From the NCBI RefSeq assembly GCF_013391475.1, contig NZ_JACBAZ010000002.1:897837-961836 (forward strand): a stretch of 64,000 bases of DNA, given 5' to 3'. The position numbers and the translations under genes were made by a program. The notes below the pieces were generated by a model. The model did not search any database. It was not told where the DNA came from and worked only from the letters and a program-made list of their open reading frames with translations. Positions 1-64,000 of this stretch are shown one piece after another. This DNA is from Oceaniferula marina (GTDB lineage Bacteria > Verrucomicrobiota > Verrucomicrobiia > Verrucomicrobiales > Akkermansiaceae). Numbering within the stretch: position 1 is the stretch's first letter; every line of letters starts with the position of its first letter.

Positions 1-1278
1 GAAGTGTCGCCCCGCAATGGAAGCCATGCTGCCGAGGTGACGATTTTGAAGGATTGGTTGCGCAGTCGGATGGAGTGGATCGACACCCAGTACACGGCTC
101 GACCTGAGTTCGACCGTTCTCCTGGTCAGGTAGCTCCCGGCACGGTGGTGTCCTTTGCATCGAGTGCGGCGACCATTTATTACACCTTGGATGGTTCTGA
201 TCCTCGCCTTCCGGGTGGTGATGTTTCTCCTTCAGCGATTACCGGGGTGCCGATCACCGTGGATGAAACAAGGGTGATTACCGCGCGGGCACGGTTGGGA
301 ACGGGCTTGACCTCCTGGAGTGGTCCGGTGCAGGGATTGTTTTTGGTGGGGCCGGTGGCAGATGCTTCCAATCTGGTTCTCTCGGAAGTGCATTATGCTC
401 CGCGGCCACCGTCCTCGCCGGAGGAACTGGCCGTGTCCTCGGACGCCGCGGATTTTGAGTTCATCGAATGCCGAAATATCAGTGATGTGGATACGATCGA
501 TTTGCACGGGGTTCGCTTTATCGCGGGGATTGATTTTGATTTTAGCTCCTCGGCGGTGACTTCGCTTGCTCCGGGTGAACGAGTCTTGCTCGTCAGGAGC
601 CTGGCTGCGTTTCGCGCTCGTTATGGAACCAGCTACAACGATTGTATTGCGGGTGAGTATGCATCCGATAAGTTGGACAATGCGGGTGAGCGGATCCATT
701 TGGTGAATGCCTTTGACCAAACGATTGCTGATTTTACTTACAGCGATACATTTCCATGGCCGTCTGCCGCCGGGAACCCGGGCTACTCTCTGGTGATGCG
801 TAAGGCTTCCCCTTCGCTTTCAGATTACCTCGAAGCCCGGTCCTGGAGATCGAGCGGTTGGATGGATGGTAACCCGGATGCTTCGGACAGCTCACGGCTT
901 GTTGGTTCCCCGGGGAGTGATCACGATGGTGACGGATGGATGCATTTGCTAGAGTATGTTCAAGGGACGCGGGAGGATGAGGGTTCGGATTATCCCGAAC
1001 CCTTAAGCGTGGCTGTGCAACCCTTGGAAGTGGAAGGTGTGGAGTCATCTTACCTGACAGTTACGTATGTCCGGAATCTCACTGCGGATGATGCCGAGAT
1101 GGAACTGCAGGTGAGCGAGGATCTTGTTGGGTGGAATACCGGGGAGCCTCATTTATACTTTGTCACTGAAGTGAACCAGGGAGATGGAACCTCGCGGGTG
1201 ACCTATCGCCGCCCCTCTCCACATCGTGGTGATGAGACTCCCGAGTGCTATTTCCGTTTGAGGGTTTGGATGCCCTAA
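1..1278 (+). CDS. CotH-type secreted protein, C-terminal part (5' partial)
   Basis: The frame is open from the first base, so only the C-terminal ~425 residues of a longer protein are present. The first ~25 residues (LKDWLRSRMEWID) match the end of a CotH kinase-like domain. Residues ~30-110 look like a chitobiase/hexosaminidase C-terminal domain (YYTLDGSDPR), and ~120-265 look like a lamin-tail domain (LVLSEVHY, FIECRN, LDNAGERI). The C-terminus carries a tail common in verrucomicrobial secreted proteins: an Asp-rich DHDGDGW...LLEY motif, then a strand-rich segment with QVSEDLVGW. These multidomain proteins are usually exported and surface-associated, but their substrate is generally unknown. 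The next gene, a MoxR ATPase, follows after 117 bp on the same strand. Domain assignment is by motif only. Confidence 0.75.
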   Translation, partial: EVSPRNGSHAAEVTILKDWLRSRMEWIDTQYTARPEFDRSPGQVAPGTVVSFASSAATIYYTLDGSDPRLPGGDVSPSAITGVPITVDETRVITARARLGTGLTSWSGPVQGLFLVGPVADASNLVLSEVHYAPRPPSSPEELAVSSDAADFEFIECRNISDVDTIDLHGVRFIAGIDFDFSSSAVTSLAPGERVLLVRSLAAFRARYGTSYNDCIAGEYASDKLDNAGERIHLVNAFDQTIADFTYSDTFPWPSAAGNPGYSLVMRKASPSLSDYLEARSWRSSGWMDGNPDASDSSRLVGSPGSDHDGDGWMHLLEYVQGTREDEGSDYPEPLSVAVQPLEVEGVESSYLTVTYVRNLTADDAEMELQVSEDLVGWNTGEPHLYFVTEVNQGDGTSRVTYRRPSPHRGDETPECYFRLRVWMP

Positions 1279-1395
1279 GTGCCTTGGTGCACTGCTTGCT
1301 GGGAATCATAGCATGGGGTGAGGGTCGGTGCCTTTTCTAAAATCGAAAGGGAATCGGATTGATTCGTTTCTGGATTCTGCGAATGTGGGTGGCAC

Positions 1396-2331
1396 ATGGC
1401 AGCTGATGATGTTGATGACAAATTGGATCGCTTACTCTTGCTCAGAGATCGTTTGACCACTGCGGTCCTAGGATCAGAGCGAGCTGGGAATTTATTACTT
1501 ACGGCATTGTTGGCTCGTGGGCATGCCTTGATTGAGGGGGCTCCCGGAGTGGGGAAGACCTCACTGGCGCAGACCTTGGCCAATGGCATTGGAGGAACCT
1601 TCAAGCGGATTCAGTTTACGCCTGATTTATTGCCGTCGGATATTTTGGGCTACCATTTATACAAGCAGCACAATGGAGACTTTGAATTTGTCCCCGGGCC
1701 AGTGTTCTCCAACTTGCTGCTGGCGGATGAAATCAACCGAACCTCTCCACGTGTGCAATCCGCTTTGTTGGAGTCGATGAATGAAGGTCAGGTGACGATT
1801 GATGGTTCGACCCGTGAGCTCGAGCAGCCGTTCCTCGTGGTCGCCACCCAGAACGTCACCTCATCGACAGGAACCTTCCCTCTTCCCGAACCTCAACTCG
1901 ACCGATTTTTGCTCTCCATTCCCATGGAACTGCCTGATGTGGCAACCCAGCATGCCATTTTGAATGCGCATGCCTCGGGAGAAGTCAATGGCCCTACCCG
2001 CGATCCCTTGCTGGAACCCGAGGATATTATGCTGCTGCAGAAAATGAGCTCCGAGGTTCCGATCGCGCCAACGCTCAATGAATACATCATTAGTTTGTGT
2101 GAGTCTGTCCGTAGGTCAGCCGGAGGCAAGCACACGGTATCGGTGAGGGCCTCCTTGTCATTGATGCGTGCCGCCCAGGCGGCAGCTTATCTCGACCGAC
2201 AAAGCGTGGTCCACCCGGATCATGTTCAGGATGTTTTCAGTCACGTGATGCGTCACCGGTTGTTGCCGGACGATGGCTCGTCTCCAGAGCCGATCCTGGA
2301 ATCCGCTCTGAAAGAGACACCCGTGCCTTAG
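1396..2331 (+). CDS. MoxR family AAA+ ATPase (orphan copy)
   Basis: A 311-residue AAA+ ATPase of the MoxR group, which are chaperone-like ATPases that act with VWA-domain partners. Walker A is GAPGVGKT at residues 48-55 and Walker B is LLLADE at 107-112, followed by the family block INRTSPRVQSALLE and the sensor region ATQNV. The C-terminal lid has the usual arrangement (SVRASLSLMRAAQAAAYL). It has no DUF58 or VWA gene beside it, unlike the second MoxR at 23.9 kb. The next gene is convergent, and only the CotH-type gene lies upstream. The start is the ATG that gives the normal MoxR length. No strong Shine-Dalgarno sequence precedes it, and that is true of most genes here. Confidence 0.9.
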   Translation: MAADDVDDKLDRLLLLRDRLTTAVLGSERAGNLLLTALLARGHALIEGAPGVGKTSLAQTLANGIGGTFKRIQFTPDLLPSDILGYHLYKQHNGDFEFVPGPVFSNLLLADEINRTSPRVQSALLESMNEGQVTIDGSTRELEQPFLVVATQNVTSSTGTFPLPEPQLDRFLLSIPMELPDVATQHAILNAHASGEVNGPTRDPLLEPEDIMLLQKMSSEVPIAPTLNEYIISLCESVRRSAGGKHTVSVRASLSLMRAAQAAAYLDRQSVVHPDHVQDVFSHVMRHRLLPDDGSSPEPILESALKETPVP

Positions 2332-2375
2332 CCTGAATCGAGCCCCCGGCTATCAATAAAATCCAACAGCCGGTA

Positions 2376-2397
2376 GGAGGATTGGCCTCAATCCTCC
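2376..2397. repeat. Palindromic intergenic repeat, copy 1
   Basis: A perfect hairpin: GGAGGATTG, loop GCCT, CAATCCTCC, preceded by GGTA. It lies between the convergent MoxR and Dps genes. The same unit recurs at 6682-6703 and 15993-16014. It lacks a T-run, so it is more REP-like than a classical terminator, though it could still stop or stabilise transcripts. Confidence 0.8.
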
Positions 2398-2459
2398 GCC
2401 CGTTGGCTCAATTCCACGTTTTTGACGGGGGTAAAAAGTGCCGATTGTGAGGGTTCTCT

Positions 2460-2912
2460 TTATCCCTCCAGGAAGCTTTTGAGCATCCAGATAGTTTTTT
2501 CGTGGACTTGGATACGTGAGATCGCCAGGTCTTCGGATTCGCTGTCTTCGTTTTCGCCTGCAAGGTCTCTGGCTTTGCGTAAGCCATCGACGACGATCCC
2601 ATTGGCGTTTGCCAGATGGTCGACCATGCTGTTGGCATCGGTGTCTTCAGGGATTTCTTGGATGCTGGATTGGCCAGCAAGATTGGCGAGTCCTCCGGGC
2701 GCGAGCGAACCGAGTGCCCGGATACGTTCTGCGATTTCATCGATGGCGGTGAAGAGCTCGGTGTATTGCTCTTCGAATGCGGTGTGCAGGGCAAAGAAGC
2801 CCGGGCCGCGAACATTCCAATGGCAGAGGTGCGTTTGCCCGAGCAGGGCATAACAGTCGGCAACAACTTGACGCAGGGCATCGACAACGGGTGTGGTTTC
2901 AGTATGGGTCAT
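2460..2912 (-). CDS. dps: Dps/ferritin-like DNA-protection protein
   Basis: A 150-residue Dps-family protein that would oxidise and store iron in a 12-mer and protect DNA during oxidative or starvation stress. The ferroxidase residues are visible with Dps spacing: H31 (in HWNVRG), H43, E47 at the position often held by Asp, D58 and E62 (DEIAERI). The segment around the second His (FFALHTAFEEQY) is typical. Length is slightly below that of E. coli Dps because there is no long basic N-terminal tail, so direct DNA binding may be weak. It is transcribed alone and is convergent with the MoxR gene. Confidence 0.92.
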   Translation of the reverse strand: MTHTETTPVVDALRQVVADCYALLGQTHLCHWNVRGPGFFALHTAFEEQYTELFTAIDEIAERIRALGSLAPGGLANLAGQSSIQEIPEDTDANSMVDHLANANGIVVDGLRKARDLAGENEDSESEDLAISRIQVHEKTIWMLKSFLEG

Positions 2913-3003
2913 GATTTTAATAAGTTAGGGCATGAAAGATTACGTCCTAAACGCACGAATGCAAGTTGGCTGGGGTGAAATATTGGGGAGCTTCGGGGCG
3001 GGG

Positions 3004-3912
3004 TTATTTTGAGTAAATTAAGGGTTCGAGTTGTTTTACCTCGGCTGCCGCTTGGTCCAAAGTGTTTTTCATCGGAACGCCGGGACGTTTGGGTTTGGTT
3101 TCGAAGTGGATGGCATTACGCCAGAGGGTCATCCGTTTTTGGACTGCCTTGAGCTGTTGTTTGTCGAGGAGTTGATTCGGAGAGTGAAGCTTGGCCGATT
3201 CAGGGTCTCCGAAATAGCGGATCAAAGATTGGGTCATCAGCCAGTGTCCTTGGCCGTTGGGGTGGACTCGGTCATGCTGTACAGTAAACTTCGGGGCGGC
3301 TTTCTTTTTGCTTTCGATGGTTTGTTGCATCTCGCTGTGAAGATCACAGACCAGCCAACCATGAGAGCGTTGTGCGACTAGCCACTGGGAGTATTTGGTG
3401 AGGACCTCATTGTAGTTGAATCCGGATTTGCCGTGGTTATCGAAATACGGTGGGGTGATATGGATGATTTCCGATTGATGTTTTTTTGCCTCTGCGTGTA
3501 ACTTTTTCTGTCCTTCCTGATAGGCATTGAAGCGTGCTTCGTTGAATGGTTGATAAATGCCGCAGTTCATGCCGTAGCAGGCGAGGATAAGGTCAGGTTT
3601 GGCTTTGGCCAGAACACGTCCGAGTCGTTCGTGTAGGTCGGGGCGGGGGAAACGTCCACCGGCATGGCCCTCTTCGCTGAGGCCGGAAACGGTTTCGCTG
3701 GCGACTCCGGCGTTGATCACCTTGTAGCGTCGGTCCGGAAACTGACGGACAAGCCAAGCATCAAAGAAAGTGACATAGTTTCCGGCCTGCGTGATACTGT
3801 CACCGAGTATGAGAAGAGTACGGGGCTTTTCCAACAAGGACTCCTTGGCCTGTGAAGGGAGAAGAATGCTCAGAGCCAGAAGGGGAACGAGAAAACGTTT
3901 GAGGAATGGCAT
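3004..3912 (-). CDS. SGNH/GDSL-type hydrolase, exported
   Basis: A 302-residue protein with an N-terminal signal peptide (MPFLKRFLVPLLALSILLPSQA). The block I motif ILGDSITQAG supplies the catalytic Ser. Block III-like residues (CYGMNCG) and the C-terminal Asp/His pair in DRVHPNGQGH complete an SGNH esterase/lipase signature. Such enzymes remove acyl groups, often acetyl, from polysaccharides. It lies 35 bp downstream of the sulfatase-GH43 gene on the same strand, so the two are probably co-transcribed and act on the same glycan. I chose the ATG at 3912 over the TTG one codon upstream. Confidence 0.85.
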   Translation of the reverse strand: MPFLKRFLVPLLALSILLPSQAKESLLEKPRTLLILGDSITQAGNYVTFFDAWLVRQFPDRRYKVINAGVASETVSGLSEEGHAGGRFPRPDLHERLGRVLAKAKPDLILACYGMNCGIYQPFNEARFNAYQEGQKKLHAEAKKHQSEIIHITPPYFDNHGKSGFNYNEVLTKYSQWLVAQRSHGWLVCDLHSEMQQTIESKKKAAPKFTVQHDRVHPNGQGHWLMTQSLIRYFGDPESAKLHSPNQLLDKQQLKAVQKRMTLWRNAIHFETKPKRPGVPMKNTLDQAAAEVKQLEPLIYSK

Positions 3913-3947
3913 CAATTTAAAAGTGTTAGCTTTGGTGTGTTGGCGGG

Positions 3948-6458
3948 TTAGTTCTGCTCCATTGGGATGGTGAAGATGCCGGTTTCGTTGCCTTTGCGGT
4001 AGCTGGAGATGAAGACCTCGGGTTGGTCGCTTGCTCCAATGTAGACGTTCGGGCGTTCCATCCGCTTGCCTTTGAAGGTCGATCCATCGGCAGATTTGAA
4101 GGCTTTGGGGGCGAAGTGGAATTGTTTTGCTTTTTGCCAGTGGATGCCGTCGGTGGAGGTGATCATGCCGAAGTAGGTGTGGGCGTGGAAATTGGCATAG
4201 TAGCGTTGGCGTGTGCGGTCGAACCAGATCGAGGCATCCTCGGTGTCGAAGTCTGAGATAGCGAGCTGGGGTTGGATCGTGAACGGGCCTTCGGGTTTGT
4301 CGGAGAGGGCGATGCCCTGAACGCGCTGGCCTCCTTTTTTCGGGAATTTGTCTCCCTTGATCAGCATCAGGAACGATCCGTCTGGTTTTTGGGTGACTGC
4401 CGGGTTGACGGTAATTTCGTGCACCGGGGGCTTGGGTTCGACACAGGGGTGGTCGAACCGTATCCAGGGGCCGTTTAAGGAATCGGCCACGGCGACGCCG
4501 CAGCGTTGGTTGTAACGCAGGGTGCGCCAGTTTGGGTGGCTGTATCCTTTTTTCGCGGTGGCGACGAGTGCCTCGTTGTTGAGTCCGGCGTTGGTGGAAA
4601 TGTAGTAAAGGTAATACTTGCCGTTGAATCGTTTGATTTTCGGATTGTGGGCGGTGATTTCATCCCAGTGCTTGCCTCCCCGTCCCTTGAGGGCGGTGTA
4701 TTGATAGGTCCAGGGACCACTGGCTGTGGGGGCTTTGGCCACGGCGACTTCGGAGTGGGTCAGCCAGGCGTAGAATGAGATGCTTTTCGGCCAGCGGGAG
4801 TAGAAGAGATAATAGTGGTTATCTTGACCTTTGATGATGGATCCTCCCCAGTTGAACCAGTCTTTACTGACAAAGTGGTTGTCCTTGCTGTAGGGTTTGA
4901 GCTTCGGTTGATAGGTGTCGGTCGTTACGGCTTTGCTTGTTGTTGTGCTGCCGGGGATGCGAGGTTTGACGGGGGAACCATCAGCTGTGGACACGGGGTA
5001 GGACGCTTGACGTTGGTCGAGCTCAGAGATCATGGCTGCGGCCATGGACTTCAGTCGTTCTGGCGATTGTTTGGCGAGGTTGCTTTTTTCGTAGGGGTCG
5101 CTGTTTAGGTGATAGAGCTCCCATTGTTTGTCTGGAGCGGCGGTGTAGTTGTAGATGACCTTCCAGCCGTCCCTGAGGTAGGTGCTGAACATGCTGTTGG
5201 TGTGACCGTGGGGGAAATGGACGAGAAACTCTTGTGGTCGTTTGGCGTCCTTGCCGGTGAAGTAGGGTGAGATGTCGAATCCGTCGAGCGTGTCGGGTTT
5301 GGGATGTTTGGCCCCGGCAATATTGAGGATGGTGGGTAACATGTCGGTGCAGGTAACCAATGCATTTTCCTTCGAGTTCTGAGGAATGGAGAGTTGTTTT
5401 TGAAATTGATTGTTAGGGTTGGGTTTTGCCCAGGCCACGATCAGGGGGACACGGGTGCCTCCTTCGTGGCGCGTTCCTTTTTTACCTCGCAGGGGGGAAC
5501 TACCCATCGGGTTGGCACTGCCATTGTCCGAATAGAAGATCACCAAGGTGTCTTCTGCGACTCCCAGTTCTTCGAGTTTTTGCAGCATGTCGCCGAGCGA
5601 TTTGTCCATGCCCTCGACGAGGGTGGCAAAAGCAAGGCTGTAACCTCTCAGATTTGGATAGTTTTTCGTGAAGCGTTTGTCCGGATAGAGGAAGGGAGCG
5701 TGAACCGCGTAGTGGCTCATGTAGGCAAAAAACGGCTTTTTCTCTCCGACCGCTTTTTCGATCGCCGCATTCATTTCCAAGGTGATGGCTTCGGTTAGGA
5801 AGGTGTCGGTTCCGTGGTATTTTTCGAGTCCGGGCACATCCCAGTCGTGTCCCCCATTGCGGTGGGCGGCGGAGTAATGGTTGCTGCCGTAGTAGCTGCC
5901 TGGCCCGCCGCCGCCGAAGCCGGCGATATTGACATCGAAGCCGAGATGGGTCGGGTCACCATTCGGTGTGTCATCGGGGCCGAAGTGGGCTTTACCGGCG
6001 AAGAGTGTGGCATAACCGGCCTTCTTTAGAATGGCGGGTAGCGTCGGTGTGTTGTCGGGGACTCCTTTGACGGCCCACTCCGGGTTGCGTATGGTTTTGG
6101 TTTTGACCGGGCCAGGCTGGGAGCGGTGAGTTTTTGGGTGAGTCCATTGGGTGACCTTGTGTCGAGGGGCATCCAGACCTGTCATCAGGCTGACCCGGGT
6201 CGGTGAACAGACCGAATAAGCGTGGGCTTGGGTGAAGAGGCGGCCTTGTTTTGCCAGTTGCTCCATATTGGGCGTGCGGTAAAGGCGGTTGAGCTTGGAG
6301 ATGACCTGCGCATTGTGTTGATCCTGAATAAAGGAGACCGAGGTGTCCTGGGTGCCCATGTCGTCGACTAAGAAAAACAGAATGTTAGGGTGTTTGCTGT
6401 TTTGGCTGAACCCGGTGGCGGAGGCAAACAAGAATACGATGGTAGCGAGGCGGAACAT
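3948..6458 (-). CDS. Sulfatase fused to a GH43-like beta-propeller domain
   Basis: An 836-residue exported protein with a signal peptide (MFRLATIVFLFASATGFS). Residues ~24-500 form an S1-type sulfatase: a metal-binding DD at 32-33, and the formylglycine motif C84-S-P-T-R88 that becomes the catalytic aldehyde. Residues ~525-836 are a separate module with repeated propeller-like blades (NWGGSIIKGQDNHYYLFYSRW, HNPKIKRFNGKYYLYY) resembling glycoside hydrolase family 43/117-type folds. A single chain could therefore remove sulfate and cleave or bind the same sugar. The downstream GDSL hydrolase suggests concerted removal of sulfate and acyl decorations. The exact glycosidase family and substrate are not determinable by eye. 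Confidence 0.85.
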   Translation of the reverse strand: MFRLATIVFLFASATGFSQNSKHPNILFFLVDDMGTQDTSVSFIQDQHNAQVISKLNRLYRTPNMEQLAKQGRLFTQAHAYSVCSPTRVSLMTGLDAPRHKVTQWTHPKTHRSQPGPVKTKTIRNPEWAVKGVPDNTPTLPAILKKAGYATLFAGKAHFGPDDTPNGDPTHLGFDVNIAGFGGGGPGSYYGSNHYSAAHRNGGHDWDVPGLEKYHGTDTFLTEAITLEMNAAIEKAVGEKKPFFAYMSHYAVHAPFLYPDKRFTKNYPNLRGYSLAFATLVEGMDKSLGDMLQKLEELGVAEDTLVIFYSDNGSANPMGSSPLRGKKGTRHEGGTRVPLIVAWAKPNPNNQFQKQLSIPQNSKENALVTCTDMLPTILNIAGAKHPKPDTLDGFDISPYFTGKDAKRPQEFLVHFPHGHTNSMFSTYLRDGWKVIYNYTAAPDKQWELYHLNSDPYEKSNLAKQSPERLKSMAAAMISELDQRQASYPVSTADGSPVKPRIPGSTTTSKAVTTDTYQPKLKPYSKDNHFVSKDWFNWGGSIIKGQDNHYYLFYSRWPKSISFYAWLTHSEVAVAKAPTASGPWTYQYTALKGRGGKHWDEITAHNPKIKRFNGKYYLYYISTNAGLNNEALVATAKKGYSHPNWRTLRYNQRCGVAVADSLNGPWIRFDHPCVEPKPPVHEITVNPAVTQKPDGSFLMLIKGDKFPKKGGQRVQGIALSDKPEGPFTIQPQLAISDFDTEDASIWFDRTRQRYYANFHAHTYFGMITSTDGIHWQKAKQFHFAPKAFKSADGSTFKGKRMERPNVYIGASDQPEVFISSYRKGNETGIFTIPMEQN

Positions 6459-6681
6459 GGAATCAATCGTGGGCTGAGGTGAAAGAATGGAGGTAAAAGA
6501 AGGATGGGATGTTGGAGTGCGGCTCCGTTAGAAAACATGGCCGATGAAATGACAATGAACAGCAAGAAAACGTGCATTGAATGCTGCAGCTACGTTGAGA
6601 GATGCAGCCTTGTTTCAAGCGATGACTCGAATAGCCTGACGGGCGACCCTTGTTGAGGGGCTGTGAAAGGGTGGCCTTGAC

Positions 6682-6703
6682 GGAGGATTGAGGCCAATCC
6701 TCC
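6682..6703. repeat. Palindromic intergenic repeat, copy 2
   Basis: Same hairpin as at 2376 but in the opposite orientation: GGAGGATTG, loop AGGC, CAATCCTCC. On the minus strand it is preceded by GGTAGG, the same context as the other copies. It is followed by a related GTAGG hairpin, giving a doublet like REP/BIME arrangements. Confidence 0.8.
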
Positions 6704-6726
6704 CTACCGATGGCTTCGCGCTTAGC

Positions 6727-6748
6727 GATGGGGGTAGGTCTGACGTGC
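6727..6748. repeat. GTAGG/CCTAC hairpin related to the palindromic repeats
   Basis: The sequence reads GTAGG, about 11 bases, then CCCTAC. On the minus strand it begins GTAGGGCG, the same opening as the hairpin near 60473. It is probably another member of the intergenic repeat family, although only one copy of this exact version is in the window. Confidence 0.45.
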
Positions 6749-6764
6749 GCCCTACGTATCTGCC

Positions 6765-8003
6765 TCAGCGATGGTAGATCATGATTTTGACACCTTCCTG
6801 TCGGAGGTTGGTATCGAAGGCTTCCTGGATTTGTTCGAGTGGGAACTTGTGCGTGATCAGGCTTTCCATCGGCAGGCCGATGCGTTCGGCTCTCTGTAGG
6901 AAGTGGTAAGCATTTGGGTAATCGGTGCTGTTATAGACCCAGGAGCCGATGAGCGAAATTTCCTTTTTACAGATATCCTCATGTGGGTTGATGCTGGCTT
7001 CTCCGCCGTCGACAAAGTGGCCGATTTCGATGACGGTGCCGCCGCGGCGCACCATTTTGAAGATATTGGCAAAGGCGATGGGGACTCCCGTGACTTGGAA
7101 CCCGAAGTGCACACCCACGCCTTTGGTGAGATCGCCAACCGCTTCGGCTACGGCATTGGCATCTGGGTAGTCTTTGTAATTGATGACGTGATCAGCGCCA
7201 AAGGATTTGGCCATTTCCAGGCGGTCGTTGTTTCCGTCCAGCGCAATGATGTTGTTGATACCGTGAGTGCGGAGCACGGCGATCATGAGGAGTCCGATCG
7301 GTCCGCAACCTTGCACCAGGATTCGACTGCGGAAGTTGAGTCGGCTGCTGCTTTGTTTCGCCCGGTCGAGAGCATGGCAAACCACGGCCGCCGGTTCAAT
7401 CAGGGTGCGGAGTTCCAAGCTCATTTCGTTGACGACAAAGAAAGTCGAGCCCGGGCGGATGATCAGGTATTCACCGAAGTAGCCGTTGAAGTGGTTGTCC
7501 GGGCTGTCTGGGAGCAATCCGTAGATTTGGAGGTCGTCACAGAGGTTCGCACGCAGAGGGTTGTATTTGGCAATCATACAGTGCTGGGAGGTCTCCATGA
7601 TGCTGGTGACGATTTTATCTCCCGCCTGAACCGGTTTGCCGACCGAGTCCATGGTGATGTTTTTTCCGACTTGAACGACTTCACCCGTTCCTTCGTGACC
7701 GAGCACAACGGGGGTGAGGTCGAAGGGGTCGTGGTTGTAGCAATGGATATCGGTGCCGCAGATGCCGCAGGCCTCAACCTTGACCAGGATTTCGTCGTCT
7801 CGGATCTCCCGTAGAGGAAATTCCTTGATGCTGAGGGTCTCCTTGGCTTCGAGCACGGCAGCTCGGCCTGAGTTGGGGAGCTTACCGATGGAGGTAGATG
7901 GAACGGTTTGCTGCTGAGCCTTCGGGGCGTTTGGCAGGCTTCGCTTATTGAACGCGTCTTCTACTACGGAGCGGATCAGCTCATTGTCGATCGGTGCAGA
8001 CAT
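6765..8003 (-). CDS. Zinc-dependent alcohol dehydrogenase (MDR) with N-terminal extension
   Basis: A 412-residue medium-chain dehydrogenase/reductase. The catalytic-zinc region is ACGICGTD (C79) and GHEG (H103, E104), and the cofactor motif is VQGCGPIGL. The structural-zinc lobe lacks the usual four closely spaced cysteines. The ATG at 8003 gives the protein MSAPIDNELIRSVVED and so on; upstream codons in the open frame do not look coding. The first ~20 residues form an amphipathic helix (I5, L9, I10, V13, V14, A17, F18 on one face), followed by a ~25-residue Pro/Gln/Ser linker before the catalytic domain. That design is characteristic of cargo proteins of bacterial microcompartments. The substrate is unknown. 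The gene is divergent from the L,D-transpeptidase gene. Confidence 0.88.
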   Translation of the reverse strand: MSAPIDNELIRSVVEDAFNKRSLPNAPKAQQQTVPSTSIGKLPNSGRAAVLEAKETLSIKEFPLREIRDDEILVKVEACGICGTDIHCYNHDPFDLTPVVLGHEGTGEVVQVGKNITMDSVGKPVQAGDKIVTSIMETSQHCMIAKYNPLRANLCDDLQIYGLLPDSPDNHFNGYFGEYLIIRPGSTFFVVNEMSLELRTLIEPAAVVCHALDRAKQSSSRLNFRSRILVQGCGPIGLLMIAVLRTHGINNIIALDGNNDRLEMAKSFGADHVINYKDYPDANAVAEAVGDLTKGVGVHFGFQVTGVPIAFANIFKMVRRGGTVIEIGHFVDGGEASINPHEDICKKEISLIGSWVYNSTDYPNAYHFLQRAERIGLPMESLITHKFPLEQIQEAFDTNLRQEGVKIMIYHR

Positions 8004-8169
8004 GAGGCGCACCCTAAGATGGGGGTAGAGAAAACTCAATCCTTTATTTGGCAAAATCTTTACAAATTTGGGAATATCTTTGTTTTTGCGGCGGCTCTGG
8101 ATGACATGGAGTATGATTGTGTTGCTTGTTTTTTGTCTTATTCTGGCATCTATGTGTGTAACATCATGG

Positions 8170-9141
8170 ATGACTCGGGGGTCTCGCATTTTTGCAGTGG
8201 CAATGGTTTTGGCCTATTCGTTGATTGCTTTGGAGGCTACGGCTGAAGAACGTGAGTTCAATGAGAGTGCGTATCGCTGGCAACCTGAGCTGTCAAAATC
8301 CGGTCCGGTGTTGGTGACTGTCAGTTTGAAGACGCAGACGGCGGCGGTGTATCGTAATGGTATCAAAATTGGTAGCTGTGAAGTCAGTTCGGGCAAGCCA
8401 GGGCATGAGACGCCAAGCGGGGTGTTTTACATTCTCAACAAGGATGCGGACCATCATTCGAAAACCTATGGCAATGCCTCGATGCCTTACTCCGAGCGTT
8501 TGACCTGGGACGGGGTGGCGCTGCATGCCGGTTCCTTGCCTGGCCACCCATCTTCACATGGATGTATTCATTTACCGTATGCATTTTCCAAGAAGTTGTT
8601 TGGTGTTACCCACAAGGGGACCACGGTGGTTGTGAGTAAGGATTCTCCGGACGTGCACGTGTCCGGCAATCATAGCTGGAGTTTCAGGGCCGGCGGAAAA
8701 ACGGATTTTATCTGGAAACCGGAAGCTTCAGCCGGTGGTCCGGTATCGTTGCTGTTTAGTAAGAAGGCTCAAAAACTGTATGTCATTCGCAATGGTGTGG
8801 TCATTGGTGAGTGTGTGGCAAAAACCAATTTATTCTCGAAGCGGGTCAAGGGAACTTCGGCCTTTGTGTTTGCCGGTTGGAAGGTGGATGGCAAAAAGGG
8901 GGAGGCCCGGTCGTCATGGATTCAGGTAAGTGGTAACAAAGGTCATCATTCGGATACTTTGGACGAGTGGTTTGAGGTGGATACCCGATTCCAGCACTTG
9001 TTACAGGGGATGATTACACCGGGGACAAACTTGGTAGTAACCAGTGAGCCTGTGACTGACCGGTCCCGCTCGGAGATGGGCTTTAGTCTTCTGCAGGGGC
9101 AGAAAGAGGAGAAGGCCATTCAGGGAGGGGGCAAAGGTTAG
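8170..9141 (+). CDS. L,D-transpeptidase (YkuD) with a degenerate second repeat
   Basis: An exported peptidoglycan-crosslinking enzyme of 323 residues. The ATG at 8170 gives a clean signal peptide (MTRGSRIFAVAMVLAYSLIALEATA). Earlier in-frame starts at 8101 and 8113 are possible and would add a second hydrophobic stretch. The YkuD core carries H119, then SSHGCIH with H130 and the catalytic C132. The C-terminal third starts with a second copy of the domain's first strands: GPV, then a hydrophobic-and-Lys stretch, RNG, IG and C in the same order as the first copy. It has no HxxxxHGC motif, so it is probably a non-catalytic, possibly wall-binding, repeat. Confidence 0.88.
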   Translation: MTRGSRIFAVAMVLAYSLIALEATAEEREFNESAYRWQPELSKSGPVLVTVSLKTQTAAVYRNGIKIGSCEVSSGKPGHETPSGVFYILNKDADHHSKTYGNASMPYSERLTWDGVALHAGSLPGHPSSHGCIHLPYAFSKKLFGVTHKGTTVVVSKDSPDVHVSGNHSWSFRAGGKTDFIWKPEASAGGPVSLLFSKKAQKLYVIRNGVVIGECVAKTNLFSKRVKGTSAFVFAGWKVDGKKGEARSSWIQVSGNKGHHSDTLDEWFEVDTRFQHLLQGMITPGTNLVVTSEPVTDRSRSEMGFSLLQGQKEEKAIQGGGKG

Positions 9142-9205
9142 TTGCAAAGCAGGCTCATTTGACTTGAGCCTTGCATGAAGCGGGTGTTTCCGCTTTCTCT
9201 TGGCC

Positions 9206-9544
9206 ATGTCTGAGATTTCCTGTCCAATCTGCACGGTGGATGACGTGCTGGAGCACCCCGATAAGTATGAGTGCATGACCTGTGGCCATGAGTGGGAGCG
9301 CGTTGTTGAGGAACCGGTTGAAGAAGAGCGTGTGGTTAAAGACGCCTACGGAAATGTTCTGCAAAGCGGAGACATCGTACAGATGATTAAGGATAAGAAG
9401 CTGAAAGGTACATCCAAAGTCCTGAAAAGCGGGATGAAATCCAAGCCCATCCGCATTGTCGACGGCGATCATGAAATCGACTGCAAAATGGACGGCATGT
9501 CGATTGCTCTCAAAGCCGAGTTTGTCAAAAAGGTGCAGCCCTAG
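9206..9544 (+). CDS. yjdM: PhnA/YjdM-like zinc-ribbon protein
   Basis: A 112-residue cytoplasmic protein with an N-terminal zinc ribbon (C6-x2-C9 and C24-x2-C27) and the PhnA C-terminal domain (KDAYGNVLQSGD, KGTSKVLKSGMK, VDGDHEIDCK). Proteins of this family were named from the phn locus but are not required for phosphonate breakdown, and their function is unsettled. The ATG at 9206 is preferred over the TTG two codons upstream. It lies 64 bp after the L,D-transpeptidase gene on the same strand. Confidence 0.88.
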   Translation: MSEISCPICTVDDVLEHPDKYECMTCGHEWERVVEEPVEEERVVKDAYGNVLQSGDIVQMIKDKKLKGTSKVLKSGMKSKPIRIVDGDHEIDCKMDGMSIALKAEFVKKVQP

Positions 9545-9590
9545 GATGAGGATGGTTTGGGTGCCCACCCGGATGCCAGAGGATACGGTA

Positions 9591-10253
9591 CTATCTGCGA
9601 CGTTTTAGCAGGATCAGGCTGGTAAGTCCCAATAGGCTTAACGAACTGGGTTCGGGGACGGCGGTGCCTTCGATGCTGATTTCCGTTAGGCCGAATTTAT
9701 CACCTCCATTGGAGTCGCCATCGAAATCAAATTTGACGTATCGGGCTTGTTGGTTGACGACTTCAGTGTGATTGACATCTCCGGTGGTGAAAGCAAACCC
9801 AGTGATCACGGGAGTAGGTGTCGTGAAGGTGATGTTGTCCGTACTGAATGAAAGATCGTAATCGTCCGGCGCTCCCAAAGCGAAGTCGGTGCGGACATAG
9901 CTGTTGATTTTGACGCTCGAGATATCAGCCAGAGATCCGAGGTCAAAGATAATGGTCACAGGGATGGGCGTGACGTTTACCGGATCCCAAGCGACAATGG
10001 GAGATCCTACAAATACGGGGTTGCCAGTTGTAAAAATTTCGCCGTCGTTGAGGTCGCCATTGTCATAGGCCCCAGGAGTGGTGTATCCGTCATGTTCCCC
10101 AGCAGTGGCATCATCGTCTCGATAATGCGTTCCCCCGCTGAATACGGGCATGGGAGAAGTGGTGTAGCTGTAGGTTCCCCCCAGAGCCAGGTTGGCGGCG
10201 TAGGCCGGAGTGAGGGAGGCGACGGCTAAGCAGGAAATAAGCAATGATTTCAT
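9591..10253 (-). CDS. PEP-CTERM exported protein with F5/8 type C-like fold
   Basis: A 220-residue protein with a signal peptide (MKSLLISCLAVASLTPAYA) and a C-terminal PEP-CTERM tail (VPEPSS, hydrophobic segment, KRRR). That tail directs sorting by an exosortase in exopolysaccharide-producing bacteria. The body resembles a discoidin/F5/8 type C carbohydrate-binding domain (FDLGSLADISSVKINSY, ARYVKFDFDGDSNGGDKFGLTEI). I start it at the ATG at 10253, which gives the signal peptide. The upstream DNA is very AT-rich (TATATAT tracts near 10290-10320) and probably contains the promoter. Confidence 0.82.
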   Translation of the reverse strand: MKSLLISCLAVASLTPAYAANLALGGTYSYTTSPMPVFSGGTHYRDDDATAGEHDGYTTPGAYDNGDLNDGEIFTTGNPVFVGSPIVAWDPVNVTPIPVTIIFDLGSLADISSVKINSYVRTDFALGAPDDYDLSFSTDNITFTTPTPVITGFAFTTGDVNHTEVVNQQARYVKFDFDGDSNGGDKFGLTEISIEGTAVPEPSSLSLLGLTSLILLKRRR

Positions 10254-10366
10254 ATGAGGGCGAATAGGTTTGATTTGAATATTTCTTATATATGAGAAGC
10301 GATATCGTAGCATATATATCAATCTATGGTGGGAGTTGTAAAGGTCATAATGGCCAGTGTTGAAAA

Positions 10367-10855
10367 CTATTCTCTGGATTCAACGATGAGGGTTCCTCGC
10401 CAGTCACGCCTCAGGGTGATGCTTTCACGAACGCGGTGCTTGGCGCTTTGTTGGCCGTATTCTATGATGAGTGATGCTCTGGTTCGGGAAATGTTCAATT
10501 CCTTGAACCTGAGTACGGGTTCGCGCCGTTCGCGTAGGAAGCAATAGAGTGGGATATCGCGTTGGTCGGCATTCCACAGGTAGGTGGACGGGGGGAAATC
10601 ATCTATGTCGGAGAGGGCAACCATGACCTCGCGGATTTCGGTTTCGTTGTTGTCTTTTAGCAGGCGTCTGGCCGCTGACTTACACCGCCAACTTTCGAGG
10701 TTGGCGCGTTTTGGGTGGCGACGGTCTTCTGCGATTTCTTGGAGGGCCAGTTGGAATTGAAGCTGCATTCCGGCCAACCACTGCGCACGGGTGATTTTAC
10801 CGGCCCGGTAATAGGCCAGAAGCCGTTTCGGGGAGATGAGGGAGCGGTTGGCCAT
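10367..10855 (-). CDS. Hypothetical protein, 162 residues
   Basis: I do not recognise this family. The protein is soluble, basic and rich in Arg, with no signal peptide or membrane segment. The N-terminal half is helical (LISPKRLLAYYRAGKITRAQW). The C-terminal half has alternating hydrophobic residues that suggest a small beta domain (ASLIIEYGQQ, TLIVESRE). The frame is intact over its length, begins with ATG, and codon usage looks like its neighbours, so it is probably a real gene. It is flanked by the PEP-CTERM gene downstream and a divergent epimerase gene. Confidence 0.65.
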   Translation of the reverse strand: MANRSLISPKRLLAYYRAGKITRAQWLAGMQLQFQLALQEIAEDRRHPKRANLESWRCKSAARRLLKDNNETEIREVMVALSDIDDFPPSTYLWNADQRDIPLYCFLRERREPVLRFKELNISRTRASLIIEYGQQSAKHRVRESITLRRDWRGTLIVESRE

Positions 10856-11076
10856 ACTTGTATATTTTCCGATTTCTTATTCAAGATGCAACGATTCTTT
10901 TCGCTTCATCTGTGTATTTTTCCGACGGGAAATATCCCGGCAGTTTCAGAGGGGGGCTGTGGATGGATCATTGAATCGGCACCCAAAACGGTAGCTCGGA
11001 TAGTGGGTAGGGTTCCTGACATTTCCGGATTCATGCCTGCGTTTTGACGATGGCTGTGCTAGTGTGATTTATTCTT

Positions 11077-11979
11077 ATGCAGATACTCATTACAGGATCC
11101 ACTGGGTTGTTAGGTCGGGCCTTGTCCCGAAAGTTGCGTGCGGCGGGGCATAAGGTGATTGGACTTTCGCGAAGGAAAGCAGGCTCCGGTTCTACAGCAT
11201 TCTGGGATCCGGAGCAGGGTGTGATTGAGCTTCCTGAGGGGCAGGCCTTGGATGCTGTGATTCATCTGGCTGGTGAAAATATTGCCGACGGTCGCTGGTC
11301 GGATGCGAAAAAAGAGCGGGTGGTGCAGAGTCGGGTTGCTAGCACACGTTTGTTGGTAGAGCATTTGGTAGCGATGCCCACCCCTCCCAAGGTGATCATA
11401 TCAGCTTCCGGGATTGGGTATTATGGAGAAACGGGAGATGAAAGCGTGGATGAGTCTTCACCTTCGGGGGACTTGTTTATTTCCGAAGTGTGCAGGGACT
11501 GGGAACATGCAAGTATGCTTGCCACTGATGCCGGAATACGCGTTGTTCATGCACGACTGGGGATGGTGATCAGCGGTGAAGGGGGGGCGTTGGTAAAGAT
11601 GCTGCCAGCATTTAAATTGGGGCTCGGTGGTGTGGTCGGCTCGGGTCGCCAGTGGATGAGTTGGATCGGGCTGAATGATGTGGTCGGTTTGCTTGAACTT
11701 ATGCTAGAGGATGAGCGTTTGATGGGAGCGGTGAACCTTGTCGCTCCCGAGCCATCGACCAACCGGGAATTTACCCATGTGTTAGCCCGTGTATTGAAGC
11801 GGCCAGCTCTGGTGCCAATGCCGGTATTTCTGGTGAAGTTATTATTTGGTCAGATGGGGGAGGAGTTGCTGTTAGCAAGCTGCCGTGTCTCACCGCAGGT
11901 GGTGTTGGACTCTGGATATGATTACTGCCACCGGAGTTTGGAGGCTGCACTCACTGCCGCTGTGGCAGGTGAAATGTAG
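11077..11979 (+). CDS. TIGR01777 / YfcH-like NAD(P)-dependent epimerase
   Basis: A 300-residue extended SDR protein. It begins with the Rossmann motif GSTGLLG at residues 7-13. Other family marks are HLAGENIADGRW, SASGIGYYG with the active-site Tyr region, and the C-terminal DUF1731-like segment (LVAPEPSTNREF, LASCRVSPQVVLDSGY). The physiological substrate of this group is not established; members are often linked to cell-division or stress loci. The ATG at 11077 gives the correct start of the beta-alpha-beta fold. The gene is followed directly by the heptamer tandem array. Confidence 0.88.
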   Translation: MQILITGSTGLLGRALSRKLRAAGHKVIGLSRRKAGSGSTAFWDPEQGVIELPEGQALDAVIHLAGENIADGRWSDAKKERVVQSRVASTRLLVEHLVAMPTPPKVIISASGIGYYGETGDESVDESSPSGDLFISEVCRDWEHASMLATDAGIRVVHARLGMVISGEGGALVKMLPAFKLGLGGVVGSGRQWMSWIGLNDVVGLLELMLEDERLMGAVNLVAPEPSTNREFTHVLARVLKRPALVPMPVFLVKLLFGQMGEELLLASCRVSPQVVLDSGYDYCHRSLEAALTAAVAGEM

Positions 11980-11990
11980 GGGGGTGAGGA

Positions 11991-12123
11991 GTTATTAGTT
12001 ATTAGTTATTAGTTATTAGTTATTAGTTATTAGTTATTAGTTATTGGTTATTGGTTATTGGTTATTGGTTATTGGTTATTGGTTATTGGTTATTGGTTAT
12101 TGGTTATTGGTTATTGGTTATTA
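11991..12123. repeat. Heptamer tandem array, 19 units
   Basis: Nineteen perfect 7-bp units over 133 bp, with the variants arranged in blocks: seven GTTATTA (11991-12039), eleven GTTATTG (12040-12116), then one GTTATTA. It lies just after the epimerase stop codon, between convergent genes. The block order indicates expansion by slippage after the variant base arose. Confidence 0.95.
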
Positions 12124-12140
12124 GGGGGGGCTTGGGATGT

Positions 12141-12177
12141 AAAAAAGCAGCGATGTGCACGAAGACACACCGCTGCT
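12141..12177 (-). terminator. Intrinsic terminator of the fasciclin gene
   Basis: Read on the minus strand, a stem AGCAGCG-GTGTG pairs with CACAT-CGCTGCT (one mismatch) around a short loop and is followed by six T residues. It lies ~95 bp after the stop codon of the fasciclin gene. Confidence 0.8.
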
Positions 12178-12269
12178 GGTGGGGTTTGGGTAGTATGAAC
12201 GAGGGGTTTAGAAGTGAGTGGGGGTTAGGGGCGGACCTGGGGGCGGACTTGGGGGGGCGGTTGCTTAGC

Positions 12270-12836
12270 CTAGGGGAGGATCACTTGGTCAATCACGTGG
12301 ATCACTCCGTTGGAGCCGACGATGTCGGTTTTGATGACCTTGGCCTTGTCGACAGTGACGGTGCCTTCCTTTACGCCGATATCGAGGGTTGAGCCTTCGA
12401 GCGTTTTGGCTTCGCCGGCTTTGACATCAGCGGCCATGACTTTACCCGGAACCACATGATAGGTGAGAATTTTGGTGAGCTTCTCTTTGTTTTCGGGTTT
12501 GAGCAGCGACTCAACCGTTCCTTCGGGCAGTTTGGCAAAAGCATCGTTGGTGGGGGCGAAAATGGTGAACGGGCCGTCCCCACTGAGAGCTTCCACGAGT
12601 CCAGCAGCTTTAGCTGCGGCAACGAGGGTTGAGAAGTCTTTGTTTCCGGCCGCTATGCTAACCAGATTTTGTTGATTACTGGTTGATGAGGCTGTCATCA
12701 CCGTGCTCTGCTTGGCGCTATTCTTGTGCGCAGCCGTTTCACCTCCTGATCCTCCACAACCTCCCGCAAGGGAAGCAGTCGTAATGAAGCTAGAGGCAAA
12801 GAGGGTCACGCAGGCGGTTTTTACTGTGGTGTTCAT
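12270..12836 (-). CDS. Fasciclin (FAS1) domain exported protein
   Basis: A 188-residue protein with a signal peptide, a Gly-rich mature N-terminus (AGGCGGSGG) and one FAS1 domain. Residues ~55-188 carry both conserved FAS1 blocks: [19 protein letters not shown] with [10 protein letters not shown], and the closing [16 protein letters not shown]1 proteins are cell-surface adhesion or matrix proteins, and in many bacteria they are induced by light or oxidative stress. The gene is monocistronic, with its own terminator and a long AT-rich upstream region containing inverted repeats. Confidence 0.93.
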
Positions 12837-13163
12837 GGTCTTTATTTTGTTTTAGGGTTTTGGTTGCAGAGCAGGTGTTGCGCTGCGGTGATGAACAATT
12901 TGTACAAAAAATAGACAAGGTCAAATTAAAATCTAGATTTTGTCTATTTTTTTATAGCTTGTTGCATCTGGCATGATCGAGATTTAGGTGGTCAATTCCT
13001 CCATTATACCATGTTAAATATAGCTTTTTTCGTTGTTTCTTGTCCTTTGCTTAAGAGAGTGAAGCTCTCCGCTTAAATATAGACAAAAAATAGAAATTAA
13101 TTTCAGTTTTCCTAAATAAGACCTCTTATTCGTCGGTCCTCAGCTTGTCATTTCAAGCGTGTT
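12837..13163. other. AT-rich intergenic region upstream of the fasciclin gene
   Basis: About 327 bp, clearly richer in A and T than the neighbouring genes and without a credible open frame. It contains a perfect 13-bp inverted repeat (12906-12918 with 12940-12952) and a further copy of the TAGACAAAAAATAG sequence near 13080. The end nearest the fasciclin start most likely holds its promoter. Confidence 0.7.
12906..12952. promoter_or_regulatory. Inverted repeat upstream of fasciclin, possible operator
   Basis: The arms AAAAAATAGACAA (12906-12918) and TTGTCTATTTTTT (12940-12952) are exact complements separated by 21 bp. They lie 70-116 bp upstream of the fasciclin ATG. The palindrome TTGTACAA overlaps the left arm's outer edge (12900-12907). 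The placement fits a regulator binding site; a stem in a long leader transcript is the alternative. Confidence 0.5.
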
Positions 13164-13577
13164 CTAGTCGGTTGGGTCCGAATTTTTTTTCAGATATCCT
13201 TTGGTGACAGACCAGAGCGCCCAGGAGCTGAGCAGGCCGTACATCAAAGCCAGCACCAGAACGGCGTGGGATTCCGTGAGGTTTTCCATCCGGCTCTCAC
13301 CGGTGATCCAGCTGAGGATAAAACCCGCGATGAAGTAGAATGCACCGATGGCGGAGGGGCCAAAGTAGAGCCAGGCTCCCCAGAAGATGATGGGTTTGCT
13401 GCGTGGGCTGGTGGGGGTGGCGTAAGCGGACCCAGTGGCCGTTCCCATTTCCCAGGGGGTTCCGGAAGCGAAGGCGTCGAGCGGGGATCTGCAGGATTCA
13501 CAACGGGAATCGCGCTCATCGTTGGCATGGCCGCAGCGGACGCACAGCAGTTTGACCGGGTGTTTGTCGTCAGCCAT
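13164..13577 (-). CDS. Small membrane protein with N-terminal zinc ribbon
   Basis: A 137-residue protein with a zinc ribbon at its N-terminus (CVRCGHANDERDSRCESC) and two predicted membrane helices (IIFWGAWLYFGPSAIGAFYFIAGF and VLALMYGLLSSWALWSV). I do not recognise a named family. Its ATG overlaps the stop codon of rmuC (TGATG), so translation is probably coupled and the two are co-transcribed. The GTG one codon earlier is the alternative start. Confidence 0.72.
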   Translation of the reverse strand: MADDKHPVKLLCVRCGHANDERDSRCESCRSPLDAFASGTPWEMGTATGSAYATPTSPRSKPIIFWGAWLYFGPSAIGAFYFIAGFILSWITGESRMENLTESHAVLVLALMYGLLSSWALWSVTKGYLKKNSDPTD

Positions 13578-15130
13578 CACGATGGTTCCGGAGTTTCGGC
13601 AAAGCCGAAGTCTTCGAGTTGGTCGAGTTGATCGGGAGCGGGGACTGCAAAGTCCTCAGCAAACCCTTGATCGTGGTCACTCTGGATTGCGACCGACTCG
13701 CTGATTTCATTCTCTTTCTTTTCGCTCTGTAGCTTGTCGCCTAATTCAGGACGTTCTAGTCCTTTGCGGAGCTCTCGAGGGATGCTTTCGATTCCGGGGT
13801 TGTTCGGAAGCTCGGAAGCTTCCGGGGCTGCGCCGAGGGTTTCAAATTTCCTTGCGCCGCTGAGAATGCGGGTTTCGAAGGAGCCGACGGTTTTGTTATA
13901 GTCGCCGACCGCTGAGTTCAAGCTCCGGCCCAGCTTTTGGATGTGTCCGGCGAAGGCTCCGAGACGGCCGTAGAGTTCACGGCCGATGGTGGAGATTTCA
14001 CGGGCGTTTTGGGCGAGCGCTTCCTGCCTCCAGCCAAAGGCAACGGCACGCAGTAGGGCGATCAAGGTGGTGGGCGTGGCGAGAATCACTCCTTGGTCGA
14101 CACCTTTTTCAATCAGCGTGGCATCCTGGGCAAGGGCAGCCGAGAAGAAGGCTTCGCTGGGGAGGAAAAGGACAACAAATTCCGGGGTGGTCTCAAATTG
14201 TTGCTGGTAGTTTTTACTGCTCAGTTGTTGGATGTGGGTTCGCACCTGGGCGGCATGACGGACCATTGCGGCGTCTCGCTGGACATCGTCGTCGGTTTCA
14301 ATGGCGTCGAGGTAGGCATCCATCGGGGCTTTGGAGTCGACCACGATTTGCTGTCCACCGGGCAGCTTGACCACGAGGTCAGGGCGGAGGCGTTTACCTT
14401 CGTCTGTGGTGGTGGATGTTTGGGTTTCAAAATCGCAGTGTTCCTGCATGCCTGCCATTTCGACTACGCGGCGGAGTTGTATTTCCCCCCATTGTCCGCG
14501 GCCGTGGGGCTGGCGCAGGGCTTTGACGAGTTTCTGGGTTTCTTGTTTCAGGCCGAGATTACTTTCGGTGATGTGGATGATTTGCTGTTTGAGGGATGCG
14601 TGGTTTCCTTCGCGGAGTTTTTCGCTTTCGCTAATTTGGAGCTGTACTTTTTCCAGTGTTTGGGATATCGGTTTGACCAGTTGTTCGACGGCGGTCTTTC
14701 GTTTTTCCAACTCGTTTTTAGCGGCTTCTTGTTGGTTTTTGAGTTTGCTCTGGGCGAGGGTGAGGAATTGGTCCTGGGATGATTTTAGGGCATCGGCGGA
14801 GAGCGCTTTGAAGGTGTCGGTGAGCTTGGTTTCGGCTTGTTTGAGCAGCGCTTGTTTTTCATCTGCGGCTTTGCGTTCTTCCTGCATGCGCACCTTGAGT
14901 TCCCCGAGTTGCCGTTTGAGGTCGGCTTCGTGTTGCTGTAGTGCGGAGCTCAGGGTTTCCAGTTCCCTGACCTTTGACTGGGCCTCGTCAGCGCGTGATT
15001 TTTCCGAGCTGATTTTTTCTGTATCGATCTCTTTTTGGGCTTTGAGTTTGCTGCTGCTGAGGAGGTAGCTGAGGACGGCTCCGGCAACGAAGCCTGCAAG
15101 GCCGATGAGAAAAGGTAAAATCTCAGTCAT
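13577..15130 (-). CDS. rmuC: RmuC family DNA recombination protein
   Basis: A 517-residue protein with one N-terminal membrane helix (ILPFLIGLAGFVAGAVLSYLL) and a long coiled coil at ~25-180. The RmuC core follows at ~190-430, with the signature GQWGEIQLRRVVEMAGM, VVDSKAPMDAY and FLPSEAFFSAAL. RmuC restrains recombination at inverted repeats and belongs to the PD-(D/E)xK nuclease-like group. The ATG at 15130 is preferred over the upstream start because it begins directly at the membrane anchor. It overlaps the next, zinc-ribbon membrane gene. Confidence 0.92.
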   Translation of the reverse strand: MTEILPFLIGLAGFVAGAVLSYLLSSSKLKAQKEIDTEKISSEKSRADEAQSKVRELETLSSALQQHEADLKRQLGELKVRMQEERKAADEKQALLKQAETKLTDTFKALSADALKSSQDQFLTLAQSKLKNQQEAAKNELEKRKTAVEQLVKPISQTLEKVQLQISESEKLREGNHASLKQQIIHITESNLGLKQETQKLVKALRQPHGRGQWGEIQLRRVVEMAGMQEHCDFETQTSTTTDEGKRLRPDLVVKLPGGQQIVVDSKAPMDAYLDAIETDDDVQRDAAMVRHAAQVRTHIQQLSSKNYQQQFETTPEFVVLFLPSEAFFSAALAQDATLIEKGVDQGVILATPTTLIALLRAVAFGWRQEALAQNAREISTIGRELYGRLGAFAGHIQKLGRSLNSAVGDYNKTVGSFETRILSGARKFETLGAAPEASELPNNPGIESIPRELRKGLERPELGDKLQSEKKENEISESVAIQSDHDQGFAEDFAVPAPDQLDQLEDFGFAETPEPS

Positions 15131-15258
15131 AATATCATGGTTTTTCTTGCGGAAAAGGAGAGCGGGGCCAGATTGGCGAATGTCATCCAGCGGCAAGGAC
15201 AGCCATAGTCAGCGTCGAGGGGAATGACAATCTCATACAAACAACAACATCAATTATT

Positions 15259-15915
15259 ATGTCTCATCAATTACCCGAACTCGGATATGCCTACGATGCG
15301 CTCGAGCCCCATATCGATGCCCGCACCATGGAAATTCACCATAGTAAACATCACGCTACGTATGTGGCAGGCTTGAATGGCGCCCTCGAAGGAGAGGAAG
15401 ATCTTCAAGGAGTTTCCGTGGAGGCTCTGATCCAGAACCTCGACAAAGTGCCGGCGGCCATCCAGACCCCTGTCCGTAACCACGGTGGCGGTCACTTTAA
15501 CCACAGCTTGTTTTGGAAAGTAATCGCGCCCGGTGGAGCTTCTGCCCCCGCAGGTGATCTTGCCGCAGCGATCGACCGTGATTTCGGTTCCCTCGACGCA
15601 TTGAAAGAGCAGTTTGCCAAGGCGGCTGCCACGCGCTTCGGTTCCGGATGGGCCTGGCTTTGTGTCGACTCCGAAGGCAAACTTTGTGTTTGCTCCACTG
15701 CGAATCAGGACAACCCACTGATGGGTGAGCTTGCCGGAGCTTGCATCTGTAAGCCTATTCTTGGACTCGACGTCTGGGAGCACGCCTATTACCTCAATTA
15801 CCAAAACCGCCGCCCCGATTATATCTCCGCATTTTGGAATGTTGTGAACTGGGATGTCGTCGCTGAGAACTACGCTTCCTCCCAGTGCTGCGGTGGTGGC
15901 TGTGGATGCAGCTAG
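15259..15915 (+). CDS. sodA: Superoxide dismutase (Mn/Fe type) with Cys-rich tail
   Basis: A 218-residue superoxide dismutase. Metal ligands are H27 (MEIHHSKHH), H82 (HFNHSLFW), D171 and H175 (DVWEHAYY). Q150 in STANQDNP is the residue typical of the Mn-dependent group. There is no signal peptide, so it should act in the cytoplasm, disproportionating superoxide. Unusual points are nine cysteines in total, including ACIC just before the last ligand pair and a C-terminal CCGGGCGCS tail not normally present. It is monocistronic with a strong terminator and divergent from rmuC. Confidence 0.95.
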
Positions 15916-15945
15916 GCCATCGTATTCAAACCACGATCAAACAAC

Positions 15946-15983
15946 AAGACCTCGTCCCCATTGCAGGGACGAGGTCTTTTTTT
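15946..15983 (+). terminator. Intrinsic terminator of the superoxide dismutase gene
   Basis: A perfect 13-bp stem (AAGACCTCGTCCC with GGGACGAGGTCTT) around a 7-base loop, followed by a T-run, starting 31 bp after the stop codon. Confidence 0.95.
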
Positions 15984-15992
15984 GAATGGTAG

Positions 15993-16014
15993 GGAGGATT
16001 GGCCTCAATCCTCC
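15993..16014. repeat. Palindromic intergenic repeat, copy 3
   Basis: The same hairpin as copies 1 and 2 (GGAGGATTG, loop GCCT, CAATCCTCC), preceded by GGTAG. It lies just after the superoxide dismutase terminator, in the convergent gap before the SYLF-domain gene. Confidence 0.85.
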
Positions 16015-16140
16015 GTTGGGTGACGGATGAATAGGAATGGAATGATGCTATTCTCCTGGTTATTTTATCGGAATGGACAACTTAGTTAAGAGCTAGATGT
16101 GGAAGCTCGTCAACGTAGCTGATGGGAGTGAGTCGCGGAA

Positions 16141-16728
16141 TTAGGGGTGGATATTCAGGCGTGTGATTTTGGTGCCTTGAATATCGATGCCCGCCATCAG
16201 TCCTGTTTGATCGAAGGCGATCATGTAGGTTCCCTTATGGATGGTGGTGGTCGATAAGGTCCCGGATCCTCCTTTATCAACAACGACAAGATTCGGGTTG
16301 GATCCGAGGTCCCAGCCGCCGCTGTGATTCAGTGCCTGTAGTGCCTGATCGTCCATCAGGAAGAGGGCATAGGAATATTTTTGAATGCCAGCTTGCAGGC
16401 CCCAGGATGCAGAGAGCGTACGGTAAAAGCCGGTGGCTTTTCCTCGTTGATAGAGCGCGCCATCACCACCAGCTCCCCCGAAGACGAACCCGGCTTTGGT
16501 AATGGATGGGAAGACCAGCACTCCCTTGGCTTTCTTGGCAAGCTGCAGGGCCTTTGGGTTGCTTTTGTAAAGTTGGTCAAGGGCTACACGGGACTGGGAG
16601 TCGATTTTCCGGGCATCGGTTTTAGATTCAATACCTTTGGTTCCGTTAGGTCCGCTAGCGCAGGATCCCGCAAAAAAGGTGATGCTGGCAAGGGCTGCAC
16701 ATGTCAGTGGTTTGATAATGTTGAACAT
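16141..16728 (-). CDS. SYLF/Ysc84-domain protein, exported
   Basis: A 195-residue protein with a signal peptide ending in FAGSCASG, perhaps a weak lipoprotein signal. The SYLF (YSC84) domain is clear: ALQLAKKAKGVLVFPSITKAGFVFGGAGGDG, then GFYRTLSASWGLQAGIQKYSYALFLMDDQAL. Eukaryotic members bind phosphoinositides; the role of bacterial exported members is not established. It is transcribed alone, convergent with the superoxide dismutase gene. Confidence 0.88.
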   Translation of the reverse strand: MFNIIKPLTCAALASITFFAGSCASGPNGTKGIESKTDARKIDSQSRVALDQLYKSNPKALQLAKKAKGVLVFPSITKAGFVFGGAGGDGALYQRGKATGFYRTLSASWGLQAGIQKYSYALFLMDDQALQALNHSGGWDLGSNPNLVVVDKGGSGTLSTTTIHKGTYMIAFDQTGLMAGIDIQGTKITRLNIHP

Positions 16729-16891
16729 AATAGTCGGTGGTTTCTATGGTTACCATAATCTGAAATGTGCCGTTAGTTTTGTCGAGAAGAAAACCAAGCC
16801 GGTGTAGATGAAGTGGAGAGCGGGGGGATTCATTCATCTGACGGTGTGGGCTTGGGTTGACAGGTGATCGGGATTTCACTATCGCTAGCCC

Positions 16892-17866
16892 ATGAGTTTG
16901 AGAACCATTGATTGTCATGTGCATCTTGTCGGGGATGGTTCGTCGGGTAGCGGGTGTTGGTTTGAATTGCCAACGTTGTGGAAGCGGTTTTTAGCGAAAC
17001 AGATGATCAAAGGCTTGGGGCTTCCCATGTCGGTTTTGGAATCGGAGATGGATGAGCGCTATGCGGAAAATCTGGTCATGCAGATTGAGCTGAGTGATTT
17101 GGATGCGGCGGTGGTGTTGGCGCAGGATCTTGCCTATGATCGAGAGGGGAGGCCGCTTGACGGGGCTCAGTTTTACATTCCGAACGAGTGGGTGGCAGCG
17201 TTGGCGAAAAAGTATCCCGAGCAGGTGATTCCAGCTTGTTCGATTCACCCTGGGCGTTCCGATGCGATGGATGAACTGGAGCGATGTATTGATGCTGGGA
17301 TGCCTGTGATGAAGTTATTACCGAATTGTTTGAATATTGATTACGATGACGACCGGTATCTACCGTTTTGGCAGAGGGTGGCGGATGCGGGGATGATTTT
17401 ATTATCCCACACGGGTGGAGAAATGACGGTGAAGGTTTACGACCCTAGTTTCGGGGATCCAAAGAAATTGGCAACAGTCTTGGATTGTGGCGTCACGGTG
17501 ATTGCCGCTCATGCGGCGGGCCGCAGTGGGCTGTTTGACCCGGACTGGACGGAGGATTTGATCGCAATGTTTGGTCGCTATCCGCATCTTTATACGGATA
17601 ACAGTGCGTTGTGTACACCCAACCGGGCGAGAACTTTGAAGCATCTTTTTTCTGAAGACGTTCAATCAAGGGTGATTCATGGCAGTGATTATCCGGTCCC
17701 GGTGTCAGGGTTTGGCCCGTGGATGGTCGGGAAGCTAGGCTGGTCTCAGTACCGTGCATTGAGCCAGGAAAAAAACATATTGCAGCACGATTTGATGCTG
17801 AAACGCGAGATGGGATTTGATGCCGGGGTCTTTACCCGGATGGATGCCTTGTTGCAGCGGGGCTGA
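16892..17866 (+). CDS. Amidohydrolase family 2 metal-dependent hydrolase
   Basis: A 324-residue TIM-barrel hydrolase of the amidohydrolase-2 (decarboxylase-like) group. The metal-binding HxH is at the N-terminus (DCHVHL, H9 and H11). Further conserved points are SIHPGR, LLSHTGGE, AAHAAGR and the closing HGSDYP, which supplies the last Asp ligand. The substrate cannot be told from sequence. No signal peptide is present. The next gene, a HAD phosphatase, lies ~115 bp downstream in the same direction. Confidence 0.85.
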   Translation: MSLRTIDCHVHLVGDGSSGSGCWFELPTLWKRFLAKQMIKGLGLPMSVLESEMDERYAENLVMQIELSDLDAAVVLAQDLAYDREGRPLDGAQFYIPNEWVAALAKKYPEQVIPACSIHPGRSDAMDELERCIDAGMPVMKLLPNCLNIDYDDDRYLPFWQRVADAGMILLSHTGGEMTVKVYDPSFGDPKKLATVLDCGVTVIAAHAAGRSGLFDPDWTEDLIAMFGRYPHLYTDNSALCTPNRARTLKHLFSEDVQSRVIHGSDYPVPVSGFGPWMVGKLGWSQYRALSQEKNILQHDLMLKREMGFDAGVFTRMDALLQRG

Positions 17867-17982
17867 GAGCTTGGAGTTGATGCCGGAGCGGGCGATGGTG
17901 CCGGCCAACGGAGGCTGTCGGAGATGGATGTCATTTTCCATTCGCAGAATCTTCGAACGCGTCGATATTCATGCAAGCAAAC

Positions 17983-18612
17983 ATGAAACACAACGCTCTG
18001 ATTTTTGATTTTGATGGCACTATCGCAGATACGCTAATGGAAGGTGTCGGTATCTACAACACGATGGCGGAAGAATATGGCTTGTTAAAAGTCGAGCCCG
18101 CAGATTTGCCCGAACTCAGGAACTTGAGTGCTGCTGGCTTGTTTCGTCATTTGGGCATTTCAGCCCATCGCGTGCCCAAGTTGTTATACCGTGGGACGCG
18201 GATGTTGCGTGGGCGGATTGCCAACCTTCCCTTGATCCAAGGGATGGCGGAAACGTTACCGAAGTTGCGGAGTCGGGTGAGTCATTTTGGAATTCTGACA
18301 TCCAACTCAGTCGATAATGTCGGCTTGTTTTTGCAGTCCCATCGTCTCGACCCCTTGTTCACCTTTGTTTCTTCGACGTCCAAACTGAGTGGTAAGTCCA
18401 AGCATTTGAAGAGCATCCGGAAATCCTATAACATGGATCGATCCAAGATGTTGTATATCGGGGATGAGATCCGGGACATCCGAGCCGCAAAAAAAGCCGG
18501 AGTGGCAGTGGCTGCGGTAGCCTGGGGTTTTAACAGCAAACCAGCACTGGAGGCTGAGCAGCCGGATTATTTATTAAGCCACCCTGACGAGTTGGATCTG
18601 TTATTGGGTTAA
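17983..18612 (+). CDS. HAD-superfamily hydrolase, phosphoglycolate phosphatase-like
   Basis: A 209-residue HAD hydrolase. Motif I is FDFDGTIADT with the nucleophilic Asp, motif II is GILTSNS, and motif III/IV is KMLYIGDEIRDIRAAKKAG. A helical cap sits between motifs I and II, as in phosphoglycolate phosphatase and related enzymes. The start is uncertain: an ATG at 17971 would add four residues. The substrate is probably a small phosphorylated metabolite. It is convergent with the NusG-like gene, 10 bp away. Confidence 0.88.
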   Translation: MKHNALIFDFDGTIADTLMEGVGIYNTMAEEYGLLKVEPADLPELRNLSAAGLFRHLGISAHRVPKLLYRGTRMLRGRIANLPLIQGMAETLPKLRSRVSHFGILTSNSVDNVGLFLQSHRLDPLFTFVSSTSKLSGKSKHLKSIRKSYNMDRSKMLYIGDEIRDIRAAKKAGVAVAAVAWGFNSKPALEAEQPDYLLSHPDELDLLLG

Positions 18613-18622
18613 GATCTTTTCC

Positions 18623-19192
18623 TTACTCGGGTTTTTCCGGTATGGGTTTGTTAGGAAGCAGCAGCGAAAAGAGGTCGGCATCGACGACTTGTTCGTTCCC
18701 GAGGAAGTCAATCAGCAGTTTGACCCGTTCGTGTGCGGGTCGGATTTCCACTACTTTTCCAGACATGCCTTGCAGGGCACCGTGGGCGATTTCGACTTCG
18801 TCACCGGTCTGGATGATGGGTTGCAGGGTGAGCATGCCTTCTTCTTCGGATTCACACTCGCTGATGTATTGGTGGAGTTCGTCGATGAAGGTGTCCGAAA
18901 TGGCTGGGACTTCGTTGCCAAATCTGAGCAGGCACATCACTCCTTGGGTATGGATGACCGCGCGCTCGAACTCCTTGCGGATGAATTTGGCAAAGATGTA
19001 GCCCGGGAACATGGCTTCAACCCACCAGACTTTACCTCTTCGAGTGGCTTTTTTATAGCGGAGTCGGGGACAAAAGGTTTCGACGCCTTCGAGTTGGTTC
19101 AGGGCTTTGGAGGCAAGGTGTTCACGCTTGCTCTGGGTTCGGACACAGTACCACAGCGGGGAGTCTTCCTCGTTGGAATTGGATTCATCCAT
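18623..19192 (-). CDS. NusG-like transcription elongation/antitermination factor (RfaH/UpxY type)
   Basis: A 189-residue protein with an NGN domain (WYCVRTQSKREHLASKAL, VEAMFPGYIFAKF) and a C-terminal KOW domain (TGDEVEIAHGALQGMSGKVVEI). The FCPRLRYKKATRRGKVWW segment fits specialised NusG paralogues such as RfaH, which act on particular long operons. The general nusG normally sits beside ribosomal protein genes, which are absent here. No polysaccharide operon is adjacent, so the target operon is elsewhere. It lies 59 bp downstream of the GbsR-type regulator and may share its promoter. Confidence 0.87.
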   Translation of the reverse strand: MDESNSNEEDSPLWYCVRTQSKREHLASKALNQLEGVETFCPRLRYKKATRRGKVWWVEAMFPGYIFAKFIRKEFERAVIHTQGVMCLLRFGNEVPAISDTFIDELHQYISECESEEEGMLTLQPIIQTGDEVEIAHGALQGMSGKVVEIRPAHERVKLLIDFLGNEQVVDADLFSLLLPNKPIPEKPE

Positions 19193-19251
19193 GCGAAAAG
19201 GAAAGGGAGTCTAAAAGTTGGTTAGGGTCTGTGTTGCCAGTGAAGTTTAGC

Positions 19252-19752
19252 TTATTTGCCAAGAAACTTCTGCAGGAGTGGAAGGACAAGATTGGCTTTT
19301 TTTGACCAACGTTCAAGCCTAACCACTCGCTCATCGTAAAATTCCCGGAGTTCGGGGTCGTCGATGGCCTCGACTTCCATTTCCAGTGTTTTGAGTTTTT
19401 CTTTTCCGCTTTTCAAATGGGGGCGGATCTCCTCGCGCAGGAAACCACCGACGATTTTTTTCAGCTCGACGTCTGCTTCGTAGTAGGTTTTCCGATCATC
19501 CGGCGTGGAGACTTCCCTTACGGCACCCAGCGTCCGGAGCATCCGCAATCCCTGACTGGTCGACCCTTTGCTGATGCCAATTCTGTCGATGATATCGAAC
19601 ATGGTCATGGGCTGCCGTGCGCAGTAGAGCACACCATAAATTTCCCCCACGGATTTCGGTAGCCCCAGCATTTTTACCCCATCCTGGAAAAAGGAAATCA
19701 GACGGGTGTCGATCGATAAGGTGTCTGGAGGTGGGCAGTCTTGGGTGCTCAT
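19252..19752 (-). CDS. GbsR/MarR-type winged-helix transcriptional regulator
   Basis: A 166-residue DNA-binding protein of the GbsR branch of MarR-like regulators. A winged helix occupies ~25-95 (SVGEIYGVLYCARQPMTMFDII, GISKGSTSQGLRMLRTLGAVREV), followed by a helical, charged C-terminus that probably dimerises. GbsR proteins control choline/glycine-betaine genes in Bacillus, but relatives control varied stress or transport genes. A perfect palindrome starts 28 bp upstream of the ATG, which fits autoregulation. Confidence 0.85.
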   Translation of the reverse strand: MSTQDCPPPDTLSIDTRLISFFQDGVKMLGLPKSVGEIYGVLYCARQPMTMFDIIDRIGISKGSTSQGLRMLRTLGAVREVSTPDDRKTYYEADVELKKIVGGFLREEIRPHLKSGKEKLKTLEMEVEAIDDPELREFYDERVVRLERWSKKANLVLPLLQKFLGK

Positions 19753-19779
19753 GCCGTGAGTATAGCGGGCTTGGTATCA

Positions 19780-19801
19780 TTGTTCAATTTTTTTTGAACA
19801 A
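19780..19801. promoter_or_regulatory. Palindrome upstream of the GbsR-type gene, likely operator
   Basis: TTGTTCAA and TTGAACAA are exact inverted repeats separated by TTTTTT, 28 bp upstream of the regulator's start. The spacing and position match a site for a dimeric winged-helix repressor controlling its own gene. Confidence 0.65.
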
Positions 19802-19937
19802 GTTGTGTTTGTTGCCCCCTGCTTGCTACCGGTGTCGTTTGAGCTGGTGAAAAAAATCAATTGTAGGATTGCCAGTGGTGATTATTTGGCTAGATTTACA
19901 CATTGTAACTATTCACATTATCAAAATACATTAACGA

Positions 19938-20012
19938 ATGAAAACCGCACTTCAACTTGCTTTGCTCGCCTCGATCGCTCTCTTGACTGCTTCATGCTGC
20001 TGCATGTTCTGA
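19938..20012 (+). CDS. Tiny Cys-rich lipoprotein-like peptide, 24 residues
   Basis: The ATG at 19938 opens a 24-codon frame. The peptide has a Lys-containing N-terminus, a hydrophobic core (LQLALLASIALLTA), then SCCCMF and a stop codon. It looks like an entericidin-type small lipoprotein, with Cys following the hydrophobic stretch, though the lipobox is not canonical because Leu is one position too far away. The upstream DNA is AT-rich and contains a small TTACA-CAT-TGTAA palindrome (19896-19908). It precedes the MarC gene by ~90 bp. It is too short for certainty. Confidence 0.45.
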   Translation: MKTALQLALLASIALLTASCCCMF

Positions 20013-20099
20013 TGATAAGCGGTCTTTATGACCGGGGAGGTTTTGGCTGACAAATCCGGCAATGCTTGTACACTGCCTATTTGTCAGACTTTTAATTAT

Positions 20100-20717
20100 A
20101 TGCAAACTCCCCATGAAATGTTGGCAACCTTTGTGTTGCTATGGGCTGTCATTGATCCGGTAGGAACAGTGCCTGTGTTTATATCGGCCAGTCAGGGGCA
20201 TTCGGCCGCTGAAAAAAGGAAAATTGCCAAGATTGCGGCCTTGTCGGCAGCTGGCATTTTGCTGTTTTTTGTGGTGATTGGCGAGGTGATGTTGCTTGCG
20301 ATGGGGGTTCCCTTGTTGGCTTTCCAGATTGCCGGCGGCTTGATTCTGTTTCTCTTTGCGCTGACGATGATCTTTGGTGAGAGCAAGCCGGAGGGAGAAG
20401 TCAAGGCGATCGGTAAATTGCAAGATACGGCGGTGTTTCCGCTGGCGACGCCTTCAATTGCTTCGCCTGGAGCGATGATGGCTGTCGTGTTGATGACCGA
20501 GAACGGAAGTCACTCTTTGTTGCACCAATTGACGACAGTGATTTTGATGTTTGTGGTGATTGGCGTGGCCTACCTTCTGATGCGTTTTGCTGGAGAAATC
20601 TCCCGGATTATCGGCTCGGGAGGTGCCAGCATCGTGAGTCGGGTGATGGGGATGATTCTGGCTTCGATTGCTGCGACCAATGTGCTTGAGGGCATCAAGG
20701 AGTACTACCATTATTAA
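20100..20717 (+). CDS. MarC family integral membrane protein
   Basis: A 205-residue protein with six hydrophobic segments and the MarC signature: LLWAVIDPVGTVPVF near the N-terminus, AGGLILFLFALTMIFGE in the middle, then FPLATPSIASPGAMMAVVLM. MarC proteins are inner-membrane proteins once thought to export drugs; their role is still unclear. The ATG at 20100 places the first helix correctly, while an earlier start at 20028 adds a non-hydrophobic extension that looks like leader sequence. Confidence 0.9.
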   Translation: MQTPHEMLATFVLLWAVIDPVGTVPVFISASQGHSAAEKRKIAKIAALSAAGILLFFVVIGEVMLLAMGVPLLAFQIAGGLILFLFALTMIFGESKPEGEVKAIGKLQDTAVFPLATPSIASPGAMMAVVLMTENGSHSLLHQLTTVILMFVVIGVAYLLMRFAGEISRIIGSGGASIVSRVMGMILASIAATNVLEGIKEYYHY

Positions 20718-20812
20718 AATTTACGCCTGAGGGCTCCCTTTAGTTGGTTTTGCATAAAAACCAGAGTTTGATGCTTGCGTGGGATTTTGATATCGTTAGG
20801 ATCCGCCGTGAA

Positions 20813-23812
20813 ATGCGTTCCGGAATCGTTTGGTCCTTCCTGTTAGTTCAGACCTCTTCATGGATGGTGACAGCCCAGGAGGCTGTGCCAGCAAGGTCTG
20901 CTGGATCCCATTCGGAAGTGTCGGAGCCTCATCGCGAGCCCGCCTCAGGTGAGAAGGCTTCAGCTCGATCCAATTCTGCGGTTGTTGTGGATTATGGTCC
21001 GGCGTTTGAGCGTTTGATCAAGTTGGGGCTGCCAGACGCCAAAGGGGCGAAGTATGTCAAGTTGACTTTGCATGGTGAGGCCGGGCAAGAGGCGCAGATG
21101 ATGCAGTATCAATCCGGTATGGGAGGACGGGCGAAAACCGGAGCGAAAGGGGATGCTTGGTTATTGCCGTCCGCCAAAGGTGATGATGGTTTGGCTCAAT
21201 TGATTCACGCGGGTTATGGAACCGTCAAGGTGAAGAAAAAGCAAAAACGTGGGGGGCTGATGCGTTTGTTGGTGGGACCTGAAAAAGCCACGAAAGCAGG
21301 GGGGATTGCCGGTGATTGGACCGAGCAGGATGTGGCTGCTGATGCCAAGAAGATCATTGAGGCGATTGAGAGCCAGAGGGGGGAAAACAAGATGTTGGAC
21401 CCTGACCGTTGGGAGTATTCCAGTGATGGTGCGCTTTGGTGTTCCGGGGTTTTGGTGCAGGCCTGCCATATGTATCGTGCCGGCCATACGAAGGAAGCCA
21501 ATCAGATTGTAGCGAAGTTGATGGAGTTGGCTCCCAAGCCGGTCCTGGTGATCGATTACGTGGTTAACTCGTTGGCAACACGATCATACAAGGCATTGGC
21601 CGAGGAGTTTTTTAAAACCAAAGACTGGGTGGCTTACCGTGATGGGGCAAAGGAGATGCTGCAATCCTTTACCCGAGGCTGGAAGGCCAAAGAGGGGGTG
21701 GAAATGTTGGTCGAGCAGTTGGATCGGCGGATCAAGGGCGAGAAACCAAAGATCAAAGCGCTTAAAGGTGTTACGCTCAAGCCTCAGGCCATTGCGGTTC
21801 TGGACGGATTGCTGCAACGAGAGGATGAAATTGTGGTCGATGGCCCGATGATGTGGGTGTTTGGATCGGCCACCTTGAAGCAATGTGCGAGAGATCCCAA
21901 TGTGGGGTATTATCTTCAACCATCGAAGCAGAAGTGGATCAATGAGCTGATTGAGATGGGACCTGATGCGGTGATTGCTTTGGCGTCTGCTGCGACAGAT
22001 CACTCGCTGATGGCATCCCAACTCGGATCGGGTAATGACAGGTATTCCGACTACGAGCGTATGCGCTATTCCATGATGGGATCCTCCGATGGCGGCGCGG
22101 CTACAGCCCAGTACAATACCTTGTTGCGCCCCTGCAGTCGCGGTGAAATCGCGAGGAAGCTTTTAGTGAAAACCTTGCCCGACAGCGGCAATGACTTGTC
22201 GTCCAGCACTGCGGAAGAATTGCAATCGATCGCCTATCAATGGTGGTTGAAGCACCGGTCGGCATCCGAGGCTCAACTTGCGAAGCATTTTCTTGAGGAG
22301 GGATCCAGTAATCAAAGACGGATCGCCGTGGTGATTCTCATCAAATCCGGTGAGCCAAGTTCTTTCAAGCTGGTGGAAGAGTATATCCTTGGCTCTGAGG
22401 AAATGGATGACCAACTCGGGAATGCCACGCTGTATTTGAAAGCTCGGCGTGGGAAAGCACGCAAGTTTTATGATCAGTTTGCCAAGGCGCTTAAAGAGGA
22501 GGCGGATGGCCAGGATGAGGACTATCTGAGTTGGGAAATTCGTCAGGCTGGCGGAGTGGACAAGTATCTCAAAAAGCTGGAGGTCTATGTCAATGATGTT
22601 TCGGCTGAGAAGATTTTGGCAGACATGCGTTCTGGGAAGCTGCAGGGGAAGGAGGGCGTCGAAATGCTGAAAGCGGCTGAGACTGAGGGTGATTTACTGA
22701 AGCATTTACCAGCACTCGTGAGCATTGCCCGGAAGCAGAAGGAAGTTGAGCAGCAGGTGGAACTCATCGAGCAAGTGAACAACCATTTGAGTGCCCTTTA
22801 TCGAGAGAAAGGCAGTGGGGAAGCCGTTGATCAAGCCAACGCCTATCAAACGTCGATCTTTGCCATGCTGGAACAATCAAAAGATGACTGGCAGTGGTTT
22901 CTGCAGCAGACTGAGCCGGTTTCAGGAGAGCAAAGGGCTGAGCTGTTGAATGGAGCACCGAGTGTGGCTGCCTACATGGCCTGGCAAATGGAGTTCCTGT
23001 ATTTTCCGCAGCATCAGCGGGTGATGTATGCCTTGAATCGGGTCATTGAGGCTGACGAGTTGTGGGCCTTTGGATTGAAGCGTGCACAGGCCGTACTGGA
23101 CGAAGGGGCAAGTGCTTATTTCCCGGATGTAGAATCGGTGAAAGAAAGCCGTAGAGCTCAAATCCGCAAGGAACTGAAATCTTTAAGTGCAGATGAAATT
23201 CTACCCTATCAGGAAAAACTGAGTATGGATGAAAAGCTTGCTTGGGGTGATATCCTGACTGGTTTCGGAGAAAACCTTCCGTCCGGGATTGTCGAATTAC
23301 GCAAGCGGGTGATCAAGGTGAATTGGCCGGATGTAAAGGAACAGGATCAGGAGATGAAAAAATCTCTGGAATCTTTATGTGCTGGCAAAGAGGTGAATGA
23401 AGCAATGTTGGATGGCATACTGAAGTTGACTTTGGATCACGCCGCGACGCATTACCTCCATGCTGTCTTTATTCAGAGCGCGGGGGAGAATGGTTTTGGC
23501 TTCAAGGTGCAGGTTGGCAAAGGGGATTGGTCTCAGCAAATGAAGGACATTGCTTTTGATGATTTGGGAGAGGATTTGCAGGCTGGAAAACTTAAAAAGG
23601 TGGCGGTTATGTTTACTTACGGTGACGGGGAGACCTCCATGGCGCATTTGCGCGAAACCGATGTGAAAGAGGATGAGGCAGCGCGTAAAAAAATGAAGGA
23701 TGAGTTTCTGAAAAAATCAGCCCAAGGAGAAGCCGCCTATCTCGTTTATATATCTGAGACATCCGAGTCATACGTCAAGCGCATGTCCGAAGAAGAGGAA
23801 GATGATTTTTAA
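20813..23812 (+). CDS. Large exported protein heading the MoxR operon, function unknown
   Basis: A 999-residue protein with a signal peptide (MRSGIVWSFLLVQTSSWMVTAQEA). I do not recognise the family. It is largely helical and highly charged, with several segments that could be TPR- or HEAT-like helical repeats (RAGHTKEANQIVAKLMELAP, LEEGSSNQRRIAVVILIKSGEP). It ends in an acidic tail (EEEEDDF). It lies 42 bp upstream of moxR, in line with six further cluster genes, so it is likely a periplasmic client or scaffold of that system. The start at 20813 was chosen because it opens the signal peptide; the frame extends further upstream. Confidence 0.75.
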   Translation: MRSGIVWSFLLVQTSSWMVTAQEAVPARSAGSHSEVSEPHREPASGEKASARSNSAVVVDYGPAFERLIKLGLPDAKGAKYVKLTLHGEAGQEAQMMQYQSGMGGRAKTGAKGDAWLLPSAKGDDGLAQLIHAGYGTVKVKKKQKRGGLMRLLVGPEKATKAGGIAGDWTEQDVAADAKKIIEAIESQRGENKMLDPDRWEYSSDGALWCSGVLVQACHMYRAGHTKEANQIVAKLMELAPKPVLVIDYVVNSLATRSYKALAEEFFKTKDWVAYRDGAKEMLQSFTRGWKAKEGVEMLVEQLDRRIKGEKPKIKALKGVTLKPQAIAVLDGLLQREDEIVVDGPMMWVFGSATLKQCARDPNVGYYLQPSKQKWINELIEMGPDAVIALASAATDHSLMASQLGSGNDRYSDYERMRYSMMGSSDGGAATAQYNTLLRPCSRGEIARKLLVKTLPDSGNDLSSSTAEELQSIAYQWWLKHRSASEAQLAKHFLEEGSSNQRRIAVVILIKSGEPSSFKLVEEYILGSEEMDDQLGNATLYLKARRGKARKFYDQFAKALKEEADGQDEDYLSWEIRQAGGVDKYLKKLEVYVNDVSAEKILADMRSGKLQGKEGVEMLKAAETEGDLLKHLPALVSIARKQKEVEQQVELIEQVNNHLSALYREKGSGEAVDQANAYQTSIFAMLEQSKDDWQWFLQQTEPVSGEQRAELLNGAPSVAAYMAWQMEFLYFPQHQRVMYALNRVIEADELWAFGLKRAQAVLDEGASAYFPDVESVKESRRAQIRKELKSLSADEILPYQEKLSMDEKLAWGDILTGFGENLPSGIVELRKRVIKVNWPDVKEQDQEMKKSLESLCAGKEVNEAMLDGILKLTLDHAATHYLHAVFIQSAGENGFGFKVQVGKGDWSQQMKDIAFDDLGEDLQAGKLKKVAVMFTYGDGETSMAHLRETDVKEDEAARKKMKDEFLKKSAQGEAAYLVYISETSESYVKRMSEEEEDDF

Positions 23813-23854
23813 ATCCATCACAAAGCACCAACTACTAAGTCGAAATCAACAATC

Positions 23855-24838
23855 ATGAGTGAAAGCAATGAACCCGCCGCCGAGTGGGAAAAAATCCAGG
23901 AATCCGTAGCCGAAATCCGGCGTCAGACGGCCCGTGTCATCGTCGGCCAGGAGGCCGTGGTTGAGGAGATGTTAGTCTCATTGTTATGCCGTGGGCATTG
24001 TCTGTTGACCGGGGTGCCCGGTCTGGCCAAAACCTTGCTGGTGTCGACCTTGGGCCAAATCCTCGGTTTGAAATTCAATCGGATTCAGTTCACCCCGGAT
24101 TTGATGCCCACCGATATTGTGGGGTCTGAAATCCTACAGACCGGCGACGCTGGAGGCCGCGAGTTTGAATTTGTGCATGGCCCGATTTTTGCCAACCTCA
24201 TCCTTGCGGATGAGATTAACCGGACCCCGCCCAAAACTCAGGCCGCTTTGTTGGAGGCAATGCAGGAAAAGCAGGTGACCGTCATGGGCCAGAGCCGCCA
24301 GTTGGATGAACCCTTTATTGTGTTTGCTACTCAGAACCCGATCGAACACGAAGGAACGTATCCTCTTCCGGAAGCGCAGCTTGACCGCTTTTTCTTCAAT
24401 GTGATGATCGACTATCCATCGATCCAGGATGAAGAGGAAATCATCCACCGGACAACTGGTCGGGTGGCGGATCAGGCGGAAACCATTCTCGATGCCGAGG
24501 GTGTGTTAGCTCTGCAGGATGCAACCCACGATGTGCCACTGCCAGACAACGTCGTGAAGTACATTTTGAAAGTGGTTCATCGTTCGCGACCCCATACGGA
24601 TGCTGCGACCGATTTTATTAATAACTATGTGGATTACGGTGCGGGGCCACGGGCATCGCAGTGTCTTGCCCGGGCATCTCGAGCTTTGGCCTTGTTGCGT
24701 GGTCGCAGTGCGGCATCGATTGAAGAGGTCAAGGATGTGGCCTTGCCGGTTCTGCGGCATCGCGTCATCCCTAACTACAATGCAACAGGTGAAGGGATCA
24801 GTGTGGAAGATGTCATTGGCAAGCTGCTCGCAGATTAG
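23855..24838 (+). CDS. moxR: MoxR family AAA+ ATPase
   Basis: A 327-residue MoxR ATPase with the family's typical Walker A GVPGLAKT at 53-60, Walker B LILADEINRTPPKTQAALLEAMQE, sensor region FATQNPIEHEGTYPLPEAQLDRFFF, and C-terminal DYGAGPRASQCL block. MoxR proteins act as chaperones that assemble or activate VWA-domain partners, and here those partners follow directly in the operon. It differs from the orphan MoxR at 1.4 kb, which has GAPGVGKT. Confidence 0.95.
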   Translation: MSESNEPAAEWEKIQESVAEIRRQTARVIVGQEAVVEEMLVSLLCRGHCLLTGVPGLAKTLLVSTLGQILGLKFNRIQFTPDLMPTDIVGSEILQTGDAGGREFEFVHGPIFANLILADEINRTPPKTQAALLEAMQEKQVTVMGQSRQLDEPFIVFATQNPIEHEGTYPLPEAQLDRFFFNVMIDYPSIQDEEEIIHRTTGRVADQAETILDAEGVLALQDATHDVPLPDNVVKYILKVVHRSRPHTDAATDFINNYVDYGAGPRASQCLARASRALALLRGRSAASIEEVKDVALPVLRHRVIPNYNATGEGISVEDVIGKLLAD

Positions 24839-24885
24839 ACGGCTGTCAGCCATCACGCGTCATTAGCCACTTATTATTCTCTAAC

Positions 24886-25764
24886 GTGTCCCAGACCCAG
24901 TATCGATTTATCCGCCCGGAAGACATCCGGCGCTTGAGCCATTATGAATTTGGCGTCAAGGCGCTGGTCGAGGGTTATCTATCGGGGCGTCATCGCTCAC
25001 GTGAGCGCGGGGCATCGATTGAGTTCAAGGAATACCGGCAGTATGTTCCAGGGGATGATCTGGCATTGGTTGATTGGCGGGTGTTTGCCCGGACCGACCG
25101 GCATTATTTGCGGACGTTTGAGCAGGAAACCAACATGGAGTGCCATATCTTTTTGGATAGTTCGGCATCGATGGGGTTTCAGGATGAAGGACCAATCACG
25201 AAACTGGAATACGCATCTTTTTTTGCCGCGTGTTTGGCCTGGTTGGTGGTTTCAAAAAACGACCGGGTTTCGCTGCAGTTGTTTGACGATAAGATCCGGC
25301 AGTTTTTCGAGCCAGGATCGACTCGTCGGCATTTACATCAGCTGCTGACGGCATTGGAGAATAATCAACCCGGCAACAAAACGTCGCTGGCCGAGGCCTT
25401 GCACCGTGCCCACCCATTGATTAAACGCAAGGGGACTTTGGTTGTGATTTCCGATTTCTTTGACGACCCCGAGGAAATTTTCAAAGCGCTGAACCCCTAT
25501 CTACACCGTGGCTTTCGGGTGCATCTGTTCCATGTCCTTGACCCGGCGGAAATGAACCTGCCGGACCGTGGATTGTCCCGGTTCATTGATATGGAAACCG
25601 ATGACCGACTGGTGGTGCATACTCAAACCCTCCGGGAGGCCTGGAAACAGGAAATGCGACGCCACACCCAGGTGTTGCGGCGCCTCTCAGCCAGCCGCCA
25701 AGTGGATTACGCTCTCACGAACACTCGTGACAGCTGGTTTAAGCTTTTTGATCGACTTGCCTAA
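24886..25764 (+). CDS. DUF58 domain protein (MoxR-associated)
   Basis: A 292-residue cytoplasmic protein with the DUF58 core (EFKEYRQYVPGDDLALVDW at 47-65) and a VWA-like metal site (D91-S-S-A-S95). DUF58 proteins are constant companions of MoxR ATPases and probably bind their metal-dependent substrate. The start is GTG, since no ATG gives the conserved N-terminus (RFIRPEDIRRLSHYEFGVKALVEGYLSGRHRS). It lies 47 bp after moxR and 12 bp before the BatA-like gene. Confidence 0.93.
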   Translation: MSQTQYRFIRPEDIRRLSHYEFGVKALVEGYLSGRHRSRERGASIEFKEYRQYVPGDDLALVDWRVFARTDRHYLRTFEQETNMECHIFLDSSASMGFQDEGPITKLEYASFFAACLAWLVVSKNDRVSLQLFDDKIRQFFEPGSTRRHLHQLLTALENNQPGNKTSLAEALHRAHPLIKRKGTLVVISDFFDDPEEIFKALNPYLHRGFRVHLFHVLDPAEMNLPDRGLSRFIDMETDDRLVVHTQTLREAWKQEMRRHTQVLRRLSASRQVDYALTNTRDSWFKLFDRLA

Positions 25765-25776
25765 CGAAACTTTTAC

Positions 25777-27891
25777 ATGAACTTCCTTCTCGCAAATCCG
25801 GCATGGCTTTGGCTGCTTTCGTTAGTAGTCCTGCCGGTGCTGGTGCATTTGTTTGCCCGGAGTAATCCTCCGAAGTATGCTTTTTCCGATACGGCTTTCT
25901 TGCGTCGGATCATGAAAAAGACGGCCCGGATGCGCAAGCCTCAGGACTGGTTGCTTTTGCTTTTACGCACCTTGGCGGTGCTAGCCCTGTTGTTTGTGTT
26001 TTTGCAGCCTTTGCTTACCAGTGACAAGCCAACGGTCGGCGGGAGTAAAACCACGGTTTATTTGGTCGACCGCTCCGCCTCCATGGCATGCAAGGACGGG
26101 GCCTCCAGCCGATTTGCCTCGGCCTGTGGAAAAGTTGGGGAATTGTTAGCTGCGGGTGATGTGGATCAGGCGAATGTGGTGTGGATCGATGCCGAGCCCG
26201 ACGCCTTGTTTCCCCAGCCTGGCCCCAATCTTGATTTTATTGGTGAATCGTTAAAGCGGACTGAGGTCAACCAGGAAGCCGGTGCCATTTCGGCGGCACT
26301 TAAGTTGGCGATTAATCAGTTGGAGCAAGTTCAGGGTGAGCGTGAGTTGGTGGTGCTTTCCGATTTCCAATCGTCGGCATGGAAGGAGTTTGCCTTGAAG
26401 GTGCCGAAGGATATTGAGGTGGTCAAAATCAAGGTGGGTGAGCAGGATGTCGAGAATGTGGCGGTGCACGAGTTGTTTGCCAAACCTTCCGATCCGGTGG
26501 TGGGGCAGGATGTGCTGATGGTGTGCCGGTTGCGGAACTATTCAGCGACGCCACGGCGGACGAGCTTGTATCTGGAATCGGATGGAGGCCGGCAGTCGCG
26601 CGAGGTTGAGATCCCGGCATGGGGTGAGGCAGAGGTGCAGTTCAAAACCCACTTTACCCAGCCAGGATTAGTGCCACTTGCGGCGTCGATTGCCGAGGAT
26701 GTTTTTCCCGCGGATGACCGCCGGCATGCGTTGGTCCGGGTACGGGAAACCTTGAAGCTGGCATCGGTCGTGCCGTCGGAGGGAGGTTTGCATGTGAAGG
26801 CCCCTGCGGTGCTCCGCAAATTGGCAGATGCTTTTGAATGGTTAGAGTATCAGGAGGTTGCCGCAGGCAGTCTACCCGCGGCTGGCACGGTTGATTATTT
26901 GTTTTTACACGATTGGGACGGCGGGCAGGTTGATGCCTTACGCGTATTGGCTGACGCGGGAACGACCTTATTGATTCAACCCTCGACAGGTGTGAGCTTG
27001 GCGCAGTGTCATCAGCTTTTGGGTCTTGTTGCCGGAGGGAGCGAGGAAGCGATTCCTGTGGATAATAAAAGCAGCAGGAAGCCGGGCGCCACGGGTTCGG
27101 TATCGATTCAGCCAAGCCCGTTAGGGGCCGGCTGGAAGGCTGGGATTGCCCGTGGAGCGGGGGAGCGGGAGCCGGTATTTGCCCTATTCCGTTCCGGTGA
27201 GTTTGGAAATCCGGCCGAAGGGGTGTTTTTGCGTAGGCTTCGTCTTGCAGAGAAATGGCCTGCCGGAGTGATGTCGTGGATTGATTATCAGGATGGGGTT
27301 CCCGGCTTGTTGGTGTCGGCAACAAACGGAGGAGCTCCGGTGGTGTTATGGAATCTTCCCCTCTCTACAGATCTCAGCACCTGGTCAGGCCAGTCTCCCT
27401 TTGTGCCGTTCATGGGTGAGTTATTGCTACATTGCCGGCCACAAAATGTGGTGAGGGGGCTGGAGGTGATGCCTGGTAGTTTGTTGTCATGGTCTCCTGG
27501 AGATGAGGTTTCTGCTGACTCTGTGGTATTATCCCGCGCTAGCGGAGAGAGCTTAGCGATCCAAGTGGACATGACCGCGCAGGGTTTACGTATGACCAGT
27601 CAGGAGTCCGCAACTCCCGGGCTGTATCATTGGAAACTTGGCGACAGCGTGGCGTCCTTACAGGTTGTCAATTTTCCGGTGACGGAATCGGATTTGCGAA
27701 GCCTGGACCCTTCCTCTGTGCAGGGTGGAGATGTGGTGGACACCGGAGCTTTGTTGAGGCGCGCCGCACTGGGTGACGGCATTCCCTTGTGGCCTTGGTT
27801 ACTTGGTCTGGCCTTGTTGTTTTTATTGTTGGAACAGTGGGTGTGCCTCTGGAAACCGAAAAGCGAAAACCAAAACCCGGCAGGGAGATAA
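25777..27891 (+). CDS. BatA-like membrane protein with VWA domain
   Basis: A 704-residue protein. The N-terminus is the BatA/aerotolerance-type anchor: FLLANPAWLWLLSLVVLPVLVHLF, then PKYAFSDTAFLRR, then a second helix at ~58-80. A VWA domain follows with MIDAS D98-R-S-A-S102. A long periplasmic middle region with beta-rich segments leads to a final helix (~673-692). Proteins like this are thought to couple MoxR activity to the cell envelope. The last residues (WKPKSENQNPAGR) are cytoplasmic. It lies 28 bp upstream of the next VWA protein gene. Confidence 0.88.
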   Translation: MNFLLANPAWLWLLSLVVLPVLVHLFARSNPPKYAFSDTAFLRRIMKKTARMRKPQDWLLLLLRTLAVLALLFVFLQPLLTSDKPTVGGSKTTVYLVDRSASMACKDGASSRFASACGKVGELLAAGDVDQANVVWIDAEPDALFPQPGPNLDFIGESLKRTEVNQEAGAISAALKLAINQLEQVQGERELVVLSDFQSSAWKEFALKVPKDIEVVKIKVGEQDVENVAVHELFAKPSDPVVGQDVLMVCRLRNYSATPRRTSLYLESDGGRQSREVEIPAWGEAEVQFKTHFTQPGLVPLAASIAEDVFPADDRRHALVRVRETLKLASVVPSEGGLHVKAPAVLRKLADAFEWLEYQEVAAGSLPAAGTVDYLFLHDWDGGQVDALRVLADAGTTLLIQPSTGVSLAQCHQLLGLVAGGSEEAIPVDNKSSRKPGATGSVSIQPSPLGAGWKAGIARGAGEREPVFALFRSGEFGNPAEGVFLRRLRLAEKWPAGVMSWIDYQDGVPGLLVSATNGGAPVVLWNLPLSTDLSTWSGQSPFVPFMGELLLHCRPQNVVRGLEVMPGSLLSWSPGDEVSADSVVLSRASGESLAIQVDMTAQGLRMTSQESATPGLYHWKLGDSVASLQVVNFPVTESDLRSLDPSSVQGGDVVDTGALLRRAALGDGIPLWPWLLGLALLFLLLEQWVCLWKPKSENQNPAGR

Positions 27892-27919
27892 GTTCTAAGA
27901 TGCGAGTAATTTGATTACG

Positions 27920-30169
27920 ATGAATCCAGTAATTTCCATAAGTCTTCTGATTCCGCTGGCCTTGATGCTGCTGGCTGCCACCGCTTGGATGGGCTGGCGT
28001 TCATCGGATGCCGTTTCTTCTGGTCTGCGCAAGCTACTCATGGGTTTGCGGATTGCGGCGGTGCTGATGCTGCTCATTTTTTTATTCAACCCCGGCGAAT
28101 GGCGAGCGGTGGAAGACCAGCTGAGTAAGGTCTGGGCGGTGATGCTCGACCGATCGTCATCGATGTCCGTTGAAGAAGCGGACCCCGCGGAAGAGGGAAA
28201 AACATCAACCAGGATTGCGCAAGCGATGCGCCTGCGGGATCGAATGGAAGATCTGGCCGGTGACGCCGGAGTGGATGTAAGATTCTACAGCTATGACGAC
28301 GCCTTAAAGGAAGTCGAGCCAGACAGCGCACCGACCCCCGATGGAAAGGCGAGTGATTTGACGAGTTCTGCGGATGAGTTGTTGACCCAGCTGAGCTCCC
28401 AGGGTGAGTCCTTATCCGGAGTTTTGGTATTGGGCGACGGTAGGCAGACGTCAAGCCCTCGGCATTCGAACTTTGAGCTACGGGCCCAGGCTTTGAACGT
28501 GCCCTTTTTTGCGGTGCCCATCGGTGGTGAGCAGGCGAGCAAGGATCTGTCATTGCATTTGCCTCGCAAGACGGTGACGGCTTTCCCCGGTCAACAGGTG
28601 CAGCTGACGGCGGTTTTGTTAGCTGACGGCCTGGGACAGGTGGACACCGAGCTGACGCTGAGTGATGCCGAAGGTAAACCGGTGGAATCCGTAAAGGTCA
28701 AACTCAAACCGGGGGAGCGTCATGTGCACCATTTTTCGATCGTCGCACCGGAGCAGTCATCGTTGTTCCGTCTGATGGTTCCGGCCCGTGACGGGGAGAT
28801 GCGTTTGTCGAATAATCAGGCTGAGCTTCGATTGAGGATTTTGGATGAAAAGGCGAAGGTGTTTATTGCCGAAGGCGCGCCCTACTGGGATAGCAAGTTT
28901 CTGGCCCAACTGCTACGCCAGCAAAAGCATATGGAAGTGGTTTCGGTGCACCGCTTGAGTGAGTCGCGCTGGTTTCGTGTGGACTCCGGTGAGTCCAAAC
29001 CTCACGAGTCGGAGGTGGATGTTTTCCCCGACACCCGGGAGGAATTGTCCCGCTATGACTTGATTATTTTTGGCAAGAACTCGGAACATTTTCTAACGCC
29101 CGAGCGGATTGCCTTGCTGCGGGGATTTGTGAAAGATCAAGGTGGAGCGGTGCTGTTTTCCCGCTCCAAGCCATACACCGGGGTGATGCCCGATCTGGCA
29201 CCTCTGGAACCGGTGAGTTGGAAAACCGGGGTGAGTGGAAACTTCAGTATGCGGCCATCGGCAGATGGGCAAACCGCCGGCCTGTTTGGTCAGGCGCTTC
29301 CTGCTCCTGAATCACCGGTCTGGAAATCGTTGCCTGAACTCAAGGATGCCCATCGGATTGACGTGGTAAAACCCTTCACCCGGGTCTTGGCTTACGGTGA
29401 GCTGGGAAGTGCGACAGGCCAGGGGCGCTTTCCCTTGTTAATGGTCCGGCGTTATGGCCAGGGAGTGACCGGCTTGGTGAATGCTGATGGTTTGTGGAAG
29501 TGGGATTTTTTCCCCGAAGCTCGTGAGTTGGGGAACATGTATCAAGAGTTCTGGATTCAGATGATTCACTGGATGCTTTCCTACTCGGAGTTTTTGCCAG
29601 GTCAGGATTATTCGTTGAACGTTTCGGCCAGCTCCATCGAACCGGGGACGCCGGTGGCTCTTCGGATGTCTTACCGTGGGGGCGGTCAGCCGGATGCCCC
29701 GCAGGTGGAAGTCACATCCCCGGCCTTGGATGAACCTCTGCGATTGGCTCCCGCGGAAGTCCCCTCCGATGATGGTCGAGTGAAGTGGGGGGCTAGTTTC
29801 ACCCCGACAGAGGCGGGGAACTATCAACTTCGGCTGATTGCCTCGGCTGACGTTCCTCGAGATGAGGCAAAGCCACAAGGGTCCATGCCCGAGGCGGTTG
29901 TCACGGTGGTTGCACCGCCCGGAGAGATGGATGAGCTCAGTGCGGATGCCGGGTATTTGAAACGATTTTGTGAAGGAACCGGAGGGAAGATCCTGACAGC
30001 AGAGCAGCTGGAGGCTTTTCTTAAGGAGCAGATGAAGCCTGTGGCTCCGGAGCAACGGGACCATGGTGTGGAGTGGCATTCACATTGGATGCATTGGTTG
30101 TCCCCGATCCTCTTGCTTGTATTTTTATCTTTGGAATGGTGGTTGCGCCGGCGCAACGGTCTTGCATAG
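27920..30169 (+). CDS. VWA domain membrane protein with glutamine-amidotransferase-like region
   Basis: A 749-residue protein with two N-terminal membrane helices (ISLLIPLALMLLAATAWMG and LMGLRIAAVLMLLIFLF), a VWA domain with MIDAS D77-R-S-S-S81, a beta-sandwich segment, and a region resembling class I glutamine amidotransferase folds (KVFIAEGAPYWDSKFLAQLL, YDLIIFGKNSEHF, GGAVLFSRSKPY) without an evident catalytic Cys. It closes with a membrane helix near the C-terminus. This layout is common for the large VWA member of MoxR/Bat loci in the PVC group and Bacteroidota. The TTG three codons upstream was rejected in favour of the ATG. Confidence 0.85.
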   Translation: MNPVISISLLIPLALMLLAATAWMGWRSSDAVSSGLRKLLMGLRIAAVLMLLIFLFNPGEWRAVEDQLSKVWAVMLDRSSSMSVEEADPAEEGKTSTRIAQAMRLRDRMEDLAGDAGVDVRFYSYDDALKEVEPDSAPTPDGKASDLTSSADELLTQLSSQGESLSGVLVLGDGRQTSSPRHSNFELRAQALNVPFFAVPIGGEQASKDLSLHLPRKTVTAFPGQQVQLTAVLLADGLGQVDTELTLSDAEGKPVESVKVKLKPGERHVHHFSIVAPEQSSLFRLMVPARDGEMRLSNNQAELRLRILDEKAKVFIAEGAPYWDSKFLAQLLRQQKHMEVVSVHRLSESRWFRVDSGESKPHESEVDVFPDTREELSRYDLIIFGKNSEHFLTPERIALLRGFVKDQGGAVLFSRSKPYTGVMPDLAPLEPVSWKTGVSGNFSMRPSADGQTAGLFGQALPAPESPVWKSLPELKDAHRIDVVKPFTRVLAYGELGSATGQGRFPLLMVRRYGQGVTGLVNADGLWKWDFFPEARELGNMYQEFWIQMIHWMLSYSEFLPGQDYSLNVSASSIEPGTPVALRMSYRGGGQPDAPQVEVTSPALDEPLRLAPAEVPSDDGRVKWGASFTPTEAGNYQLRLIASADVPRDEAKPQGSMPEAVVTVVAPPGEMDELSADAGYLKRFCEGTGGKILTAEQLEAFLKEQMKPVAPEQRDHGVEWHSHWMHWLSPILLLVFLSLEWWLRRRNGLA

Positions 30170-30210
30170 AGTAACCGCCCATGATGTAGAACGAAAATAG
30201 ATTACCGGAT

Positions 30211-32562
30211 ATGTCCACATTTCACCAAAGCCTGAACCGATTCCGCCGCCGCTGGTGTGTCGGGAGGATCGTTTTCGTGTTGCTGATCCTAGTCAGTGTA
30301 TTGGGTGTCGGCCTGTTGTTACACGGATGGGCGGATTACAAATTGGCCTTGTCGGAGGATGTTCGATGGAGGGTGAACGTTTTGCTTGCTTCGGTTTTGG
30401 TTTTGCTTGCGGTGATTGCATTCTGGAGGGTTGTCAGAACCTCACGACTGGCTGCGGCTCGCTTGGTGGACTCTCTGGTTGATGATCCACGGCAGCGGGT
30501 TGCCGGTGCAACCAGCCTGGAAGAATGGAAGCCGGAGACGGCGATGCAGCAATTTCATTTGGACCGTGCGTTGGAAGATGCTGCCGGTGAGTTGGAAAAA
30601 CTTCCGATGCGCAGCAAGATGCCCTTCAGGGCCATGGCCTGGGGTGCGGGTTCCCTGCTGTTGGTAGCCGCGGTGGTGTGGTCTTTGAAAACGATGGCAC
30701 CTGAACCTTTTCGGGTGACGGCGGCACGGGTGATGGATCCGGGTGCAGATATTGCTCCTTATAGCCCTTTGGTGTTTGTTGTGACCCCGGACATCCTTTC
30801 GGCCGTTTATGGGGGGGAGGCTGTTGCTCAGGTGGAGATCAGTGGCGGAAAGATTGAGGACGATGTGGTGTGCCTGGTGCGTGACCCGGCGAGTGGGCGG
30901 GTTGACCAAACCACCGCCTATCAGGAAAGCCCGGGGCGGTATGCGACCAAGTTTACGAACTCGCTGAGTTCGGTTGAATTCGCCTTTGCCACTGGCCGGG
31001 CCCGCAGTGACTGGCATCGATTGGATGTCTTGCTTCAGCCGAAGTTTTCCACGGTGCAGGTGAGCGTGCAGCCGCCGGCATACACCGGCAGGGCGGTGGA
31101 AACCTATCCGCTCGATAGTGGTGAAATCAAAGTCTTGGAAGGATCGACCGTGACATTGGAGGTCGAGAGTAATCGTCCGCTTTCCGGTGGTGACCTCGCG
31201 ATCAAAGCGATGGATCGAACCGGTGGAGGGCGCTCGAAGGTCGTGCAGAGCGACCATGTTTACGGTACGGATAGCCGTCGCTTGCGCTTTTCGTGGCAGG
31301 CGCATCGTTCGTCCCAAGTCGCTGCGATGATCCGTGATATTCGTTCCACGCCGGCAGAAAACCCGCTGGAGTTGAAGGTGAAGGTGATTCCTGATCAGGT
31401 CCCGGTGGTGGATCTGGAGTCGCCCCAGGCGATGGTGCTTGCCACACCCGAAACCCAGCTTCCCTTTACGGCCAAAGTGGAGGATGATCATGGTTTGGCC
31501 AAGGTGTCGATGGTGAGGGCCTTGGTGGGATACCGTGACCGAAACCGGGTGCTGGCCGATTCTTTGGTGAAGAGAGACTTTGAATTTGAAGAGTCTCTGA
31601 AGCTCGCTGAGCTGGGAGTTGAAGTCGGGCAGGTGCTTGAGTTTTATCTGGAAGCGATGGATCGGAACCCATCGTTGTTAGGACAGGGCGTCTCGGAAGT
31701 GGTTCGGGTGCAAATCATCAGCGTGGCCGAGTATGCGGAGAGGATTCGGTCGAAGGTTCAGTTGCGTGAGTTCACCGCTCGTTACCGGGCATTGGCCGAG
31801 TCGATACGCAAGGCACGCGAGTCACTGGACAAGTTGGATGCAGCGGCAGATGTCGGAGATGAAAAGGCATTCAAACAAGCTCAGAAAGAAGCGCAGTCGG
31901 CACATGCGCAAGCAAAGCAGTTGGCGGAGAAGCTGGCCAAGGACTTCAAGGCCTTTGCTATGGAAGAGCGCCTGGCGAAGGCTGCCGAAGAGGCGGCATC
32001 CACCCTTGCCAAGAACCAGCAGGGGATTGCCAAGTTGAGTTTACCATCCGGTGAGGCGGCAACGCGTCGTGCGATTGCGGAGATGCAAAAGAACCTTGGC
32101 GGTGCTCAGAAAAAAGCGGAGCAGGTCGAGATGGATGCCGAGGTGGTCAAGAAAGTAGGTGACGTGATGGCCATGGCTGCCCAGTTCCGGCGCATTCACA
32201 ATACCCAGAAGTCACTGGTCGAGCGGATCAATGTGATCGCCAAGGAGGTGGCAATGGGGAATACCACCAACACCGCACAGCTAGCCAATCTGGGAAGACA
32301 GCAGGAGCTGAACCGTCAGGCGTTGATCAAGTTGGCCAAGGATTTGAAAAATCGGGCCGATGTTCTGCCGCGAGGTTTTGAGCAGATGCGGGCTGATGTC
32401 GACGGCTTCTTGAAAAAACTTGAGCAACTCGATATTCAGGACCCGATGCGTGCGGCGGCTGAGTCGGCAAAGGAAGGTCAATCTGTCGATGCTTCGGCCA
32501 ATGCGATGTTGGCTCTTTCCCTGATGGAACAATTGATCAATCAGCCGGACAACGGGTTCTGA
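30211..32562 (+). CDS. DUF4175-like membrane protein with C-terminal coiled coil
   Basis: A 783-residue protein. Membrane helices are at ~17-38, ~50-68 and ~145-163, followed by a large extracytoplasmic beta-rich region (VVTPDILSAVYGGEAVAQVEISGGKIEDD) and a long Ala/Lys/Glu-rich coiled coil at ~515-700. The arrangement matches DUF4175-type proteins that travel with MoxR/VWA operons. Its stop codon is three bases before the next gene's ATG, so the two are translationally linked. The molecular function is unknown. Confidence 0.75.
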   Translation: MSTFHQSLNRFRRRWCVGRIVFVLLILVSVLGVGLLLHGWADYKLALSEDVRWRVNVLLASVLVLLAVIAFWRVVRTSRLAAARLVDSLVDDPRQRVAGATSLEEWKPETAMQQFHLDRALEDAAGELEKLPMRSKMPFRAMAWGAGSLLLVAAVVWSLKTMAPEPFRVTAARVMDPGADIAPYSPLVFVVTPDILSAVYGGEAVAQVEISGGKIEDDVVCLVRDPASGRVDQTTAYQESPGRYATKFTNSLSSVEFAFATGRARSDWHRLDVLLQPKFSTVQVSVQPPAYTGRAVETYPLDSGEIKVLEGSTVTLEVESNRPLSGGDLAIKAMDRTGGGRSKVVQSDHVYGTDSRRLRFSWQAHRSSQVAAMIRDIRSTPAENPLELKVKVIPDQVPVVDLESPQAMVLATPETQLPFTAKVEDDHGLAKVSMVRALVGYRDRNRVLADSLVKRDFEFEESLKLAELGVEVGQVLEFYLEAMDRNPSLLGQGVSEVVRVQIISVAEYAERIRSKVQLREFTARYRALAESIRKARESLDKLDAAADVGDEKAFKQAQKEAQSAHAQAKQLAEKLAKDFKAFAMEERLAKAAEEAASTLAKNQQGIAKLSLPSGEAATRRAIAEMQKNLGGAQKKAEQVEMDAEVVKKVGDVMAMAAQFRRIHNTQKSLVERINVIAKEVAMGNTTNTAQLANLGRQQELNRQALIKLAKDLKNRADVLPRGFEQMRADVDGFLKKLEQLDIQDPMRAAAESAKEGQSVDASANAMLALSLMEQLINQPDNGF

Positions 32563-32565
32563 CAG

Positions 32566-33006
32566 ATGTGCGGTGACGGGGGAGGTCTCCCCCGCTTTCA
32601 AGTGAAGCAGGATGTTCAGCAAACGATGCAGGAGATGATGAATGCCTTGATGGGGCGGGTTCCACGCGGCTCTGGCAATGGTGGCGTTGGCGGAGCCGGT
32701 AGTGGCTCCGGGGGCAGTGGGAGTGACGGATACTCGGTTGCCGGCAACAGCACGAACGTTCCGATGTATGGCCCCGACCGCCTCGCTTTTTCCCAGTCGA
32801 CCGGGATGGCTGGTGGACATGGGAATTCGGGTAGATCCCGGAATCTGGCGTCCAACCAGGGCGCGGGAAGCCAAGTCAAACCCGACCAGCACCGTGAGTC
32901 CGAGCAATCCAAATTACTACCTGAAAATATCCCGGCAAAATACAGGGATGCTGTAAAACGATACTTTTCCGATGACTCTGCCGAATCGAAGGAGTCCGAC
33001 CAATAA
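32566..33006 (+). CDS. Small Gly/Ser-rich protein in the MoxR operon
   Basis: A 146-residue hydrophilic protein with a Gly/Ser-rich low-complexity middle (~52-75), a helical N-terminus (DVQQTMQEMMNALM) and a conserved-looking end (LPENIPAKYRDAVKRYFSDD). The closing PAKYRDAVKRYF motif resembles the tails of proteins found beside DUF4175 genes in this group of bacteria. No signal peptide is visible. It begins three bases after the upstream stop codon. Confidence 0.65.
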   Translation: MCGDGGGLPRFQVKQDVQQTMQEMMNALMGRVPRGSGNGGVGGAGSGSGGSGSDGYSVAGNSTNVPMYGPDRLAFSQSTGMAGGHGNSGRSRNLASNQGAGSQVKPDQHRESEQSKLLPENIPAKYRDAVKRYFSDDSAESKESDQ

Positions 33007-33028
33007 TCAAACGACAACCCAGAATCCA

Positions 33029-33613
33029 ATGATGAAAAGACACATTTTAGCCTTGGCGATGGCCGTGCCCATGCTCTTGCCGGGTGGCCTGAGCGCCAAA
33101 GAGGGGGCCGTACAGTGCGGCAACCTGATCTACGCTGGCACCAAAACTTCGCGCTGTTTCAGTGATGAGTTCCTGAGCACGGTGCAGCAGAAAACAAGTA
33201 TTGCCACGGAGCGACGCTTCAAGCCGGTGAAGCTAAGTTCCGAGGAGTTGTTTAAGTTCCCCTTTGTCATCATGACGGGGGAGGACGACTTTAACCTGAC
33301 GCGCAAGGAGCGTGAGAATCTCAAGAAGTATCTCGAGAATGGAGGTTTTATGTTGGCTTCGCCAGGGTGCTCGAATAAAGCCTGGGCATCCGCTTTCCAG
33401 CGGGAGATCAAGCGTATCTTCGGAAAGGACTCCCTGAAGGACATTCCGATGGATCACGCAATTTTTAAAACCGTATTTACGGTGAAGGCGCTGAAGTTGA
33501 GCCACGGGGGAACCGGTAAGCTTCAGGGGATCACCCATAATGGGAAGCTGGTGGTTGCCTTTGCCTCCGACGGATTGAACGATACCTCGAACACAGAAGG
33601 GTGCTGTTGTTGA
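33029..33613 (+). CDS. DUF4159 domain exported protein
   Basis: A 194-residue protein with a signal peptide (MMKRHILALAMAVPMLLPGGLSAKEG). The body matches the DUF4159 pattern: FKFPFVIMTGEDDFNLTRKERENLKKYLENGGFMLASPGCSNKAWASAF. DUF4159 adopts a glutamine-amidotransferase-like fold without clear catalytic residues and is a regular member of MoxR/VWA operons. It has two adjacent ATG codons (33029 and 33032). It ends with three consecutive cysteines. It lies 22 bp after the Gly-rich gene and 119 bp before the HEAT/DsbD fusion. Confidence 0.8.
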   Translation: MMKRHILALAMAVPMLLPGGLSAKEGAVQCGNLIYAGTKTSRCFSDEFLSTVQQKTSIATERRFKPVKLSSEELFKFPFVIMTGEDDFNLTRKERENLKKYLENGGFMLASPGCSNKAWASAFQREIKRIFGKDSLKDIPMDHAIFKTVFTVKALKLSHGGTGKLQGITHNGKLVVAFASDGLNDTSNTEGCCC

Positions 33614-33732
33614 GGGGGGAACGAAATTGTTGGCTCGGTTCGAGTCAACGCTAACATTCTCGCTTACGCATTACTGCACTGATTTTTTAACCTCACCTTA
33701 CCTGGCTTTTTTCACCCTACTGTTGATTTGTT

Positions 33733-36700
33733 GTGATCCGTGTTACCTATCTGATCGTTCTGCTAGCAATCAGTATCTTGCCTTCTCCGGCTGATGATGA
33801 TGCTGCCTCCCGCCTGAGTCGTCTTGCTGGCGGCTCTGCTGATGAAGTGAGCTCCCAGGATTGGCAGTGGGCCGCACGGAACGTGGCCAACAAGCAGCTC
33901 AGGATCGATATCCGTGCTGCTATCATTGCGAGAGAACCATACCCGCGTAAAGAATTGGTTGCGTTGTTGGGTGATGAAAAATTGGCGGTTCGGTTGGGGG
34001 CCTTGGAGTTGCTCGAGGAGGCCGCAGGCGACGGGTTTGGTTTTAACGCCTGGGCAAGCCCCGCCGGGGATGGTGCTGACCCTCGCAATGAGCACGCGAT
34101 GACAATGTGGAGCCGCTGGGCAGGCTCGGATGGGAAGATCAAGGCTTCGGCGAATCTGCTGTCTGATGAGCAAATGCAGTCGTATATCCGCGATATTATA
34201 TCGGGTGATGCGGACCGCAAACAACGTGCGATTCGGATGCTTGAGCCTCACGGGATGAAGGGGGTTTCCGGGATTCAAGCGTTTTTGGTTCAAACCGAAG
34301 GTCTGCCCGATACCTCACGTATTCCGCTGAAGGAGGCTCAGTATCACTTGGTGCTTGCGCGAACGGCGGGTGAAAACGCTTCGGTTCTCGCTCGTGATTT
34401 GACGGTGGGCAACCGCGACCAGCAGTTGGGTGCGATTGCTGCCTTGAAAAAAAGCGGGATGCTGGCCATCCCGATCGTGCGCGATTTTCTTGGATCGGAT
34501 GATGCCCTGGTGCGTGAGACGGCGGTGGACACGATTCTTATTCTCGGGGAGGCGCAGACTGTGCCCTTGGTGATTCCCTATCTGAAAAAGGAAGAGGACG
34601 TGAATGTGATTCACGCGGCGATGAGGCGTTTCCGGGAGATTGGAGGCACCGAGGTGCGCGAGATGGTGGCATCTTATCTGGATCGGGAGGATGAAGATTT
34701 GTTGGTGTCAGCTGTGGAGAGTTTGACAAAACTCTGCGGTGGCAGTTCGGATTTCGGATCGGATTCAGGAAGTGCCAAAGCCACACCCGAGATCAATGCC
34801 AAGATTGCCGGATTGTTGCAGGACCCGCGTTGGAGGATTCGCGCAGCGGCGCTGGAGTATGTGGCCAAAACCCGGAACAAAGAAGCGGGAGAGAAGGTGG
34901 TTGGTTTGTTGGCGGACGAGGATGAGTTTGTGAGATCGCGGGCGATTGAAGCCGCGGTGGCTCTGAATTTGAAATCAGCGAAGGAAAAGTTGTCGCAGAT
35001 GTTTTTGTCGGATGACGATATGATTGCACCGGCAACCAAGGCGATGACTGGCATGGGGATGGTCTTGCCCGCTAATCTCATCGCCCATCTCGATACCCGT
35101 CCGCCGGATATCGTGGTGCAGGCATTGCGTGCGATGGACCGTGATAAAAAACCATTTCTGGAGATCATCGCTCGGTATGCTACCCATGATGAATTGGATA
35201 TCGCCTGTGCCGCTCTACGGATACTGGCGAATGACTCTGATAAGGTGAAGCAGGAGTTTGTTGCGAATTATCTTACCTCGGCATTGCAATCGGGTGTGGA
35301 TGAAAAAGTGGAAGCCGTCTTAGGTCAATTGCGGCTGCCATCCAACTCGTCCAGAACCTATTTTTCGTCCTCCAGTTCGGAGAACATGCCGAGTTTGCCG
35401 GGAACCACGCTTGACCCGCTATATGACGCTTTTATTGCTCCGAACAAAGGCAAGGAAGTCAAGCGGGAGGTGGTTCAACTCAAGCCGAGTAAAGAGGCAG
35501 AGGCAACCGGTGGGTTGAGCTCTTTGAAAGATGCGCTGGCTGCAACCATTGGGAATTGGGAAAAGCCAAGGCAGTCGTACCGCGCGGCTTTGGTTCTGGC
35601 CAAGGTGGATGATGCCCGGGGCCTGGTTGCCTTGACCGAGCGCTTGGACAAGATGCCAGTAAGTGAGCGGGCAGCGGTTGCCGAGGGCTTGTATTATGCT
35701 CGATCGAGTGAGGCAATTCCTCTGATCCGCGCACTGATGCAGGACAAGGTCTCCGATGTGCGGCGCGAGGCTGCGGATCAGGCATTCAATAGCTCGAGCA
35801 GTGTTGAGATGATTCGCATGGCCTTTGCGCAGTTGGATGTTGCTGACACACCGTTGCGGGCGTCCGAGATGTATGATTACAACATCGAGAGTCTGGCGCG
35901 GGACCGGAAGAAGGCTGCCCCCATCGTCGCCTGGGCACGTAAAACGTTGACCAATGAAAACGCAAACGATCAAAGCAAGGTGTTGGCATTGATTCTCATG
36001 CGCCAGACGATGAAAAGTTCGGACGTGAGCTTGCTCGAACCCTACACCAAGGCCAGTAGCCAGTGGTTGCGTCGGGCAGCGTGGTATTCCTTGAGCCGTG
36101 GGAACCCGCACTGGATGAGCGATCATGTGGAGGATCTGGTATCGGACCAATCGCCTCGCGTGAGGGAAGTTTTGCCAATGGCTCTGAACCATGAGTCTTC
36201 GATCTGGAACCATTATTTTACCGATAATAAAAAAGAACGTCAGAGAAGCTATTACAGTTCGTCGAGTCGTCGCCGCAAGGGGGTGAGCGAGCCTCAGGCG
36301 GAAGCGTTACAGTCCTTGGCAACCAAGGACCCATCACCACAGGTAAGATTCGAATCTTGGTTTGCTTTGTTGGCTGCAGGGCGCCCGATTGATCTTGCGG
36401 CGTTTCTTCAGTTGATCCCCGAACAGGAGAAGGAGTCCAATGTATCCAGCCGTCTGGCCGACCATTTGGAGAAAAACTACCGTAGTATGGGCCAGGGGAT
36501 GAAGCCCTTGTTAGCCTATGCTAACATGAAGGAAATTTCGAAATCAAAGCTGCCTCTGGTGATCCGTCATTTTAGCACGGGGCAAAAAGGAAGCTCGTTT
36601 ACTTCGTTTGACTCTCTGGCCAAGGCGACGGAAACCACCGCCGGGCCTCAGCACGTGAAGCCCGATGTGGATCCAGAAAAAATGGCGGCGATGCGGCAGA

Positions 36701-37785
36701 AGTTGCTTGTCATCGTGTTCGATAAACCGGGCTGCAAGGAGTGTGAAAAAGTCGGACGTTACCTCGAGGACATGAAGCGGGATTTTCCATTGATGGAAGT
36801 GGAGCATCGCAACATCACGGACCAGAGGGATATGTTGGTGAATCAGGCATTGTGTGATCGCTTGCAGGTCTACGGTGCGGGGAAGGCTCCGGCGGTGTTC
36901 ACTCAGGCGGGTGGACTCGTCGCACCGGAAACCAAGCCAGAGGCGATTGCCGGCTTGCTGCAAGAAACCATGGAGATGCCGGATGACCCGGAATGGCATG
37001 TTTTTGGCTCGGAAGAAATCGAACAAGCTCAAGAGCATGTGGATGAAACTTTCAATGAAATGACACTCGGTATTGTGGTGTTGGCCGGCCTGTTGGACGG
37101 AGTGAACCCATGTGCCTTTGCGACCATTATTTTCTTTCTTTCGTATCTTCAGATTGCCCGTCGCACCCCGAGGGAAATTTTGATGGTAGGTATTGCCTTT
37201 ATTTCGGCGGTGTTCCTTGCCTATTTCTCCATTGGTATTGTCTTTCATGGTTTGGTCGAGTGGCTCAACAGCCAAGAGGAATTCCAGTGGGCGAAAGTGG
37301 CGATGAAATATATCTTTGGAGGTTTTGCCCTTCTGGTGGCCATTCTGAGTTTCCGGGATGGCATCCGTGCACGTCGAGGAAAGCTGGATGAGATGACGCT
37401 GCAACTGCCGTCGTTCTTGAAAGATCGCATCCGTGGCGTGATCCGGAAGGGGGCAAAGTCGCGCAGTTTTGTGATTGCTGCCTTTGTCAGTGGGATCATT
37501 ATTTCCTTTCTCGAGCTTGCCTGCACCGGCCAGGTGTATGCTCCGATTGTATTCAAGATCCAGCAGGGGTCGGTGGACGCGATGTTGTTCCTGCTCTACT
37601 ACAACCTGGCCTTTATCACACCCTTGGTGGTGATTTTCATTCTGGCTTACAAAGGGATGACCAGTGACAGCCTGATTCAATTCCAGGCCAAGCACACGGC
37701 AACGGTGAAATTTGCCACGGCGATTTTGTTTATCCTGCTGACACTGGTGATTTTGTTTGGCGATCAATGGATTCAAGCGGGATAG
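33733..37785 (+). CDS. HEAT-repeat / thioredoxin-like / DsbD-type membrane fusion protein
   Basis: A 1350-residue protein combining three modules. After a signal peptide (MIRVTYLIVLLAISILPSPA), HEAT-like helical repeats fill ~60-970, interrupted by Ser-rich linkers. A thioredoxin-like domain follows at ~985-1090 with C1001-K-E-C1004. The last ~240 residues are a DsbD/CcdA-type membrane domain with the two expected cysteines, C1127 in GVNPCAF and C1264 in LELACTGQ. The membrane part would pass reducing power from the cytoplasm to the thioredoxin-like domain, and the HEAT solenoid may present clients. The start codon is GTG. It lies at the end of the MoxR operon, 119 bp after the DUF4159 gene, and may also have its own promoter. 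Confidence 0.85.
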   Translation: MIRVTYLIVLLAISILPSPADDDAASRLSRLAGGSADEVSSQDWQWAARNVANKQLRIDIRAAIIAREPYPRKELVALLGDEKLAVRLGALELLEEAAGDGFGFNAWASPAGDGADPRNEHAMTMWSRWAGSDGKIKASANLLSDEQMQSYIRDIISGDADRKQRAIRMLEPHGMKGVSGIQAFLVQTEGLPDTSRIPLKEAQYHLVLARTAGENASVLARDLTVGNRDQQLGAIAALKKSGMLAIPIVRDFLGSDDALVRETAVDTILILGEAQTVPLVIPYLKKEEDVNVIHAAMRRFREIGGTEVREMVASYLDREDEDLLVSAVESLTKLCGGSSDFGSDSGSAKATPEINAKIAGLLQDPRWRIRAAALEYVAKTRNKEAGEKVVGLLADEDEFVRSRAIEAAVALNLKSAKEKLSQMFLSDDDMIAPATKAMTGMGMVLPANLIAHLDTRPPDIVVQALRAMDRDKKPFLEIIARYATHDELDIACAALRILANDSDKVKQEFVANYLTSALQSGVDEKVEAVLGQLRLPSNSSRTYFSSSSSENMPSLPGTTLDPLYDAFIAPNKGKEVKREVVQLKPSKEAEATGGLSSLKDALAATIGNWEKPRQSYRAALVLAKVDDARGLVALTERLDKMPVSERAAVAEGLYYARSSEAIPLIRALMQDKVSDVRREAADQAFNSSSSVEMIRMAFAQLDVADTPLRASEMYDYNIESLARDRKKAAPIVAWARKTLTNENANDQSKVLALILMRQTMKSSDVSLLEPYTKASSQWLRRAAWYSLSRGNPHWMSDHVEDLVSDQSPRVREVLPMALNHESSIWNHYFTDNKKERQRSYYSSSSRRRKGVSEPQAEALQSLATKDPSPQVRFESWFALLAAGRPIDLAAFLQLIPEQEKESNVSSRLADHLEKNYRSMGQGMKPLLAYANMKEISKSKLPLVIRHFSTGQKGSSFTSFDSLAKATETTAGPQHVKPDVDPEKMAAMRQKLLVIVFDKPGCKECEKVGRYLEDMKRDFPLMEVEHRNITDQRDMLVNQALCDRLQVYGAGKAPAVFTQAGGLVAPETKPEAIAGLLQETMEMPDDPEWHVFGSEEIEQAQEHVDETFNEMTLGIVVLAGLLDGVNPCAFATIIFFLSYLQIARRTPREILMVGIAFISAVFLAYFSIGIVFHGLVEWLNSQEEFQWAKVAMKYIFGGFALLVAILSFRDGIRARRGKLDEMTLQLPSFLKDRIRGVIRKGAKSRSFVIAAFVSGIIISFLELACTGQVYAPIVFKIQQGSVDAMLFLLYYNLAFITPLVVIFILAYKGMTSDSLIQFQAKHTATVKFATAILFILLTLVILFGDQWIQAG

Positions 37786-37831
37786 ATGGTGATTTGCCTA
37801 TCTATTATCGAATCAGCCGTTATAAGCGGGC

Positions 37832-38581
37832 ATGCATGCGAGCCCACGATTTGAAGAACTCGATTACCAGCAAACTCCGCTTGGGGAGGTGATTTTGCGT
37901 CGCCGGACGATGATGACTCTGGATGATCTGGAAGTGTATGAGATCATGCTCGGCGCGGATTTTTTAATGTCCTCTTTGTTTACTGTGGTTGAGGAGGCGC
38001 TTTCCGATCTGGGTCTCGCTGCCTGCGAAGCGGCCTTTCCGGGTGAAAAACTCGATGTGGTGGTCGGTGGACTGGGTCTGGGATACACGGCACAAAAGGC
38101 ACTGGACCATCACTCGGTGGTATCCTTGACCGTCGTGGACTACCTCAAGCCTGTGATCGAGTGGCACGAAAAAGGACTGGTTCCTCTTGGAGAAGGGCTC
38201 ACCAAGGATGGCCGCTGCCATTTCGAATATGGTGACTTTTTTAAACGAGCCACAGCCAAGCCAGATCAGCCGGGCTTCGATGCCTCACAGGCGGGGAAAC
38301 AATTTCATGCTGTGCTGCTCGATATCGACCACTCGCCGGACCACCTACTCAATGAACAACACGCACATTTCTATCAGCCGGATGGCTTGCGGGCGATGAC
38401 CCGTCAAATTCATCCGGGCGGTGTGTTTGCGCTTTGGTCAGATGATCCGCCGGAAGCCAGTTTTATGAACTCGCTTAACGAGGTGTTTGCCGCCTGTGAA
38501 ACGCACGTCGTTCCATTTACGAACCCGATTCTCGGACGGGACTCGGAAAGCACCGTCTACGTGTGCCGGACGCACGGCTGA
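37832..38581 (+). CDS. Spermidine synthase-like methyltransferase-fold protein
   Basis: A 249-residue protein with a class I methyltransferase/spermidine-synthase fold. The glycine-rich nucleotide motif is VVVGGLGLGYTAQ, the acidic residue follows in LTVVDYL, and LLDIDHSPDHLL occupies the region where spermidine synthases have a catalytic Asp. The C-terminal HPGGVFALWSDDPPEASF matches related hypothetical methyltransferases. A role in polyamine synthesis is possible but not shown. The gene starts 46 bp after the HEAT/DsbD gene. Confidence 0.75.
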   Translation: MHASPRFEELDYQQTPLGEVILRRRTMMTLDDLEVYEIMLGADFLMSSLFTVVEEALSDLGLAACEAAFPGEKLDVVVGGLGLGYTAQKALDHHSVVSLTVVDYLKPVIEWHEKGLVPLGEGLTKDGRCHFEYGDFFKRATAKPDQPGFDASQAGKQFHAVLLDIDHSPDHLLNEQHAHFYQPDGLRAMTRQIHPGGVFALWSDDPPEASFMNSLNEVFAACETHVVPFTNPILGRDSESTVYVCRTHG

Positions 38582-38593
38582 GACTAGGGAAGG

Positions 38594-39367
38594 TTAACGT
38601 CTACGACGCAATAAGAAGCCTGCGGCTCCCAGCCCGAACAAGGCGGCTGAGGAAGGTTCAGGAATTTGGTTCACCAGCAAATCAGTCGCAGGATCGAATT
38701 CTCCAGCATTGAAAGTGAACAGGCGGGCTTCGTCCAGACTGCCGTTGTAGTAGCTTGATCCTCCCGGTGATACGCCAATGTGGACTTCTTCATCTGTGGC
38801 GAGTCCTGCATTTGACGATGCTCCGAATGCCGCGCCGTTGACATAGAAGGTGGTGGTGCCATTGTCACGGACCAGCGCCAAGTGAACCCATTCGTCCGTT
38901 GAGGCGGGGAGGTAGGTATTGCCAACCCAAGCGCTGTTGGTTCTGGCTCCACCGAAGCCAAGTTGCCCACCGCCATTGCGCCAGCCGAAGTTCAGTCCGC
39001 CGAAGTTGAGGACGGATGAGCTACCAGCTGCCAAGTTTCCGATGCGTGCCCAGGTTTCCATCCCAAAATTATTCGTGGGGCGGCTGTCGTAGCTTGTGCC
39101 GTAATAGCCGATATTGCCGGCGGTGAAATCGAGGGCAGCGGTGCTGCCGGGTGCCGGGTTGCTATTGTCCACGGCGGCAGAACCGATGTTGCTAAGTAAA
39201 TCATAGCCGTTGAGCGTGCTATCCAGGGGTTTGTTGCTTGTTCCCAAGGATCCCGACTCTCCCAGTTGCCAGTGAGCTTGCACTGTGATGACTGCGTGAG
39301 CCGAGGAGGTGATTCCTAGCAAAGAAGCCAATGTCAGAGCACAAAGCGGAGAGTTGTTTATCATCAT
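38594..39367 (-). CDS. PEP-CTERM exported protein with LamG-like domain
   Basis: A 257-residue protein with a signal peptide (MMINNSPLCALTLASLLGITSSAHA). A concanavalin/LamG-like beta-sandwich follows (NNFGMETWARIG, EWVHLALVRDNGTTTFYVNG, NGSLDEARLF). The C-terminal PEP-CTERM tail is IPEPSS, a hydrophobic stretch, then RRRR. The fold binds carbohydrates or proteins at the cell surface; the partner is unknown. Its end is 12 bp from the convergent methyltransferase gene. The chosen start opens the signal peptide. Confidence 0.85.
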   Translation of the reverse strand: MMINNSPLCALTLASLLGITSSAHAVITVQAHWQLGESGSLGTSNKPLDSTLNGYDLLSNIGSAAVDNSNPAPGSTAALDFTAGNIGYYGTSYDSRPTNNFGMETWARIGNLAAGSSSVLNFGGLNFGWRNGGGQLGFGGARTNSAWVGNTYLPASTDEWVHLALVRDNGTTTFYVNGAAFGASSNAGLATDEEVHIGVSPGGSSYYNGSLDEARLFTFNAGEFDPATDLLVNQIPEPSSAALFGLGAAGFLLRRRR

Positions 39368-39433
39368 GTAATGTATCCTAGAAAGAAGAATACGAGGGTG
39401 GCAAGGCAAAAAAAAGTGCAGGTGGATAACAAC

Positions 39434-40909
39434 TCAGTTCCTTTTCTTGGAAAACGGTTTTTTATGATTCACCGGCGGGACGGGTAAATTGAATTGTTTC
39501 CAGAACATCAGGTGGAACGTATTGTGTCCTTCGAGCGGGGCATTTTCATTCACCATCAGGGGAACAGCCTTTTCCCACCACGCGTCATAGTAGGCTGTCA
39601 TTTTCTGCACAACTTCAGGGTGATTTTTGATCACATTCTTTTTCTGCAACGGATCTTTCTGAATGTCGTAAAGGTGCTTGCCGTCTACGAGTCTCCATTG
39701 CCCAGAGCGCAGTGCATAGCTTTTGTTTTTGGTGGGTTGCTGCTTATAGCCCCAGCGTCCTTTGTGGAAGACGGTGATGCGATCTGCCCAGTCAGCTTCG
39801 GGATTCTCCAGCAGGGGAAGAAAGCTGCGCCCGGCCAATTGTTTTTTTTCCTTGGGGGTGGCTCCTGTGATGGCTGCCAAGGTGGGTAAAATGTCATAGT
39901 GCCTCACTAGTTTTTGACAGCGTGTGTCCGCACTTATTTTTTTGGGCCAGCGAATAAAGAAGGGAACCCTCGTGCCACCCTCATCCACACTTCCTTTTTT
40001 ACCCTTCATTCCCGCATTCCAAGTATTGCCAGCACCGGTAGGACCGTTGTCCGACATAAAAATGAGAATGGTATCATCGGCGATCTTCCATTCTTCGAGT
40101 TGAGCCATCAAGGTTCCCATACGCTCGTCAATGTTAGCAATCATTCCATAGAAACCTTGCTGTTTTGCGTTGTATCCAGCTTTCGCAAAAGGCTTTTTAT
40201 AATGCTCGGGGCTGATGAACGGGCCGTGGGGAGCGTTCGTCGAAAGGTAGGTGAAAAACGGCTTTTTTTCATCTTTCATCTTCTTCATCCAGAGAATCGC
40301 CTGGTTGAAAAACAGGTCTGTGCAAAAGCCCTCTGTTTTGACGAAGGTATTATTGTGCAGGATGTAAGGGTTGAAATATTGATTTCCAGGAGCATCTCCA
40401 CAGGTCCCGCCGTAGCTCTGTCCTATGCCGCCGGCACCATGCATATAGACCTCATCAAATCCACGTTTGTCCGGGCGGTAAGCCGCTTCATCACCTAAGT
40501 GCCATTTGCCGAAGATCCCGGTATGGTAACCATTCTCCTTCAACATTTCAGCAAGTGTGGGAACATTCAATGCCATACGTTCGCGCTCTAGCACTGTGTG
40601 TGTGACCCCCACGTAAAAGGGATCGCGCCCCGACATAATGGCTGAACGAGTAGGTGCACATGTTGGGCTGGCATGAAAGCTCTCAAAGCTCATGCTTTCT
40701 GCGCGCAGTTGATCCAGATGGGGGGTCTTCAGAAGTGGGTGACCGTGAGCGCTTATATCTGCATACCCCTGATCATCGGTAATCACCAGGATGATATTGG
40801 GTTTTACCCCCTTCATGGGGGATGGCTCCGCATCGGCAGCCATACTGCTCAAGCTAAGGACGGCCGAGGTAACAGCCAGAAATGAGAAAAAAGGTTGGGT
40901 GTTCATCAT
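39434..40909 (-). CDS. S1-type sulfatase, exported
   Basis: A 491-residue sulfatase with a signal peptide ending near MAADA. The Asp pair (ITDDQGYAD) and the formylglycine motif C84-A-P-T-R88 are present, followed by GKWHLGD, the metal-binding FMSDNGPTG and the closing DGKHLYDIQKDPLQ block. It should release sulfate from a sulfated glycan outside the cytoplasm. The start is one of several close ATGs (40906, 40909, 40918). No other polysaccharide gene is directly adjacent. Confidence 0.92.
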   Translation of the reverse strand: MMNTQPFFSFLAVTSAVLSLSSMAADAEPSPMKGVKPNIILVITDDQGYADISAHGHPLLKTPHLDQLRAESMSFESFHASPTCAPTRSAIMSGRDPFYVGVTHTVLERERMALNVPTLAEMLKENGYHTGIFGKWHLGDEAAYRPDKRGFDEVYMHGAGGIGQSYGGTCGDAPGNQYFNPYILHNNTFVKTEGFCTDLFFNQAILWMKKMKDEKKPFFTYLSTNAPHGPFISPEHYKKPFAKAGYNAKQQGFYGMIANIDERMGTLMAQLEEWKIADDTILIFMSDNGPTGAGNTWNAGMKGKKGSVDEGGTRVPFFIRWPKKISADTRCQKLVRHYDILPTLAAITGATPKEKKQLAGRSFLPLLENPEADWADRITVFHKGRWGYKQQPTKNKSYALRSGQWRLVDGKHLYDIQKDPLQKKNVIKNHPEVVQKMTAYYDAWWEKAVPLMVNENAPLEGHNTFHLMFWKQFNLPVPPVNHKKPFSKKRN

Positions 40910-41216
40910 CTTGCACATGGACGGTTGTGATCTTACTGGGACTAGCCCTATTCCTAATACTCACTATTTGGAAAGTGTTATCAATAAATCTCACACAATC
41001 AGGAGTTGATGTCGACACGTGTGGATGTAGTCTGGTTGAGTAAGGTTCGGAAGTGGCGGGGAGCATGGACTTTTTCTCTGATCTATTTGCTGTGCTAGTT
41101 GAGCGTTTATTTCATCGCTTGGCTGCTACAGCTTCCCAAATTGATTTGGCCATGGATTATAGATTTTATCTGTAAATGTATTGAACAGGGTGGATAGATA
41201 AATCTATCATCTAGTC
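40910..41216. other. Intergenic region between divergent sulfatase and Wzz-like genes
   Basis: About 307 bp. I see no coding frame, tRNA or strong hairpin. It must contain the two divergent promoters, but I cannot place them with confidence. Confidence 0.5.
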
Positions 41217-42071
41217 ATGGACTCAGCAGCAGATAAGTCGGGAAGCAAGTTACCTAAGTGGATTGTGATTTCCTTCATCGTGCTGCCTGTGTTAGGTTTG
41301 TTCATTTCTTCAGTGGTGTCATTTATGATGCCCAGAATATATGAAAGTCGAGCTTCTGTAGAATTGGTTCCATCAGGAGTAGATGTTGAAGCGTGGGGAG
41401 TGAATCAGTATGTTGAGACCGAGTTGGAAGTGATGCAATCCAGCGAGAATTTATATGTGGTTGCAGAGATGCTTCATTTGGATGCAAGATGGGGGATGGC
41501 GGATTCTCAATCAGTCGAAGTTCTTGGGAATGCTGTAAACACAGAGAGAGTGGGAGAAGGACGTATGATTGAGGTTGTTTGCCGCCATTGGAAGAAAGAA
41601 GATGCGCATGCTATATGTGAAGCCGTATGCCAAGCTTATGTGTATCGTAAGTCCGATCTACAGAAGCAACGTGAGGAGCTTTGCCTGACGGGGATCAAAG
41701 ACGATTTAAACATCGCGGAAAATAACTATGAGGAATTGGCGTTGGAGTATTCCCACGTGAATGGAACGTATGAGGGGGATTTGGAATGGATTGGAGTCAA
41801 GAGGAGTCTGGAAGTTGTTGAGCCAGACTATAGAGCGGCTCTTAAGAAAAAGAAAGACTTGGAGCAAGAACTGAGGGAGGCAAGGAGAAACGTGATGACT
41901 CCGACCCAAGTAATGATCGTTCACGGTGCTCCAGTTATGCCACATTCTTCAGTGAGTCCTAATATTCAACGGAATCAGGCCATGGGCGTTGTAGCCGGTC
42001 TGTTATTGGCTTCTCTGATTGGTGGGGTGATACTCGTGGTGTCCCTGATTGATCGCAAGCACCGAGAGTGA
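41217..42071 (+). CDS. Wzz-like chain-length determinant protein (orphan)
   Basis: A 284-residue membrane protein with helices at ~15-37 and ~256-278 enclosing a large periplasmic, largely helical domain with a coiled coil at ~160-225. The N-terminal ESRASVELVP segment and the Pro-containing stretch before the last helix (APVMPHSSVSPN) match the Wzz/polysaccharide co-polymerase family. There is no tyrosine-kinase domain and no glycosyltransferase or flippase genes around it. The DNA is richer in A/T than neighbouring genes, which could mean recent acquisition. It is convergent with the CvfB-like gene. Confidence 0.78.
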   Translation: MDSAADKSGSKLPKWIVISFIVLPVLGLFISSVVSFMMPRIYESRASVELVPSGVDVEAWGVNQYVETELEVMQSSENLYVVAEMLHLDARWGMADSQSVEVLGNAVNTERVGEGRMIEVVCRHWKKEDAHAICEAVCQAYVYRKSDLQKQREELCLTGIKDDLNIAENNYEELALEYSHVNGTYEGDLEWIGVKRSLEVVEPDYRAALKKKKDLEQELREARRNVMTPTQVMIVHGAPVMPHSSVSPNIQRNQAMGVVAGLLLASLIGGVILVVSLIDRKHRE

Positions 42072-42215
42072 TTGTTACAATAGGCGGGTTGTTCTGAGCA
42101 ACTTGCCATCAGAACTCATCTTCTCAATCCTGCCCGGCCCTGCTCAGGGGGGCGTGTCCGCTGGGCTTGTGTTGCTTTTTGATCGTAGCTGCTCCCATCA
42201 AAGCCGATTAGCTAC

Positions 42216-43061
42216 CTACTCAATGAGTCGAATCCCATCCTTGCCGATGCTGATTTTCTGTTTTTTGAACAGCGCTCCGGTGGCTTGTTTGAAGGCTTTT
42301 TTACTGACCCCGAGAGCTGTCTTGATCGCTTCCGGTGAGGATTTGTCGCAGAGTGTCCAGTGGCCACCTCGTTCTTGCAGTTCGTTGAGGATCCGTTCTT
42401 CGAGCTGGTCGATACGTTTCCTTCCCGGCGGGTTGAGGGTAATGTCAATTTTTCCATCAGAGCGCACCTGGCTGATGTACCCCTTGCACTGATCCCCCGG
42501 TTTCAGAGGACGAAACACTTCGTTGGCAAAGATCAGGCCGGCGTGGGTGCTGTCGATGATGGCCTTGTAGCCCAGATCCGTTTGAGCAAACACCAGAAGG
42601 TCGACTTCTTGCCCAATCAGGAAGCTTGGGTGGGATTTTTCCAAGTGGCGGGCCAGTCGGCTGCTGGCCAGAATCCGGTCGGATGCATGATCAACGTGAA
42701 CATGCACGACGTAGCGTTCGCCCACCTGCATCCGCTGGCTTTGTTCACGAAGAGGGACAAAGAGATCCTTTGGCAATCCCCAGTCAAGAAAAGCTCCAAA
42801 CCCCGTGGTGGCAATGCAGTTGAGTACGGCAAATTCCCCGGGCTCGGCCAGGGGAGTGCGCGTGGTGGCGATCGGACGGTCCTCAGAATCGCAGTAGATA
42901 AAAACCTCCACGCTGTCTCCGATTTTCCATTGTTTTTTCGATGCCGGAATCTCCTTGCCCGGCAGCAGAAGCTCGCCGAGCTCTCCTTCGGAGTCGAGAA
43001 ACATTCCAGATTTCGTCTCCCGTAAAATCGGAAGAGTCGCGCGTTCGCCAATACTTGCCAT
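42216..43061 (-). CDS. CvfB-like S1 RNA-binding protein
   Basis: A 281-residue protein with tandem S1-type OB folds (LGELLLPGKEI, GAFLDWGLPKDLFVPLREQ, LIFANEVFRPLKPGDQCKGYISQV) and a C-terminal winged helix (WTLCDKSSPEAIKTALGVSKKAFKQATGALFKKQKI). This is the CvfB/YitL architecture, an RNA-binding regulator linked to virulence in Staphylococcus. The ATG at 43061 begins the conserved N-terminus; upstream codons are not conserved in style. It is cytoplasmic and monocistronic. Confidence 0.9.
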   Translation of the reverse strand: MASIGERATLPILRETKSGMFLDSEGELGELLLPGKEIPASKKQWKIGDSVEVFIYCDSEDRPIATTRTPLAEPGEFAVLNCIATTGFGAFLDWGLPKDLFVPLREQSQRMQVGERYVVHVHVDHASDRILASSRLARHLEKSHPSFLIGQEVDLLVFAQTDLGYKAIIDSTHAGLIFANEVFRPLKPGDQCKGYISQVRSDGKIDITLNPPGRKRIDQLEERILNELQERGGHWTLCDKSSPEAIKTALGVSKKAFKQATGALFKKQKISIGKDGIRLIE

Positions 43062-43202
43062 GACGAAACCTATACCGGATGCCCACCCGACGCGATGCTT
43101 ATCTATGAGGAAGTTGACCAACACATCACCAGTTGCTCATAAACGAAAAAAAATTCTTTATTTTGCTTGTGTCGCTGGATGGGCTGGCGTATGGGTCTGT
43201 CC

Positions 43203-43442
43203 ATGCAAGACACACACGTTCACGAGATCATGCACATGATGATGGAGTCCGGGTCCGTTTACACTCGGGAGAGTTTGAAAAAGGCAATCATCGACACCTT
43301 TGGAGTGGCAACGACCTATTGCAGCTGCTCGATGAGTATGATGACGGCGGACCAGGCGATTGATTTTTTAGAGGCCCGAGGTAAATTCATCCCAGCGGAA
43401 GATGGCTTTTACACTGATGAAAGTAAGAAGTGCTCTCATTAA
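43203..43442 (+). CDS. YecH-like small metal-binding protein
   Basis: A 79-residue protein that fits the YecH/DUF2492 pattern: an N-terminal HVHEIMHMMM with several His and Met residues, then YTRESLKKAIIDTFG, a Cys pair in YCSCSMSMMTADQAIDFLEARGKF, and EDGFYTDESKKCSH at the end. The spread of His, Cys and Met suggests binding of a soft metal such as copper or zinc, but no function is established. The ATG at 43203 gives the normal length. It is followed by its own terminator. Confidence 0.85.
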   Translation: MQDTHVHEIMHMMMESGSVYTRESLKKAIIDTFGVATTYCSCSMSMMTADQAIDFLEARGKFIPAEDGFYTDESKKCSH

Positions 43443-43466
43443 GGCCTGACCATTTTTTCATAGCGT

Positions 43467-43503
43467 GAGCCGGGTGCCTTGGGGGGTGTCCGGCTCGTTT
43501 TTT
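43467..43503 (+). terminator. Intrinsic terminator of the YecH-like gene
   Basis: Stem GAGCCGG / CCGGCTC with a 16-base loop, followed by a T-run, 24 bp after the stop codon. Confidence 0.85.
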
Positions 43504-43519
43504 ATCTCCTTGGTTGATT

Positions 43520-44452
43520 TTACTTCCAGATGGTTTTGACCAAAATGCGTTCGACCTGGTTGATGCGGGCTGGCAGCTGTGAGATCTCGTAGTTGATTTC
43601 GCCATCCTTGAGGCTGCCGTGGCTGTGGCCAATGAGGTTCAACAAGGTGTAGGCATTGGGTGATTCCGGATCGATCCGGGAGGCATAGATGAGGGAGGAG
43701 TGCTTGTCCCCTGCGATGTTGATTTCGACGAAGAGGGTGAAGGGTTTACTGGTTTTGTTGAGATGGTGGTCGAGCAGCCATTGGTGGTTGATCGTGGGTT
43801 GTGAAATGAGGTCGGTGGCTCCGGTCGGTGCGATGCCGCAAACCGAGGTGTAGCGGTGTCGCCATATGGGAAGGATCTGGCCACGTCGTTGCCGCTTGCT
43901 TTCCCAAGGATGCTCGTCACTGAAGCTCAGTGATCCTGAGAGGTAGAGGGTTTCGATGATGGTGCCGGATTGGGTTTCGGCCCAGATAGCGACGGCATGG
44001 TGCTCTGCAGGGCAATTCCAAAGGAGCTCGATATCGATGGAGGCACCGGTGGATGTGAGTTTGCTTGTCCGGAGCCAACGGCTTTGATGATCGGATGCGA
44101 CATTATCCTGAGCTCTAAAAATACTGGCGTGGTTACGTGATTCATAGCTGAGTCCCATCAGGTGGCTGACACCGGGGGTGCCAAACCAGGCGGCTAGTCC
44201 TACTCCGATGCATAAAGCCAATGTGAGGGCACTGGCCAGCCATGCCTTGCGTCCGTGTTTGGGTGCAATGATTCGTCGTAGCGTTTTGGCTTTGCCTGCC
44301 AGGTGGATCAGGACCAGTAAGCTCAGGATGATCCCTGAAACAATGTGGAGTCGGCTGAGGTTCAGGTTGAATGGGATCAAAAAGCGCAGCCCTCCGGTGA
44401 CGATCAGCACGAGAAAGCTGATCGTCATGGAGGAATAGAAAAAGCGCTTCAT
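43520..44452 (-). CDS. Membrane protein with C-terminal periplasmic domain, unknown function
   Basis: A 310-residue protein with three N-terminal membrane helices (FLVLIVTGGLRFLI, SGIILSLLVLIHLAG, LASALTLALCIGVGLAAWFG), like the short cytochrome-b-type or DUF4405 anchors, and a soluble domain from ~100 on. The soluble part has beta-rich segments (IDIELLWNCPAEHHAVAIWAE, FTLFVEINIAGDKHSSLIY) and a weak resemblance to DUF2271. It starts 15 bp downstream of the FAD oxidoreductase gene, so the two form an operon and may share an electron-transfer role. Confidence 0.65.
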   Translation of the reverse strand: MKRFFYSSMTISFLVLIVTGGLRFLIPFNLNLSRLHIVSGIILSLLVLIHLAGKAKTLRRIIAPKHGRKAWLASALTLALCIGVGLAAWFGTPGVSHLMGLSYESRNHASIFRAQDNVASDHQSRWLRTSKLTSTGASIDIELLWNCPAEHHAVAIWAETQSGTIIETLYLSGSLSFSDEHPWESKRQRRGQILPIWRHRYTSVCGIAPTGATDLISQPTINHQWLLDHHLNKTSKPFTLFVEINIAGDKHSSLIYASRIDPESPNAYTLLNLIGHSHGSLKDGEINYEISQLPARINQVERILVKTIWK

Positions 44453-44467
44453 AGGCAACACATGTGT

Positions 44468-46261
44468 TTATTCAAAGCCAATCAGTTGACGTAGCTCTTT
44501 GATGTGGTTTTTGGCAATGCCGCGTGGTGACGTATTGTGTTTTTTACAAAGGGCTGCGGCGTATCCGGTGGCGACACCCATCTGCCCGCAAGTAAGCATG
44601 ACGCGAGGACCTCCCAAGCCGATGTGTGAACAACTGAAACACCGACCCGCCATCATGAGGTTAGGGATGTCTTTGGAGTAGAGGGAGCGGAAGGGGATGT
44701 AGTAGTGACCTTTGAGCTTCATAAAGAGAGCCTTGGAAATAAAATCGACAATGAAACCCTTCAGGCTTTTTTGATAATGCATATCGATGTCACGTTTTTC
44801 CATCGCCACAGTATCGGGGAAGTTGGTGAGGCTGGTAACGTCTTTCATCGTGTAGATATGATCGCCCATGATGCGGCGCGATTCACGTTTTCCACCAATA
44901 AAGGCGACCCACTCCAGTGCGAGTTGAGCATTGGCGGGGTTCTTTTTCACATTGGAGAAGTTGCCATACACGGCACGGAACATGTGATCACGTATAGCTT
45001 CCGCATCGTGAATTTGGTGTTTGTCGTTATCGGAATACTCCCAATACCACTCACTCTTCTTTTCCGCGTAGGTCTTGGCGACATCCTTTGCCCATGGTGT
45101 AGCAGGGAACTTACTTGCCTTTTTACCTTTTGTGCTACGCCACATCACCGTGGTTCCCATAACGCGGTTGTCTTCTTTTTCAGGACTCCAAAGATCACCA
45201 AACTTATCCCAGCCTTCATTGAATTCGTCTTTTGATTCACGGCCATAGCGGAAGGAGGCACCAGCTTTAAAGCCTACGATACCATCGCCGGAGCTGTCGA
45301 TAAACTGACGACCCTTGACGCGGATGCGCTGATGGGAGGTATTGCTTCGGGCTGTGACGCTGCTGATCGATTTTCCATCCTTGGCAACATCAGTCACGGA
45401 GTAGTCCATGAACAAGGTGACGTTTTTGGCCGCTTCGAGCGAGGCGTGCCGTTTGGCATCATCCTTGATGGCATCAGGTGAGTTGTTGTGCCAGCGTTTG
45501 GTGTCGATTTTTTTGAGTAATCGGGCGACCTTGCCGTGAATCCCAATGGTGTGGACTCGAATTTCTTTACTGGCATTGCCGCCGAGCACAGGACGGTTTT
45601 GAATCAGGGCGACTTTGAGACCCAACTCATCCGCGGCAAGAGCAGCACCACAACCAGCAATACCGCCGCCAACGATAACGAGGTCAAAATCGTGCGTGTT
45701 GTCGACATCACTACTGAGACCGTGCTGGTGTTGTCTCCAGACGGCGAGTTGTTTGATATCATTCGGTGGTTGGATACTGGTGTCTTTGGTCAAATAAATA
45801 GCATCACAGCGTCCCTCGAACCCCGTGAGGTCAACGAGCTCAAGAGTATGAGTGCCTTTTTTTAATGCGACGACGGCTCCTTTTTGCCATGTCCAACCAG
45901 CCTCGGTACCGAAGACTGTTGATTGGAGCTTGCCGTTGATTTTGATTTGAAACCGCCCTGGTGCCTCCCAAGATCCAGGGCACCAGTTTTTGGTTCTCAC
46001 CCAGAGGTTGTAGTTGCCATCCGATTTGGCAGTGATGGTGGTATTGGCGTTGTCAACCGGCTGTCCCATGCCATGGGCTAGTAGATAGGGGGAGCCCATC
46101 TGTTCGATGAATTGAGGGTCGACGAGCCAGCCGCCTTTGTTTTCAAAACTGACGGCATCGACGAGGATGTCATCCGGGTGGCGGGAGCTGTTGGCGGCAA
46201 GGACAGAGGCTGGCGCCAAGCTGGTGGCTCCAAAAAGTTTGAGGAAGTTGCGGCGTTGCAT
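44468..46261 (-). CDS. Tat-exported FAD-dependent oxidoreductase
   Basis: A 597-residue protein with a twin-arginine signal (MQRRNFLKLFG). Residues ~33-160 form a beta-rich, carbohydrate-binding-like domain (YNLWVRTKNWCPGSWEAPGRFQIKINGK), followed by an FAD-binding domain with DLVIVGGGIAGCGAALAADELG (GGG at 198-200) and the NASKEIRVHTIG motif of the FAD_oxidored family. Late motifs are FIDSSGDGIVGFKAGASFRYG and RCFSCSHIGLGGPRVMLTCGQMGVATG. Members with sugar-binding domains probably oxidise extracytoplasmic carbohydrates. It is divergent from the ECF sigma gene and is followed by a membrane protein gene. Confidence 0.88.
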   Translation of the reverse strand: MQRRNFLKLFGATSLAPASVLAANSSRHPDDILVDAVSFENKGGWLVDPQFIEQMGSPYLLAHGMGQPVDNANTTITAKSDGNYNLWVRTKNWCPGSWEAPGRFQIKINGKLQSTVFGTEAGWTWQKGAVVALKKGTHTLELVDLTGFEGRCDAIYLTKDTSIQPPNDIKQLAVWRQHQHGLSSDVDNTHDFDLVIVGGGIAGCGAALAADELGLKVALIQNRPVLGGNASKEIRVHTIGIHGKVARLLKKIDTKRWHNNSPDAIKDDAKRHASLEAAKNVTLFMDYSVTDVAKDGKSISSVTARSNTSHQRIRVKGRQFIDSSGDGIVGFKAGASFRYGRESKDEFNEGWDKFGDLWSPEKEDNRVMGTTVMWRSTKGKKASKFPATPWAKDVAKTYAEKKSEWYWEYSDNDKHQIHDAEAIRDHMFRAVYGNFSNVKKNPANAQLALEWVAFIGGKRESRRIMGDHIYTMKDVTSLTNFPDTVAMEKRDIDMHYQKSLKGFIVDFISKALFMKLKGHYYIPFRSLYSKDIPNLMMAGRCFSCSHIGLGGPRVMLTCGQMGVATGYAAALCKKHNTSPRGIAKNHIKELRQLIGFE

Positions 46262-46360
46262 GGTGATTGATGCTTGTGGTAGTTGGCGAAACCGGCGTGT
46301 TGCCCGGAGTATCGGGCGATTATATCACTGGGTTACGTGATGATAAGTGCCCGGATGTCG

Positions 46361-46420
46361 GGATTTGGACAAAAAAGTGAGACGTATTTGACGAAGTTCA
46401 TCATTTTGATGTCCAAATCC
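46361..46420. promoter_or_regulatory. Inverted repeat upstream of the ECF sigma gene
   Basis: GGATTTGGACA (46361-46371) and TGTCCAAATCC (46410-46420) are perfect 11-bp inverted repeats with a 38-bp spacer, in the gap between the divergent FAD oxidoreductase and sigma genes. The right arm ends 17 bp before the sigma ATG. It could be a pair of regulator half-sites or a leader hairpin. Confidence 0.5.
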
Positions 46421-46437
46421 GCTGACTTTGGCACTGT

Positions 46438-46971
46438 ATGCATGTGATTGATGATGCCCGTCACCCTGACCCGGAACCGTTTGTACGCTTGCTTGCCGAG
46501 CATGAACGTTATTTGGGTGGTTACATTTACCACTTGATTCCCCATGCGGCGGATGCCGAGGATGTGTTGCAGGATGTGAAACTGGCATTGTGGCAGGCAT
46601 TCGATCAGTATGAGGAGGGTACGAACTTCGGTGCCTGGAGCCGGAAGGTGGCCTTTCATCGGGTGATGGCATTTCGCAAAAAAAAGGCTGTGGAGGGCAG
46701 GCGCCTTGTGTTTACCGACCAGTGCATCGAGTTCCTGGCGGAACAGTTTAAAACGGACCCCCATGTGGCGGATGAGGAAGCACATCGTTTGCGTGCCTGT
46801 ATGGCTCGTCTAAAAAAAGATCAGCAGACTTTGATCGCTTTGAGGTATCGGGAGGAGTTTTCGATCGAAGAAATTGCCGTGCGAATGAATAAGACAGTGG
46901 CGGCATCGTACCGCGCTCTGAGCCGTGTCCGACTGCTTTTGAGAAAATGTTTAAGCAAGGAGGGAATATGA
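46438..46971 (+). CDS. ECF RNA polymerase sigma factor
   Basis: A 177-residue ECF sigma factor with region 2 (EHERYLGGYIYHLIPHAADAEDVLQDVKLALWQ, WSRKVAFHRVMAFRKKK) and region 4 (QQTLIALRYREEFSIEEIAVRMNKTVAASYRALSRVRLLLRKCL). It fits the Rhodopirellula/Verrucomicrobium sigma family, whose members normally pair with a FecR-type protein. That partner follows with overlapping stop and start codons (ATGA). The end of this gene contains the partner's ribosome binding site. Confidence 0.93.
   Translation: MHVIDDARHPDPEPFVRLLAEHERYLGGYIYHLIPHAADAEDVLQDVKLALWQAFDQYEEGTNFGAWSRKVAFHRVMAFRKKKAVEGRRLVFTDQCIEFLAEQFKTDPHVADEEAHRLRACMARLKKDQQTLIALRYREEFSIEEIAVRMNKTVAASYRALSRVRLLLRKCLSKEGI
46957..46967 (+). 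promoter_or_regulatory. Strong Shine-Dalgarno site for the FecR gene
   Basis: AAGGAGGGAAT precedes ATG at 46968 with normal spacing. It is the clearest ribosome binding site in the window; most other genes lack one. It fixes the start of the FecR gene inside the last codons of the sigma gene. Confidence 0.85.
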
Positions 46972-48377
46972 AAAGTAAAAAGGAATGGGAAATAGCGGAG
47001 TTGTTTGAGCGTGTTGTTGATGGTCGAGCGAGTGAGCAGGAAGTGTCTGATCTCGAGCAGCACCTGATGACGGATTCAGAGGCCTTGACGCTCTATCAGG
47101 ATTTGGCCCGGCAGCACAGCCAGCTTCAGATGACCGATGGCATCGGACTGGATGCCAAGTTTTCCGATCCGTCGAAAGTGACGCCGAGGTTTCGGGGCAG
47201 GTTCTTCGTAGCTGCGGCCGCAGCGGCGTTGCTTCTTTTCGGAATGATGTGGATGCAATTGCGCTCTCTCGAGAATCGTGAATCCGATCCGGTGGTCGCG
47301 GAGCTTACGGCTGCCTCCTCGGCCAAATGGGGCGCTTGTTCATTGCCGACCACCCCGGGGGGTGATTTGACGCGAGGCCAGCTTGAGCTTCTGCAGGGGA
47401 CGGCAACCTTGACCTTTTCATCGGGCGCGGTGGTCAGTCTGGAAGCTCCGGTGAAAATGGATTTACTCACAGGCATGAAGGCCCTGCTTCATTACGGGAC
47501 CGCCGTGGCGGATGTTCCGGAACAGGCGGTTGGCTTTCGATTGGATACGCCTGATTGTGAAGTGACGGACTTGGGGACATCTTTTGCCGTTTCGGTGGAT
47601 AAGGAAAGCCGAGAGGCTCGGATCGATGTTCTGGATGGTGAAGTGGAACTTTATCATGGATCCAGCGATCACCGGAAACGTGTGCTGAAAAACCAGAGTG
47701 TCGATATCAACCAGGATGGGGTTTCCGCCGGAAGAGGCTCTCTGGAGGAGTTCGGGCGAGTTTCAAGATCGGGGCCGGCATTCAAGGCCGGGGTGATCAC
47801 CACAGAAAGGGGAGCCGGTGGACATGCTACGGTGATATCAGATCATAAAGATACCCACTTGTCCCCCGGTCTTTTGTTAGTTAAACATTCGAAGGATGGG
47901 AGGTATGCCCGGAAGAGTTACCTCAAATTCGACCTTCGTCATCAGGAGGTCGATCAAATTAAAAAGCTGACGCTCGTTTTGAATCAAGTGCAGAGCCCCT
48001 ATGGTCTGGCTAGTTTTGTTCCCGACTGTGAGTTTGTCGTGTATGGTCTGCTCGATGGTGAGAGGGACCTCTGGGATGCCGGCACAATGGGTTGGTTGGA
48101 TGCTCCGGCGAACCAAGCCGATTCACCATGGAAGGTCCAGTCAGATCAAGTGGTGGAGTTAGGTTCTTTTGTGATTCCCAAGGGGCAGCAGCAGGGTATG
48201 ATCCGGTTTACAAGTGAGCGCATGGGCGAGTGGGCGCGTGCCGATGGCAATGGCTTACTGAGTTTGATTATTGTGCGCAAGACTTGTGAGCTGCGTGGAG
48301 AGGGACTGGTGCATGCCTTTGCCGGCAACCATTACCCTGAGGGGCAAGCCCCCCGATTGCTGATCGAGTTGGAATAG
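46968..48377 (+). CDS. FecR-type anti-sigma protein with C-terminal DNRLRE-like domain
   Basis: A 469-residue protein that likely controls the adjacent sigma factor. A cytoplasmic N-terminus (~1-65, EIAELFERVVDGRASEQEVSDLEQHL) resembles anti-sigma domains, followed by a membrane helix at ~73-90 and a FecR domain at ~130-240 (GDLTRGQLELLQGTATLTFSSGAVVSLEAPV, DTPDCEVTDLGTSFAVSVD). The last ~200 residues are unusual: GLLLVKHSKDGRYARKSYLKFDLRHQEVDQIKKLTLVLN looks like a DNRLRE/TGF-propeptide-type extracellular domain, often found on secreted adhesive proteins. A strong ribosome binding site sits 4 bp upstream of the ATG. Confidence 0.88.
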   Translation: MKSKKEWEIAELFERVVDGRASEQEVSDLEQHLMTDSEALTLYQDLARQHSQLQMTDGIGLDAKFSDPSKVTPRFRGRFFVAAAAAALLLFGMMWMQLRSLENRESDPVVAELTAASSAKWGACSLPTTPGGDLTRGQLELLQGTATLTFSSGAVVSLEAPVKMDLLTGMKALLHYGTAVADVPEQAVGFRLDTPDCEVTDLGTSFAVSVDKESREARIDVLDGEVELYHGSSDHRKRVLKNQSVDINQDGVSAGRGSLEEFGRVSRSGPAFKAGVITTERGAGGHATVISDHKDTHLSPGLLLVKHSKDGRYARKSYLKFDLRHQEVDQIKKLTLVLNQVQSPYGLASFVPDCEFVVYGLLDGERDLWDAGTMGWLDAPANQADSPWKVQSDQVVELGSFVIPKGQQQGMIRFTSERMGEWARADGNGLLSLIIVRKTCELRGEGLVHAFAGNHYPEGQAPRLLIELE

Positions 48378-48387
48378 GGAAACTCAA

Positions 48388-50781
48388 TCACAGGGCGAGC
48401 CTCTTGGTGCTTGCTGGTGCTTCCACTTTACGGTGGAAGAGGAGGCGCAGGCTATTGAGCACAACGACCACGGTGCTGCCTTCATGTCCGATCACGCCCA
48501 GAGTGAGGGGGAGGAAGCTACCCAAGGCCCCGAGCACCAGCACCAGAATGACGCCGAGCGAGATGACGAGATTCTGATGGATAATACTTCGGGCTTTTCG
48601 GCTCAGGGTGTAGGCGTAGTGGAAGTTTTCCAATCGGTCCTGCATGAGAATGACGTCAGCTTGTTCGAGCACGGCATCGGAGCCGCGCATGCCCATGCCA
48701 ACGGCGACATCCGCAGCGGCAAGGCTTGGTGCATCATTGACGCCATCACCAATCATGGCGACGCGTTCACCCTGGTCGCGCCAGGAACGGATGGCGGCGA
48801 CTTTGTCCTCGGGGTGGAGCTCTGCCAAAAAATCACGCAAGTGAATTTCATCGGCGACTTTGCGGGCGGATTCCTTGCGGTCGCCGGTGAGCATCGTTAC
48901 CTTGAGTCCTGCTTGGTCGAGTTTGGTGAGCAAGTCGGCGCTTTGCGGTCGGATTTGATCACGCAGTAGAATACGTCCCCGGATCTGTTGATTGCCGACC
49001 AGAGTCTCGGTGATGCCGATACTGGGGAGTTCGGGCATGTTTTCCCATGATTCGATGAAGAGGTCGCGCCGCCCCAGACTCAGGTGTTGACCGTTGATGT
49101 GACCCTCGATTCCCATACCGGTAAGCGAGCGAAACCCACTGCTGGATGTCAGCTCCTTCTGAGGGAATTGCTCTTTCCAATGTCGGGTAATTGCACGGCT
49201 GAGCGGGTGGGTTGATTGGTGGGCTAGGGTGGCGGCAATGTTGAGCACCTCCTGTTCGTTCCCTGGTGGGAATGACTCCACCGTGACGATTTCCAGCTCC
49301 CCGGATGTTAAGGTGCCGGTTTTATCCATGGCGACGTGGTCGATTTCGGCGAGCTCTTCGATTGCTATCCCACCACGAAAGAGAACCCCGCCCCGGGCAC
49401 CAGCCGCAATACCCGCTAGAATGGCGGAGGGAATGGACAAGACCAGCGCACAGGGTGAAGCAACAACCAGCAAGGTCATGGCCCGGTAAAAAGCGGATGA
49501 TGTTGATTCCGTGCTGATGAATGCCGGTAGGCCAAAGCCAAAATGCCAGATCAGAAACATCAGCGTGCTGGCCGCCAGAACGGCATAGGTGTAGCCGGTA
49601 CCAAATTTATCAGTGAAACGCTGTGAGGGAGCCTTGCTCTCCTGCGCGTCCCGGATCAGTTTGATGATCTTTGCCAGCGCGCTTTCGTTGGCTGGACGAA
49701 TGGCGGTGCAATCAATCATCCCCCAGGTGTTGATGGTTCCACTGAATACTTTATCTCCGAGGGATTTGTCTACAGGAATGGATTCTCCGGTCAGGGTGGA
49801 TTCATCCGCTGAGCTGGAACCTGAAATGACTTTGGCATCCACAGGGAATTGCTCGCCGGGGCGCACTCGAAGCAAGGTGCCCGTTGCAATCTTATCAACA
49901 TCGATCGCAGACTCTTGCCCCTCCAGATCAATCCGGGTTGCTTGTTTTGGCGCTTCTTTGAATAGCCCTTGGATTTCCCGTTCGGTTCTGGCCATGGCCA
50001 GAGCTTCCATCGCACCACTCAAGGAAAACAAAAAAAGTAAAACCGCACCTTCTCCCCAGTGGCCGATGCTTGCGGCCCCGATTCCAACAGCAAGCATCAA
50101 AAAATGAATATCGACAATACGTTTCCTCAGGAGTTCCCAGACTTCCTGCGCCGGGAACCAGGCACCCGCAATGAAGGATGCCATAAACAAAACGATCGAG
50201 AGAATGTGGCGATCGGGTGTTGCCTGACTGCCGATGACCCAGGCGGCGACTCCCAATACACCGCAGATGACGGCACTCAGCAGTTGAGGTTTCCAATCGT
50301 GGTGGTGATGATGGTGACCGTGGTGGTGGCCATGGTGATCGTGATCTTCAATACCGTGTGAATGCTCCCGATTCGGGTTGAGCACGGTTTGTCGTGGTTT
50401 GATTTGGATGCCCGAGATGTCATTACATCTCCAGAATTTCGGTGCGGTTGGGCAGAAATCTTTCTCCAGCATGATGCCTGCGTCGGGCATAGTTATCATA
50501 CGAATACCCACAGGTAAGCTTTGTTGATTACCATGTTTACACATTTCACAAAGTGCGTGCCACTGACCTTCCTGGAGGGCATCAGGGCAAGGTGGGAGTG
50601 AAGTGTTTTGGTGGCGTGTGAGGACTTTTTCGAGAAGTTCTCCCGAACCCGTGCTGTTTGCTCCAGGTTGAAAGGCATAGGAAACTTTGTGATGATTTAT
50701 ATCCAGCCAAATCGCTTTGAGGCTTGGGTCTCTGGCCATTAATTGAGCCAATTCTTGTAAAAGACATGCGTTGTGTTTCAT
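48388..50781 (-). CDS. P1B-4-type heavy metal transporting P-type ATPase
   Basis: A 797-residue transport ATPase. Instead of a classical metal-binding domain, the N-terminus has ~135 residues of unrecognised cytosolic sequence with several Cys, then a His-rich linker at 140-161 before the first helix. The core has TGES, the membrane SPC motif (ASPCALVLS), the phosphorylation site DKTGTLT and GDGVNDAPSLAAADV. SPC together with HEGS in the penultimate region (GVIGHEGSTVVVVLNSLRLL) places it in group P1B-4, which exports Co, Fe, Zn or related ions. It is convergent with the FecR gene and has no adjacent metal regulator. Confidence 0.9.
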   Translation of the reverse strand: MKHNACLLQELAQLMARDPSLKAIWLDINHHKVSYAFQPGANSTGSGELLEKVLTRHQNTSLPPCPDALQEGQWHALCEMCKHGNQQSLPVGIRMITMPDAGIMLEKDFCPTAPKFWRCNDISGIQIKPRQTVLNPNREHSHGIEDHDHHGHHHGHHHHHHDWKPQLLSAVICGVLGVAAWVIGSQATPDRHILSIVLFMASFIAGAWFPAQEVWELLRKRIVDIHFLMLAVGIGAASIGHWGEGAVLLFLFSLSGAMEALAMARTEREIQGLFKEAPKQATRIDLEGQESAIDVDKIATGTLLRVRPGEQFPVDAKVISGSSSADESTLTGESIPVDKSLGDKVFSGTINTWGMIDCTAIRPANESALAKIIKLIRDAQESKAPSQRFTDKFGTGYTYAVLAASTLMFLIWHFGFGLPAFISTESTSSAFYRAMTLLVVASPCALVLSIPSAILAGIAAGARGGVLFRGGIAIEELAEIDHVAMDKTGTLTSGELEIVTVESFPPGNEQEVLNIAATLAHQSTHPLSRAITRHWKEQFPQKELTSSSGFRSLTGMGIEGHINGQHLSLGRRDLFIESWENMPELPSIGITETLVGNQQIRGRILLRDQIRPQSADLLTKLDQAGLKVTMLTGDRKESARKVADEIHLRDFLAELHPEDKVAAIRSWRDQGERVAMIGDGVNDAPSLAAADVAVGMGMRGSDAVLEQADVILMQDRLENFHYAYTLSRKARSIIHQNLVISLGVILVLVLGALGSFLPLTLGVIGHEGSTVVVVLNSLRLLFHRKVEAPASTKRLAL

Positions 50782-51053
50782 CGTTTGTAGTCAAAACTTG
50801 CCATAGAAAATGAGCGAATCAAAGAAATCAAAATATGTTCGTTCGTAGGTTGAGATTGCATTTCAATTGCACGGAATCGTTTTCGAATAATGGGCAGGGG
50901 TAAGTTGAAGTAGCGGTTTCTATCGTCCATTATCAATGGATCTTGCACGAGAATGAGTTAGAAGGATTGTCTTGACGTGGTTGTTGATATTCTATGTAGT
51001 TCTAGCCGACTTTAATGGACTATATCAATCCCTCTCGTTCGAACAGATCCACT

Positions 51054-54000
51054 ATGAAAAAAATACAACTCTCACCCTTCTTCAATCAGCCACGTAGGCC
51101 ACGGATTTGGATTCTGTCCAGCGCGTCGCTTGTTCTTTCAATGGGAATGAGTCTTGCCGCAGACGTCGTCAAGGATGGAGCTGGAACAGATCTTAATGCC
51201 GGAGTTAGCTGGAGCGGCACGGCTCCCGGATCAGATGATATCGCTACTTGGCAGACTGGGTCTTTGGGGGCTGGCCTGACGATCGGTTCGAATGTCTCAT
51301 GGTCTGGTATCAAGGTGGCCGATGCTCTTTCGGATATTGATGTAACCGGAGCAGGGGCTCTTACCATCGGTTCAGATGGCATTGAGATGTCGGCAGCGGC
51401 ACTCAATATGTCCCTGGCAACCAATGTGGTGTTGGGGGCTGATCAAGATTGGGCTGTGGGAGACGGTCAGCAGCTCACGGTTTCCGGTCAGGTATCAGGG
51501 GCTCATGTGTTAACCATTAATGGAGCCTATGATACGACGACTTTTAATTCTACGTTGACCTCGACACCCCAATTGATATGGGCGGGAAAAACCTTGTCTG
51601 ATATTGATGCCGCGGGTGGCATGTTGGGAGGTCCATCCATCAATTCAGGAACTCCTCTGACAGGGTCAGCCGAGTTATTTACACCGGGCGTCTCTACTAC
51701 GTATCAGCTACAGGTCCATGACGATGTTTGGCTGAAAGGTGTGGGTGTGGAATTGACCCAGGTCGGTGATGATATTTATGCTCAGGCGAATTGGGCAAGG
51801 TACAAGCCTGACTCAAACTTGCTTGGGACGGATCTCAGTGACGGGAATAACTCAAGTTATTTGGCGGTTGAAACGACGCTTGAGATGAACTCAACCTCAA
51901 AGGGGGATGTTTTATTCAATCGGAGTGGTGGCAATGGAGGGACGATTGGAGGTCTGAGTATTAATGCCGGAACGGTTGAATTGGATGGAGGGAACATAGG
52001 TTATGCGAGCTCAGGAGGTTATTTTTCGGGAGCGGCGATTGAAGTAAGCGATCATGGTGTGCTCAAGTTGACAGGAGCTTTTAATGCGGGCTATTCAACC
52101 GATATGACGGTGAATGGTGGAGAGCTTCAAATTGTTGGGGATCAGTATATCAATAACCTTACATTAAAAAATGGGGGTGAAGTGACGGGTGGTGATTTCC
52201 GCATGGGTTTTCATAGCCATGCGGTATTGAGTGTAGAAGGCACCAGCGCCTCGACGATTACGTCGAAAGTCACTTTGGTGAGGAATGCTGGCACTGGGGA
52301 TACGGTGACGTTCGATGTGGCAGATGTGGATGGTGGCAGTGGGGTCGACCTGAATGTTTCCGGAGGAATCGGGGATTTGGGTGGTTATGCTGGCAGCAGC
52401 TTGATTAAGACGGGTGACGGAACACTGCTTTTGTCGGGGAATGATGCGACTTATGGAGGTGATACCATCATTAATGGCGGGGTGTTTGCCATGAGTAAAA
52501 AACTGAATGCAGGATCGGAGGTGCACATTAATGCCGGTGCCACCATGGAGTTACGTGCTACCAATATCTTCCTTCGCAACAGTTCAAGCGCTGCTGTGAT
52601 TATTGACAGTGGCACGCTTACAATGAGTAACGGTAATCACAATAAGTTTGGGGACATGAGCTTGCTCAGTGGAGCCACTTGGACAACTGAGGCCTCATCT
52701 GGTTCATACGCAGGTGAAAACTTTGTTATCCGTCCTAACTCAACAATCACAGTAGGAGGAACAGGAGCATCAACAATGAGCGCTAAAGACGGTGTTGCCC
52801 TAGAAAGCGGCATCATTACCTTCGATGTCGCTGATGCAAGTGGTGACTCCGCGGGAGATTTGATCGTCAACACCGAGTTGGAGAACGGTGGAGGCGTAAC
52901 CAAAACGGGGCTGGGAACCATGGAGCTTCAGAAGGCTAGCACTTACACAGGCGGGACGGTCATCAATGAGGGCACTATCAGTCTTGGTAATGGCGGTACC
53001 GCAGGTAGCGTGGTAGGGGCAATTATCAATAATAGCGCCTTAGTTGTGAACCGGTCCAATACGATCACACTCGCTAATGATATCAGTGGATCAGGAACGC
53101 TGACTTTATTAGGGAACGGAACCAATGGCTCTCATGTGAATCTAACTGGAGATAATAGTGGCTTTGCCGGGAATACGACGATTGATGGAGCCCGGGCTAA
53201 TGTGGATATGAGCGGCGGGAACCGTGTTGGTTCTGGCTCTGTAACGGTTGCCGATGGCGGACAGCTGTGGCTGACAGGAGGGGCCCTGAGTAACGCAGTG
53301 ACATTGAACGGAGAGGGGGTCACCGAAGCCGCGGGTCAACTCGGAGCTGTACGCTTTAGTAATGACTCGAACATAAGTGGGGCGGTTACTTTGGCTGGCG
53401 ATAGTCGTCTGACTCCTCATAGTTCGTCGGATACAGGAACTGTGAGTGGGGTGATCAGTGGTGATTATGGAATTGAAAAAACAGGATCAGGCACGTTGAA
53501 TTTAACGAATGCGAACACGTATACCGGAGATACTCATATCAAAGCGGGATCGCTCGTTCTCGGAGCGAGTGGTTCGATTGCGAGTTCACCAACGATCGCC
53601 ATCGATAGTGGAGCGGAATTTGATGTTTCAGCTGTTACAGACTTTTCACTTGGTGCTGGTCAGACTCTATCCGGATCGGGTGACATTGTGGGTGATGTCG
53701 GCGTAAGCGGAACCATTGCCCCAGGCATGAGCCCGGGCACGATGAGCTATGGCGGAGCACTGGTTCTCTTTGATGGCTCCACACTGGATATCGAATTGAA
53801 TGGAGCAGACAATACGACAGGAAGTTCGGTGAACGACCTGATAACGGTTGCTGGAAATCTCGAGTTTGAAGGTACGGTTAAGGTGGATGTCACTGAGTTG
53901 GCTGCATTCAATGCTGTGGCTAAGGATACACGGTGGGTCTTCATCACTTATGAAGGAGCCTTGGTAGGAGGTGAAAATCTGGTTCTGGGTGATCTTCCTT

Positions 54001-54152
54001 CATTGACCCTTGATCCGGCTGTATTGAATCCTCATTTTGCATTGGATACTAGCACCATGGGTGAAATTGCCTTGATTGCTGTCCCTGAGCCAAGCTCAGC
54101 TGCCTTACTCGCATTGGGAGGTCTGGCCCTCACCCTGCGCCGCAGAAAGTAG
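51054..54152 (+). CDS. Autotransporter-repeat PEP-CTERM exported protein
   Basis: A 1032-residue secreted protein with an N-terminal signal sequence (ending near LAAD). The body consists of beta-helix repeats of the autotransporter-associated type, each with a core like TGxGTLxLSGxNTYTGxTxIxxGxLxLG. Clear copies are near residues 460, 620, 690 and 810-870. It ends with a VPEPSS...LRRRK PEP-CTERM tail rather than a barrel domain, so export and sorting differ from classical autotransporters. It is probably a large surface fibre or adhesin. The ATG at 51054 starts the signal peptide. It is followed by a terminator. Confidence 0.9.
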   Translation: MKKIQLSPFFNQPRRPRIWILSSASLVLSMGMSLAADVVKDGAGTDLNAGVSWSGTAPGSDDIATWQTGSLGAGLTIGSNVSWSGIKVADALSDIDVTGAGALTIGSDGIEMSAAALNMSLATNVVLGADQDWAVGDGQQLTVSGQVSGAHVLTINGAYDTTTFNSTLTSTPQLIWAGKTLSDIDAAGGMLGGPSINSGTPLTGSAELFTPGVSTTYQLQVHDDVWLKGVGVELTQVGDDIYAQANWARYKPDSNLLGTDLSDGNNSSYLAVETTLEMNSTSKGDVLFNRSGGNGGTIGGLSINAGTVELDGGNIGYASSGGYFSGAAIEVSDHGVLKLTGAFNAGYSTDMTVNGGELQIVGDQYINNLTLKNGGEVTGGDFRMGFHSHAVLSVEGTSASTITSKVTLVRNAGTGDTVTFDVADVDGGSGVDLNVSGGIGDLGGYAGSSLIKTGDGTLLLSGNDATYGGDTIINGGVFAMSKKLNAGSEVHINAGATMELRATNIFLRNSSSAAVIIDSGTLTMSNGNHNKFGDMSLLSGATWTTEASSGSYAGENFVIRPNSTITVGGTGASTMSAKDGVALESGIITFDVADASGDSAGDLIVNTELENGGGVTKTGLGTMELQKASTYTGGTVINEGTISLGNGGTAGSVVGAIINNSALVVNRSNTITLANDISGSGTLTLLGNGTNGSHVNLTGDNSGFAGNTTIDGARANVDMSGGNRVGSGSVTVADGGQLWLTGGALSNAVTLNGEGVTEAAGQLGAVRFSNDSNISGAVTLAGDSRLTPHSSSDTGTVSGVISGDYGIEKTGSGTLNLTNANTYTGDTHIKAGSLVLGASGSIASSPTIAIDSGAEFDVSAVTDFSLGAGQTLSGSGDIVGDVGVSGTIAPGMSPGTMSYGGALVLFDGSTLDIELNGADNTTGSSVNDLITVAGNLEFEGTVKVDVTELAAFNAVAKDTRWVFITYEGALVGGENLVLGDLPSLTLDPAVLNPHFALDTSTMGEIALIAVPEPSSAALLALGGLALTLRRRK

Positions 54153-54175
54153 CCCTCGTAGCACAAACGCATTTC

Positions 54176-54213
54176 ATGACCCGCTTTTCATGGGAAAGCG
54201 GGTCATTGTTTTT
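54176..54213 (+). terminator. Intrinsic terminator of the autotransporter-repeat gene
   Basis: Stem ATGACCCGCTTT paired with AAAGCGGGTCAT around a short loop, then a short T-rich tail, starting 23 bp after the stop codon. Confidence 0.8.
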
Positions 54214-54270
54214 AGCTGTGACCGGGCGTTGTAAAAAAGCCGCGGACCTGATTGGACTGCGGCTTGAAGA

Positions 54271-54552
54271 AATGATACCACTCTCCCAGTTAAATTGGCA
54301 GAATGGTTTGAGTTTAAGATGATGAATCAGTCAGCAAGCTGAATGGCAAGGGGGCACTGAATCTTTTAGATTTTACCGTTGTTGCGCGTTTGCTGCTCGC
54401 CGCCGCTCGCACCCTTCGGGCAACCCCTTCGGGATTGGCTATCTCGCTCCGCTTGGTTGTTGCATAGCCCGCTATGCGCCTTCCTTGCGCCTAGTTAAAA
54501 TCGAAAACCTTCAGTGCCATTCAGCCAATTTAACTGATCAAATGGTATGATT
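54271..54552. mobile_element. MITE-like element with imperfect terminal inverted repeats
   Basis: The outer 36 bp (54271-54306) and the reverse complement of 54517-54552 match at about 29 of 36 positions, including an AGTTAAATTGGC core. A second inner inverted pair is near 54338-54376 and 54495-54526 (GCTGAATGG, CACTGAA, GATTTTA). The centre has short repeats (CCCTTCGGG, CCCTTCGGG and the GCATAG-CTATGC hairpin) and no transposase. This fits a non-autonomous transposon-derived element or a decayed insertion sequence end pair. I could not confirm a target-site duplication. Confidence 0.6.
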
Positions 54553-54582
54553 GGCTCAAAAAGAGCGATGTGTGATGGCACT

Positions 54583-56187
54583 TTAGGAGGTTACCGCGCC
54601 GCGGTTGTCATCGAGTCCTGATTTTTCAAGGTAGTAGTCGTAACCGCCGGCGTAGCGGGTGAGTTTACCGTTATCGACGTGCAGGGTGGTATCGGCGAGG
54701 TTGCGGATGAAGTGGACATCGTGGGAGATGAACACCAGCGTTCCTTCGTAGTGTTTGAGTGCCTGGACGAGAGCCTCGATGGAAATGATATCGAGGTGGG
54801 TGGTGGGCTCGTCCATCAGCAGGAGGTTGGGAGGGTTCACCAGGAACTTGACCAGATTGAGGCGGGATTTTTCACCACCGGAAAGCACGCGGACTTTTTT
54901 GTGTACATCGGCGCGGCGGAAGAGGAAGGATCCCAGAATGGAACGGGCTTCATCTTCACGCATGTCGCCACCACTGGCCATGACTTCTTCGAGCACGGTA
55001 TTGGCCTCGTCCATGGACTCGGTCCGGTGCTGGGAGTAGTAGCCAAGGTTGGTGTTGTAGCCGCATTTGCGCTCTCCGCTGTCAAATTCAAGCTGTCCGG
55101 CGAGGATTTTCAGCAGGGTGGATTTACCGGCACCGTTCGGGCCGACGAGCACCATGCGGTCGCCACGTTCGATGGTGAGGTCGAGACTTTCGTATATGAC
55201 TTTGTCGCCGTAGGCTTTGTGGACTTTTTCCAGCTCGATGACTTTTTGGTTGGAACGTTTTGGCTGGGGGAAGGAAAATTTGAAGACCTTGCGTGGCGCG
55301 ATGGGTTTCGGCAGGCGCTTCATTTTTTCGAGTGTCTTTATCCGGCTTTGCACCTGGGCGGCCTTGGAGGTGACCGAGCGGAAGCGGTCGATGAATTCCT
55401 GCACGCGTTCGATTTCCTTGTTTTGGTTCCGGTAGGCCTGCACCTTTTGCTGGTAGCGTTTGTTACGCTGTTCGAGGTAGGAGGTGTAGTTGCCGGTGTA
55501 GGAGATGAGCTTTTCTTCGTCGATCTCGTAGACGGTTTCGATGAGTTCATCCATGAAGTCGCGGTCGTGCGAAATCATCAAGAGGGCACCGGGGTAGTTT
55601 TTAAGATACCGCTGAAGCCAGATCAGGGCCATCAGGTCGAGGTGGTTGGTGGGCTCGTCGAGCATCAGCAAATCGGGCTCCTTGACCAGAAGCTGGGCAA
55701 GGTGGGCACGCATGATCCAGCCTCCCGAGAATTTGTTGGCGGGCTGGTCGTAGGCATCGGCCTCAAAGCCGAGGCCTGCGAGGATTTTTTTTGCCTTGGG
55801 TTCGAGAGCGTAGCCGTTGTTGGCATCAAAGTGGTCTTGGGCAGCGTGGTAGTCGGCATCATCCGTGGTGCCGGCCGCTTCGTGTTCACGCATGGTGCGG
55901 ATCGCTTTGGCCATTTCGGGCGTGGTGCTGATGGCGATTTCGAGAATCGTTTCATCACCCGGGTCACCTGCTTCCTGAGCGAGGTAGCCGGTGATGGCGT
56001 ATTCATCGAGGTCGATTTTGCCGCTGTCCGGCTTATCTTCCTTGAGAATCTGTTTAAAAAGAGTGGACTTGCCGGCACCATTGGGACCCACGAGGGCAAC
56101 ACGCTCGCCCCAGTTGATGGTCATATCTGCATCCTCAAAGAGGGTGCGTCCGCCGAGTGTTTTGGTGAGTTTACGTATGATGAGCAC
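54583..56187 (-). CDS. ABC-F family ATP-binding protein
   Basis: A 534-residue soluble protein with two ABC ATPase domains. The Walker A motifs are both GPNGAGKST, the signatures are NKFSGGWIMRAHL and VRVLSGGEKSRLNL, and the Walker B motifs are LLMLDEPTNHLDL and LLLMDEPTTHLDI. There are no membrane segments. Between the domains is the charged linker typical of ABC-F proteins (KRYQQKVQAYRNQNKEIERVQEF), which act on ribosomes rather than in transport. It is closest in layout to the Uup/YdiF group. It stands alone. Confidence 0.93.
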   Translation of the reverse strand: MLIIRKLTKTLGGRTLFEDADMTINWGERVALVGPNGAGKSTLFKQILKEDKPDSGKIDLDEYAITGYLAQEAGDPGDETILEIAISTTPEMAKAIRTMREHEAAGTTDDADYHAAQDHFDANNGYALEPKAKKILAGLGFEADAYDQPANKFSGGWIMRAHLAQLLVKEPDLLMLDEPTNHLDLMALIWLQRYLKNYPGALLMISHDRDFMDELIETVYEIDEEKLISYTGNYTSYLEQRNKRYQQKVQAYRNQNKEIERVQEFIDRFRSVTSKAAQVQSRIKTLEKMKRLPKPIAPRKVFKFSFPQPKRSNQKVIELEKVHKAYGDKVIYESLDLTIERGDRMVLVGPNGAGKSTLLKILAGQLEFDSGERKCGYNTNLGYYSQHRTESMDEANTVLEEVMASGGDMREDEARSILGSFLFRRADVHKKVRVLSGGEKSRLNLVKFLVNPPNLLLMDEPTTHLDIISIEALVQALKHYEGTLVFISHDVHFIRNLADTTLHVDNGKLTRYAGGYDYYLEKSGLDDNRGAVTS

Positions 56188-56354
56188 GGGGGGGTGCTAA
56201 GTGGAAATTGGGGCTTTGTCAACCCTATGAGCGAGGCTTTGTGACTGAGGCTGAATCGGTAATAGACCGCTGAGGATTAGTTGATTGTGGTTGGTCTGCT
56301 TGGTGACCTTGCGATTTTGACGGGAGAATACGAAATCATATGAGTTCACGCAAA

Positions 56355-56450
56355 GACTCCAAGACTCCAAGACTCCAAGACGCCAAGACGCCAAGACGCC
56401 AAGACGCCAAGACTCCAAGACTCCAAGACTCCAAGACTCCAAGACTCCAA
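56355..56450. repeat. Octamer tandem array, 12 units
   Basis: Twelve perfect 8-bp units over 96 bp in a block pattern: three GACTCCAA, four GACGCCAA, five GACTCCAA. It lies between the ABC-F gene start and the end of kduD. Frames through it encode only low-complexity sequence and are not real genes. It is not CRISPR-like, as there are no spacers. Confidence 0.95.
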
Positions 56451-56552
56451 GACTTGTGTTTAGAACCCAGGCAAGGCTCAGGTTTTTTCAACCTAGGGTT
56501 TTGCTTAAGTGAACGCTGGTTGAAGGAGGTCCTATGATTCCGCCATTCCTCA

Positions 56553-57314
56553 TCAGCGCGCCATCCAGCCTCCGTCGACGACGAGGATTTCTCCATTGAC
56601 GTAGTTGGCTGCCTCCGAAGCTAAAAACACAGCAGGACCGACAAAGTCCTCGGGTTTACCCCAACGCCCGGCAGGGATGCGGGAGAGGATTTGTTCAGAA
56701 CGGACCGGGTCCTCCTGAAGGGCCTGAGTGTTGTCGGTGGCGATGTAACCGGGAGCGATGGCATTGACGTTGATGCCTTTGCCAGCCCATTCGTTGGCAA
56801 GGGCTTTGGTCAGTTGGCCAATGCCTCCTTTGGAGGCTGCGTAGCCGGGCACGGTGATCCCCCCTTGGAAGGTGAGCAGGGAGGCAGTGAAGATGATTTT
56901 TCCACTGCCGCGCTGGATCATGGCGGCCCCGAATTCACGGCTGATGACAAACTGGGCGTTGAGATTGACCTCAATGACTTGGTCCCAGAAATCGTCCGGG
57001 TGTTCGGCAGCGGGTGCGCGCATGATGGTTCCTGCATTGTTGACCAGGATGTCAGGAGCTCCGTGTTCTTTGAGGACTTGTGCGGTGAACGCCTTGACGG
57101 CAGCGCGATCGGAAAAATCGCAGGTATAAGCGGTGAAGGTACGACCCAGATCAGTCACTGCCTTTTCCACGGCACTACCGTCTTTTTCAAGACTGGCAGA
57201 GACACCGATGATGTTGGCTCCGGCTTCGGCGAGCCCTTTGGCCATAGCCATGCCGATGCCTCGTTTGCAACCGGTGACGAGGGCGGTTTTTCCTTCCAGA
57301 TTAAATAGCTTCAT
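56553..57314 (-). CDS. kduD: 2-dehydro-3-deoxy-D-gluconate 5-dehydrogenase (SDR)
   Basis: A 253-residue short-chain dehydrogenase. The cofactor motif is TGCKRGIG (T14, G15), NNAG follows at ~92-95, and the catalytic set is S145, Y158 and K162. The N-terminus FNLEGKTALVTG and the C-terminus GEILVVDGGWMAR match KduD, which interconverts 2,5-diketo-3-deoxygluconate and 2-keto-3-deoxygluconate in uronate catabolism. It lies 18 bp downstream of kduI, which supports the assignment. It is the last gene of the operon and is followed by the octamer array. Confidence 0.92.
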   Translation of the reverse strand: MKLFNLEGKTALVTGCKRGIGMAMAKGLAEAGANIIGVSASLEKDGSAVEKAVTDLGRTFTAYTCDFSDRAAVKAFTAQVLKEHGAPDILVNNAGTIMRAPAAEHPDDFWDQVIEVNLNAQFVISREFGAAMIQRGSGKIIFTASLLTFQGGITVPGYAASKGGIGQLTKALANEWAGKGINVNAIAPGYIATDNTQALQEDPVRSEQILSRIPAGRWGKPEDFVGPAVFLASEAANYVNGEILVVDGGWMAR

Positions 57315-57332
57315 GACTCTAGGATATTGAAA

Positions 57333-58163
57333 TTAACGAAGCTCGGTGATGGCAAATCCGTCCATGTCGTCGAAGCGTTGGTTTTCTCCACCCATGCCCC
57401 AGGCAAACGAGTAGGAGCCGGTGCCGGCACCACTATGGATCGACCAGGATGGGGAGAGCACGGCATGTTTTTCCTGCATCCAAAGCACTCTGGTTTCTTG
57501 AGGTTTACCCATGAAGTGTGCCACTTGGTGGTTTTCGGCGATGTCAAAGTAGCAGTAAACTTCTGAGCGGCGGTCGTGGGTGTGTGGCGGCATGGTGTTC
57601 CAGACGCTTCCGGATTGCAGCACGGTGAAGCCCATGACAAGCTGGCAGGATTGGAGACCGTTTTCGTGGATGTATTGGTAGAGGTGGCGTTCGTTGGATT
57701 CTTCGGGCGAGCCGAGCTCGAGTTTGTTGGCATCCTCGATTTTTGCGTGGGCGGTCGGGTAGCTGGTATGTGCTGGGTAACTGAGAAGGTAAAACTGTGC
57801 TGGTGCTTCGCCATTTTCCGATTGGAAGCTGATCGTTTGACTTCCTTTGCCGACGTAGAGGCATTCCAGTTTTTCGAGTGGGTAGCTGGTTCCATCGACG
57901 GTGATCGATCCCTTGTTGCCGAAGTTGATAACGCCGAGTTCACGTCTTTGACAAAAATAGTCAGAGCGCAACTGGTCGCCAGCTTTCAAGGTCAGAGGTG
58001 TGTCCGTGGGAACGGCCGAGCCGACGATGGCACGGTCCAGATCAGTGTAAACGAGTTGGAGCTCATTGATGTTGAACAAATCTTCGAGGATGTAGGAGTC
58101 GCGGAGTTGCTGGGTATCAGCATGGCGCATGGCGTCGAAGCAGCGGGTGGTGTGGCTATTCAT
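57333..58163 (-). CDS. kduI: 5-keto-4-deoxyuronate isomerase
   Basis: A 276-residue KduI-family isomerase that converts 4-deoxy-5-ketouronate, the product released from unsaturated uronates, to 2,5-diketo-3-deoxygluconate. The cupin metal site is visible: H194 and H196 (PPHTH), E201 and H243, at positions close to those in E. coli KduI. Length is normal. It starts 40 bp after the GH105 gene and ends 18 bp before kduD, so the three form one operon. Confidence 0.95.
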   Translation of the reverse strand: MNSHTTRCFDAMRHADTQQLRDSYILEDLFNINELQLVYTDLDRAIVGSAVPTDTPLTLKAGDQLRSDYFCQRRELGVINFGNKGSITVDGTSYPLEKLECLYVGKGSQTISFQSENGEAPAQFYLLSYPAHTSYPTAHAKIEDANKLELGSPEESNERHLYQYIHENGLQSCQLVMGFTVLQSGSVWNTMPPHTHDRRSEVYCYFDIAENHQVAHFMGKPQETRVLWMQEKHAVLSPSWSIHSGAGTGSYSFAWGMGGENQRFDDMDGFAITELR

Positions 58164-58203
58164 AATTAATGGGTTGTAAATGGTGTGTTGTCAGAGGTTC
58201 TGA

Positions 58204-60411
58204 TTACTGGACAAGGATGGGGTGCGTAATGGCGTGCGCCTGATGAAATAGATGGCGTTCAAAGCCTGCAGGATCGAGGCCTTCGGCTTTACCCCAGATC
58301 GCTCCGGCATGGAAGCTTACTGGCTTGTTCAGGTCCTTGGCCAGAATTTGTAGGATGTGATTTTTATTTTTGTAGGAGGGGCTCTTGCCGGTGCTGTGAA
58401 TGATAAAGGTGCCGATGTGCCCGTGATTCTCTTTTTCCATGATGGGGTCCCAGTATCCGAAGAAGTGTCCGCTATAGGCGCTGGCTTTCTGTTTCGGGCT
58501 GCGACGAGCGAGACCTGTGACAGGGCGGATCCCCTTGGCGTCGCCTTTGATTTGGAAGGAAGAGTTGACTTCAAAGTGGTGCTGACCACGTAACATGGTA
58601 ATCGTGCGTGTTTCGGTAATTTCAGTTTCGCCGATTTGAATGGCAGGGTAGGTGAGTTTGAATTTTAGACGCACCGGGCCTTGCTCGATCGTTGTCTGTT
58701 TGGCAAACACGGGACTGGTATGGAGTTTGCCTTTGCTGTCGAGATAGCCGACGCCTCCGCAGCCAAGTGAACTCCCGACCTTATAGCCGTCGAGTCCGGT
58801 GCCGTTGTCGGTGTGGTAGTGGGCGTCACCTTTGGCATACCATTCGTTGGCCACCGGACGACGAACGGATTTGGTCCAGACATCAATGCCACCACGGGCA
58901 TTTTCTGCGGCGAGTGCCGGCCCGTATGCTCGGTAGGCGATGCGGTCATTTTCCCAGACAAAGTCATCTTTACGTTCGGGAACAAAGCGGGCGAGCATCG
59001 GGTTCTGCTCGAGGCGGGGTTTGAGTTTTCCACATGCGAGGATTTGGAAAGTTCGTTTTTCGTTAGGGGTGAAATCGCTGATGAAAAGCAGGGCGTCTGG
59101 GCTTCCGTCCTGATTATTGTCCACCACCTGACAAGGCAGGAAATAGCTACTGACGCTGTCCCGGACGGCGATGTTCTCAGCGTTTGCCTTGGGCACCAGT
59201 GTGGTGATTTTTTTCCATGGTACGCTGACAACTTCATTGAGTCGGACATCCTTGTCCGGGTTTTGAGCTTGAAGCTTGGCGGTGCTGGATTGTTTGAGAA
59301 TCAGGTGTTTGTGCAGTTCATGCGCCACTTGTAAAAAGCCTCCAACACCGTAAACCGCAGTTTGTTCATAGCTGACGGTTCGCGGGTCTTGGCCGATCGG
59401 TTGAACAAAGCCAAGCTTGCCATCGGGGTGGACATTTTGCACGAGGCGTTTCCAGCCTTTGACAACTGCCGGGAGGTAGGTCTTTTCGTCAAGGAAGCCG
59501 TTGTTCACTCCCCAGATAAAACCATAGGTAAAAAAGGCAGTTCCGGAGGACTCCGGGCTCGGGTAACTTGCGGGGTCTAACAGCGATGCTCGCCAAGACC
59601 CGTCGGCTTGCTGGATGGCTTTGAGTTTCGCTGCCATTTGCTTGAATTGTTCGATATACTTGGGGCGTGTCGGGTGATCATGGGGGAGGTATTGCAAAAC
59701 GTGGCAGAGTCCGGCAAAGACCCATCCGTTGCCGCGTGACCAGAAGACTTTTTCTCCATTTTTTTCACGAGGTTCAAAGTACTTGGAATCGCGGAAGTAG
59801 AGTTGGCTCTCCTTGTCGTAGAGGTAGTCCGAGGTTTTCCACCAGAGTTCATCGAGTTTTTCGAGGTAGAGCTCATTACCTGTTGCCGCGTAGAGCATGG
59901 TGAGGGTTGGCGGAGACATATACAGAGCGTCGCACCAGGCCCATTCCCGCATATGGATGTGGTTGACCCAGAGTAAGGACTCATCGTGGGGTCGGTCTGC
60001 GAAGCGGAGCATGCCACGGCGTGTGGGCTCGAGCTGATGTGTCAGTTCGTCCCGGAGGTAGTGCCAGAGGTGGAGTTGGCCGACACAGTGGTCGTCACCA
60101 AAGTGGGGGCGGGGTCCGAGCTGGTAGTTGAGGTCGGCAGACACCTTGAGAAGCGCTTCACGGTATTTTTGGGCACCCGTTGTTTGGGCGTGGGCGAGCA
60201 GTCCGGTCCAGAGTGCTCCCTCGGTCCAGTCCCAGTCGGCTCGCTCGTAGGGGTTGGCGAGCTGCCAGTCGGCTACGGCACTGGCAACTTTCACAATCGT
60301 CTCAGGCTGGAGCTCGTCGGAGAAGGCAGGCTGAGGCGTAATTTCGGCCCATGCAGTGATGCTTGTACAGGTAGCTGCAATGATCGTGGTGAGTGTCTTG
60401 GGTGGTTTCAT
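58204..60411 (-). CDS. GH105-type unsaturated glucuronyl hydrolase fused to DUF4861
   Basis: A 735-residue exported protein with a signal peptide (MKPPKTLTTIIAATCTSITAWA). Residues ~35-390 form an alpha/alpha barrel of the GH88/GH105 type, with GDDHCVGQ (D106/D107) and MREWAWCDALYMSPP (D161), the expected catalytic Asp region, plus FWSRGNGWVFAGL and SSGTAFFTYGFIWGVNNG. Residues ~410-735 match DUF4861, often found fused to or beside such hydrolases in uronate-degrading bacteria. It would remove the unsaturated uronate from lyase products, and the adjacent KduI and KduD process it. The exact oligosaccharide is not known. Confidence 0.88.
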   Translation of the reverse strand: MKPPKTLTTIIAATCTSITAWAEITPQPAFSDELQPETIVKVASAVADWQLANPYERADWDWTEGALWTGLLAHAQTTGAQKYREALLKVSADLNYQLGPRPHFGDDHCVGQLHLWHYLRDELTHQLEPTRRGMLRFADRPHDESLLWVNHIHMREWAWCDALYMSPPTLTMLYAATGNELYLEKLDELWWKTSDYLYDKESQLYFRDSKYFEPREKNGEKVFWSRGNGWVFAGLCHVLQYLPHDHPTRPKYIEQFKQMAAKLKAIQQADGSWRASLLDPASYPSPESSGTAFFTYGFIWGVNNGFLDEKTYLPAVVKGWKRLVQNVHPDGKLGFVQPIGQDPRTVSYEQTAVYGVGGFLQVAHELHKHLILKQSSTAKLQAQNPDKDVRLNEVVSVPWKKITTLVPKANAENIAVRDSVSSYFLPCQVVDNNQDGSPDALLFISDFTPNEKRTFQILACGKLKPRLEQNPMLARFVPERKDDFVWENDRIAYRAYGPALAAENARGGIDVWTKSVRRPVANEWYAKGDAHYHTDNGTGLDGYKVGSSLGCGGVGYLDSKGKLHTSPVFAKQTTIEQGPVRLKFKLTYPAIQIGETEITETRTITMLRGQHHFEVNSSFQIKGDAKGIRPVTGLARRSPKQKASAYSGHFFGYWDPIMEKENHGHIGTFIIHSTGKSPSYKNKNHILQILAKDLNKPVSFHAGAIWGKAEGLDPAGFERHLFHQAHAITHPILVQ

Positions 60412-60472
60412 CTGGATAAAATACTGTGTGAGATTTAGTAAGGTGAGTTGTCTGCTAATAGGGGGTGCCTAC

Positions 60473-60494
60473 GGCGAATGGGAGTTAATTCGCC
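60473..60494. repeat. GGCGAAT/ATTCGCC hairpin in the gap before the GH105 gene
   Basis: A 7-bp stem (GGCGAAT / ATTCGCC) with an 8-base loop, followed by CTACC. On the minus strand it begins GGTAGGGCG, like the hairpin at 6727. It sits in the 138-bp gap between the BNR-type gene and the GH105 gene and may influence mRNA stability inside the operon. Confidence 0.55.
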
Positions 60495-60549
60495 CTACCT
60501 GTGACTCATGGAAATGGGTAAGCGTGGTGAGGATGGTAAGGGTGGCTAG

Positions 60550-62811
60550 CTATTCCAAGAGTTGAATGTTGAGATGGTAAAAGCGTTTTGTTGAATCGTT
60601 CTGGTCGATAAGGGTCAGGGTTTTAGAGTTTTTGTCGAGTTGGAAGTTAGATGATTGTGAGGAGATCAAGGTGTAGGGTGAGCCATAGATACTCGCAGCT
60701 ACCTCGGTCCAATCGATGAGGTTGGTGCTTGTTTCCAAAATAGAGATCAGGGAGTGGCTTTCTGGGTGTGAAGGGAGAATAACATCACGGTTGCTTGTTG
60801 TGAGTAGTTGGTGTGGTTCCTGATGTTTGCTGGTGTGGATGTAGTATTCCAGCAGGTTGCTCAGACCGCTGTGGTTGTCATCATCGTCCGGTGATCCAGA
60901 GATGTTGTTTTGGGTTTTCCAATCGAGGTAGCTGGTTTGTTTGTCGCCAATTTTTGAGAGAATGCGCGTGTTGTAGTTGGTGTAAGTGGAATAGATACCT
61001 TTTAACCAGAGCAAGCTTTCACTACGTTGGTGGTTTTTGGGAACAAAGGGGCGGATGTTGTCCTCGCTGGAGTTTTGAGTGACGGACTCCCAGGAGAAGC
61101 TTAGGCCTCCATCGGTGGTGGTTCCTTTCCAAAGTTCGTAGCGTGAATCGGCGTTGAGCGGGACGTTGGTGGTGGAGCTTAGGTCAAAGGGAGAGGCGGC
61201 GTTACTGGAAATGTAAACGACGTTGGGACGTTCGGGGTCGATACAGATGCCGCCTGCATAGTCGTCTTCACGTTCATAGAGTGGTCGTCCCGCATGGGCG
61301 ATAAAGCGTTTTTGCCATTCGGTGCCGGTCCACCGGGCGTAGTAATAGTAAATTCGGTCATGTTGCCAACCCGAGCCAGTGACGTTGTCCTTTTGGACAG
61401 TAAATGTGATGACTGGATCATTGTTCTTTTGTTGCTGGATGTCCCAGGTCCAGGCGCGGCCGCCGGGGATCCATTGGTTCGGATCGGTCTGGGCATCGGC
61501 GCTGTATTGATAGACGATGGTGCCATGTTGGCCGCTTGGGATATCATGAATGATGGGTGAATCACTCAGGGCTTTGATCACAGTGCCGTCGGTGTGGCGG
61601 ATTTGACCTCCATGGATACGGGCGTGGTAGATTGAGTTGTTCTCATCCCTCGGGTGACCATCGGTATAAATGAAGTCGATGGCATTGGTGTTGTTTCCAG
61701 AATAGCGAACGTAGGGGCGGGTGCTGCCGTCACCGTTTTGGATGAGTACTTTGAGAGGTGTCCAATTGGTGCCGTTATCGCTGGAACTTGTCCAGTTAGG
61801 GTTCCATCCGGTGCCACGGGTGAAGGTGTAAAGCGTGTTGCTCTCTTCGCTCATGGCATAAGTGTTGGCATAGGAATGTTTGTAGTCGGTCCCGTGGGTT
61901 TGTTCGGTTCCCCAGTCGCTTAACTTGAGCGGGCTGTTGATGTCGGAAATACGGTAGAAGTAATGTTTGTCGGTGGAGTGGCGCGAGTACGAAGCAATCA
62001 GGTTGCCGTTCGGCAGTGCGTGCAGGGCGGGGTTGTTATGGTCGTCGCGTTCGGTGACGGAGCTGAGTTCGGCCTCGGAGTTGGTTCCGGTAGCGGGGTC
62101 GTGTCGGGTGACGGCGACCTTGCCGTTGCGTTTGACGTGGCCGACGTAGAGTTTGTCTTGGTGCCAGATGGCGCGCTCGTCATTGAACCAGGTCCAAACG
62201 CCGTCGCTGGTGATGAGTCCGGCTTCGGGTTCGGGGACAGTCACGGGAGTTCCATACGAGACGCCGTCGAACCAGCTGCGATTACTGGTGGTGGTTGCGT
62301 TGGTGTCGTCGATGTAGATTTGAATCTCTCCCGCAGCGTTGGCGTGGGTATTGGTGATGAATCCACGTAGTTGGTTACGGTTACTTCCGGAGACGCTGCT
62401 GAGTCCGAGGTTTTCGACGCCATTGGAGCTTGGTGTGAAGAGGTTGAGTGAGTCAGATGTCAGACCCGCTTGAAGTTGCCAGTTTGCATTGCTGGCACTT
62501 AAAAAATTGACGTAAACCGCGTATTCGGTGTTCGGGGTGAGACCGGTGATGGTGGTAACCAGCATGGCGGCATCGCCGTAACCGCCGGAAGCGCCATCTT
62601 TTTCATAGATGCCATTGTTGCCAGCGACGTCGAACCCAAAGCCTGCACGGAACCTCCAAAGCGCGTCACTTGTGGTGGCGGTAGTTGACCAAGGGTTAGG
62701 CGTTCCATCGATTGCCTGCGTATTGGAACTGTTGGCATCAACATAGGTTTGTGCGTTACCCGTGATGGGCAACAGTCCGAATAAGCTGAAGAACAAGGTA
62801 GTGGTTTTCAT
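60550..62811 (-). CDS. BNR_4 beta-propeller protein, ulvan lyase-like (PL24/PL25 type)
   Basis: A 753-residue exported protein with a signal peptide (MKTTTLFFSLFGLLPITGNA). Residues ~21-188 are a beta-sandwich similar to the neighbouring PEP-CTERM protein. After an internal VPEP (192-195) comes a BNR_4 propeller at ~200-640 (DGVWTWFNDERAIWHQDKLYVGHV). H258 (RDDHNNPALH) and H278 (YSRHS) are 20 residues apart, followed by Tyr residues at 314 and 318 and R332 in YTFTRG, an arrangement resembling propeller ulvan lyases. The C-terminal tail (SGLSNLLEYYI, ETSTNLIDWTEV) is the common verrucomicrobial type also seen at the start of the window. A role as a lyase for glucuronate-containing polysaccharides is inferred from these residues and the downstream genes. 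Confidence 0.75.
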   Translation of the reverse strand: MKTTTLFFSLFGLLPITGNAQTYVDANSSNTQAIDGTPNPWSTTATTSDALWRFRAGFGFDVAGNNGIYEKDGASGGYGDAAMLVTTITGLTPNTEYAVYVNFLSASNANWQLQAGLTSDSLNLFTPSSNGVENLGLSSVSGSNRNQLRGFITNTHANAAGEIQIYIDDTNATTTSNRSWFDGVSYGTPVTVPEPEAGLITSDGVWTWFNDERAIWHQDKLYVGHVKRNGKVAVTRHDPATGTNSEAELSSVTERDDHNNPALHALPNGNLIASYSRHSTDKHYFYRISDINSPLKLSDWGTEQTHGTDYKHSYANTYAMSEESNTLYTFTRGTGWNPNWTSSSDNGTNWTPLKVLIQNGDGSTRPYVRYSGNNTNAIDFIYTDGHPRDENNSIYHARIHGGQIRHTDGTVIKALSDSPIIHDIPSGQHGTIVYQYSADAQTDPNQWIPGGRAWTWDIQQQKNNDPVITFTVQKDNVTGSGWQHDRIYYYYARWTGTEWQKRFIAHAGRPLYEREDDYAGGICIDPERPNVVYISSNAASPFDLSSTTNVPLNADSRYELWKGTTTDGGLSFSWESVTQNSSEDNIRPFVPKNHQRSESLLWLKGIYSTYTNYNTRILSKIGDKQTSYLDWKTQNNISGSPDDDDNHSGLSNLLEYYIHTSKHQEPHQLLTTSNRDVILPSHPESHSLISILETSTNLIDWTEVAASIYGSPYTLISSQSSNFQLDKNSKTLTLIDQNDSTKRFYHLNIQLLE

Positions 62812-62831
62812 CGCAGGTTTACTGATTGTCT

Positions 62832-62864
62832 AAAAAAGGGTGCTGGCTATTCAGCCAACACCCT
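62832..62864 (-). terminator. Intrinsic terminator inside the uronate operon
   Basis: On the minus strand, GGGTGTTGGCT pairs with AGCCAGCACCC (one mismatch) around a 4-base loop and is followed by six T residues. It lies between the PEP-CTERM gene and the BNR-type gene, so partial read-through would set their relative expression. Confidence 0.85.
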
Positions 62865-62892
62865 AGAGAAGAATGACTCGGTTTCAAGGTGC

Positions 62893-63537
62893 CTACTTGC
62901 GGCGGCGCAGAATGAGCGATAGTCCGCCAAGTCCAATAAGCGCAGCCGAGCTGGGCTCTGGCACGGTTTGGTAGCCTACGCCATCGTACCAGGTGCGGTC
63001 GTCGTTACCTGGGTTGTCATCGATGTAGATGGCAAGTTCGCCTGATCCATCAACAGCCACGTTGCCTAAATCAATCATAAAGAGGCGTCGGTTGCCCTCC
63101 TCGACCATGACGGTTCCTGCAAAGTCAGAAGCCTGTGTTTGTGTTCCTTCATTCCACAAATATTCGCTTGTGTTTCCGGATGCTAAGCCTGCGGCGAAGT
63201 CCCATTGGTTGTTGCCTGTAGGGTCATTCCCGTCAACCCATCCAGCAACCCAGTAGAAGGCGTATGCGTTGTATGTGCCGGCCGTGAGTCCAGAAATGGT
63301 GGTGCGTAGTTCAGGAGAATCTTCATCAGCTCTGGATGTGTAGATTTCGCCGCCATTGCCAAATACCGTACGGCTTCCCCAATGGCCATCGGTATCGGCT
63401 CCTCCTATGGGAGCGAAGGCTGAGCCATCTCCGAAGGTGGTGTTTGCCGTTGTGGCATCTACGTAAGTGATCGCAGCGTGGCCCGTGGTTGCCGAGAGAG
63501 CAGCCGCGAGTAGGCTTGATGTTATGGTCTTTTTCAT
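62893..63537 (-). CDS. PEP-CTERM exported protein related to the lyase N-terminal domain
   Basis: A 214-residue protein with a signal peptide (MKKTITSSLLAAALSATTGHA), a beta-sandwich domain, and a PEP-CTERM tail (VPEPSS...LRRRK). Its body shares order and spacing of motifs with the first ~190 residues of the next gene: TYVDA near the start, TTISGLT/TTITGLT, ELAIYIDD/EIQIYIDD, and WYDGVGY/WFDGVSY at the end. It may be a sugar-binding surface protein working with the lyase. It is the first gene of the minus-strand operon and is followed by a terminator. Confidence 0.85.
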   Translation of the reverse strand: MKKTITSSLLAAALSATTGHAAITYVDATTANTTFGDGSAFAPIGGADTDGHWGSRTVFGNGGEIYTSRADEDSPELRTTISGLTAGTYNAYAFYWVAGWVDGNDPTGNNQWDFAAGLASGNTSEYLWNEGTQTQASDFAGTVMVEEGNRRLFMIDLGNVAVDGSGELAIYIDDNPGNDDRTWYDGVGYQTVPEPSSAALIGLGGLSLILRRRK

Positions 63538-63692
63538 ATTGTTGTATAGGTTGGATTAAGGGTTCTGCTGTTTTGCCAGACAGGCTGAATGGCCATGAGA
63601 ACAGCTGAAGCTTACAATGAACGTATTGGTTGATATAGTGTGAATGCGACATGTTGATTGACAAATTGGCTTTAAATTGGTATTTTTGCGGC
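63538..63692. promoter_or_regulatory. Divergent promoter region of the uronate operon and its PAS-protein gene
   Basis: About 155 bp between divergent starts. It is AT-rich toward the PAS-protein side. It should carry the promoter of the five-gene operon and that of the divergent gene, but no box can be assigned with confidence. Confidence 0.5.
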
Positions 63693-64000
63693 ATGATGGA
63701 CGATTTTAGGCATTTGTTCCCCAACGGCAGTTGTGATCCGGGCATCATTGGTCCGGCGTATCACTTGCTTGAAAAGATGAGTGGTATCCGATTTGTGCTG
63801 AAGGATCTGGAGGGACGTTATCTTTACGTGAACCGTTGTTGGTTGGAGACCAATGGACTGAAAGAATTGGGCCAGGTCGTAGGTAAAACGGCGGCTGATT
63901 TATTCCCGGTTTGGCGGGCCGGGCGTTATCTTCGTGAGGATCAACGTGTGATCACGGAAGGGATGATTTACGACTACGAAGAGTTTTTACTCAACTCGGA
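63693..64000 (+). CDS. PAS-domain protein, probable transcriptional regulator (3' partial)
   Basis: The frame from ATG 63693 runs off the window end after 102 codons. Residues ~20-100 match a PAS/PAS_4 domain (FVLKDLEGRYLYVNRCWLETNG, VVGKTAADLFPVWRAGRYLREDQRVI, YDYEEFL). In these bacteria such an N-terminal PAS domain frequently precedes an AraC-type helix-turn-helix, but that part is outside the window, so a histidine kinase is not excluded. Its divergent position makes it the likely regulator of the uronate operon. The second ATG, at 63696, is an alternative start. Confidence 0.75.
   Translation, partial: MMDDFRHLFPNGSCDPGIIGPAYHLLEKMSGIRFVLKDLEGRYLYVNRCWLETNGLKELGQVVGKTAADLFPVWRAGRYLREDQRVITEGMIYDYEEFLLNS

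Follow-up and report, generated by a model that had tools for sequence, protein, structure and literature searches.

Five minus-strand genes at the end of the 64,000-nucleotide stretch of DNA analysed here (the window) probably form a locus, without SusCD, for the use of a polysaccharide in which glucuronic (or iduronic) acid is 4-linked. The gene cluster is real and compact, and the label "uronate-polymer lyase locus" is well supported. An ORF check of the window identified five minus-strand ORFs, each with an ATG start, and a divergent PAS gene, as the sequence-only reading had described:

56553..57314, minus strand: kduD, assigned as 2-dehydro-3-deoxy-D-gluconate 5-dehydrogenase, 253 aa (TIGR01832, SDR Pfam)
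57333..58163, minus strand: kduI, 5-dehydro-4-deoxy-D-glucuronate isomerase, 276 aa (NF002091)
58204..60411, minus strand: two-domain GH105 and DUF4861 protein, 735 aa (PF07470, PF16153)
59308..60246, minus strand: GH105 domain, residues 56-368 (PF07470)
58210..59265, minus strand: DUF4861 domain, residues 383-734 (PF16153)
60550..62811, minus strand: BNR_4 beta-propeller protein, predicted polysaccharide lyase, 753 aa (PF15892)
60949..62220, minus strand: propeller domain, residues 198-621, with H258, H278, Y314, R332 and Y367
62242..62754, minus strand: N-terminal beta domain of the predicted lyase, about residues 20-190, homologous to the PEP-CTERM protein
62827..62864, minus strand: terminator-like hairpin, 12-bp stem and T-run, between the PEP-CTERM gene and the predicted lyase gene
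62893..63537, minus strand: PEP-CTERM surface protein, 214 aa (PF07589, TIGR02595)
63651..64000, plus strand: 5' part of the divergent PAS-AraC regulator gene (PAS_4, HTH_18)

What was observed directly is the order of the genes, their families, the conserved residues, the predicted folds and the co-occurrence. These observations support the earlier proposal of a pathway in which an exported lyase-like protein is followed by an unsaturated glucuronyl hydrolase and then by KduI and KduD; the enzymatic activities, as well as export, uptake and regulation, are what we infer. In the proposed mechanism, an exported BNR_4 lyase would cut the chain by beta-elimination, so that the newly formed non-reducing end would carry a 4,5-unsaturated uronic acid. 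The exported GH105 hydrolase would remove this residue, assisted in some way by the fused DUF4861 domain. The freed 5-dehydro-4-deoxy-uronate would enter the cell, most likely through a TRAP transporter, and be converted by KduI and KduD to 2-keto-3-deoxygluconate. Pyruvate and glyceraldehyde-3-phosphate would then be formed by a KDG-kinase-like protein and KDPG aldolase encoded elsewhere.

The predicted lyase matched PF15892 (BNR_4) with 76.6 bits against a cut-off of 27.3. Its AF2 model (mean pLDDT 82.2) is a seven-bladed beta-propeller, closest to PL42 enzymes and a PL25 ulvan lyase (Z 31-33.5). VIA-align gave Z 33.5 over 368 residues at 3.3 A for 5mum (PL42), Z 33.1 over 370 residues at 3.0 A for 5uam (PL25) and Z 31.1 over 367 residues at 3.3 A for FoRham1 7esk (PL42). 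PL24 was absent among the best 50 Foldseek matches listed and reached Z 20-22 with VIA-align (Uly1: Z 21.9, 366 residues, 4.0 A). Photorhabdus-type lectins have the same fold (Z 25-26), as would be expected if the propeller were a non-catalytic, lectin-like sugar-binding protein accompanying GH105; this is very improbable, since the lyases stand clearly above the lectins (Z 31-33) and the catalytic set is kept in nearly all members of the clade.

Lyase-like residues had already been noticed in the propeller, and the alignment bears this out: the His/His/Tyr/Arg set is conserved in the query clade, and the refuting case named beforehand, missing catalytic residues, did not arise. H258 is present in 32 of 33 homologues, H278 in 32/33, Y314 in 33/33, R332 in 34/34 and Y367 in 33/34, one clear loss being H258R in the second L009 copy. 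In the same columns, 45 other BNR_4 rows have His in 45, His in 43, Tyr in 44, Arg in 38 and Tyr in 44. H258, H278, Y314 and R332 are in register with H123, H143, Y188 and R204 of PL25, and the first three with H90, H110 and Y143 of BT3686. All five residues correspond to His85, His105, Tyr150, Arg166 and Tyr202 of FoRham1 (PL42); the roles of these residues follow excerpts of PMC8377490, PMC8406133 and PMC13193363. Four of the six nearest tree neighbours of the clade (L142, L143, L147 and L151) have no Arg in the R332 column, and two have Arg in place of H278; either these residues vary immediately beyond the clade, or the alignment is shifted at this place.

The resemblance to the PL25 ulvan lyase PLSV_3936 (5UAM/5UAS) comprises the seven-bladed propeller and the series of a His, another His 20 positions further along, a Tyr and an Arg. 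In contrast, identity in the structural alignment is 14%, the query carries an extra accessory domain, and the PL25 Zn ligands H208, H264 and C266 are not evident, at most one of four being present. W336 stands at Arg+4, where H208 would be expected, no His-x-Cys was found at H264/C266, and H386 may match H278; this mapping was made by eye through the intermediate L138 (5uam-L138 and L138-query) and is of moderate certainty. With PL42 (formerly GH145; BT3686, FoRham1), an L-Rha-alpha-1,4-GlcA lyase family, the query shares the fold, the five catalytic equivalents and, according to part of PMC8406133, the partnership with GH105 seen in B. plebeius, but it belongs to a separate clade and has "RPY" instead of the "NAY" of most PL42-type rows.

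In the tree, which contained neither PL24 nor PL25 references, the query clade was monophyletic (100/99), and the PL42-type rows, defined by their resemblance to L104 or L135 (both match PL42 chains), lay across a 99/89 branch. The wrong-frame ORFs L112, L114 and L119 were excluded from the tree and from the 45-row counts, and the short homologue L038 from the alignment. A profile built from 34 clade homologues was searched against solved structures up to E 10: PL24, PL25 and PL42 chains were all absent, and only sialidases and noise were matched (best E 0.0019, best stretch 31 residues). A phmmer search with the single BNR_4 protein yielded no solved structure up to E 1, and a PL25 chain was reached by profile only through L138. 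Profile-profile comparison of the clade with PL42 gave a probability of 96.5% over 253 columns. The refuting case of a protein outside the lyase clades was partly borne out: it belongs to a clade of its own apart from PL42, and the clade profile found no chain of the three families. The predicted lyase is related to known ulvan lyase families and yet apparently outside them, and it may be expected to use their His/Tyr/Arg chemistry.

The GH105 domain, whose assignment had been rated good, matched PF07470 (Glyco_hydro_88) with 260.8 bits against a cut-off of 26.6, and its similarity to characterised unsaturated glucuronyl hydrolases confirms that rating. The closest solved relatives are 4ce7, an unsaturated 3S-rhamnoglycuronyl hydrolase (1.2e-62), and 5noa (1.3e-61). 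The alignment with 4ce7 covers residues 37-367, including the WCDAL segment, the Asp of which we take to be a catalytic residue. The protein is probably exported, judging by eye from a signal-peptide-like N terminus.

The linkage cut is likely to be Rha-(1,4)-GlcA, possibly sulfated, with ulvan one candidate among others. A locus for ulvan proper, in which the propeller would be an endo ulvan lyase and GH105 would act on unsaturated GlcA-Rha3S, is unlikely. The top GH105 match is an ulvan enzyme (4ce7), but an equally good one is 5noa, which bears just the name "Family 88 glycosyl hydrolase". The PL25 ulvan lyase ties for top structural match of the propeller, but it is no closer than PL42 enzymes, whose action frees arabinogalactans of rhamnose caps, and the clade stands apart in the tree. 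Characterised PL24, PL25 and PL42 enzymes cut Rha-GlcA linkages, although not all of these are in ulvan, according to excerpts of PMC8377490, PMC13193363 and PMC8406133. The 145 sulfatase matches in the genome would also fit ulvan, but the five-gene block has none, and the nearest in the window is about 16 kb off; an ORF and Pfam/NCBIfam search found neither rhamnosidase nor sulfatase among the five block genes, and a fucosidase-family protein adjoins the genome's second locus.

The tied PL42 matches could instead point to an exo-acting cap remover, which would take terminal rhamnose or sulfated rhamnose off glucuronate in arabinogalactan-like or branched glycans, PL42-style, before GH105 takes the exposed unsaturated glucuronate. 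A GH145/PL42 lyase and GH105 are used for cap removal in B. plebeius (PMC8406133, in part), and BNR_4-GH105 fusions also occur outside the clade, in the PL42-type rows L111 and L123. We hold this reading to be doubtful: the query clade is separate from PL42, and the sulfatase-rich genome suggests sulfated polymers, with or without such caps.

The whole 5.07-Mb genome contains two matches each for GH88/GH105, DUF4861 and BNR_4. Both sets are clustered, one in this locus and one in a single fused protein at G000:C2:195 kb, and this grouping is more than chance. The second locus consists of the triple fusion beside a sulfatase and an alpha-L-fucosidase-family protein, which could indicate another sulfated glucuronate polymer, for example a fucose-containing algal or diatom one, with a lyase clade that has drifted to another neighbour sugar. 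Akkermansiaceae and Puniceicoccaceae MAGs are described as fucose/rhamnose specialists in part of PMC8857213, and R365, invariant in the query clade, is absent at that column in the 45 other rows. The five-gene locus itself, however, contains no fucosidase, and the neighbour sugar has no direct sequence marker; we consider this polymer somewhat unlikely.

Among relatives, co-occurrence was counted in 29 stretches, which represent 25 of 33 propeller places and six of seven loci (L012 is the same place as L053); G004, G087, G168, G076, G023 and second copies in G383, G215 and G319 were left out. Because their reach is unequal (11.6 kb for L009, 2.9 kb for L023, 17-22.6 kb for the others), the counts are lower bounds. 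GH105 was found in 13 stretches, fused to BNR_4 in eight; DUF4861 in eight, one of them weak in the stretch scan and full in the genome survey; sulfatase in eight; kduI in six and TRAP in five. Four of the kduI and of the TRAP stretches come from one genus (g77), so that these two counts are less independent than they look. Fifteen of the 29 stretches, within their differing reach, contain no GH105 or GH88; the predicted lyase is thus not always tied to GH105. The fusion orders observed were GH105-DUF4861-BNR_4, DUF4861-GH105-BNR_4, GH105-BNR_4 and BNR_4-GH105.

The DUF4861 domain matched PF16153 above its cut-off (228.8 bits), and in a sample of 387 genomes from the phylum the family occurred in 85, in 83 of them above the family cut-off. 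Its AF2 model (pLDDT 91.4) is mostly beta and matched the beta part of GH38 (Z up to 16.6) and PL26 (Z 15.1), followed at Z 12-13 by PL4, PL12 and a putative mutarotase; the periplasmic domain of YidC, which is not an enzyme, scored in the same range. The model suggests a galactose-mutarotase/lyase-type beta fold. In an alignment of 37 sequences, 10 of 15 invariant columns hold Arg, Glu, Asp, Lys, His or Tyr; the domain is possibly catalytic. A profile of DUF4861 gave no match to solved-structure sequences up to E 10. This C-terminal half of the protein resembles the BT_3233 family/DUF4861 (NF058564, 250.2 bits, below the cut-off of 320), but here the domain is joined to GH105, and the second locus adds BNR_4 to the fusion. 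Neither DUF4861 nor BT_3233/BT3233 was found mentioned in the open-licence PMC papers searched.

A proposal that DUF4861 is the oligosaccharide dehydratase P29_PDnc, feeding GH105, was rejected because published descriptions make P29_PDnc an alpha-toroid, whereas the DUF4861 model consists mostly of beta structure. P29_PDnc would be the same as Cdf79930, a protein reported to be rich in alpha-helix and to contain a toroid; a part of PMC8511951 terms P29 an earlier reported broad-spectrum ulvan lyase.

KduI passed the equivalog cut-off of NF002091 (405.2 bits, cut-off 250), which upholds its earlier description as firm, and is the sole KduI match of the 5.07-Mb genome. KduD, also called firm, had TIGR01832 as its top match of 238 families, but with 328.6 bits it fell 10 bits short of that family's cut-off of 338.85; its function rests on this match and on gene context. 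Over 210 residues, KduD shares 76% identity with a KduD-like ORF of locus L027, which adjoins kduI and a GH105-BNR_4 fusion. The genome search located the KDG-kinase-like gene, whose product lies below every equivalog cut-off, and the KDPG aldolase gene at C1:931-933 kb, outside the block.

As the sequence-only reading had noted, the block contains no SusCD-type transporter; uptake was taken there to be encoded elsewhere or to differ from that of Bacteroidota loci. Verrucomicrobiota MAGs are reported to be without SusCD, and its absence is normal for the group, according to part of PMC8857213. The only TRAP transporter of the genome, dctPQM, lies behind uxaC, a glucuronate isomerase gene, at G000:C2:876-881 kb, about 75 kb from the locus. 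Since relatives from two genera have TRAP within the locus, this transporter is probably the uptake route, its substrate being suggested by neighbour genes; its DctP is 44-53% identical to the DctP inside the relatives' loci.

Tentatively, and with somewhat less than even confidence in the whole, we propose a new lyase family beside PL24, PL25 and PL42 (the families against which newness was judged), with DUF4861 as a new catalytic domain on the same uronate. Together with GH105 the two would make up a lyase-hydrolase module, fused during evolution in at least four orders and coupled to TRAP uptake of monomers, where other loci take up oligomers through SusCD. An ulvan lyase from Verrucomicrobiota may already have been described, as there is literature that mentions both; in the open-licence PMC papers searched, BNR_4 with GH105 and lyase, or Verrucomicrobi with ulvan and BNR, were not found together.

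The Formosa agariphila ulvan PUL (Bacteroidota) similarly proceeds from lyase to GH105 to 5-dehydro-4-deoxy-glucuronate (PMC8511951, in part). Unlike that PUL, the present block has no SusCD, sulfatase, GH78 or GH3, and it includes KduI/KduD and a PEP-CTERM partner, with probable TRAP uptake. According to excerpts of PMC8857213, SusCD-less loci of co-located glycan genes occur in Akkermansiaceae and Puniceicoccaceae, but those described carry fucosidases and sulfatases, and the main text of that paper contains none of the terms lyase, PL24, PL25 and GH105. The phylum is thought there to degrade recalcitrant sulfated algal glycans without SusCD, glycan uptake being named as a topic for further work. 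The locus offers a testable uptake model for uronates, in which unsaturated uronate would be freed outside the cytoplasm and the monomer taken up by TRAP. It also provides a candidate for a new lyase family and an initial clue to what DUF4861 may do.

The divergent gene had been taken for a probable regulator, in agreement with the PAS and AraC-type HTH domains found here. It encodes 264 aa and extends about 445 bases past the window; the full gene (in L013) gave 37.7 bits for PAS_4 and 81.4 bits for HTH_18. The protein is the likely switch of the locus.

The PEP-CTERM protein (24.9 bits, cut-off 20.7) shows 36% identity to the N-terminal domain of the predicted lyase, a domain present in one to three copies in several related BNR_4 proteins. 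One exosortase match was found in the genome, and the protein is likely to be a surface-anchored partner bearing the lyase's accessory domain.

Rfam at gathering scores gave no match within the window, and ARAGORN neither tRNA nor tmRNA. Hairpin-type sites numbered 14 in the 8.5-kb stretch, against 10.1 expected from shuffles, the longest stem being that at 62827-62864. The fold of 62812-62892 has -26.2 kcal/mol (z -3.89), and none of 200 shuffles was equally stable.

Inspection of the open reading frames (genome of 5.07 Mb in 88 contigs, 97% complete) bore out the coordinates that the sequence-only reading had given for the five-gene block and the divergent PAS gene:

56553-57314, minus strand, kduD
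57333-58163, minus strand, kduI
58204-60411, minus strand, GH105 with DUF4861
60550-62811, minus strand, BNR_4 propeller protein, predicted polysaccharide lyase (the query)
62827-62864, minus strand, strong terminator-like hairpin, 12 bp with a T-run
62893-63537, minus strand, PEP-CTERM protein
from 63651, plus strand, PAS protein

From kduD to the PEP-CTERM gene the intergenic gaps are 18, 40, 138 and 81 bases, and the arrangement is consistent with a single operon, save for the hairpin before the lyase gene; the stretch holding it folds with z -3.89. Because the hairpin intervenes, the PEP-CTERM gene may be expressed in excess of, or separately from, the four genes behind it; the hairpin suggests that surface protein and enzymes are produced in unequal amounts. 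The N termini of the GH105, BNR_4 and PEP-CTERM proteins resemble signal peptides, as judged by eye. Some 100-200 bases downstream of kduD and ahead of an ABC-F gene lies an 8-bp tandem repeat, AAGACTCC (56353-56454, 12.8 copies, 97% matches), and upstream of the ABC-F gene a PEP-CTERM protein of 1045 aa with autotransporter-type PATR repeats (51015-54152).

In the AlphaFold2 model of the BNR_4 protein, made with 34 aligned sequences, pLDDT averaged over blocks of ten residues exceeded 80 throughout residues 201-620 and mostly reached at least 90. Superposition of the model on known propeller lyases, a check proposed earlier, gave PL42 and PL25 as the best structural matches: 5mum (Z 33.5), 5mvh (32.7), 4irt (32.5), 5muk (32.1) and 7esk (31.1) for PL42, and 5uam (33.1) for PL25. 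Photorhabdus-type lectins (Z 25-26) and then PL24 (Z 20-22) followed. None of the PL42, PL25, lectin or PL24 structures was reached by sequence from the query (phmmer) or with a profile of its close homologues (the clade). Searched against a limited set of ORFs, the clade profile matched the intermediate BNR_4 protein L138 at 3.1e-17, and L138 itself matched 5muk at 2.7e-13 and 5uam at 1.3e-11. Since each step of this chain was significant, the clade is homologous to the PL42/PL25 propellers.

The alignments share a pattern: a His with a second His 20 residues further, and a Tyr with an Arg 16 residues further. The positions are His90, His110 and Tyr143 in BT3686 (Arg 159 by our own count) and His123, His143, Tyr188 and Arg204 in PL25. 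Their equivalents in the query are H258 and H278, and Y314 and R332 with an insertion of two residues between, all four almost invariant within the clade. The predicted catalytic His/His/Tyr/Arg set is in register with those of the two enzymes. In 45 other BNR_4 rows the same columns held H in 45, H in 43, Y in 44 and R in 38, and the Y367 column Y in 44. Seven rows have no Arg in the R332 column: L134 and L135 carry it one residue earlier (an alignment slip), and L139, L142, L143, L147 and L151 apparently lack it. Published mutants are described as almost or fully inactive for His85, His105 and Tyr150 of FoRham1, with Arg166 proposed as neutraliser (PMC8377490); as inactive on wine arabinogalactan for BT3686 H90A, Y143F and R333A and BACCELL00856 H90Q (PMC8406133); and as inactive for His95 and Tyr160 of a PL25 lyase (PMC13193363).

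A tree was built from 78 propeller domains, 33 of them in the query clade and none a reference PL24 or PL25 sequence; in it the clade was monophyletic (support 100/99). Nearest to it were L140 and L143 (97/61, weak), then L138, L142, L147 and L151; rows of PL42 type lay beyond a 99/89 branch. Profile-profile comparison of the clade gave 99.7% probability over 338 columns with these six neighbours and 96.5% over 253 columns with the PL42-type group. The clade probably lies outside PL25, judging from the failed profile search and missing zinc ligands, a weaker basis than a tree.

The KduI assignment is firm. KduD was the top-scoring family for its gene, yet 10 bits below the cut-off; the assignment gains support from locus L027, where a KduD-like ORF (76% identity over 210 residues), KduI and a GH105-BNR_4 fusion adjoin one another. 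Two structures matched the GH105 half almost equally: 4ce7 (1.2e-62), an unsaturated 3S-rhamnoglycuronyl hydrolase, and 5noa (1.3e-61), an enzyme of an arabinogalactan pathway; given this tie, GH105 cannot decide between an ulvan and an arabinogalactan-type substrate. The proposed pathway from polymer to sugar stands in outline, and its ulvan label is one guess among several.

The DUF4861 model (pLDDT 91.4) matched the beta part of GH38 mannosidases (Z up to 16.6) and PL26 (Z 15.1 over 281-287 residues); PL4, a putative galactose mutarotase and a heparan sulfate lyase matched less well (Z 12). It also matched the periplasmic domain of YidC, a non-enzyme (Z 12.5-13.4). Among 37 sequences 15 columns were invariant, two of them Tyr and eight charged or His (R105, E112, D114, R119, D135, K139, H158, D166); because of this set we judge catalysis likelier than binding alone. 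The GH105 fold is an alpha-toroid. In PL40 and related lyases, an antiparallel beta domain is described as accompanying the alpha-toroid (PMC12915356). GH105 with DUF4861 combines the same two elements, a likeness that is suggestive and no more.

GH105 was found in at least 13 of 29 stretches with clade members, which differed in reach, and was fused to BNR_4 in 8 of those 13:

GH105 ahead of BNR_4: L014, L023, L053, L055, L056, L057
GH105 behind BNR_4: L063, L064

DUF4861 occurred at full strength in seven stretches and additionally in L023, where only its end appeared in the stretch scan and a genome search recovered the complete domain within the same reading frame. kduI was present in six, TRAP genes in five and sulfatases in eight. 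L055, L056, L057 and L059 all belong to genus g77, and L063 and L064 to g2; counted by genus, TRAP linkage was seen in two and kduI linkage in three, Oceaniferula included. At L051 the neighbours of BNR_4 are one GH88-like and one KduD-like gene, along with a kinase and an aldolase. Both GH105 and GH88 were absent from 15 of the 29 stretches; in several of these the BNR_4 polypeptide itself carries the domain of the PEP-CTERM protein once, twice or three times. L014, a second locus of the Oceaniferula genome, encodes GH105-DUF4861-BNR_4 as a single protein beside a sulfatase; another neighbour, a member of the fucosidase family, has F5/8 domains. Each domain of the trio has only two matches genome-wide, so that their twofold association is not chance.

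One protein of L055 (9244-12975) has two GH105 domains and then BNR_4, in a locus also holding DUF4861, kduI, a second GH105-BNR_4 fusion and a TRAP transporter. The BNR_4-GH105 fusions L063:7540-10065 and L064:8164-10611 come from two g2 genomes of 2.7 and 3.5 Mb, of the same family as Oceaniferula; size and relationship hint at Akkermansia, a guess that would place the module in a gut habitat. A 1148-aa frame, G215:C85:21075-24398, starts with a BNR_4 clade member and ends with DUF4861; its space for a middle GH105 makes a further fusion order possible. Genome G378, of the same family as Oceaniferula, has DNA identical to locus L012 of Persicirhabdus sediminis, a species of Verrucomicrobiota placed in Verrucomicrobiaceae by NCBI taxonomy and in Akkermansiaceae by GTDB.

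The single DctM match of the genome lies in a dctP-dctQ-dctM set about 75 kb from the locus; the gene directly preceding the set encodes a glucuronate isomerase (UxaC 571.9 bits, cut-off 387). Identity to the TRAP proteins inside relatives' lyase loci was 44-53% for DctP and 53-65% for DctM, and TRAP uptake is probable. A KDG-kinase-like PfkB kinase, below every equivalog cut-off, adjoins a KDPG aldolase (TIGR01182 235.6, cut-off 156) at C1:931 kb. The TonB-receptor domain had six genome matches, five of them above cut-off; the frames, at 414-744 aa, fall short of the roughly 1000 aa of SusC. If the monomer is released outside the cytoplasm, no SusCD would be needed. The Verrucomicrobiota MAGs of a published survey are described there as having no SusCD found, outer-membrane uptake being left to further work (PMC8857213).

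We read the locus as a Verrucomicrobial uronate-polymer locus, a variant of a known theme, whose predicted lyase belongs to an uncharacterised propeller clade and which also has the enzyme-like DUF4861 and probable TRAP uptake. Confidence in this reading is very slightly lowered by the single genus shared by several co-occurring loci and by the clade neighbours without the Arg.

Sulfatase-domain matches numbered 145 in 5.07 Mb, a very high load, with some frames counted twice because each half matched; two lie in the window (5313-6389 and 39863-40801). A third, cut-off lyase copy is found in the same genome at L015 (C1:692 kb; 9321-9782 and 9861-10607, minus strand): all that remains of the lyase, in a 153-aa ORF, is its accessory domain, roughly residues 1-136, at 65-70% identity. 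Next to this ORF are a PEP-CTERM protein sharing that domain and genes judged by eye to encode a response regulator and a sensor; L015 appears to be a relative of the five-gene locus that has decayed or been rearranged.
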